DNA of 33,347 nt from Sulfurimonas sp. SAG-AH-194-C20 (lineage in GTDB: Bacteria; Campylobacterota; Campylobacteria; Campylobacterales; Sulfurimonadaceae). This document shows positions 1 through 33,347 of the stretch, piece after piece (within the stretch, counting starts at the first letter, position 1; each line of letters opens with the position of its first letter). The position numbers and the translations under genes are program-made. The notes under the pieces are model-generated. The model ran no database searches. It was not told the DNA's origin and was given only the letters and a program-made list of their open reading frames with translations. The stretch spans positions 1-33,347 of the forward strand of contig NZ_JAEMVD010000014.1 in the NCBI RefSeq assembly GCF_029215975.1, given 5' to 3'.

Positions 1-1046
1 CCAACATCTTCAAACATTTTTATAAGTGCAGATGTTTGAGCTTGTGCTTTACCTTTATCTATCGTGATAGTTGTATAGCATTTTATTTTTTGTCTGATAA
101 AATCAACTTCAAGGAAAAATGTATTTTTCTTATCTTTATCAATCATAAACTGTGATGTAATCGTTTTAGACGTTTGCAACATCTTTTCAATCTCTTCTTC
201 TCTATTATCTTTTGTAATTAACTCAACATGAAAGTTAGACTTATCCGTTAGTTGAAAACTGATGTCTTTTTCTTCTTGTTTATAAGATGAGATAATATCA
301 TTTAAAAGCTCTTTATCAATTTTTTGATCTGGTGTGTACGAATGGACTTTTATTACTGCTTCTTTCCAAGTTTTCCCCATATTGACAAAATTATTTAGAT
401 TTTTGTGTGAATCAAAGTATCTTCTTAATTCTTTTAAAATATAGATATGGTCTTCATCCTCAATACTATCTGTTCTTACAAGTCGTGTTCCCGTTACTTT
501 TAAATAAACCCATGACCAATGGAATAAGTTAAAACTTCTTTTCTTTAATTTTATAGGACTTTCTTTTGGATTTGAGACTAAGTAGTTTGAAATAGTAATA
601 ATATCATTTATACCTATTTCCCGTGCAAATTCAACATATTTTTCAATTTGAGTTTCATTAATTTCATTATCTCTTACTTTTGATTCAATAAATCCTGCCC
701 ATTCAATTATTGGATTGTGTTTTCCACTAGTGATTACTATTAAACCATCAGGTCTATCACCAGTCTTATCATTACTTAATTCTGTATAGGCATGTAAGAC
801 TGCATTTCTAGCTTTTAATTTTGTAATACCTATTTCTGAAAATAGTTCTTCTCTATATTCCTTAACAGCACTTAAAGATGCCAAAAAGATTGAAGTTGTT
901 GACACTTCATTATCTGTATTTCCACTTGGGAATAGTCTTGCTTTTTTATTGTCAAATTCTTCTTGTGTTGTATATTTAATACTTCATGCAAATCTTTTAA
1001 ATTCGTCTTTCCAAAGTCTATTTTCTTTATCATAATATCCCCGTTG
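1..1046 (-). pseudogene. Broken PD-(D/E)XK nuclease-like gene, 3' end outside window
   Basis: Reading leftward, one frame is open from 983 to the window edge (about 327 codons) but starts directly after an in-frame TGA at 984-986. The same frame continues upstream to 1046 with protein-like sequence (RLWKDEFKRFA, stop, SIKYTTQEEFDNKKARLF), then meets another stop at 1047-1049 without an ATG. The one well-placed ATG (1031-1033, after a GGGG stretch) is in a different frame. This suggests a lost start plus a nonsense change, perhaps TGG to TGA, or sequencing errors. The open part contains RPDGLIVI, then IESK about 20 residues on, then a Q-x3-KY pattern, as in D...ExK...Q nuclease cores. The specific function is unknown. 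No mobile-element genes lie beside it. Confidence 0.55.
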
Positions 1047-1177
1047 TTACTTATTTAATATCATTGTACTATACAAATTTAATTAGATAAAAAATAACAG
1101 ATATAAGAAATACTTGAAATTTATTTGCTTTTGATGCGATAGCTCTAAAAGAAGGGGTATTTATATAAAATGAAGAC

Positions 1178-1201
1178 ATACACTTAAAAAATTAAGTGTA
1201 T
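1178..1201 (-). terminator. Putative intrinsic terminator after the esterase gene
   Basis: A perfect 10-bp inverted repeat (ATACACTTAA / TTAAGTGTAT) with a 4-base loop lies 13 bases beyond the stop of the minus-strand operon. Read on the minus strand the loop is TTTT, and a moderately T-rich tract follows rather than a clean T-run. The stem is AT-rich, so termination may be weak. Confidence 0.5.
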
Positions 1202-1214
1202 ATTTAAGACTGTG

Positions 1215-1847
1215 TTACTTTCTCTTTTTAATCCACTCAGAAATCATACTTAACTCATCTCTGTCTATACTGTGGTCTTTATCATAAGTAACAAACTCTA
1301 TGTCAAAACCACCATCTTGAAGTTGTTCAATTTGTTCTTTAGATGTCTCATATGATAAAACTGGATCGCTAGTTCCGTGAGTACATAACCAGTTCTTCGC
1401 GTTTACATCAGGGTTCATCTCTTCTAGTAGTGTAGGAACATCATATATGTAACCACTTATGGCGATATAACCCGCAAGGACCTTATGGTATCTCGCTCCA
1501 AATTCAAATGTAAGTAGTGAGCCTTGAGAAAAACCAAATAGAAAACTCTCGTCTGCTTCAAAGTCACTCTCAAAAAGAGTATCTAAATCTTTTGTGAGTA
1601 GAGTTCTTGAGTACTCTATCCCTGGGAGTTGCTCAGGAGGGAGTTGGTACCATGAGTTACCACCCATGTACTCAAAAGGTGCATCAAAAAGTATGTAGTT
1701 CATATCATCAAGTGCTAAAAATGGAGGAAATCCAACAAATCCTTCACTTGAGTCTCCACGACCATGTAGAATAATCATCAGTTTTTTTGATGGTGTCTTT
1801 GCAGGGATAAAAATATTTTCTAATTCTAGGTTCTCATAAGATGTCAT
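1215..1847 (-). CDS. Alpha/beta hydrolase, phospholipase/carboxylesterase family
   Basis: This 210-residue cytoplasmic protein fits the Abhydrolase_2 (YpfH/carboxylesterase) family, which hydrolyses short acyl esters or thioesters. The oxyanion-hole segment LHGRGDSSEGF is at about 28-38. The nucleophile elbow GFSQGS puts Ser at 107. The other triad residues are Asp161 (HGTSDP) and His192 (KDHSID). The length is typical and there is no signal peptide. Its ATG overlaps the stop of the upstream radical SAM gene by four bases (ATGA), implying translational coupling and a shared transcript. It is the last gene of the minus-strand run, followed by a hairpin. The fold and triad are secure; the substrate is not predictable. 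Confidence 0.85.
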   Translation of the reverse strand: MTSYENLELENIFIPAKTPSKKLMIILHGRGDSSEGFVGFPPFLALDDMNYILFDAPFEYMGGNSWYQLPPEQLPGIEYSRTLLTKDLDTLFESDFEADESFLFGFSQGSLLTFEFGARYHKVLAGYIAISGYIYDVPTLLEEMNPDVNAKNWLCTHGTSDPVLSYETSKEQIEQLQDGGFDIEFVTYDKDHSIDRDELSMISEWIKKRK

Positions 1848-2818
1848 TTGTTTCTCTTTCTTTTTAAATTTTCACTCGGTACTAAAAACTCTAAATTACT
1901 TACAGACTTCACACTTATTTCACCATCTTTGATGAGTCTCTCTAAACTTATCTGTGTCTGTTCATCAAAAAGTAGTTTTGTATCTTCACGAGTAAGGGGG
2001 CGTTTATCTAAAGTGTTGAGTATCTCTTCATCACTATAGTAAGCATTGTTTGGTTCTGCATGTATTCTTGAGGCTATGTGTATAGGAAGCGCAGTGTCAA
2101 ACGCCATCGCTATAGTGTGAAGCTCTTTATAACTCACTCCCATAACAGGATAAGCCGGAGGTCTGTCTATAGTTCCTAGGTCAATTCTGAGAGCATTTAC
2201 ATCAAGTAAAACATCATTTAACTTTTGTATCTCTTCTTGTGTATCATTTAACTCATGTACAAATAAAATTTCAATGAAAAGTTTACCTGTATACTCTTTA
2301 GAAAAGGCTATAACATGCTCTACTATCTCTTCAACTTTTATACTCTCATGCGGTCTGTCGATTTTTCTAAAAACATCTGGGCTTATAGCATCGAGTGAGA
2401 GTTTTACTTGGTCTAGCTTTAAAAGTGCTTTATAAATATTGGGGTCTACAAGTGTTGCACTGTTTGTAAGGATGAGTGTCTCAGTTTTACCTTTAACTAT
2501 GTCAATGGCATCTATTAGTTCACTCATTTGTGGGTAGAGTGTAGGCTCTCCATTTGCTGTGAGGGTTATGACATCTGTGTTAGTGTTGAGGTGAAGTTTT
2601 AGCTCTTGTATAATCTCATCGACAGTAATAGTATTTATTTGTTTATCCATAGTGAGAGCAGGGGCTAGTTCGCAGTAGAGACAGTCAAAGTTACACTGTT
2701 TGAGTGCAGGGGAGAGATCAATCCCTAAACTCATGCCAAAGCGGCGTGAGTTGATAGGTCCAAAGATTATATTATTTTTTGCTGACACGCTGACATTCGC
2801 TAACAAAGTGTTTAGCAT
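1844..2818 (-). CDS. Radical SAM protein (COG0731-like)
   Basis: A 324-residue radical S-adenosylmethionine enzyme. The 4Fe-4S motif CNFDCLYC places ligand cysteines at 42, 46 and 49, in CxxxCxxC spacing. It is preceded by the [19 protein letters not shown] segment common in this subfamily. [10 protein letters not shown] (about 107-116) corresponds to the conserved GEPT/GGE region for SAM binding. The called ATG at 2818 overlaps hemE by 47 bases. Homologues as I recall begin close to [13 protein letters not shown], so a later start such as the GTG at 2788 is possible. The reaction is unknown. Its end overlaps the esterase start as ATGA, so the two are probably co-translated. Confidence 0.85.
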
Positions 2819-3812
2819 TATCTACAGGAACATCTGGAAGGATTCCATGACCAAGATTAAAGATATGGCGTTTACCATTCATAACTTTTTGGATTTTCTC
2901 TACTGAAGCAGTTGTTTGCTCTTTTGAGTACAGACGACATGGCTCCATGTTTCCTTGAAGAACATACTTGTCACCAAGCTTTTCGTTTGCAAATTCCATC
3001 GGAGTAGCCCAGTCAACACCAAAAACATCAAAGTTTCCGTATACCTTGTCATAAAACGCAGGAATACCTTTTGGAAACATGATAATAGGAATATGAGGAT
3101 ATTTCGCTTTAATGTACTCAGCTATCTCAACCATATAGCTCCAAGAGAACTCATCATAGTTATCAACTTCAATAGCAGCTGCCCATGAGTCAAATATTTG
3201 AACAACATCTACTCCGGCTTCTATCTGTTTTTCTAAGTAAAGTTTTAAAACTTCTGTTACTTCTCTTAAAATGTTATGTAAAAGTTTAGGGTTAGAGTAC
3301 ATCATCTTTTTACAGATGTTATAAGTTTTTGTTCCTTGTCCTTCTATCATGTAAGTAGCAAGAGTCCAAGGAGCACCAGCGAAACCGATGAGGGCGATGT
3401 TGTCAGCACGTTCATCGAGTTGTTTACGAAGGAGTTTGATAGTGTCAAAAACATAAGTAAGTTTACTTGCAGCTTCGTCTCCACCGATGAGTCTATCTAA
3501 GTCAGCTTGCGTTTCAATAGGGTCAGAAAACTTTGGTCCCTCACCTTTAACAAAAGATAAGTCCATACCCATCTCATCAGGAATAACTAAAATATCTGTA
3601 AATAAAATAGCCGCATCAACACCAACGATGTCTAAAGGTTGAATAGTTACAGCAGCAGCTGCTTCAGGGTTATGACAAAGGTTAAGAAAGTCTCCTGCTT
3701 TTGCACGAACTTTCATATACTCTGGAAGATAACGACCAGCCTGTCTCATCATCCATACTGGAGTGTATGGTGTTTCTTTACCAAAACATGCATCTACAAA
3801 TATTTTACCCAT
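2772..3812 (-). CDS. hemE: Uroporphyrinogen decarboxylase
   Basis: HemE removes four acetate carboxyls from uroporphyrinogen III to give coproporphyrinogen III in cytoplasmic haem synthesis. The 346-residue protein has the usual length. The N-terminal signature [15 protein letters not shown] carries the substrate-binding arginines at 23 and 27. The catalytic aspartate is at 73 in [22 protein letters not shown] is near the C-terminus. A good Shine-Dalgarno (TAAGGAAATTAA) precedes the ATG. The 3' end overlaps the radical SAM gene. There are no other haem genes nearby, so it sits in a mixed housekeeping operon. Confidence 0.97.
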
Positions 3813-3842
3813 TTAATTTCCTTAAAATTATTTTTTAACTAT

Positions 3843-4358
3843 CTAATGATTTTTTCCAACTTTACCTAAAAAGTATAAACCTACGGCTACAGCAGTGATA
3901 GAAAGTGCGAAGTAGAGCATGTCTAAAGCACCGTTATACTGGGTATGTCCCACTTTTTGAAAAAATCCAACTACAAGAACCATAACGATTACTTTAGATA
4001 TTTTATCTTTTAGTTGGTCTAGAGAGTGAATTGCTAAAATTTTATTTTCTTTACCAGAATCATCTTTTGCCGCATCTATCTCAGAGATAAAAAGCTCATA
4101 TAAACCAAAAGAAAAAAGAAGCATAACTACACCAATAAGATATAAATCAACAGCACCGATAATACCACCAACTACATCTTCATGAAAATTTTCAGGATGG
4201 ATATGGCTTAGATATGTACTCAGCACAAATTTAGCAGTATCATATATGTCAAATGAAGCAACAATAAAAAGAACTACTGCTCCAATAAGACCAAATATAA
4301 CAGCCATAATAACCATAAATCTTGAAGCCCAAAGACTACTTTCAAATATTTTTTCCAT
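3843..4358 (-). CDS. YqhA/UPF0114 family inner-membrane protein
   Basis: A 171-residue integral membrane protein of the YqhA (UPF0114) family. Hydrophobic segments are at about residues 5-33, 63-88, 115-135 and 147-165, with a hydrophilic cytoplasmic-type linker between the second and third. I chose the ATG at 4358 rather than 4391. It starts two bases after the asd stop, is preceded by AGAGGAAG within the asd 3' end, and gives the MEKIFESSLWASRFMV start usual for the family; the longer form would read through asd. The molecular function is not established. Confidence 0.85.
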   Translation of the reverse strand: MEKIFESSLWASRFMVIMAVIFGLIGAVVLFIVASFDIYDTAKFVLSTYLSHIHPENFHEDVVGGIIGAVDLYLIGVVMLLFSFGLYELFISEIDAAKDDSGKENKILAIHSLDQLKDKISKVIVMVLVVGFFQKVGHTQYNGALDMLYFALSITAVAVGLYFLGKVGKNH

Positions 4359-4360
4359 AC

Positions 4361-5401
4361 TTATACTTCCTCTTCTTGAAACTCTATCCATTTTTGAGCA
4401 ATTCTTACCGCGTTTGTAGCAGCTCCTACTCTAAGGTTATCCGCTACTACAAAAAGATGTAAGATGTTTTTAGAGTAAATATCACTACGAATACGGCCAA
4501 CAAAAGTCTCATTTTTATCTACACAGGTTGCAGGCATAGGATAGAGTGCTTCATCAGGATTATCAAGGATGACAAGATTAGGAGCTTTAGCTAAAACTTC
4601 TCTTGCTTCATCTGCGTTTACTTCAGAGTCAAAAGTAAGAGTAAGTGCTTCTGCATGACCACGAAGTGTAGGAACACGAACACATGTTGCAGAAAGTGCT
4701 ACATCTTTGTTTAAGATTTTAATAGTTTCGTTTACCATTTTCATCTCTTCTTTTGTGTAACCATTATCAGTAAATACATCTATCTGAGGAATAACGTTAA
4801 GTGCTATTTGCTGGTTAAAAGCTTTATGCTCAGCATCACTAAGTGTAAATGCAAAAAATGCTTGCATCTGTTTAACTAACTCTTCCATAGCAGTCTTTCC
4901 TGCACCAGAAGTTGCTTGATATGTACTTACATCAACGCGAAGAAGGTCGTATGCTTCATCAAGAGGTTTGAGTGCTTGAACCATTTGAATAGTAGAGCAG
5001 TTAGGGTTTGCGATTATACCTGTCTGTCTCCACTTTTTAATGTCTTGTGGGTTTACTTCAGGAACAACTAAAGGAGTGTTTTCATCCATTCTAAAGTGAG
5101 AAGTATTGTCTATAACAACAGCTCCTGCTTTTACAGCAGAGGGAGCAAACTCAGCACTCACAGATCCACCAGCAGAAAAAAGAGCTATCTCTATTCCATA
5201 CTCAGTAAAAACATCGTGAGTTAATTCAATAATTGGAAGTGATTCACCATTGTAATCAACACTTTTACCAACACTTCTAGAACTAGCAAGAGGGATGAGT
5301 CTCTCTAGGGGAAAGTCTATCTCAGCTAAGACATTAAGTATCTCTTCTCCAACTGCTCCATTTGCTCCGACTATTGCTACATTATATTTTTTCTGACTCA
5401 T
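4361..5401 (-). CDS. asd: Aspartate-semialdehyde dehydrogenase
   Basis: Asd reduces beta-aspartyl phosphate to aspartate semialdehyde with NADPH, feeding lysine/diaminopimelate, threonine and methionine synthesis. The 346-residue protein has the N-terminal nucleotide-binding loop GANGAVG (12-18) and the active-site cysteine in NPNCSTIQM (Cys135). The C-terminal half keeps the RVPTLRGHAE substrate segment (about 243-252). The ATG follows AGAGAG. It lies between flgR and the YqhA gene; Asd next to flgR is the Campylobacter arrangement and supports the flgR call. Confidence 0.97.
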   Translation of the reverse strand: MSQKKYNVAIVGANGAVGEEILNVLAEIDFPLERLIPLASSRSVGKSVDYNGESLPIIELTHDVFTEYGIEIALFSAGGSVSAEFAPSAVKAGAVVIDNTSHFRMDENTPLVVPEVNPQDIKKWRQTGIIANPNCSTIQMVQALKPLDEAYDLLRVDVSTYQATSGAGKTAMEELVKQMQAFFAFTLSDAEHKAFNQQIALNVIPQIDVFTDNGYTKEEMKMVNETIKILNKDVALSATCVRVPTLRGHAEALTLTFDSEVNADEAREVLAKAPNLVILDNPDEALYPMPATCVDKNETFVGRIRSDIYSKNILHLFVVADNLRVGAATNAVRIAQKWIEFQEEEV

Positions 5402-5426
5402 AATTTCTCTCTTTATATTTTATTGT

Positions 5427-6566
5427 TTATTTTCTAACATTCAAAAAGAGTTCATCTTTTTGTATCTCTTGCGTTTCACTCAGAATGACTGATCGCTCAA
5501 CTACAGAGATAAGCTCTCGTATGTTTCCAGGCCAATTATAATCAAGTAACTCAGATTTAGCTTCATTTGAAAATGTTTTTAACTCAAAGTCATACTTTTC
5601 GCAGTTACTTTTACAAGTTGCTTCTGCGATTTGAAGTATCTCATCTTTTCTCTCACAAAGGGGAGGGATATGAAGAGGAATAGTATTTAAACGGTAGTAT
5701 AAATCCTCTCTAAAAAGACCATCTTTTATCTTTTCATCTAAGTTCGCATTTGTAGCAGACACTACTCGTATATCTATTTTTATGCTCTTTGAAGCACCTA
5801 GTCGCCGTACTTCTTTTTCTTGCAGCGCACGTAAAAGTTTGGCTTGAACACCATAAGGCATCTCCCCTATCTCATCTAAAAAAAGTGTACCACCATTTGC
5901 TAACTCAAACTGTCCCGCTTTGGCTTCACTCGCATCAGTAAAAGCACCTTTTTCAAATCCAAAAAGCTCACTCTCTATAAGGTTATCAGGAATGGCAGCC
6001 ATGTTTATAGCGATAAATGGTTTTTTAGAACGAGGTGAATGCTTATGTATATATGAAGCAAAAACTTCTTTTCCAACGCCACTAGCACCTAAAAGTAAAA
6101 TACTTGCATCGGTTTTACATGCTTTATCTGCAATGTTTAGTACTTTGGATAAAGCATCACTTTCCCCCAAAAAACTATTAGAACTTTTTTTTATTTTTGG
6201 TGCTTTTTTTTGTACAGACTGCACTTTACTTTCACGTTTTATCGCACCGATAAGTGCATCAACATCAAAAGGTTTAAGTAAAAAGTCTTTGACCCCAAGG
6301 TGGATGGAGTCTATAGCTTTAGTTAGTGTGGCGTTTCCAGTCATGATTATCACTTCGTAGCGACCATTTAACTCTTTTACTAACTCTATTCCATCCATTC
6401 CCGGCATATTGATGTCCGTGATAACTAAATCAAAACTATCATCAAGACCTTTGAGCGCATCTTTTGCATGTTTAAATGTTTTAACTTCAAACTCTTTATA
6501 GTCGCCCATAGCGAGTTCTAGAGATTTTCTCATGTTAATATCATCTTCAACGATTGCAATTTTCAA
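5427..6566 (-). CDS. flgR: Sigma-54-dependent response regulator FlgR-like
   Basis: A two-domain NtrC-family regulator of 379 residues. Receiver (1-115): acidic residues 7-9, phospho-acceptor Asp51, Thr76, Lys98. AAA+ domain (about 130-355): Walker A GASGVGK (160-166), Walker B TLFLDE (227-232), WPGNIREL (345-352). The sigma-54 contact loop reads GAFTDA (207-212), not the usual GAFTGA. The chain ends about 27 residues after WPGNIREL, so the C-terminal Fis-type DNA-binding domain is absent, as reported for Helicobacter pylori FlgR. FlgR drives sigma-54-dependent rod, hook and basal-body genes. The start is TTG with AGGA upstream. The name rests on synteny with flgQ-flgP-gyrA and on this architecture. 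Confidence 0.85.
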   Translation of the reverse strand: MKIAIVEDDINMRKSLELAMGDYKEFEVKTFKHAKDALKGLDDSFDLVITDINMPGMDGIELVKELNGRYEVIIMTGNATLTKAIDSIHLGVKDFLLKPFDVDALIGAIKRESKVQSVQKKAPKIKKSSNSFLGESDALSKVLNIADKACKTDASILLLGASGVGKEVFASYIHKHSPRSKKPFIAINMAAIPDNLIESELFGFEKGAFTDASEAKAGQFELANGGTLFLDEIGEMPYGVQAKLLRALQEKEVRRLGASKSIKIDIRVVSATNANLDEKIKDGLFREDLYYRLNTIPLHIPPLCERKDEILQIAEATCKSNCEKYDFELKTFSNEAKSELLDYNWPGNIRELISVVERSVILSETQEIQKDELFLNVRK

Positions 6567-6585
6567 TGGATGTCCTATTCTTTGC

Positions 6586-6963
6586 CTATTTTAATGGTGA
6601 AATTCTAACAAAGTTATCATTAAAATCGACTTTGAAGCATGTAGTCCTGAGTGTGAGGATAGTTGTAGATGTATATTTAAAATTTACTGTGCTATCACTA
6701 TGTTTTAAACTAAGTCCTAATTTATGTATGTACTCAATAAACTCTTCCTTATTTATAGATAGAATTTTTCTAAGATTTTTATCATCACGTGTTTCAAATA
6801 TGATTGGATTATAGGCGTTACCATTGCATTTTTGCATAGCATGAGATATTTCTAGTGATTCGTTATAGAGAGTGGCATCTTTGACAAGGTATCTGTAGGA
6901 TATGAGGTATTCACTTGCATTTAATGCAAGTGAGAAAAGAAAAAAGAGTAGGCTTACTTGAAT
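6586..6963 (-). CDS. flgQ: FlgQ-like small exported motility protein, start codon unusual
   Basis: The first ATG (6837) would give an 83-residue protein. The same frame stays open upstream and encodes a convincing signal peptide (SLLFFLFSLALNASEYL) followed by SYRYLVKDATLYNESLEISHA, so the true product is about 120-125 residues. The open frame upstream of 6837 begins after a TGA inside flgP and contains no ATG, GTG or TTG. An ATT at 6961-6963, overlapping the flgP stop, would yield MQVSLLFFLFSLALNA. The start is therefore inferred. In C. jejuni flgQ is encoded with flgP, and both are needed for motility. Position between flgP and flgR is the main support. Cys residues lie in MQKCNGN and RTTCFKV. 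Confidence 0.6.
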   Translation of the reverse strand: MQVSLLFFLFSLALNASEYLISYRYLVKDATLYNESLEISHAMQKCNGNAYNPIIFETRDDKNLRKILSINKEEFIEYIHKLGLSLKHSDSTVNFKYTSTTILTLRTTCFKVDFNDNFVRISPLK

Positions 6964-7532
6964 TGAGTATGAGATATTACAATCTCCATCTCAACTTCAC
7001 AAAGTCCTTCTTTAAATGTAGTTTCAACGATATTTGCATTTCTAACCATTGCTGCAACAGAAGTACGTACTGTTGAACGTTTGACCATCATATTTTTAAT
7101 GAGGTCTTGCCCATCGATACGAACACCTTTTACTTTTTCAGCGATTAGTCTATATGCATCAGCAACAGCTGCACGTTTAGCAAGAGCATAAGCTTGTGCT
7201 GGTGAAGATGTATTCATGGGTGCTACACCCTGACCAACTACACTTATGAGCATTTTTTCTTCTGCAGCAAGTACATCTTCTTGTGACTGGACATCATTAA
7301 CTTCAGCTGTGAGAGATGCTACATTTTGTTTTTCTTGTGTTGCTTGAGTAGTGTTACTCTGAGAATATACAGGATAATTAACATTAATAGTTGATGTTGT
7401 TGGTACATTTACTGTCTGAACTTTTTGGGGTACAGATTCTGTTTTAACAGTTGATGTAGAAGTTGTTGCTGTATCAACAGCTTCTAAAGAGACAGCACTA
7501 AGAAGTGCTACTACTAATAATGAGTATTTCAT
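6954..7532 (-). CDS. flgP: FlgP-like flagellar LPP20-family protein
   Basis: A 192-residue exported protein. It has an N-terminal signal peptide (about 1-18, cleavage near LEA-VD), a Ser/Thr/Gln/Val-rich low-complexity stretch (about 19-80), and a C-terminal LPP20/FlgP domain (about 90-190, with AYALAKRAAVADAYRLIAEK and VRIDGQDLI). FlgP of C. jejuni is an outer-membrane-associated lipoprotein forming the large basal disk around the flagellar motor. No cysteine follows this signal peptide; the only Cys is 178, so it is not a lipoprotein as written. A good Shine-Dalgarno (AAGGATATTCA) precedes the ATG. It sits between gyrA and flgQ as in Campylobacter. Confidence 0.8.
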   Translation of the reverse strand: MKYSLLVVALLSAVSLEAVDTATTSTSTVKTESVPQKVQTVNVPTTSTINVNYPVYSQSNTTQATQEKQNVASLTAEVNDVQSQEDVLAAEEKMLISVVGQGVAPMNTSSPAQAYALAKRAAVADAYRLIAEKVKGVRIDGQDLIKNMMVKRSTVRTSVAAMVRNANIVETTFKEGLCEVEMEIVISHTQFK

Positions 7533-7593
7533 TGAATATCCTTATGGGAGCAAAATGCTACCTTCTATTTTATTAAAAATTATCTAGCAAGTA

Positions 7594-10074
7594 CTATTCC
7601 ACTATTAGTGTCTCAGAACCTTCTTCATTTTCATTTTCATCTTTTTCTTCTTTAGGGCAACGTGATATTGATGCAACATCATCACCTTTAAGTATATAGA
7701 CACCAGAGGTGTTTCTACTGGATTTTGAGATAGTTTGCATATCTACTCTTATCATTTTACCACTTTTTGTAAGTGCCATCATATCCATTTCTTCATCTAC
7801 CATTAGACAACCGATGATATTTTTACCAGTTTTAGCTGTCATCTTCATAGCAATAACACCAGAACCGCCACGGTTTGTAAGTCTATATTCACCAGCATCA
7901 GTACGTTTACCAATACCTTTTTCAGCAATCATAAGAATTTCTTGTTCATCATTTGCAATGATGTTAGCATCAACTACTACATCGCCCTCATGTTTGAACT
8001 TAATACCACGAACACCACGAGTATTTCTACCTTGTTCACGAGTTTTCTCAATCTCAAATTTAATACACTGAGCAAATTTAGTTACGATAAATAGGAATCT
8101 AATATCTTGATTTGCAATTTTTGCAGTGATAAGAGCATCATCATCATCAAGAGCGATAGCTTTAACACCATTACTTCTAATGTTAGAAAATTCACTTAGG
8201 TTTGTACGTTTTACAACACCTTTTTGAGTAAAGAAAACAAGTCCTTTATCTTCACTAAAGTCAGTAGTAGGAATGATAGAGCGAATCTTTTCATCTGCTA
8301 CAAGATTTATAAGGTTTACAACTGCCTTGCCTTTAGCTATACGAGACCCTTCAGGAATACGATATACTTTTAACCAGTGAAGTTGACCGCGGTCAGTTAC
8401 AAAAAGAAGTGTGTCATGTGTGTTACATGTAAAGAAATTTTCTATAAAGTCATCTTCATAAGTTGTAACAGCAGTCTTACCTTTACCACCGCGTTTTTGT
8501 TTCTCGTATGAAGCAAGAGGAACACGTTTAATATAACCACGGTGAGTAATAGTAACTACCATTGGCTCATTTGGAATGAGGTCTTCGATGTCGATGTCAT
8601 CATAGTCATCTTCAACATCAGTACGACGTCCTTCTGTATAAGTAGCAGATACTTCGTCAAACTCTTCGGAAATGATACCGTTAAGTACCTCTTCACTTTT
8701 AAGAATAGACTCTAAGTAGTTGATGAGTTTCATAAGCTCTGCTAACTCGTTTTCGATTTTTTCAATCTCTAAACCAGTTAAACGCCCAAGTCTCATAGCA
8801 ACGATACTTGCCGCTTGAATGTCTGAGAAGTCATACTCTGTAACAAGATTTTCTTTTGCTTCTTCTTCAGAGTTTGAAGCACGAATAGTTTTGATAACTT
8901 TTTCAATGATATCAATAGCTTTTCTGAGACCTTCTAAAATATGTGCACGAGCCTTTGCTTTTTCAAGATCAAAGATAGTACGGCGAATGATTACAGTTTT
9001 ACGGTGGTTAATAAACTGTTTAAGTATCTCAATAATTCCAAAAATACGTGGCTCTTGATTTAATATAGATAACATGATGATACCAAAAGTAGTCTGCATG
9101 CTTGTCTGTTTAAAGAGGTTGTTAAGAACTATCTCGCTCATAGCATCGCGTTTAAGCTCGATGACCACACGCATACCGTCACGGTCTGATTCATCACGGA
9201 TAAGTGAAACACCATCTATCATTTTGTCTTTTACAAGGTTTGCAATATTTTCAATAAGACGCGACTTGTTTACTTGGTAAGGAAGCTCATCGATTACGAT
9301 AATCTCTTTTTTAGCAGTCTGCTCGATGTGAGTCTTTGCACGAACTTTAATACGTCCACGACCAGATTCATAAGCCTCAGTGATACCTTTTTTACCAAAG
9401 ATAATTCCACCAGTTGGAAAGTCAGGAGCTTTTACATGTTCCATGATTTCAGGAAGTGTTATCTGAGGATTTGCAAGAAGTGCTTTGAGTGCATTCATAA
9501 TCTCAGTAGGGTTATGAGGAGGAATGTTTGTAGCCATACCAACAGCGATTCCAGAAGAACCATTTATAAGCAGGTTTGGAACACGAGTAGGCATAACATC
9601 TGGCTCTTTAGTAGTACCATCATAGTTATCAGTCATGTTTACTGTGTTCTTATCTAAGTCTTTAAGAAGTTCACCAGCATACTTTGTCATACGAGCTTCA
9701 GTATATCTCATCGCAGCGGCAGAGTCACCATCTACAGAACCAAAGTTTCCTTGACCATCTACAAGTTCCATTCTCATTGAGAAGTCTTGAGCCATACGAA
9801 CTAATGCATCATAAACAGAGTTGTCACCGTGTGGGTGGTACTGACCGATTACATCACCGACGATACGTGCTGATTTTTTAAACTTAGCACCATGAGAAAG
9901 GTTAAGTTTATCCATCGCATAAAGTATACGTCTATGCACAGGTTTTAGTCCATCTCTAACATCTGGCAGTGCACGTCCTACTATGACACTCATTGAGTAG
10001 TCAAGGTAAGAGTTCTGAAGAGTTGTTTCTATATTTATCTGTTGTATGTCGTCATTATTTAGCAAGTCGCTCAT
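7594..10074 (-). CDS. gyrA: DNA gyrase subunit A
   Basis: GyrA is the breakage-reunion subunit of DNA gyrase, working as A2B2 to introduce negative supercoils. The 826-residue protein is full length. The N-terminal [20 protein letters not shown] is typical, the catalytic tyrosine is Tyr124 in [10 protein letters not shown], and the quinolone-determining region reads [10 protein letters not shown] (80-89). The GyrA box appears as QKRGGKGK near residue 535, followed by the beta-pinwheel repeats. The C-terminus is acidic. Asn85 occupies the E. coli Ser83 position; H. pylori also carries Asn there, so this is not in itself a resistance change. It is divergent from amt across a 194-base gap. Confidence 0.98.
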
Positions 10075-10268
10075 TAATACACCCTATTAAATTTAAGAAT
10101 AATTTTGATTATAATATCTAAAAATATCTTAAGGATATATATATTAACCCTGAAATATTTAATTTATACAACTGATATTTACATGATTAAAAATTAAGCA
10201 ATATAAAAAATCATTATCTTATCTTTTATGTCATACTTCAAACCGAAATTATAAAAAAAAGGATTCAC

Positions 10269-11645
10269 ATGAAGAAATGGTTTGTAGCATTATTGCTAGC
10301 TTTACCAGCATTTGCTGATGAAGTTGTGACAAAAGTAGCACAAGGAGACTTAAATAGCACAATTGAAGCTATTGCAACTAAAGTAGTTGAAAAAGCAGCA
10401 GAAGGTCTTAACTCTGGGGATACTGCATGGATGATGATGTCTACTGCATTGGTATTACTTATGACACCAGCTGGTCTTGCACTGTTTTATGGTGGAATGA
10501 CAAGAAGTAAAAATGTACTTAATACATATGCTATGGTTTTTGGAGCATTTGTAGTAGGTTTTATTGTATGGATTATCGCAGGTTACTCAATCGCTTTTGG
10601 TACTGCTGATGGCGCGATGAATAAAGTTATTGGTGGATTTGGCAATATAATGCTAAGTGATATCAAATGGACTGACTTAAGTTCAATGGGTGCATTTCCT
10701 GACTTCGTATTTGTTGTATTTCAAGGTACGTTTGCTGCTATTACTGTTGCTATCGCTTCTGGTTCAGTTATTGAGCGTATTAAGTTTTCTACATGGTTAG
10801 TGTTTGTAGCACTATGGGTTCTTGTAGTTTATGCTCCAATTGTTCACTTAGTATGGGGTGGAGGATATTTATTTGATATCGGTGCTTTAGACTTTGCTGG
10901 TGGTACTGTTGTTCACATGAATGGTGGTTTAGCTGGTTTAGTTCTAGCATACTTAGTTGGTAAACGTACGGGCTACCCTAAGATTGCGATGAAACCTGCA
11001 AATGTAATGCTTACTGCTTTAGGTGCTGCTATCCTATGGTTTGGTTGGTATGGATTTAACGGTGGATCTGCATTTGGTGCAAATGGAATCGCTGGTTTAG
11101 CTTTCTTAACAACAACTATTGCTACTGCGATGGCTGCTATCACATGGATGGCTGCTGAGTGGGTTATTTATAAAAAACCAACTCTTTTAGGTCTTGCTTC
11201 AGGTGCTGTTGCCGGTCTTGTAGCTATTACTCCTGCTGCAGGTTTTGTTGATGTTACTGGTGCATTTATCTTAGGTGTTGTTGGTTCATTATTTGCATTT
11301 TGGGGTGTTACTGTACTTAAGAAGAAACTTGGTTATGATGATTCTTTAGATGCATTTGGTATTCACTTTTTAGCTGGTTTATTTGGTGCTCTTGCAACTG
11401 CACTATTAGCTGTAAAAGACAATGATTTACTATGGGACGGACCACTGAAAGAGTCTGGAGATAGAATGGGACAGTTCATGGTTCAAGTTGAATCTGTTGT
11501 TATTGTTGGTTTAGTTACACTAATCGGTACAGTTGTAGTTTACTACATTGCTACTGCATTAACTGGTGGGTCTCGTGTTGATGAAGAGAGTGAAACTATC
11601 GGTCTTGACGAATCAGTACACGGCGAGAAATATACTAACTCTTAA
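10269..11645 (+). CDS. amt: Ammonium transporter Amt (1)
   Basis: A trimeric inner-membrane ammonium channel of 458 residues. It starts with a cleavable-type signal peptide (about 1-16, LPAFA-DE), as in E. coli AmtB, then a spacer and 11 predicted transmembrane helices. The pore histidines are His216 (GTVVHMNGG) and His366 (FGIHFLAG). A cytoplasmic tail of about 40 residues is acidic and probably meets PII. AAGGA lies just before the ATG. The PII gene follows 45 bases downstream; amt-glnK pairing is widely conserved and implies PII-gated ammonium uptake under nitrogen limitation. I saw no clear sigma-54 promoter in the upstream gap. Confidence 0.95.
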   Translation: MKKWFVALLLALPAFADEVVTKVAQGDLNSTIEAIATKVVEKAAEGLNSGDTAWMMMSTALVLLMTPAGLALFYGGMTRSKNVLNTYAMVFGAFVVGFIVWIIAGYSIAFGTADGAMNKVIGGFGNIMLSDIKWTDLSSMGAFPDFVFVVFQGTFAAITVAIASGSVIERIKFSTWLVFVALWVLVVYAPIVHLVWGGGYLFDIGALDFAGGTVVHMNGGLAGLVLAYLVGKRTGYPKIAMKPANVMLTALGAAILWFGWYGFNGGSAFGANGIAGLAFLTTTIATAMAAITWMAAEWVIYKKPTLLGLASGAVAGLVAITPAAGFVDVTGAFILGVVGSLFAFWGVTVLKKKLGYDDSLDAFGIHFLAGLFGALATALLAVKDNDLLWDGPLKESGDRMGQFMVQVESVVIVGLVTLIGTVVVYYIATALTGGSRVDEESETIGLDESVHGEKYTNS

Positions 11646-11690
11646 TAGAGTTAGGCTATAATAAAAAAATTACTTTTATAAGGATTATAA

Positions 11691-12029
<339 letters not shown>

Positions 12030-12048
12030 CTCACTTCTCTTTTCCTTC

Positions 12049-12079
12049 AAACACACATTTTTATGTGTGTTTCTCTTTT
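12049..12079 (+). terminator. Intrinsic terminator after the PII gene
   Basis: A perfect 10-bp stem, AAACACACAT paired with ATGTGTGTTT, encloses a TTTT loop 20 bases past the PII stop. It is followed by a T-rich run (CTCTTTT). This ends the amt1-PII transcript and separates it from amt2. Confidence 0.8.
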
Positions 12080-12157
12080 AAAATATCCCACATTTAATTA
12101 TTTCCGTATATTTATTTTGCTAAACTGCCTTTAAATTCTTCAATATAAAGGTTTTCA

Positions 12158-13333
12158 ATGTCAGAAGCTGACTTCAAATACATAATAGATACATTTTATA
12201 CACTCTTTTGCATGGTTCTTATCATATTTATGGTTCCTGGTTTTGCTATGCTTGAAGCGGGTCTAGTGAGAACAAAAAATGTCTCATCAGTACTAACAGT
12301 AAATACAATGATATATGCAGTCGCCTCCATGTCTTTTCTTTTAGTTGGTTACACATTAGCATTTGGGTCGTGGGAAAACTCTTCTATGAGCATATGGGCT
12401 GCGTTTATGTTTCAGATGGCATTTGTAGGTAAAACAATAAACATTATGAGTGGTGGAGTCAGCGAGAGAGTAAAAATCATACCTCTAATGTTCTTTACGA
12501 TTATAATGGGTGGTCTAATATACCCTTCTATTGTAAATATAACTTGGGGTGCCAACTTTTTAGCTGACACTTTTTTAGATATACATATGTATGACTTAGC
12601 TGGTTCTACTGTTATTCACTCTACTGGTGGGTGGGCACTTTTAGCTGCCATCATGATTATGGGAGCTCGTAAAGGGCGTTATAAAGATGGAAAGATTAGA
12701 GTTGTTCCTGCTTCAAATGTACCACTTGTAGTCCTCGGTGCACTTCTCCTGTGGATAGGTTGGTTTGGTTTTAATGGAGGAAGTGTAGGAAGCATATCTA
12801 GTGTAGAAAACGCAGACTTAGTTGCTAAAACTATTATGAACACAAATACAGCGGGACTTGCAGGGGCTATTATCGCAGGGTTTATCATGTATGTACGTTA
12901 CAAACTTTTTGATATAACAATGGTTCTAAATGGAGCCTTAGGTGGACTTGTAGCTGTTACTGCTGGACCAGACTTGTATGATATGTACACTCCAATACTA
13001 ATAGGACTTATAGGTGGTGCTTTAGTTGTCTTTGCTGTACCTCTTTTTGACAAGTTAAAACTTGACGATCCTGTTGGAGCACTTTCTGTTCACTTGGTTA
13101 ATGGTATTTGGGGAACATTAGCTGTCGGAATATTTGTAGATAGTGTTTCGATTGTGGAGCAGATAAAAGGTATAGTTATCGTTGCGATATTTGCTTTTGT
13201 TAGTTCATATGTTGTACTTTTTATCATTAATAAAATCATTCCTTTTAGAGCAGAAGATGATGTCCAAGTAGAAGGTTTAGATGTAAATGAAGTAGGTGTT
13301 GAAGCATATCCAGAGTTCAAACGAGCTATTTAG
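12158..13333 (+). CDS. amt: Ammonium transporter family protein (2)
   Basis: A second, shorter Amt/Rh-family channel of 391 residues without a signal peptide. It begins directly with a transmembrane helix after DFKYIIDTF. The pore histidines are His154 (TVIHSTGGW) and His312 (LSVHLVNG). The helix motif WIGWFGFNGGS is conserved, and about 10-11 helices are predicted, followed by an acidic C-terminal tail. AAAGG lies 9-10 bases before the ATG. It is only distantly similar to the first Amt, so the pair reflects two subfamilies, not a recent duplication. It may be PII-regulated given its place behind the PII gene, but it has its own transcription unit. Confidence 0.92.
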   Translation: MSEADFKYIIDTFYTLFCMVLIIFMVPGFAMLEAGLVRTKNVSSVLTVNTMIYAVASMSFLLVGYTLAFGSWENSSMSIWAAFMFQMAFVGKTINIMSGGVSERVKIIPLMFFTIIMGGLIYPSIVNITWGANFLADTFLDIHMYDLAGSTVIHSTGGWALLAAIMIMGARKGRYKDGKIRVVPASNVPLVVLGALLLWIGWFGFNGGSVGSISSVENADLVAKTIMNTNTAGLAGAIIAGFIMYVRYKLFDITMVLNGALGGLVAVTAGPDLYDMYTPILIGLIGGALVVFAVPLFDKLKLDDPVGALSVHLVNGIWGTLAVGIFVDSVSIVEQIKGIVIVAIFAFVSSYVVLFIINKIIPFRAEDDVQVEGLDVNEVGVEAYPEFKRAI

Positions 13334-13351
13334 TTAACTTAACACTTTTGT

Positions 13352-13376
13352 AACAGATATTTTGATAATATCTGTT
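13352..13376 (+). promoter_or_regulatory. Hairpin directly abutting the tonB-like start codon
   Basis: A perfect 10-bp inverted repeat (AACAGATATT / AATATCTGTT, 5-base loop) ends one base before the ATG at 13378. It could be an amt2 terminator lacking a T-run, an operator, or a structure hiding the start site. GATAAT within it (13364-13369) could also serve as a -10 box for a nearly leaderless transcript. No Shine-Dalgarno is visible. Confidence 0.4.
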
Positions 13377-13377
13377 T

Positions 13378-14058
13378 ATGATACGACATTCTAACTCTTT
13401 TATAGTTTCTATAATTATCCATTTATTACTTGTAGTACTGATATACCTAGTCTATAAAGAAGTAAGCATTGGGCTAAAAGTAGAAAAAAAAGAGTCTCTA
13501 CTGTGCATAAAACTTTCATCTGTATGTAAACCAACTCAAAAGACTTTAGCTCCTCCAAAAAAACCAAAAAAATTAATAAAAAAGAAGAAAAAAGTTAAAC
13601 CTCTGAAAAAGGTTGCTCAAATATCTAAACTTATAGTAGAAATCCAAAATAAAAAAGTTCTTGTTGAAAAAGAGGTTTTAGAAGATACTAGCACTCTAAA
13701 AAAGACTTCAGTTATAAAAAAAGTACAAAAGAAAGATCTTCTAACTTTAAAAGTTGTCAAAGAAAAGTCAGCACCGCAAAAAATATATATAGATGAAAAC
13801 ATAGAAAAAATTATAGCATTAATAAAAGAAAACCTTTACTACCCTCGTCGTGCAAGAAAAAGAGGTATTCAAGGAAATGTATTAGTACGATTTACACTAT
13901 CAAAGGCAGCAAAAGTATCTAACATAGAGGTATTATCTTCAAATAGCAATATTTTAAGTCGTGGAGCAATAAAAACTATACAAAATATAGATGAAAAACT
14001 ACCAAAACCAAACCAAAATATAACTTTTAATATACCTATATCTTATACACTTCATTAA
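13378..14058 (+). CDS. TonB-like energy-transducing protein
   Basis: A 226-residue inner-membrane/periplasmic protein with TonB layout. One N-terminal transmembrane helix (about 8-26) holds the Ser-x3-His pair (Ser11, His15) typical of ExbB/D-coupled TonB. A long Lys-rich, partly Lys-Pro linker follows (about 50-135). A C-terminal TonB domain (about 141-226) includes YYPRRARKRGIQGNVLV and closes with FNIPISYTL. TonB couples proton-motive force to outer-membrane receptors. No exbB/exbD or receptor gene adjoins, so its partner is unknown. The linker is Lys-rich rather than Pro-rich. Confidence 0.85.
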   Translation: MIRHSNSFIVSIIIHLLLVVLIYLVYKEVSIGLKVEKKESLLCIKLSSVCKPTQKTLAPPKKPKKLIKKKKKVKPLKKVAQISKLIVEIQNKKVLVEKEVLEDTSTLKKTSVIKKVQKKDLLTLKVVKEKSAPQKIYIDENIEKIIALIKENLYYPRRARKRGIQGNVLVRFTLSKAAKVSNIEVLSSNSNILSRGAIKTIQNIDEKLPKPNQNITFNIPISYTLH

Positions 14059-14181
14059 GAGATGCAATGAAACTGAAATATATTTTAAGTATAAATAAAA
14101 GTGATTTTATAAAAGGAATAATTTATAAGTTTTTATGATACAATATTCTTGATTTAAAAATTAACATCGCAAGGATTTATT

Positions 14182-14610
14182 ATGGGTATCTTACTTATTA
14201 CACTAGCTTCAGCATTAGTATTTGGGCTAATTATATTTTTTATTTGTGAGGAAAAGTCATTGACAAATGCAAACTTCTCAGATATGAAAGGTCTTTTTAC
14301 TGAAGAGTTAAAACTATCAGAATGTGTGGGTGAATTTAATACTGTTCGCTATATGCTAGCATATGTTGCAGCACTTTTCTTTTTTGACTTAATTATTGCA
14401 CAGACAATATTTATTGAAAATAATTTTGGAATGGCTCAAATTATGGCCTATGTATTTATGCCATCATTAGTTGGTTCATGGATAATTTTACTTGTTAAGT
14501 GGACATACCAACCTATGATAAAAGTTATTTCATCATTTATGTATGGTGGTGGCTTTATCGGTGCTGCTGTATTCGCATTCGCAATTACTTATGTTACATC
14601 TTTAGCATAA
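14182..14610 (+). CDS. Small inner-membrane protein, function unknown
   Basis: A 142-residue protein with four likely transmembrane helices at about 3-22, 57-78, 85-105 and 114-138, separated by short hydrophilic loops. Residues 23-50 form an acidic loop (EEKSLTNANFSDMKGLFTEE). I do not recognise the family. AAGGATTTATT precedes the ATG, and TACAAT about 40 bases upstream could be a -10 element. A terminator follows at 14644, so it is probably monocistronic. Confidence 0.7.
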   Translation: MGILLITLASALVFGLIIFFICEEKSLTNANFSDMKGLFTEELKLSECVGEFNTVRYMLAYVAALFFFDLIIAQTIFIENNFGMAQIMAYVFMPSLVGSWIILLVKWTYQPMIKVISSFMYGGGFIGAAVFAFAITYVTSLA

Positions 14611-14643
14611 ACTTAATTCTCCTCAGAAAGTTACTAAACTATA

Positions 14644-14675
14644 AAACAGGTGTTAAGTTATACACCTGTTTCTTC
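14644..14675 (+). terminator. Intrinsic terminator after the small membrane protein gene
   Basis: A 10-bp stem, AAACAGGTGT paired with ACACCTGTTT, with an 8-base loop and then TTCTTC, lies 33 bases after the stop. It ends just before the -35 of the next gene's promoter. Confidence 0.75.
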
Positions 14676-14676
14676 T

Positions 14677-14704
14677 TTGCATCTTACCCTTAACTTGCTA
14701 TAAT
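14677..14704 (+). promoter_or_regulatory. Promoter of the response regulator gene, leaderless layout
   Basis: TTGCAT (14677-14682) and a perfect TATAAT (14699-14704) are spaced by 16 bases. The ATG of the next gene begins six bases after TATAAT, where transcription would normally start. No Shine-Dalgarno can fit between them, so the mRNA would be leaderless or nearly so. Confidence 0.6.
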
Positions 14705-14710
14705 ATTTTT

Positions 14711-15112
14711 ATGAAAATAATAATACTTGATGACTCAGTGACCATACAAATGATAATCGAATCTCTCCTTGAAGATATGGGTGTAAAAGAGGAAGAGATG
14801 TTTTTATTTAGTTGTGGAGTAGAGGCATTAGAATTTATCAAAGAGAATGGTGCTGACATCGTATTTAGCGATATTAATATGCCAATAATGGAAGGATATG
14901 AGTTTGCTGTTAAGCTTTTTGAAATCCGTCCAGACCTACAAAACTCATTTTTTGCAGTAAGCGGAGATGAAAGTCGAGAAAGTTACTTAAAAATGAAAGT
15001 AAGTGGCGCACACAGATTTTTAAGAAAACCAATAAATGCAGAACATTTTAAACATTTTGTCTCTTTAGAGATTTCAAAATGCAGAGCTTTGGAATTTACT
15101 ACTGATTTTTAA
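14711..15112 (+). CDS. Single-domain response regulator (CheY-like)
   Basis: A 133-residue stand-alone receiver domain. The acidic pocket is Asp7 and Asp8, the phospho-acceptor is Asp54 (VFSDINMP), the switch position is Ser84 (AVSGDES), and the conserved lysine is Lys106 (FLRKPIN). There is no output domain, so it acts by protein contact or in a phosphorelay. No histidine kinase or chemotaxis gene adjoins it, so partner and pathway are unknown. The gene begins at a probable leaderless start and is the last host gene before the island. Confidence 0.9.
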   Translation: MKIIILDDSVTIQMIIESLLEDMGVKEEEMFLFSCGVEALEFIKENGADIVFSDINMPIMEGYEFAVKLFEIRPDLQNSFFAVSGDESRESYLKMKVSGAHRFLRKPINAEHFKHFVSLEISKCRALEFTTDF

Positions 15113-15189
15113 GCCGGTGAGATACAAATTAAAATACAAGAATATGATAATATTGAGTAATTTTATTCTAAATTGCCAAAGATAGGCTA

Positions 15190-15218
15190 TGTAAGTGGTG
15201 ACCCCGAGGAGAATTGAA
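15190..15218. repeat. attL: 29-bp copy of the tRNA-Glu 3' end
   Basis: These 29 bases, including GGTGACCCCGAGGAG, are identical to 29700-29728. There they cover the CCA end, acceptor 3' strand and part of the T-arm of the intact tRNA-Glu, plus six flanking bases. Identity stops after GAATTGAA, so this is not a second tRNA but the displaced end left by integration. Confidence 0.9.
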
Positions 15219-15270
15219 AACCCTTGAAGGAATCCCCTTACTATAGGCTTCTAAAGTATATCTATCCTAA

Positions 15271-15310
15271 CCTCCCCATAATAGGGGTGACTACCCCTAT
15301 TAATACCTCT
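15271..15310 (+). promoter_or_regulatory. Shared regulatory motif, copy 1 (upstream of integrase)
   Basis: CCTCCCC, six bases, GGGG, fourteen bases, then AATACCTCT. The same parts recur at 17176-17219 upstream of the AlpA-like gene. This copy also contains a perfect 10-bp hairpin (TAATAGGGGT / ACCCCTATTA, 15279-15302, loop GACT). It is a candidate operator or integrase/excisionase arm site. Further inside, GAGTAACA is repeated at 15371 and 15382, 11 bases apart. Confidence 0.45.
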
Positions 15311-15407
15311 CAACCATTTATTATAATACAAAACTGATTACATATATTACTTATCAAAATTACACAAAGTGAGTAACAAATGAGTAACAGATTTTGGGAG
15401 ATAAATT

Positions 15408-16472
15408 ATGCCGTTTAAAAAAGTTGAGATAGGGATTTATTCGTACTATAAGCAAAGTGATGAAAGTAAAAAACATTTATATTATTACTATTCAACAACT
15501 GGTATAGATGGAAGAACAATTAAAGTTCGTAGTAAAAATACTGATATTAGAAAAGTTCGTACTGAGAGAGCAGGAGCTGACCTCAGAGAGGATATAGATG
15601 AATCTGTGGCTACAAATAGGAACTCAACACTTAATGAGGTAGCCAAGAATTATATTAGTAGTAAAACTGGTAAACCTATGCCTGATATTGAGTACAAAAA
15701 GTATCTAAAGCACTGCGAGTTTGGAATAGGTAAAAAGAAAATATCGGCTATAACAGATACAGATATAGCTAAATTTAAAGCTAAACTTATAGACCAAGGT
15801 ATGAAGCCAAGAGCAAGGATGATACAATTAAAAGCATTACTGAATTTTGGTGGTAGTAGTAGAAAAATAAAAATAGATAAGGTCAATTCATCTATTAAAA
15901 AGAGATTCTTTACAGAGGATGAATTACTCATAATATTTGATATGGCTAAAAGAATTCATCCTGAGTTGTATTTTTTTATGAAGATGCTTTTATATACTGG
16001 TCAAAGACCTAAAAATGTTTTGGAATTAAATGTTGATGATGTTCACTTGGATAGAAGTGTTATAGACTTTGGAGAGATTAAAGGTCAAGAAGAAGCAGAG
16101 ATACCAATATCTAAAAAAGTTAGACCATTACTTGAAGATTGGATAAAAAGTAAAACGGGTAGAATATTCAGACTAAGCCAAGATTATCTACAAGAATTAA
16201 GTCAAGAGATATTTGATGCATTTAATAAACCTTTATATTATATAGAATGTATGAGTAAAGAAGAGGAGAAACAAGCTAAAAAAGATGCCTACAAGTCTAA
16301 GAGACATCGTTGGAGTAGCTTTTATGGTTTACGACATACAACAGCCGTGAACATTATTAAAAATACTGGTTCAGTTTACAAGGCACAGCAAATGCTTAGA
16401 CATAGTGATATTAAGATGACAATGATTTATGCACAAGATGAAGACCAGCAAGGAACAGCAGATGCAATATGA
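15408..16472 (+). CDS. int: Tyrosine recombinase integrase of the island
   Basis: A 354-residue phage-type site-specific recombinase expected to integrate and excise the island at tRNA-Glu. An N-terminal DNA-binding part (about 1-160, with a SAM-like core-binding domain about 70-150) precedes the catalytic domain. Catalytic residues seen are Arg200 (YTGQRPKN), probable Lys225 (GEIKGQ), Arg309 (YGLRHT), His332 (LRHSD) and nucleophile Tyr341 (MIYAQ). The usual His of the HxxR box is Tyr306, a tolerated variation in some integrases. It begins 190 bases from attL and reads inward. Its end overlaps the next gene. Nothing suggests inactivation. Confidence 0.93.
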   Translation: MPFKKVEIGIYSYYKQSDESKKHLYYYYSTTGIDGRTIKVRSKNTDIRKVRTERAGADLREDIDESVATNRNSTLNEVAKNYISSKTGKPMPDIEYKKYLKHCEFGIGKKKISAITDTDIAKFKAKLIDQGMKPRARMIQLKALLNFGGSSRKIKIDKVNSSIKKRFFTEDELLIIFDMAKRIHPELYFFMKMLLYTGQRPKNVLELNVDDVHLDRSVIDFGEIKGQEEAEIPISKKVRPLLEDWIKSKTGRIFRLSQDYLQELSQEIFDAFNKPLYYIECMSKEEEKQAKKDAYKSKRHRWSSFYGLRHTTAVNIIKNTGSVYKAQQMLRHSDIKMTMIYAQDEDQQGTADAI

Positions 16473-17115
16473 TAAAGAAGACTTAATACAGTTTGAACAA
16501 CAAAAACAAGTCCTATTAGATATGAATGATAGTATAGATGAAGAGATATTTAATATCATTCCAGATAAAGTAAAAGTAGATATCAGTCATTTGATAGATA
16601 CTGAAAACTGTATAGATATTAATGTATATAGATTTATTAGTTATGCATTAGTTGGGTTAGATAGACTAAATAAAGCAGAAATGTATAGTAAAGATTTTAG
16701 TAGGGATTTAAAGTCACTGAAAAAGAAAGTTGATTTTTTATCAAGGCTATCGCCAGACCCAATAATAATAGAACTACCTGAGCCATTATCAGTAATTAAA
16801 GCAAAGTTTTATAGAGCCTGTAAAGTGATTAAAACACCTGATAAGTTAATAGGGGAAATATTTGATATTACATTAAATTGTAAAACATATAAAGGTAAAT
16901 TTTCTGAAAATGACATAAATTTCCCAAGCTCGGCTAAGGAAAAAGAGGAACTCAATATGATTAAATATTTAAATAGTATTCGAAAGGATGTTGAGGAAAA
17001 AGATGGAAGTATAAATGAAACAAAACTACTCAAATATAAAGAAAACTTTATGGATATCATTAATGCTAGCTACATTGAAGATAAGTACTACATCGGTAAA
17101 CCTGACTCAATATAG
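16462..17115 (+). CDS. Unknown island protein coupled to the integrase
   Basis: I do not recognise this 217-residue soluble, charged protein. The frame is open from an ATG at 16429 inside the integrase gene. I chose 16462 because AAGGA sits about eight bases before it and it gives only an 11-base overlap with the integrase. The N-terminal region (about 1-90) looks helical and charged, and ELPEPLSVIKAKFYRACKVI lies mid-protein. There is no signal peptide or membrane segment. Overlap implies translation together with the integrase, so a role in recombination control or element maintenance is possible but unproven. Confidence 0.65.
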   Translation: MQYDKEDLIQFEQQKQVLLDMNDSIDEEIFNIIPDKVKVDISHLIDTENCIDINVYRFISYALVGLDRLNKAEMYSKDFSRDLKSLKKKVDFLSRLSPDPIIIELPEPLSVIKAKFYRACKVIKTPDKLIGEIFDITLNCKTYKGKFSENDINFPSSAKEKEELNMIKYLNSIRKDVEEKDGSINETKLLKYKENFMDIINASYIEDKYYIGKPDSI

Positions 17116-17175
17116 TTAATATTACTAACTACTTAAAATAATCCCCGCTCATAAATAATGCACATATAATTCTTA

Positions 17176-17219
17176 CCTCCCCTTAATTGGGGAAGTCCAT
17201 TCTATACACCAATACCTCT
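17176..17219 (+). promoter_or_regulatory. Shared regulatory motif, copy 2 (upstream of AlpA-like gene)
   Basis: CCTCCCC, six bases, GGGG, eighteen bases, then AATACCTCT, repeating the arrangement seen at 15271-15310 but with four extra bases in the second spacer. It ends 39 bases before the ATG of the HTH gene, a natural place for autoregulation by an AlpA-type protein. Confidence 0.45.
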
Positions 17220-17258
17220 TAATAGCTACAATTCACTCATAACAAATAGGAGTATCAA

Positions 17259-17528
17259 ATGAGTAAAATAATTGGTCTTAAAGACATAATCAAACAAATA
17301 ACAGAGTCTTGGAATGGAAATCTATATGGAACAAAAATACAAAGTGCTAAAGCACTGGGTGTAAGTGTGACTACTATAGATAACTATCGTTCAATGGGTT
17401 TGCTGGAATCTGTTAAAAGAGGTGGAAAGGTTTACTTTTCAGCAGAGGTAATAGCAAGAGTTATTAGAGATGGTCTTGATGCAAGTGGTATGAGTACCCA
17501 TATTAAGACGGCATATAAAACAGCATAG
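17259..17528 (+). CDS. AlpA/excisionase-like HTH DNA-binding protein
   Basis: An 89-residue protein with a MerR/excisionase-type winged helix-turn-helix. The segment AKALGVSVTTIDNYRSMG (about 30-47) is the HTH, followed by a wing KRGGKVYFSAEVIARVI. Proteins of this size next to an integrase are usually excisionases or AlpA regulators; in Gram-negative PICI satellites AlpA switches on the element. AATAGGAG precedes the ATG. The CCTCCCC...AATACCTCT motif upstream, also found before the integrase, may be its binding site. Its exact role (Xis or activator) cannot be told from sequence. Confidence 0.75.
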   Translation: MSKIIGLKDIIKQITESWNGNLYGTKIQSAKALGVSVTTIDNYRSMGLLESVKRGGKVYFSAEVIARVIRDGLDASGMSTHIKTAYKTA

Positions 17529-17598
17529 TGTCAGAAACAGTGGTAATTGTAGTAAAGCAGTAGTAGTGAAAATAAAATATTCAAAAGGAGATTTAATT

Positions 17599-17643
17599 AT
17601 GACAGTATATTGTAATTGTTATCTTCTTTTGAGGAGAGTTTGA
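17599..17643 (+). CDS. Possible 14-codon leader ORF before the winged-helix gene
   Basis: AAAAGGAG is ideally placed before an ATG encoding MTVYCNCYLLLRRV and a TGA. The stop is one base from the ATG of the next gene, whose own Shine-Dalgarno (GAGGAGA) lies within the leader's last codons. This layout fits translational coupling or attenuation. The peptide itself may have no function, and no family is recognisable. Confidence 0.4.
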   Translation: MTVYCNCYLLLRRV

Positions 17644-17644
17644 T

Positions 17645-17968
17645 ATGAGCATAGTCAAATATAATCCAGCTCCAAATCAAGCACATACAAGATTACTTAG
17701 AGAAGATACTGATAACATTTCTAATAATGCTCTGGTAGTTTATTATAGACTTTTTGAACTGCATCCAGATTTTAATCCAATTGATAAAAGAATGATGGAA
17801 GTATGTAAAATGAGTGCAGTTACATATAAAAAAGCTAAAAAAGAATTGGTGGATGAATATCTTCTATTTGTGGAAAGAACGGGAGGGAAGGGAGCAAATA
17901 TAATCTATCATATAGGTTCAAAAGCAGTTAAAAAGATACTGGTAAAGAAAGGAAAAGAAGTATTTTGA
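17645..17968 (+). CDS. Winged-helix DNA-binding protein, possible replication initiator or regulator
   Basis: A 107-residue protein with a helix-turn-helix resembling the HTH_36/replication-protein winged-helix group. NNALVVYYRLFEL (about 27-39) and KRMMEVCKMSAVTYKKAKKELVDEYLL (about 48-74) form the helices, followed by a GGKGAN wing. It starts ATGAGC after GAGGAGA and may be coupled to a 14-codon leader. Three iteron-like repeats begin in its stop codon and run downstream, so it may bind them as a replication initiator or autoregulator. It is much shorter than typical phage replication proteins and has no primase or helicase domain. Confidence 0.6.
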   Translation: MSIVKYNPAPNQAHTRLLREDTDNISNNALVVYYRLFELHPDFNPIDKRMMEVCKMSAVTYKKAKKELVDEYLLFVERTGGKGANIIYHIGSKAVKKILVKKGKEVF

Positions 17969-18044
17969 AAAGTATAAAAACTATACCATTCCTAAGAAAA
18001 GTATAAAAACTATGCCTTTCTTGGAAAAGTATAGAAACTATACC
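17967..18044 (+). repeat. Three iteron-like direct repeats
   Basis: Copies of a 21-bp unit lie at 17967-17987, 17996-18016 and 18024-18044, spaced 29 and 28 bases start to start. Core sequences are GTATAAAAACTATACC, GTATAAAAACTATGCC and GTATAGAAACTATACC. The third has a perfect GTATAG-AAA-CTATAC inverted repeat. Regular spacing by nearly three helical turns suggests same-face binding by the adjacent winged-helix protein. Confidence 0.75.
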
Positions 18045-18374
18045 AACATAATAAAGACTACAAATGACTATTTTATCAGTGTAGTATTTTTACAAAAACA
18101 CTCAAGACATTTTATCTGTTCAGCAGTAGCTAAAGTGAAACTAGGTTTCAAGTTATCTAAAGCAACAAACAAATAAAGCTTGAGAAATGTTTTTATAAAA
18201 ATATACGAATCAATTACAATGGGTTAACTAACCCAAACCCGTTGAACTTGTTGAAGTTCAATCCAAAAAAAAAATCTATTATATTAAAATTATATAAGTC
18301 AACTGAATTAGTTTAAATTCATAAGAAATTATAAAATATTAGATATAATGTCATATAAATATAAAGGATATCAA
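18045..18374. other. Non-coding AT-rich region, candidate origin or regulatory region of the island
   Basis: About 330 bases without a supported gene follow the iteron-like repeats. It is AT-rich and holds two perfect inverted repeats: GGGTTA-AC-TAACCC (18221-18234) and TTGAACTT-GTTG-AAGTTCAA (18242-18261), the latter followed by a run of ten A. Repeats plus AT-rich DNA beside a small DNA-binding gene resemble a replication origin, but this is inference. Confidence 0.4.
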
Positions 18375-18899
18375 ATGATTAAATTAATACTACCAAGCAG
18401 ACCAGATGATGCTAGATTATCCATACAAGAATCAATTATTAAACAAATTGAGTCAAAGTACAAAGATGCAGTTCCTGAACAGTTAATGTTAGATAGAACT
18501 CAATATCTTGTTGAGTTAGAAAATGTAAAAGAAAAAATATTATCTCATACAACTAAAGCAGAAAAAATTATTCTTGAAAGAAAAGCAATGCTCAAACAAT
18601 GGGAACTATTTGTTAAAGATGTAAATAGTAGTGCTACGAAACATAATATTGATATTAAAGGACTCTCTATATCTGATGGTGCTCTTTTAACTGGTAGAAC
18701 TCTAGTGGATAAATTTAATTCTATGAATCCTGAAGTGGCTACTTATTCTGGAAAGAGAATTCCTCAGGTTCTGTCTGAGACTAAACTAGAAGATTTACAG
18801 ATAGAAGAATATGAAATTAATGTCAGTTTAGAAGTTGTTCAGAGAATGATAAAAGAAAAAGCACAACTGTATAGAGAGATGCTTGAACTTAGTGCTTAA
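18375..18899 (+). CDS. Unknown phage-type protein upstream of the terminase
   Basis: A 174-residue soluble protein I cannot assign. I chose the ATG at 18375 since AAAGGA lies six bases before it, whereas the ATG at 18348 has no Shine-Dalgarno. It is charged and probably largely helical (about 15-85 and 140-174), with a middle part SISDGALLTGRTLVDKF. It is followed 25 bases later by the terminase small subunit and is likely co-transcribed with both terminase genes. By position it could be an accessory packaging or DNA-modulating protein, but no motif supports this. Confidence 0.65.
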   Translation: MIKLILPSRPDDARLSIQESIIKQIESKYKDAVPEQLMLDRTQYLVELENVKEKILSHTTKAEKIILERKAMLKQWELFVKDVNSSATKHNIDIKGLSISDGALLTGRTLVDKFNSMNPEVATYSGKRIPQVLSETKLEDLQIEEYEINVSLEVVQRMIKEKAQLYREMLELSA

Positions 18900-18924
18900 G
18901 TAGGAATAAGGTAGGTAAAATATT

Positions 18925-19281
18925 ATGACTCAAAAAATGCTCAACTTTTGTATAGCATATGTTTCAACACATAATGCAAGGGAATCATCATTAGTAGCAG
19001 GGTACTCAAAACAATATGCTCAAAAGAAATCCCACCTACTTTTAAGAAATGAAGAAGTAAAAAATAAAATAACTTACCTGGAAGAGAAATTTTATAGAGA
19101 TGAGTTTAAAAAGTTGGCATTAAAATCAGTACAAAAACTGGATGATATTTTATCTTCAACTGAAAGTGAAAGTGTTCAACTGGGAGCAGTTAAACTAGCT
19201 CTTGAACTTAGCGGTGTTAGTGAACGAGAAAATAGTACACAATCAATTTCAATAAAAGTGCAGTTACCAAATGACTTATAA
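18925..19281 (+). CDS. Phage terminase small subunit (TerS)
   Basis: A 118-residue protein with the terminase small-subunit pattern. An N-terminal helix-turn-helix with ARESSLVAGYSKQYAQKKSHLLLRNEEV split over about 18-45 is followed by a central coiled oligomerisation region (about 45-100). TerS recognises the packaging site and feeds DNA to TerL. Its stop overlaps the TerL start by 11 bases, the classic order. It is somewhat short for the family but apparently complete. In PICI-type satellites an own TerS redirects packaging toward satellite DNA, which makes its presence here informative. Confidence 0.8.
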   Translation: MTQKMLNFCIAYVSTHNARESSLVAGYSKQYAQKKSHLLLRNEEVKNKITYLEEKFYRDEFKKLALKSVQKLDDILSSTESESVQLGAVKLALELSGVSERENSTQSISIKVQLPNDL

Positions 19282-20560
19282 TATTGACCTCTCAAACATA
19301 AAAGATTTAATGACACCAAAGGGCTATGATATGCTCAAAGTGGAAAGTAGGTATTTAATATCATATGGTGGAAGTGGAAGTTCAAAAAGCTACAGTGCAA
19401 CACAAAAGATTCTTTTTAGAATATTAACTGAAAAAAATCATAGAATATTAGTTTTAAGGAAGACAGCACGAAGTTTAAAGAAATCAGTCTTTCAGTTATT
19501 TAAAGAGGTAATAAAAATATGGAATGTCGAAGAACTTTTCGATTATAACCTTACAGACTTAACGATAACTTGTAAAAATGGTAACTCTATTATTATGAAT
19601 GGACTTGATAATGTTGAACGACTGAAGAGTATATCATCTGTGTCTAGCTTGTGGCTGGAAGAGGCTAGTGAGGTAACATATCAGGATTTTATCCAGCTTG
19701 ACTTACGCTTAAGAGGCTACAATGCCAGTTATTTCCAATTACTATTAACATTTAACCCTACTAGCAGTAATAGTTGGTTGAAGAAGCGTTTCTTTGATAA
19801 TCAAGATGATAAAACAAAAGTAGTTCACTCAACATTCTTAGACAACCCTTTCTTAGACTTAGAGTATAAAGACATTCTTGAATCTCTCATTTCCCAGAAT
19901 AAAAATATGTATGATATTTACTGTAAGGGAATTTGGGGTACACTCAAAGGGGTGATATTTGAAGACTATCAAGTAGTATCTGATTTACCTAGCATTTATG
20001 ATAAAAAATCATATGGCGTTGATTTTGGATTCCAGCATTTTATGACTTTTATTGAGGCTAGAACGGTTGGAAGTGATGTATATTTTAAAGAGCTTTACTG
20101 CAAGACAGAATCATTAGTAAGTGATTTAATTGCATTTATGAAAGAAGAAGGAATAGCTGAAGATGCTCAAATTTTTGCAGATTCTGCCCGTCCTGATTTG
20201 ATAACTTCCATCCAAAATGCTGGATTTAAACACTGCCAAAAAGCAAACAAATCAGTTTTGGGAGGTTTGGATTATATGCTATCACTAAATATAAAAGTGA
20301 CTAGTAACAGCACAAATCTTATTAAGGAGTTAGATTTGTATAGTTGGAGCTTAGATTCAAATGGGGAGCCCCTTGATAAACCTGTCAAAATGTTCGACGA
20401 TTGTATTGATTCTTGCAGATATAGTATCTTTAGAAATGAACCAATTCAAATATCAATAGCAAATATTACAAGTAGAAGAAACAATTACAATTATGATGGC
20501 TATGATGATAAAGAGCTTTACCAAAGAGTAGCAGTGAATAATAATTTTTCAGGATATTAA
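19271..20560 (+). CDS. Phage terminase large subunit (TerL)
   Basis: A 429-residue DNA-packaging motor of the PBSX/Terminase_3 type. ATPase domain: Walker A GGSGSSKS (33-40), Walker B LWLEE (127-131), and a coupling motif near TFNPTSS (160-166). Nuclease domain: Asp251 (GVDFGF), Asp304 (FADSARPD) and Asp376/377 (KMFDDCID), the expected RNase H-fold metal ligands. Both active sites look intact and the length is normal, so there is no sign of decay. The next genes in a phage would be portal and capsid; here a methyltransferase follows instead. Confidence 0.9.
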   Translation: MTYNIDLSNIKDLMTPKGYDMLKVESRYLISYGGSGSSKSYSATQKILFRILTEKNHRILVLRKTARSLKKSVFQLFKEVIKIWNVEELFDYNLTDLTITCKNGNSIIMNGLDNVERLKSISSVSSLWLEEASEVTYQDFIQLDLRLRGYNASYFQLLLTFNPTSSNSWLKKRFFDNQDDKTKVVHSTFLDNPFLDLEYKDILESLISQNKNMYDIYCKGIWGTLKGVIFEDYQVVSDLPSIYDKKSYGVDFGFQHFMTFIEARTVGSDVYFKELYCKTESLVSDLIAFMKEEGIAEDAQIFADSARPDLITSIQNAGFKHCQKANKSVLGGLDYMLSLNIKVTSNSTNLIKELDLYSWSLDSNGEPLDKPVKMFDDCIDSCRYSIFRNEPIQISIANITSRRNNYNYDGYDDKELYQRVAVNNNFSGY

Positions 20561-20810
20561 AATTTACCTACTTTTTTGATGTGTTACTTATAAGGAATGT
20601 GTAACAAAACAATAACTATGCCTATTTCACTTACTTACCCAAAGAGTTCATCACTCCTATATTAATATATATGATGTGATTTAGGCTTTATATCAATAAA
20701 ACTATATATATATGTTAAGCAATTTAAATTTAAATATAAAATATTCTTACAGGACACTTTAAGAACACAATCGATATAATCCAAAGAAAATTATAAATAA
20801 TTGGATTACA
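20561..20810. other. Intergenic region between TerL and methyltransferase
   Basis: Some 250 AT-rich bases without a gene. It includes a weak hairpin (TGTTAC 20582-20587 with GTAACA 20601-20606), the alternating tract CTATATATATAT near 20702, and a good -10 box GATATAATC around 20775-20780, placed 30 bases before the methyltransferase start. No clear -35 is seen. A packaging site could lie here but cannot be recognised. Confidence 0.35.
20775..20780 (+). promoter_or_regulatory. Putative -10 box for the methyltransferase gene
   Basis: A perfect TATAAT preceded by GA, 30 bases before the TTG start. A -35 is not evident, which is common for sigma-70 promoters in Campylobacterota. It would give the methyltransferase its own transcript, separate from the terminase genes. 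Confidence 0.45.
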
Positions 20811-22064
20811 TTGGTTATATTAGATTTATTTTCAGGTGCAGGAGGACTATCAGAAGGTTTTTTTCGTACTAATAGTACCTTTGTTGGTCATGTTGAAGCA
20901 GATAAAAATGCTGCAAATACACTACGTACTCGTACAGCTTATTGGAAATTGAAGAATGAAGACAAGCTTGATATTTATAATGACTATCTTTTAAAAAATA
21001 TATCGAGAGAAGAACTTTGGAATTATGCTGATGTAGCTAACTCCAATGATGTAATTAATACATTTATTGGAGATGATACATTTGATGATATCACTAAAAA
21101 AATAAAACAAAATCTCAAAAATAAAAAAATAAAAAATGTAGATTTAATTATTGGTGGACCTCCTTGTCAAGCTTATTCGGTTGTTGGAAGAGCTAGAATG
21201 AAAGATGCTGTTACTTGTGACCCTCGTAATTTTCTTTATAAATATTATATACGATTTTTAGAAACTTTTAAACCAAAAATGTTTATATTTGAAAATGTCC
21301 CAGGAATGATGAGTGCCGCTAATGGAAAACATTTTAATGATATTAAAATTGCTATTGAAAAAGCTGGTTATCACATGGAACTTCAAGAACTTTCAGCATC
21401 TGATTATGGTGTTCTTCAAGATAGAAAAAGAATTATTATTGTTGGTTGGAAAAAAGATAAACGACAAAAGTATTATTCTTATCCAAAGTTTGAAACTATA
21501 GAAAAAAAATATTTAGTACAAGAAGCTTTAGATGATTTACCAAAAACAAAACCTGATAAAATGATTGAAGGTAAAGGAAAATATAGAACTAAAACTAATC
21601 AATATCTTATTGACTCAAATATTAGAGAAGAAGGTTTTGATATTCTTACTCAGCATGAAACAAGAATGCATAATGAAAGAGACCTAGAAATTTATAAAGA
21701 AGCTATCATAGCTTGGACAGAAAATAAAAAGCGCTTATGCTACAAAGAACTTGCGAGTAGAAGGCCAGAACTAATTACACATAAAAATATCACTTCATTT
21801 ACAAATAGATTTAATGTAGTAAAAAGTGATATGCAAGCTTCTCATACAGTTCTTGCTCATATAGCTATGGATGGACATTATTATATTCATCCAGATATTA
21901 CACAGTTGCGGTCCCTTTCAGTTAGAGAAGCAGCAAGGCTCCAATCCTTTCCCGATAATTTTTATTTTGAAGGTCCAAGGAGTTCTCAATTTAGACAAAT
22001 TGGAAATGCAGTTCCACCTAAAATGGCAGAGCAAATTGCAAAAAAAATTAAGGAAATTATTTAG
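20811..22064 (+). CDS. C5-cytosine DNA methyltransferase
   Basis: A 417-residue Dcm-type enzyme that methylates cytosine C5. Motif I is DLFSGAGGLSEGF (5-17). Motif IV, GGPPCQAYS, holds catalytic Cys119. Motif VI is FENVPG (160-165) and motif VIII QDRKRIIIVG (203-212). Motif IX is in RLQSFPDNFYF, and motif X in QIGNAVPPKMAEQI near the C-terminus. The start is TTG with GGA six bases upstream. It converges on the ATPase-Z1-DUF4420-AIPR operon and presumably marks self DNA for that system. The target-recognition region (about 215-350) gives no readable specificity. Confidence 0.95.
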   Translation: MVILDLFSGAGGLSEGFFRTNSTFVGHVEADKNAANTLRTRTAYWKLKNEDKLDIYNDYLLKNISREELWNYADVANSNDVINTFIGDDTFDDITKKIKQNLKNKKIKNVDLIIGGPPCQAYSVVGRARMKDAVTCDPRNFLYKYYIRFLETFKPKMFIFENVPGMMSAANGKHFNDIKIAIEKAGYHMELQELSASDYGVLQDRKRIIIVGWKKDKRQKYYSYPKFETIEKKYLVQEALDDLPKTKPDKMIEGKGKYRTKTNQYLIDSNIREEGFDILTQHETRMHNERDLEIYKEAIIAWTENKKRLCYKELASRRPELITHKNITSFTNRFNVVKSDMQASHTVLAHIAMDGHYYIHPDITQLRSLSVREAARLQSFPDNFYFEGPRSSQFRQIGNAVPPKMAEQIAKKIKEII

Positions 22065-22168
22065 ATTATGGATATTTTTTTGAATTGGCGAATTTATTCG
22101 AATAAGATATATTCCAAGCTTTCATTCTGCTATACTGTCTTTTATTTAGTAAAAATTAACTCCATGCT

Positions 22169-22190
22169 AACTATAAAATTATTTTTAGTT
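22169..22190. terminator. Weak bidirectional terminator between convergent genes
   Basis: AACTATAAAA and TTTTTAGTT pair with one bulge around a short AT loop, in the 159-base gap between the convergent methyltransferase and AIPR genes. It has A-runs and T-runs on both sides but an AT-rich stem. Confidence 0.35.
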
Positions 22191-22223
22191 TAACAATAAT
22201 AATATTGGAGTGGTAACTTAAAT

Positions 22224-24281
22224 CTACCATATACTTTTCATGCCTTCATCTTCTAATTTTTTTATAATTTGTACTATGCGTTTTGATTGTTTATCAGAAG
22301 GATATTTATTAGTTGGAATTAAATTTAAAAAATTTATTTCTTCAGGAGATAGTTCATTGTGAGTATTCCCCCATTCTATAATTCCACTCCATTCAGCTGG
22401 TGTAAATTTATATAATTTTTTTAATAATTCCATTTCGTTATCAATTTTCTGTTCTTTTTTAGATTCTTTATTCTCGTAGTCTAACTCTTTTTTTGTAATC
22501 ATTTTTTTTAAAAAATTATTTGATAGTGAGATTGTATCTGAAGTATTAATTATATCCTTTAATTTATCCCAGCAACCATCTTTTTTACACCATTCTGAAA
22601 TATTTGTGACCTTCTCTGGGGTTGTAGATATAAAACTATTGATATATTTACTTATTCTTTTAATTTCTTCTTCAAAATAAGGTTCTATACCTTGTATCTT
22701 CCAGGTATGAGTATAATCCAGACTTAATCCTTCTTTTGACAATAGGTATGAAATTGTAGATAATGTATAAGCAACTATATTAGCTTTATATCCTCCATAC
22801 CATGGTTCTTTATAAACTATTTTATCACAAGTTTTAAATATGATAATTTTTGCAATAGTGTGAATAAAGTACATATCATTAAATTCTTTATCATTTTTAT
22901 TCCATCTTGGAACAATGATATTTCCAAATTCCATAAAGTTTTTTTGAGCACCACGACTTACTATTTGTGGCTTATTTTCCCATACCATAAGGAATTTAGC
23001 TAAATCTGTTTTTGAGAATAACTGAGGCTTAGGATGTATCTCTTTAAATTCTCTTTTTTTAGCTTCTGTAAGTTTTGATTGAGTTTCAAGATATTGTCCT
23101 CTTGCTCTTTCATAAAACCATTTTGTTTTTTTCAACTCCCCTTCTTTAGCAGGAGCCCAGATTCGTCTTGATTTTTCTTCCATTCTAATATGGAATATAT
23201 CATTAGAAAAGAAATCGGCATCATTTACCTTATTTTGAGTGTTAGCAAACCTTGATATATTTGGTACGACTTCATTCACTTTATCATCATTGATTATTGT
23301 TAATTTCATTTGTACAAAAATATCAGATAAATCAACTTTATCCATTTTCATCGTATTGAATAAAGAAGCTGTTGTTTGACCACCATTTACAATTTGAAAG
23401 TTCTTTAATTTTTTAATTTTATTATCAGATGTAATTTCAATATCTTCAGCAGTCGCTGTTAAACCATTGTTGTATGCAAAAAACATACTAGGATTTTCAT
23501 TTATTGTTTTTCGAATCCCTTTATTAATTTTTGCTCTAAATTGTAAGAAACTTCGAACATTTGATTCTAATAATCTAGAACCATATTTTTCATATAGTTT
23601 AGCAAGGACATCCCCGCTTATAACACACAGATATGAGTGATAAGGTGATGAAGCGATATGAGCTGGTAGCGATGGGATAAGAGTATTAAAATCTTTTTCA
23701 AAATCTATTTCTAAAGTTTCTTTTTTATTTTTAGAAGTTTCAATTTCATAGAACCTTTTAATTTCCCAAATATCATATGTAACCTGATAGTCTTTAATCT
23801 GTTCAGATGGCAACTTTTTAACACTTTTACTTAGTTGCTTATTGCTTATTAGAATAATATTAATTGATTTAAATCTATTTTGATTATTATAAAGAAAATA
23901 TGAAACTGCATACCCTGGAGAAGTCTCTTCAAGTTCATCATAGAAATGTTTTTCTATTGAATAGTTGAAAAATTTAGTCAATCTTTTTATATTAATTTCT
24001 ATTTCTGACTTAGTTAAAGTTTTTAATTCATAATCATCTTCAAAGTCACAAATAAATAAATTTAGAACTTCTCTATCCTCTATAAATTCATAGCCATCTA
24101 TCTTCATACCAAGACTTTTATGCCTAAAAGGTAAATATGTATAATCTTCTACTGTTCCATCATCAATAAGATATTCGATTGATTTTTCAAAGAACTGACT
24201 TTCTTTAAAGTCTTCTCCTACATCAGCGGATGTATAAATTTGCTGTATAAAATCATCATAAAATTCTTCGAGTTCATTCAT
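22224..24281 (-). CDS. AIPR family protein (abortive-infection phage resistance)
   Basis: A 685-residue protein with the AIPR (PF10592) core at about 238-380: LESNVRSFLQF, NENPSMFFAYNNGLTATAE and the signature NFQIVNGGQTTASLF (294-308). An N-terminal segment (about 55-85, MKIDGYEFIEDREVLNLFICDF) may be part of a nuclease-like fold. AIPR proteins occur in abortive infection loci and in R-M-linked clusters. It is the last gene of the minus-strand operon; its ATG overlaps the DUF4420 gene stop as ATGA, with AAAGGAAAAGAG upstream. It is probably an effector or nuclease component. Its biochemical activity is not established by the sequence. Confidence 0.88.
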   Translation of the reverse strand: MNELEEFYDDFIQQIYTSADVGEDFKESQFFEKSIEYLIDDGTVEDYTYLPFRHKSLGMKIDGYEFIEDREVLNLFICDFEDDYELKTLTKSEIEINIKRLTKFFNYSIEKHFYDELEETSPGYAVSYFLYNNQNRFKSINIILISNKQLSKSVKKLPSEQIKDYQVTYDIWEIKRFYEIETSKNKKETLEIDFEKDFNTLIPSLPAHIASSPYHSYLCVISGDVLAKLYEKYGSRLLESNVRSFLQFRAKINKGIRKTINENPSMFFAYNNGLTATAEDIEITSDNKIKKLKNFQIVNGGQTTASLFNTMKMDKVDLSDIFVQMKLTIINDDKVNEVVPNISRFANTQNKVNDADFFSNDIFHIRMEEKSRRIWAPAKEGELKKTKWFYERARGQYLETQSKLTEAKKREFKEIHPKPQLFSKTDLAKFLMVWENKPQIVSRGAQKNFMEFGNIIVPRWNKNDKEFNDMYFIHTIAKIIIFKTCDKIVYKEPWYGGYKANIVAYTLSTISYLLSKEGLSLDYTHTWKIQGIEPYFEEEIKRISKYINSFISTTPEKVTNISEWCKKDGCWDKLKDIINTSDTISLSNNFLKKMITKKELDYENKESKKEQKIDNEMELLKKLYKFTPAEWSGIIEWGNTHNELSPEEINFLNLIPTNKYPSDKQSKRIVQIIKKLEDEGMKSIW

Positions 24282-25258
24282 TGCTCTTTTCCTTTAATGG
24301 TAAATAATTTATCTTTTAATAAAAAGCTTTTGCAGGTGTCTAAATTTATCCTATATGTGAGTTTTTCAATTCCCTCTGGAATTTCAGAGACTTTAGGAAA
24401 ATCATCTGTTACCGTATAAAATTCATCCGATGTAATAATAAAATAAAAATCCTCATATTCTGAAAGTTCTATAAAACCATATTGCATTAATAAGTTGTTA
24501 AACTTATCAATAAGTGATAAGTCATCTAAACCTATTAGCTCTTTAATATCATTAACCATATCATAAATAGTAAATGATTCAGCTGTATTTTTTGTTGCTT
24601 CTGTGAGTGTTACAACAAATAAATATAAAGTATTTAATTCTGTAAATAGTTGCTCATAAGATGAGATAGTCACACTATTTACAGAAGATTTTGTTTTCAC
24701 TTCAATTGTCATTGAATCTATTTCAAAGTCTTGCACAGACTGTAAAGGAGCTTTCCAAAACTCTAATACTTCGTTTGAACTATACTTCTTCAATAGATGT
24801 TTTTTTATTAAATATAATTCGCCAATTAAACCCTTTAAGTGTTTTTTATCTATGATTTTTCTAGAGCTCTTTAGAAAGTATTGCCACTTTTCTAATCTTT
24901 TAAGGATTGACCTAATTGCTAATGTTTCATTGTCTAAATTATGGGTAGATTTTAATAAGTCCTTGCATAGAGTATAAAATATATCTTTATCAGCTATTGA
25001 AGATAATGTTAATAACAATTGGTTTGTAAAGTCAATAGAACCAACAGATATAGATATACCATTTAAAGCAGGAATTTTTTGATTAATAATAACCTTTGAT
25101 TGAGTATGCAAGATAAATAATAAATTTCCAAATGAATCTTTTGCCCAATAAAACTCAAGTAAATTATCCTTATCAGCAAGAACAGCATTAAAATTTATAT
25201 TAGCTTGCGGTTCTTCAATATTTAACCAAGGGTTATTATTCATTTTCATCATCTTCAT
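24278..25258 (-). CDS. PD-(D/E)XK nuclease-like protein (DUF4420)
   Basis: About 325 residues of the DUF4420/PF14390 type. The nuclease-like core has an N-terminal Glu in KGLIGELYLIKK, Asp in QDFEIDSM and IEVKTK, the ExK pair, about 10 residues on, followed by SISSYEQL-like sequence. These fit a PD-(D/E)XK active site. The 5' end lies in the Z1 gene end. Candidate starts are TTG 25270 and ATGs at 25258, 25252, 25249 and 25243; the choice among them is arbitrary. The 3' end overlaps the AIPR gene start by four bases. It is predicted to be the DNA-cleaving subunit of the defence module. Confidence 0.82.
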   Translation of the reverse strand: MKMMKMNNNPWLNIEEPQANINFNAVLADKDNLLEFYWAKDSFGNLLFILHTQSKVIINQKIPALNGISISVGSIDFTNQLLLTLSSIADKDIFYTLCKDLLKSTHNLDNETLAIRSILKRLEKWQYFLKSSRKIIDKKHLKGLIGELYLIKKHLLKKYSSNEVLEFWKAPLQSVQDFEIDSMTIEVKTKSSVNSVTISSYEQLFTELNTLYLFVVTLTEATKNTAESFTIYDMVNDIKELIGLDDLSLIDKFNNLLMQYGFIELSEYEDFYFIITSDEFYTVTDDFPKVSEIPEGIEKLTYRINLDTCKSFLLKDKLFTIKGKEQ

Positions 25259-27890
25259 TCTCTGTATCAAAATTATTTTTCAACCAAGTGTTATTTACTT
25301 TATAGGTAACAGAATTAATTTTCCTACCACCACTTGATTGACCTGGAAAGCTTATTCCATATGCAACAACGGCTTGTAAATTATTTGGATAATCATCTTC
25401 TGTATCTTTCTTTTTGATTTTTAATATATGTAAAATAAGTAAAGGTTTCGTCTTAATTCTTCGATAATCTACACCACTAAGGGATTTACCATTTAATGAT
25501 TTCTTTAGATTTTCAATATTTTCTAATCCTATTTTTTCATCACTTACACTACCAACTCTTGATTTATTACCACTAATTTGTAAGGTTGCATTATCAATAA
25601 AAGATGACCTCATTTCTTTATAAATAGTTATACTATCTGATATTTTATATGGGTCACTATCTTTTTTACTATTAGAGATAATTGTGACATCAAAACTAGT
25701 TATATTTTGAGATATTAAATATTTTTCAATTGTACTAGCATCCGTTTTTATATTTAATGGATGATTTTCATATGACTTAATAAAACCCAATATACTATCA
25801 ACTTGTATATCTTTCCAAAGTAAATTTTTCGTTTCATTTTTATCTCTTTGGGAATTTGGTAAATTTGAGATAAATTTTTTAAGATTATCTAAATTAGCTT
25901 GTATTTTTTTATCATTATTACTGATTTTTCTTGTTTCTATCAACTCTCCATAATAATTTATAGAGATAGTAGCATCACTAGAGTGAAACATTTTATTTCT
26001 GGCCGTTATGATTAGGGATTCATCATGGTTTTTTACTTTTAACCCATATTGACGAGGAGTCAAATCATGGTCATTCATGATTTTAAATTCTTCTTTTAAT
26101 TCTTCAGTTGCTTCTGATATGTGCTTATACCATCCTATAGCTTCTTCTCTCATATATAGTCTGCATAAATCGTCATATCCATTTCTGTACCCAAACCATC
26201 TTCCCATTTGTAATAGGGTGTCATACATTTGTGAGTTTCTTAAAAAATAGCTTACAGTAAGTCCTTCTATTGTAAATCCCCTTGATAAACTATATCCACC
26301 GATTGTTATGGCATTTAATCCTTCTTCATTGTAGTTATCATAGTTCAGTTTTTCTTCTTGAGTTTTTTTACTATTAATTAAAAAAACTTTTATCAGTTGT
26401 TCATTTTGATTTATTTGTTCTAACACATCTTGAAATTTTGTTTTTTCATCTTTAAACTCTTTTAACCAACAAGAGTATAATAAGTTTATTTTTTCATTTT
26501 TTATCATCTCTTTTATAGATTTTTTATAGTTATATTTAATATGTTTTTTTATTATTTCTAAATATTCAACAACCAACTCTTTTACCTGTTCTTGAATGGC
26601 AATTCTAAAAGACACATTTATAAGCATAGATGAGTGTAGATTCTTGTTTCTTCTTAGTTTTCTAATTCCTGTCGCAAGTAAATAAGTATTTATTGCTTCA
26701 TATAAACTATATGGTAAGCAATCTACAATGTCGTCTTTTTTTAATTTTACATCTAAACAAATCTCATTATCATCAATAAGTCTCAATACATTATTTTTTG
26801 TATTAAATATTTGCTCTGCGCCTATGTAGTTGCTTGGGCTTTCTAGTGAAACAATAAAATCTTCTGGGAATAAATCATCCCCATACTCATCTGTCTTACT
26901 TTCTGGATTTATAAAAATATTTGCGAATGGTGTTGCTGTATATCCTACATAACTTCTCTTTTGAAACATTTGTAAAATTTGTCTAATTTGTCTATTAATT
27001 GTTGTAGTTTCATTTGGGTTTTTTTTCGTATTGATAGAAGCATTATCTGCTTCATCATCTATTAAGAGCATAGGATATGTGGAATAGGCACTTCTTGTCT
27101 TGTTTGTTTCTAGCCAGTCCAATAGATTTTTAAGTGTGGAAGAGTTTTTCTTTATAACTAAAATTACAGGTACAGTAGAATTTTCAGGATTGAAATTTAG
27201 AGAAGTTGCAATGTCTTTTTTAAAATCATATTTAGTGCTTGTAAATGAAAAAGGTCTGTTATCAAAGCCATACTTACTTACACCAATATCTTCTCCAAGA
27301 ATTGTATCAAAACCTATGAATCCTCCATTGACTCTTGACTGTGTTTGCATTCGTAGATTATTATGGATACCTGCAATTAATATAATAAGTTTATATCCTA
27401 CATCGGCAGCTTTATTGATTAAGGCTAAATAGTTGGCAGTTTTACCAGATTGAACATTACCCATAACTAGCCCTTTTTTAATACATGCTGTATCAATATT
27501 TGGGTTAGTCATAAAATCTAATGTTTCCTCTGTTGTTTTAAAAATTTTGTCTACGACTTGTCTGGAAAAACCTTCATCTGTATTCAAATAATTTTTATAT
27601 CTGTCGGAGTAATATGTAGATGGATTGTCTAATGTATGCAACCATGGCTCTTTATCTTTGGACATAATTGTTGAAGCACGAGGTATTGTTATTGTTTCTT
27701 CGGAATGGATTTCTCTACTTAAATGTTTAATATCATCTTCTGATAATCTGCACCCTAATAAGTCTAATTCATCAGCTTTTATTTTCAGTAGTTTTTCAAC
27801 AAAGTTAATTTCAGGAATAAATCCTTGTTCTTTTTGGTCTAAAAATCCTTTAACTAATTTTCTTGCTTTTTCTAAACATTTTATATTCAT
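25236..27890 (-). CDS. Z1-domain SF2 helicase-like ATPase
   Basis: An 884-residue protein with superfamily-2 motifs and the Z1 domain (PF10593). Walker A is VMGNVQSGKT (about 142-151), Walker B LLIDDEAD (about 275-282), motif III GYTATPFA (about 316-323). Motifs V/VI appear in GYSLSRGFTIEGL and LLQMGRWFGYR (middle of the protein). I chose the ATG at 27890: it overlaps the upstream ATPase stop as ATGA and has GGAG upstream, whereas 27917 lies deeper in the previous gene. Z1 proteins are found with MORC/MutL-type ATPases, PD-(D/E)XK and AIPR proteins. It likely translocates on or remodels DNA for cleavage. Confidence 0.9.
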   Translation of the reverse strand: MNIKCLEKARKLVKGFLDQKEQGFIPEINFVEKLLKIKADELDLLGCRLSEDDIKHLSREIHSEETITIPRASTIMSKDKEPWLHTLDNPSTYYSDRYKNYLNTDEGFSRQVVDKIFKTTEETLDFMTNPNIDTACIKKGLVMGNVQSGKTANYLALINKAADVGYKLIILIAGIHNNLRMQTQSRVNGGFIGFDTILGEDIGVSKYGFDNRPFSFTSTKYDFKKDIATSLNFNPENSTVPVILVIKKNSSTLKNLLDWLETNKTRSAYSTYPMLLIDDEADNASINTKKNPNETTTINRQIRQILQMFQKRSYVGYTATPFANIFINPESKTDEYGDDLFPEDFIVSLESPSNYIGAEQIFNTKNNVLRLIDDNEICLDVKLKKDDIVDCLPYSLYEAINTYLLATGIRKLRRNKNLHSSMLINVSFRIAIQEQVKELVVEYLEIIKKHIKYNYKKSIKEMIKNEKINLLYSCWLKEFKDEKTKFQDVLEQINQNEQLIKVFLINSKKTQEEKLNYDNYNEEGLNAITIGGYSLSRGFTIEGLTVSYFLRNSQMYDTLLQMGRWFGYRNGYDDLCRLYMREEAIGWYKHISEATEELKEEFKIMNDHDLTPRQYGLKVKNHDESLIITARNKMFHSSDATISINYYGELIETRKISNNDKKIQANLDNLKKFISNLPNSQRDKNETKNLLWKDIQVDSILGFIKSYENHPLNIKTDASTIEKYLISQNITSFDVTIISNSKKDSDPYKISDSITIYKEMRSSFIDNATLQISGNKSRVGSVSDEKIGLENIENLKKSLNGKSLSGVDYRRIKTKPLLILHILKIKKKDTEDDYPNNLQAVVAYGISFPGQSSGGRKINSVTYKVNNTWLKNNFDTENEDDENE

Positions 27891-29326
27891 ATTACATTCT
27901 CCATAAATATCAGCCAATCTTTAGTGTATATGTTAAACGGTTCAGTTGATTTAAAATATTTTATGAATTCATCATCTGTCATAAAATCTTGTTCCATTTT
28001 AATCTTATTATTTGCCATCTCTTCTAGTTCTATATCTGGAATTGATATTGGATTAATATCTTTAGGATTATTATTTCCAATATCAGAGTATAAAGCATCT
28101 TTTGGGAAAAACCCACCTATTAAATTTAATATATTATTAAATTCACTCGCTTGAGAATCACTTAGGTCTTCAATAAATTTTTCAATAAAAGGATGTTCTT
28201 TATTTATTGTATAATTTATTTCACCCCTAGCACTATGTCTTTCCCAAAATGCACTGTTAGAGCTACTACTTTTATGACCTCTTGCTCTATAAACTCTAGT
28301 AGAAGTACCTGCGATTTTTTCAATAATTTTTTTTAATCTTTGTCTTATGATAGATGGAGGAGAAGCATTTGATTTTTTAACATCAATTTTCCATAGATGG
28401 TCTAAACTATTCGGTAAATCTATTTGAATTCTCGCTAATTTATACATCTCAGATTGAGGAATTAATCTGAACCAAGTGCCTGATACAAGAAGCCTTTTAT
28501 TTCTATAAACATAAAATCCTTGATTTTTCAAATAACCACCTTCGCCTGCATAATAATCATATTCATGAGCAGAAATCTTAGTATAGTGCGGTAGTATGTA
28601 TGGTTTTATGATTATTTTTGAATTATTTATAGTTATTATTTCTTCAGTTAAGTCTTGTGTCGCAGTGTGTTTTGTATGAAAAGGGTCAAAAGGTTTTAAT
28701 TGTACGTCATTTATAAAAATATTTACTTTATTTTTACCTTTTAAATATCTATGAAAAACTAGTTCAAGATGTTTCTGTACAGAATCTATTTTCTCATATA
28801 CTATGTCTTCTGTAAGTGAGGAAACAGTATTGTCAATAATTCTATCTGTATCTTCCCATAGTACTAGTGTACCACTCTCTTGCATTGAATTAATTTTATA
28901 GATATTTGAAATTTCACTCTCATCAAGTATCTGCAATGACCAATCTTCTGTTTTAGCAACAAAATCTAAATCCCATTTTGCAGATATTTTATTGTTGTAT
29001 TGTGATGATACAACAGTTAATTTTCTGCATTGAGAAAATGAGGCAGTTTTTAATCCTAAGCCAAAACGACCTAAATCATTTTCACTACGAGTATCCAATG
29101 GATTTTTACTACCAGCTCTCATCGCTTCAATAATTTCTGATTCAGTCATTCCGTAACCATCATCAATAATAGCTAAAGACAAGTTTTGATTGTGAAAATC
29201 AAAATAAATTTTTATATTTTTTGCATTAGCTGTAATACTATTATCAATAATATCAGCAATAGCACTTTCAAAAGAATATCCTATATCACGAAGTGATTCT
29301 ATTAATGATGAAGCTTTTGGTAGCAC
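27887..29326 (-). CDS. MORC/MutL-type GHKL ATPase of the defence module
   Basis: A 479-residue GHKL (Hsp90/MutL-fold) ATPase. The N box ESAIADIIDNS (20-30) holds Glu20, Asp28 and Asn29; the G1 box is IIDDGYGM (53-60); the lid/G2 region is LGRFGLGLKTA (85-95). An S5-like transducer region follows (about 200-330). Bacterial relatives sit in R-M clusters and were proposed as ancestors of eukaryotic MORC ATPases. It is first in the operon. The called start is a GTG lacking a clear Shine-Dalgarno. AAAGG occurs 5-8 bases before an in-frame ATT-ATA pair five to six codons upstream, so the true N-terminus may be slightly longer. Confidence 0.9.
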   Translation of the reverse strand: MLPKASSLIESLRDIGYSFESAIADIIDNSITANAKNIKIYFDFHNQNLSLAIIDDGYGMTESEIIEAMRAGSKNPLDTRSENDLGRFGLGLKTASFSQCRKLTVVSSQYNNKISAKWDLDFVAKTEDWSLQILDESEISNIYKINSMQESGTLVLWEDTDRIIDNTVSSLTEDIVYEKIDSVQKHLELVFHRYLKGKNKVNIFINDVQLKPFDPFHTKHTATQDLTEEIITINNSKIIIKPYILPHYTKISAHEYDYYAGEGGYLKNQGFYVYRNKRLLVSGTWFRLIPQSEMYKLARIQIDLPNSLDHLWKIDVKKSNASPPSIIRQRLKKIIEKIAGTSTRVYRARGHKSSSSNSAFWERHSARGEINYTINKEHPFIEKFIEDLSDSQASEFNNILNLIGGFFPKDALYSDIGNNNPKDINPISIPDIELEEMANNKIKMEQDFMTDDEFIKYFKSTEPFNIYTKDWLIFMENVI

Positions 29327-29699
29327 TTGAATTCGTTTTATAATATAAACCTTTGCAAATTTAAAGTAATGTTTTTATATTGTAATATTTATTTCCAAGA
29401 ATAAACTTTAATATCTAATAATAGTATCTAATACAGACTATTTTATTCTCTTTTGAAACATTATACAAAGAAGATGTCAAAGTATCTTAATAATTTAAAC
29501 TTAAAGTAGTTTATAGATAGTACAAGATTAATTAGATGAAAATTATATTTAATTTTTAGAATTTGTGAAATATCTAATGAAGTAGGGTAGTTCTAAGGAA
29601 TTTTCCTATATACTTTTGGACTTTAAGTAATATTTTGAGTAATATTTTAGTTTATATGTGTTGATTAAATACGGTATTTATGGAGTAGGTTGATGTTAT
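29327..29699. other. Non-coding right arm of the island
   Basis: About 370 AT-rich bases between the ATPase gene start and attR, with no supported gene. It should contain the promoter for the leftward ATPase-Z1-DUF4420-AIPR operon; TACAAT on the minus strand near 29380 is a possible -10 box. Close to attR, AGTAATATTTT is directly repeated at 29626-29636 and 29638-29648, 12 bases apart, which could be an integrase arm site. Confidence 0.4.
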
Positions 29700-29728
29700 T
29701 GTAAGTGGTGACCCCGAGGAGAATTGAA
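29700..29728. repeat. attR: 29-bp repeat overlapping the tRNA-Glu 3' end
   Basis: Identical to 15190-15218. It includes the CCA end, acceptor 3' strand and T-arm start of tRNA-Glu (minus strand), so the tRNA stays intact after insertion. Identity breaks inside the T-arm, after GAATTGAA. Confidence 0.9.
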
Positions 29729-29780
29729 CTCCTGTAACATGGATGAAAACCATGGATCCTAACCGCTAGACGACGGGGCC
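29706..29780 (-). tRNA. tRNA-Glu (TTC)
   Basis: Read on the minus strand it begins GGCCCCGTCGTCTAGCGG and ends CGGGGTC-A-CCA, 75 bases with encoded CCA. The anticodon stem CATGG/CCATG encloses TTTTCAT, giving anticodon TTC. The acceptor pairs GGCCCCG with CGGGGTC, one G-T wobble. The discriminator base is A. Its 3' end is the island attachment site. Confidence 0.95.
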
Positions 29781-29878
29781 ACTTTGTAGTTGTTTTTTGA
29801 TTTAGTTGTGCTGAAGTTTCAAGTGAAACTTACATCTAGTAAGTGAGCTTTAAACTGAAGTGCAAATAAACAAAGAAA

Positions 29879-29954
29879 TGGTGTCCTGTGATGGATTCGA
29901 ACCATCGGCCACATCATTAAAAGTGACGTGCTCTACCAGCTGAGCTAACAAGAC
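29879..29954 (-). tRNA. tRNA-Lys (TTT)
   Basis: A 76-base cloverleaf on the minus strand starting GTCTTGTTAGCTCAGCTGG and ending ACAGGAC-A-CCA. The anticodon loop CTTTTAA gives TTT. The T-loop GGTTCGAATCC is canonical and the acceptor has one T-G wobble. It lies about 100 bases from tRNA-Glu in the same orientation, probably in one transcript. Confidence 0.95.
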
Positions 29955-30094
29955 TTGTTTCTCTTAATGTTAAGAGGTCGAAATTATAGACAAATAGGTA
30001 AAATATGTCAAGATAAATAGTGCTAAATTATGATATTTATGAAATATAATAATATATTCACATAAAAAGCCTTAATTTTGATAAAATATACTTA

Positions 30095-31009
30095 ATGAAT
30101 TACTATAGTTTTGAATACCCTTATCTTATTCTTTTACTTATTCCTATTATTTGGTGTTTATATAAATGTAGAGAGTACTTAAAACAGCGATATTTTGTGC
30201 ATCTTCAATTTTTGCCAGTTAAACGCAGCTTTATGAAACTAGAGTGGATTGTAAAAATTCTTATCTTTATACTTCTATGCATTGCCCTAGCTTCTCCTGT
30301 CATAGTCGATAAGTCAAATCCACTTAACCGTAATGGAAAAGATATAGTACTAGTAATAGACGCAAGTGGCTCTATGAATGCTTCTGGTTTTGATGTTGAA
30401 GATGAGTTTAGTCAAGGAAAAAGACTCTCACGATTTTCACTTACTAAAATAGTCGCTCAAAAGTTTATACTGAGTCGAGAGAGTGATAATGTTGGAATAG
30501 TTTTGTATGGAGACTTCGCCTTTATCGCTTCACCTATTACTTATGAAAAAGAGATAGTAGTAGATATGCTCTCTTACTTAAGCGAAGGTATGGCTGGGCA
30601 AAACACTGCCATAGGAGAAGGGATTGCTATGGGTGTGCGAGCTTTTAAACACTCAAAAGCTAAAAGTAAAGTGATGGTACTCCTTAGTGATGGAGAGCAT
30701 AATAGTGGAACTATTTCACCAAAATCTGCTTTAGTCTTGGCAAAAAATGCAGGTATCAAAATCTATACGATTGCTATAGGTGAAGCAGATTCAGGCTTGA
30801 TGAAAAAGATCGCTAAAGAGAGTGGGGGAGTTTACTATAGTGCTGTGAGTGCTAAAGAGTTACAAAATGTCTACAGTGCCATAGACAGCCTGGAGTCATC
30901 AAAGATAAGCTCTAAAGAGTACAAGTTAAAAGATTATTATTTTCAAAGTTTACTTCTTTTTGCAGCAGCTCTTTTACTTTTTTTACTTTACAGGGAGATA
31001 AAAAGATGA
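30095..31009 (+). CDS. batA: BatA-like von Willebrand factor A membrane protein
   Basis: A 304-residue inner-membrane protein with N-terminal hydrophobic helices (about 9-23 and 51-70), a vWA domain (about 82-265) and a C-terminal helix (about 285-300). The metal-ion adhesion site is present: DASGSMN (Asp89, Ser91, Ser93), a Thr in GQNTAIGEG, and LLSDGEHN. Bat proteins (named for Bacteroides aerotolerance) usually accompany a MoxR ATPase and support envelope or oxidative-stress functions. batB-C starts within its last codons (ATGA overlap). The ATG lies seven bases after TAAAAT with no Shine-Dalgarno, so the operon mRNA may be leaderless. Confidence 0.85.
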   Translation: MNYYSFEYPYLILLLIPIIWCLYKCREYLKQRYFVHLQFLPVKRSFMKLEWIVKILIFILLCIALASPVIVDKSNPLNRNGKDIVLVIDASGSMNASGFDVEDEFSQGKRLSRFSLTKIVAQKFILSRESDNVGIVLYGDFAFIASPITYEKEIVVDMLSYLSEGMAGQNTAIGEGIAMGVRAFKHSKAKSKVMVLLSDGEHNSGTISPKSALVLAKNAGIKIYTIAIGEADSGLMKKIAKESGGVYYSAVSAKELQNVYSAIDSLESSKISSKEYKLKDYYFQSLLLFAAALLLFLLYREIKR

Positions 31010-32454
31010 GTTTTTTAAACCCCGAGTACTTATGGCTTTTACTTTTTTTAGTAGTAGCCTTTATGAAAAAAGATTTTAAATCTCTGCGTTTAGCCTCGTA
31101 TGGGTACATAGTAACTTTTGTGTTTATAGTTTTAGCACTTACTCGTCCCGTTATCGAACAAGAACCTATCAAAACACAAGAACTTTTAAACGATGTAGTC
31201 ATTGCAGTGGACCTCTCATACTCCATGCAAGCACAAGATATAGCGCCATCTCGTCTATCTTTCGCAAAATCAAGCTTAGAAAAGTTGGTTAAACAAGAAC
31301 AAAATAGTCGCTTCGGAGTGCTTGGATTTACTACAAATGCCATCATACTCTCTCCCTTAACACAAGACACACAACTCCTTTTACACCTTTTTAATATGCT
31401 AGATGAAAAACTGATAATGACAAAAGGGAGTAGTGTAATGCCTGCATTAGTTCTTGCTAGAAAAATGTCAAAATCTCCAAGAGTGAGTGTCGTTCTGTTA
31501 AGTGATGGGGCAGATGAGTTAAACTATGAAGATGAAGCTCTGTATGCCAAAGAAAACAAGCTACAGGTAAATACATTGATGATAGCGACAAAAAGTGGGG
31601 GTACCCTGCGTTTAGAAAATGGAGACCTGCTTAAAGATGAAATGGATGACATAGTTGTAAGTCGTGAGAACAGTTCGATATCTCTCATCAGTAAAGTTAG
31701 TGGAGGGGTTTATACTCATTCTCTAAGCGATATTATCTCAGCTTTGCAGTCCCAAAGATATGATGAGTATAAGAGCAATGTTACTATTGTTCAAAATATA
31801 GAGCTTTTTTATTATTTTGTTGCATTAGCTCTTTTGAGCTTTTTAGTAAGTGTGAGTACACTCAAGAAATATATTATAGTAGTGCTTGTTTTCTTTGGTG
31901 TGACTCTAAATGCAAGTGTTTTGGACTTTGTGAAAAATGAAAATAGAGTAGCATTTGAGAAGGGAGTTGAACTTTATAAAGATGGAGAGTATGAGAATGC
32001 CTTATCTGCGTTTAGAAGTGTAAAATCAAGTAAGGCAGAGATAAAAGCAGTCATATATTATAATAGTGCAAACTCTTTGGTTCGTTTAAAAGAGTATGCA
32101 AAAGCACGAACAGCATATAAGAAGTCCTTAGCACTACACTACACAAAAGAAGCAGATGAAAACCTTGCTTATATTCGCGATGTAGATGAAGAGAAACAGA
32201 TGACAACAGGACAGCAAAAAAGTGCGAAGAAATCTAACTTAGCTAAAAAAAATGAGAGTTCTCAAAAGAAGAAAAAAGAGGGTGGAAGTTCTAACATGAA
32301 AGTAAGTGCTACCGTTAGTAATGGTACGAGTAAAAAATCAAAAAAGAGTAAGCAAGAGTCGAGTATATCCCTAAACTCAGGTAAAGCAAAACTGAGCTTT
32401 AAACAGTACGAACTTATAAATAAAAGGCAAACAAATGAACAAAAACCTTGGTAG
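31006..32454 (+). CDS. batB: BatB-BatC fusion: vWA domain plus TPR domain
   Basis: A 482-residue membrane protein. The BatB half (about 1-285) has N-terminal helices, a vWA domain with DLSYSM (Asp69, Ser71, Ser73), KGSSVMPA and VVLLSDGAD, and a helix near 262-278. The BatC half starts with a signal-peptide-like helix (LKKYIIVVLVFFGVTLNA), then a TPR region (VAFEKGVELYKDGEYENALSAF, AVIYYNSANSLVRLKEYAKAR, about 310-375), then a Lys/Ser-rich tail. In other bacteria batB and batC are often separate genes; here no stop separates them. Helices place the TPR part in the periplasm, probably scaffolding a complex with BatA and BatD. Confidence 0.85.
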   Translation: MSFLNPEYLWLLLFLVVAFMKKDFKSLRLASYGYIVTFVFIVLALTRPVIEQEPIKTQELLNDVVIAVDLSYSMQAQDIAPSRLSFAKSSLEKLVKQEQNSRFGVLGFTTNAIILSPLTQDTQLLLHLFNMLDEKLIMTKGSSVMPALVLARKMSKSPRVSVVLLSDGADELNYEDEALYAKENKLQVNTLMIATKSGGTLRLENGDLLKDEMDDIVVSRENSSISLISKVSGGVYTHSLSDIISALQSQRYDEYKSNVTIVQNIELFYYFVALALLSFLVSVSTLKKYIIVVLVFFGVTLNASVLDFVKNENRVAFEKGVELYKDGEYENALSAFRSVKSSKAEIKAVIYYNSANSLVRLKEYAKARTAYKKSLALHYTKEADENLAYIRDVDEEKQMTTGQQKSAKKSNLAKKNESSQKKKKEGGSSNMKVSATVSNGTSKKSKKSKQESSISLNSGKAKLSFKQYELINKRQTNEQKPW

Positions 32455-33347
32455 ATTTATCCTTCTTTTTCTTTTTACAACATTAGTTCAGGCTTCAGAG
32501 TATACTTGGAGTGTAGAAGTAAATAAAAAAGAGGCACATGTAAATGAAGCGATACATCTTCACTACACTTGTAAGTATATAGATAGTGCAGAGCTATATG
32601 TGATAGAGTTCAACCCTACAACTGATAACAAAAACTATAAGATAGAGATACTAAGAGAAGATGAAAAAATCATAGATGGCAGAAAAATAAATGAGTATGA
32701 GTTTGTTCTTTTTGTAAAGAGAAGAGGGAAGTTTACTTTAGCTCTCGATACACTTATGAAAAAGACAAATAAAGACTCGATAGAGAACGGTATGCTTGGT
32801 CGTGATAATGCTAACTATGAAGAGTTTTCTCTCTTTGCATATAAGCAAAAAAGTATAGAGTTAAACATTTTAAAGACAAGTAGTCCTAAAGTAGGTGAGT
32901 TTACTCTGAGTGTGAGAAAAGATAAGGGCGAGATAGAAGCTTATGAGCCTTATCATTTAGAGTTTGAAGTTAGTGGACTGGGTGACTTTCAAGTTTTTAA
33001 AGATATAGATTATAAGATAAAGGGTGTTGAAGTTTTTAGTGAAGCTCCTAAAGAAGAGATAACTCTAACTACCGATGGCTACAGAGGAACTTGGCGGAAA
33101 AAGTTTGCTTTTGTAAGTGACAAAAGTTTTGCAATCCCTTCCTGGAAAATAGAGTACTTTGATCTTAAAGAAAAACAGCTTAAAACTTTAAAGTTTGATG
33201 GAGTTGACATAAGAGTTAGAGATGCAAAGTTTAAAAAAGAGGAACTACTTGACCCTGAAGAAGCAAAATTTACATTTGATAAAAGTTACATATACTATCT
33301 CTTAACATTTATAGCTGGTTTTTTAGTGGCAAAAATCAAGTTTACTA
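32435..33347 (+). CDS. batD: BatD-like protein, 3' end outside window
   Basis: A frame open from an ATG at 32435 to the window end (304 codons, no stop). It begins with a signal peptide (NLGRFILLFLFTTLVQAS), followed by SEYTWSVEVNKKEAHVNEAI, the beta-rich opening typical of BatD oxygen-tolerance proteins. A transmembrane helix near residues 288-302 (YYLLTFIAGFLVAKIKF) lies just before the edge. It overlaps the BatB-C gene end by 20 bases. The missing part is probably a cytoplasmic or second membrane segment. BatD is thought to work with BatA/B in the envelope; its biochemical role is unclear. Confidence 0.8.
   Translation, partial: MNKNLGRFILLFLFTTLVQASEYTWSVEVNKKEAHVNEAIHLHYTCKYIDSAELYVIEFNPTTDNKNYKIEILREDEKIIDGRKINEYEFVLFVKRRGKFTLALDTLMKKTNKDSIENGMLGRDNANYEEFSLFAYKQKSIELNILKTSSPKVGEFTLSVRKDKGEIEAYEPYHLEFEVSGLGDFQVFKDIDYKIKGVEVFSEAPKEEITLTTDGYRGTWRKKFAFVSDKSFAIPSWKIEYFDLKEKQLKTLKFDGVDIRVRDAKFKKEELLDPEEAKFTFDKSYIYYLLTFIAGFLVAKIKFT

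Follow-up and report, generated by a model that had tools for sequence, protein, structure and literature searches.

A putative phage satellite of Sulfurimonas that encodes both terminase subunits and no virion

The satellite P4 borrows the large terminase of its helper. SaPIs and PLEs, which share the general satellite plan, are both described as reliant on the large terminase of a phage: PLEs have none of their own, and SaPIs, which may carry a small terminase subunit (TerS), depend on that of the phage (PMC7567579). Gram-negative PICIs combine a site-specific attachment site, an integrase (int), AlpA, a replication module, an optional TerS and right-end accessory genes with an absence of virion genes (PMC6092414). 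In PICMIs, int, an integrase-overlapping gene (iolg), alpA, a small ORF and a replication gene follow one another, anti-phage cargo is terminal and there is no capsid remodelling gene; their excision needs AlpA, Int and the product of the overlapping gene (PMC10803314). Both terminase subunits occur in cfPICIs, together with head genes (PMC10690885), the full set comprising HNH, portal, protease, capsid and adaptors (PMC10690885, PMC13230959). They are also carried by the Streptomyces satellites MulchRoom and MiniFlayer, which have portal and capsid and no replication genes (PMC10690885). Between borrowers of the helper large terminase (TerL) and carriers of terminase plus capsid there is a gap, which a capsid-less satellite with a motor of its own fills. 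None with its own TerL was found in the open-licence literature, which is no proof of absence; the Antarctic Pseudomonas satellite AH14b, considered as a precedent, carries no terminase.

The window, i.e. the whole 33,347-nt stretch of Sulfurimonas DNA analysed here, is contig 6 of a 1.63-Mb MAG that is 66% complete. A preliminary description had placed a satellite-like element at 15408-20560. These limits proved too small: a perfect 29-bp direct repeat, TGTAAGTGGTGACCCCGAGGAGAATTGAA, is present at 15190-15218 and 29700-29728, so that the integrated element spans 15190-29728 (14.5 kb) and contains the defence genes, including the MZA cargo. The longest repeat over 20 Markov simulations with the same dinucleotide make-up was 18 nt, compared with the 29 bp observed. 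GC content is 28.6% in the element and 34.5% in the flanks. Boundaries and anatomy were thus read directly from the DNA, with the following features.

15190-15218 (no strand): attL, 29-bp direct repeat, copy of the tRNA-Glu 3′ end, identical to 29700-29728
15408-16472 (+): tyrosine integrase (PF00589 1.3e-21, 78 bits; phrog_1)
16429-17115 (+): 228-aa ORF with a 44-nt overlap with int, without family match, placed like PICMI iolg
17259-17528 (+): AlpA/MerR-like HTH regulator or excisionase (HTH_17 5.9e-5; phrog_66)
17645-17968 (+): DnaD-like winged-helix (wHTH) protein, putatively an initiator or loader of replication (weak PHROG match, phrog_270 7e-4, to replication initiators)
17967-18048 (no strand): three 25-nt iterons, putative origin, GTATAnnnnnTATAC core in two of three
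18348-18899 (+): u183, helical protein, homologues (4e-8) adjoining TerS on its upstream side in two satellites with TerS alone
18925-19281 (+): TerS, small terminase subunit (PF03592 2.1e-10, 42 bits; phrog_51)
19271-20560 (+): TerL, large terminase subunit (PF04466 1.2e-49, 169 bits; phrog_3717/phrog_2)
20811-22064 (+): C5-cytosine DNA methyltransferase (PF00145 3e-67; best PADLOC model DrmMII, PDLC02649 528 bits)
22224-24281 (-): MzaE-like AIPR protein (PF10592 3.7e-96; PDLC02207 6.5e-75)
24278-25270 (-): MzaD-like PD-(D/E)XK protein, DUF4420 (PF14390 1.7e-60; PDLC02206 2.6e-17)
25236-27917 (-): MzaC-like protein (PDLC02205 2.8e-124)
27887-29326 (-): MzaB-like ATPase (PDLC02204 4.5e-82)
29700-29728 (no strand): attR, 29-bp direct repeat, inside the tRNA-Glu 3′ end
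29706-29780 (-): tRNA-Glu (ttc), integration site

The 29-bp repeats at tRNA-Glu, together with the element's own integrase (PF00589), correspond to the site-specific integration of Gram-negative PICIs. No empty attachment site in a close strain was found; in the genomes checked, the gene left of attL lies away from tRNA-Glu, and an empty site was therefore not demonstrable.

The integrase, AlpA-like gene, wHTH gene, iterons, TerS and TerL, all named in the preliminary description, were recovered at their places by Pfam and PHROG matches, in the order int, int-overlapping ORF, AlpA-like, DnaD-like wHTH, iterons, u183, TerS, TerL and C5 methylase, followed on the other strand by MzaE-D-C-B. An AlpA/MerR-type regulator, as in Gram-negative PICIs, is present: its HTH_17/phrog_66 match lies under the Pfam cut-off, and the protein is homologous (37%) to the AlpA-like ORF of locus L007. 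Instead of a primase/Rep module with its characteristic origin, the element has the DnaD-like wHTH protein and the iterons; this wHTH protein is 64% identical to the product of the same-place gene in the minimal element of genome G191, which itself lacks both terminase genes. Compared with Gram-negative PICIs, which are further marked by induction that depends on a phage and by transfer at high frequency, the element adds TerL, lacks a primase-type Pri-Rep, has other putative initiators and resides in a Campylobacterota host. PICMIs, in turn, have a DUF3987-type primase, usually lie next to fis and lack TerS and TerL, whereas int and an AlpA-like gene are accompanied here by no primase and by a tRNA-Glu site. 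Nothing in the Pfam or PHROG searches matched the P4 alpha primase, Sid/Psu/Delta or Vis of P4-like satellites. As for u183, there was no match among 50,697 phage records, its profile found zero relatives in IMG/VR, and its predicted structure was of too low confidence for interpretation.

The right end carries the defence cargo. PADLOC assigned homologues of MzaB, MzaC, MzaD and MzaE in one operon, as in the MZA defence system, and MzaA was not among the assigned genes. Unlike in that system, the accompanying C5 methylase lies on the opposite strand, and its best score is to DrmMII.

Pfam and PHROG searches detected no head, tail or lysis gene in the element. Moreover, 404 proteins from the TerL neighbourhood of related phages gave zero tblastn matches to the element at E 0.01, and the same queries recovered their counterparts in phage controls. 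The absence of portal, capsid, tail and lysis genes proposed in the preliminary description is therefore borne out at the level of both genes and traces. In this respect the element resembles Gram-negative PICIs and has neither the portal, head, tail or lysis genes, or remnants of these, expected of a prophage nor the cfPICI cassette of capsid, portal, protease and adaptors with HNH, of which TerS and TerL alone are present. MulchRoom and MiniFlayer, with portal and capsid and without replication genes, have the reverse complement of functions. Since the element lacks the primase of PICIs and PICMIs and the capsid genes of cfPICIs, we file it outside all three families, as a variant of phage satellite.

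Both active sites of TerL are intact, in agreement with what had been read from the sequence before. The protein retains both Walker motifs, A (G33GSGSSKS40) and B (W128LEEASE), as well as the nuclease's acidic residues D251, D304 and D380, and it deviates at one of 45 conserved columns (K117R), conserved being defined as kept in at least 85% of ~75 related TerLs. Sequence and fold searches led to the TerL of phage D6E, Sf6 gp2 and the nuclease domain of SPP1 G2P. The AlphaFold model contains both domains (pLDDT 85), and its nuclease domain superposes on SPP1 G2P at 2.2 Å. TerL accordingly combines the Walker A/B ATPase and the RNase H-like nuclease with acidic triad that characterise Terminase_3. 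Sequence integrity is thus a direct observation.

Among 228 genomes of the family Sulfurimonadaceae, TerLs at 46-51% identity were found only in G085 and in G124 (WFPU01000234.1, deposited as Sulfurimonas sp. and assigned to the genus of the window), giving only three TerL-bearing copies with the window included. In G085, int and an ORF overlapping it are followed by AlpA, putative Rep, TerS, TerL and small cargo genes, and the 7 kb past TerL contain no structural gene; there was no convincing repeat on the right, so that this end is undefined. G124 has AlpA, wHTH, putative Rep, TerS and TerL, and its contig stops 54 nt after TerL, which leaves room for a portal gene there. The preliminary description had proposed that the same gene order would recur with differing cargo at tRNA genes of other Campylobacterota. 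This largely held: AlpA-putative Rep-TerS-TerL recurs in two more Sulfurimonas-group genomes, but int was seen only in G085, the G124 contig being too short to show it. Pairwise Nei-Gojobori comparison of the three satellite TerLs gave dN of 0.46-0.56 and dS of 1.7-4.2 (saturated), i.e. dN/dS of at most ~0.12-0.33. These values, below the dN/dS near 1 that had been named as counting against the satellite reading, indicate that the satellite TerLs are under purifying selection and not drifting.

The TerLs of the window, G085 and G124 group together in the tree as a 100/100 clade; the terminal branch of the window TerL is longer (0.78 against 0.41 and 0.52 for the other two), a point against the satellite reading. 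Ten of the loci nearest to this clade were annotated, and all ten have a portal, head-morphogenesis or head-tail adaptor gene right after TerL. Scanning IMG/VR with the TerL sequence alone gave no relatives; a three-row TerL profile gave 80 loci, and the annotated ones have portal or head genes adjoining TerL. Sampling 397 genomes across the phylum and 399 across the order yielded only G556, G666 and G421 in addition; G556, a phage, has head genes, and the TerL of G421 is interrupted by stops. Locus L045, whose ORF lengths suggested a capsid-less candidate, was rejected: the 746-aa ORF on its minus strand is spurious, and the plus strand continues with a portal-like ORF.

That TerL adjoins a defence operon in the window, and that satellites commonly interfere with the packaging of their helpers (PMC6092414, PMC10690885), would suit a different role, in which the terminase pair is kept so that TerL or TerS competes with or poisons packaging by an infecting phage, or acts in the defence locus as a sensor or decoy. 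We regard this as quite improbable, because the two catalytic centres are conserved along with the TerS partner, and G085 has TerL without MZA.

TerS of the window's clade was found in five genomes: the window, G085, G124, G171 (TerS only) and G098 (two elements, TerS only). Their six TerS proteins group in a clade (100/99) that is separate from phage TerS and consists of satellites only, three members carrying TerS without TerL; for the window TerS itself, tblastn against 50,697 phage records gave no match. Of the two G098 elements, one lies at tRNA-Met, is bounded by 31-bp repeats and encodes Vsr along with an HpaII-type restriction system; the other lies at tmRNA with a 20-bp repeat and encodes two N6-methylases. 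In both, a u183 homologue lies directly upstream of TerS. With their other restriction-modification cargo and their own repeats at tRNA-Met and tmRNA, these sisters largely bear out the proposed conservation of a block with exchangeable cargo. The opposite outcome, in which relatives always include capsid genes, did not occur, since capsid-less relatives exist. Relatedness was thus established directly.

One rival reading, also raised in the preliminary description, is a prophage remnant, in which a temperate phage was stripped of head, tail and lysis genes but retained int, regulators and terminases, and later received the defence genes. TerL does descend from TerLs of SPP1/PBSX-type phages, and int-AlpA-like and DnaD-like genes occur in prophages too. 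We nevertheless consider such an origin unlikely: tblastn revealed no structural remnants, both terminase genes are intact, the nearest TerLs lie in capsid-less or satellite-like loci and not in prophages, TerS and u183 are common to elements without TerL, and TerS is without counterpart in the phage records searched.

About 25 of the 228 genomes have the backbone but no packaging genes with it. With a profile of the putative Rep, a protein that has no Pfam match, relatives were detected in 25/228 family genomes, in the stretches inspected mostly behind an integrase and an AlpA-like gene. Where repeats were found, the Rep-bearing elements measure ~4-7 kb, and they occupy tRNA-Ser, tRNA-Leu, tmRNA or sites near dnaG. 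At the other extreme, in locus L140 of G207, the same AlpA-Rep backbone leads into a cfPICI-type cassette of head-tail adaptor, head-closure protein, major head protein, HNH, TerS, TerL and portal. The existence of L140 could suggest that the element is a deletion derivative of a cfPICI that lost portal and capsid and kept TerS and TerL. However, the L140 TerL is phrog_9 and its TerS phrog_83, against phrog_3717/phrog_2 and phrog_51 in the window. As the L140 TerL comes from another family, the window pair is not simply a leftover of the L140 cassette, and the window's TerS type is also found in TerS-only elements, making this derivation very improbable. The lineage thus comprises elements in four states: without packaging genes, with TerS alone, with TerS and TerL, and with a full capsid-forming cassette.

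The att repeats, the intact TerS and TerL, the lack of structural remnants and the sister satellites with shared parts support the satellite reading first put forward from the sequence, with function inferred. The locus is probably an integrated phage satellite of PICI/PICMI type, with genes for TerS and TerL but none for a virion. On the best reading it works like a PICI or PICMI, supplies the two terminase subunits itself and takes procapsids and tails from a helper. In the cycle that we infer, a helper phage would trigger AlpA, and Int, AlpA and perhaps the int-overlapping protein would excise the element, which the wHTH protein would then replicate from the iterons with host enzymes. The satellite TerS would pick satellite DNA and pass it to its own TerL, which would dock on the portal of a helper procapsid and fill it, likely by the headful mechanism, judging from its SPP1/PBSX-like type. 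Having its own TerL would remove the need for TerS to fit the helper TerL, so that nothing but portal, procapsid, tail and lysis would have to be stolen, and the methylase and MZA genes may shield the host cell from other phages. A search of the five host genomes for a resident helper found no PF05133 (SPP1-type), PF04860 (HK97-type) or nearest-type portal; these are weak negatives, as portal families are diverse and the window MAG is 66% complete. The absent resident portals would also be accounted for by a virulent helper of the sort that PICMIs and PLEs have.

We lean towards regarding the element as a distinct class of satellite, capsid-less with a complete functional terminase (TerS and TerL), in a Sulfurimonas lineage that includes every step from none through TerS and TerS plus TerL to a capsid-forming cassette. 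If so, there are satellites that steal only procapsid, tail and lysis, and the lineage shows how capsid-forming satellites could arise stepwise. A testable question is whether a satellite TerL can dock on a foreign portal; if it can, the fit between TerS and TerL rather than that between TerL and portal would limit satellite host range. Together, these results make Sulfurimonas satellites carriers of defence systems and add a satellite lineage in the environmentally important Campylobacterota, untreated in the satellite literature surveyed.

The backbone common to related Sulfurimonas-group satellites (AlpA-like gene and putative Rep) bears a cfPICI-type head cassette in one fetched locus, L140 (G207:C283; all coordinates are within the named locus):

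17-7132, adaptor, head closure, capsid, HNH, TerS, TerL and portal

A minimal element, comprising an integrase, a 191-aa ORF, an excisionase-like protein and a wHTH protein, lies at 1325-4923 of L195 (G191:C30). Its wHTH is 64% identical to that of the window, and the element is adjoined by a CheY-like gene related to the one left of the window attL. Directly 3′ of the putative Rep, three small satellites encode a Mu Gam-like DNA-end protection protein:

L139, 116-625, Mu Gam-like protein
L143, 7784-8269, Mu Gam-like protein
L135, 3-290, Mu Gam-like protein

Satellite cargo adjoining tRNA-Met in L163 (G098:C1; 7810-10355) consists of a Vsr nuclease, a C5 methylase and an HpaII-type restriction enzyme. 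In L149 (G218:C1; 8379-11147), a DnaG-type primase gene adjoining a satellite attachment repeat contains an intein with matches to Hom_end, LAGLIDADG and splicing domains.

Among phage loci, the ORF immediately 3′ of TerL in L025 (2120-2872) is built from many short repeat copies resembling KSIEAGEWIKAG. Three stops interrupt TerL in L103 (G421:C96; 2632-5983), where ParA- and ParB-like genes adjoin; this locus is possibly a decayed phage-plasmid. A prophage in L010 (G032; 16362-19372) carries a reverse transcriptase-like protein and a variable C-lectin-like protein, both judged by eye, and the pair suggests a diversity-generating retroelement.
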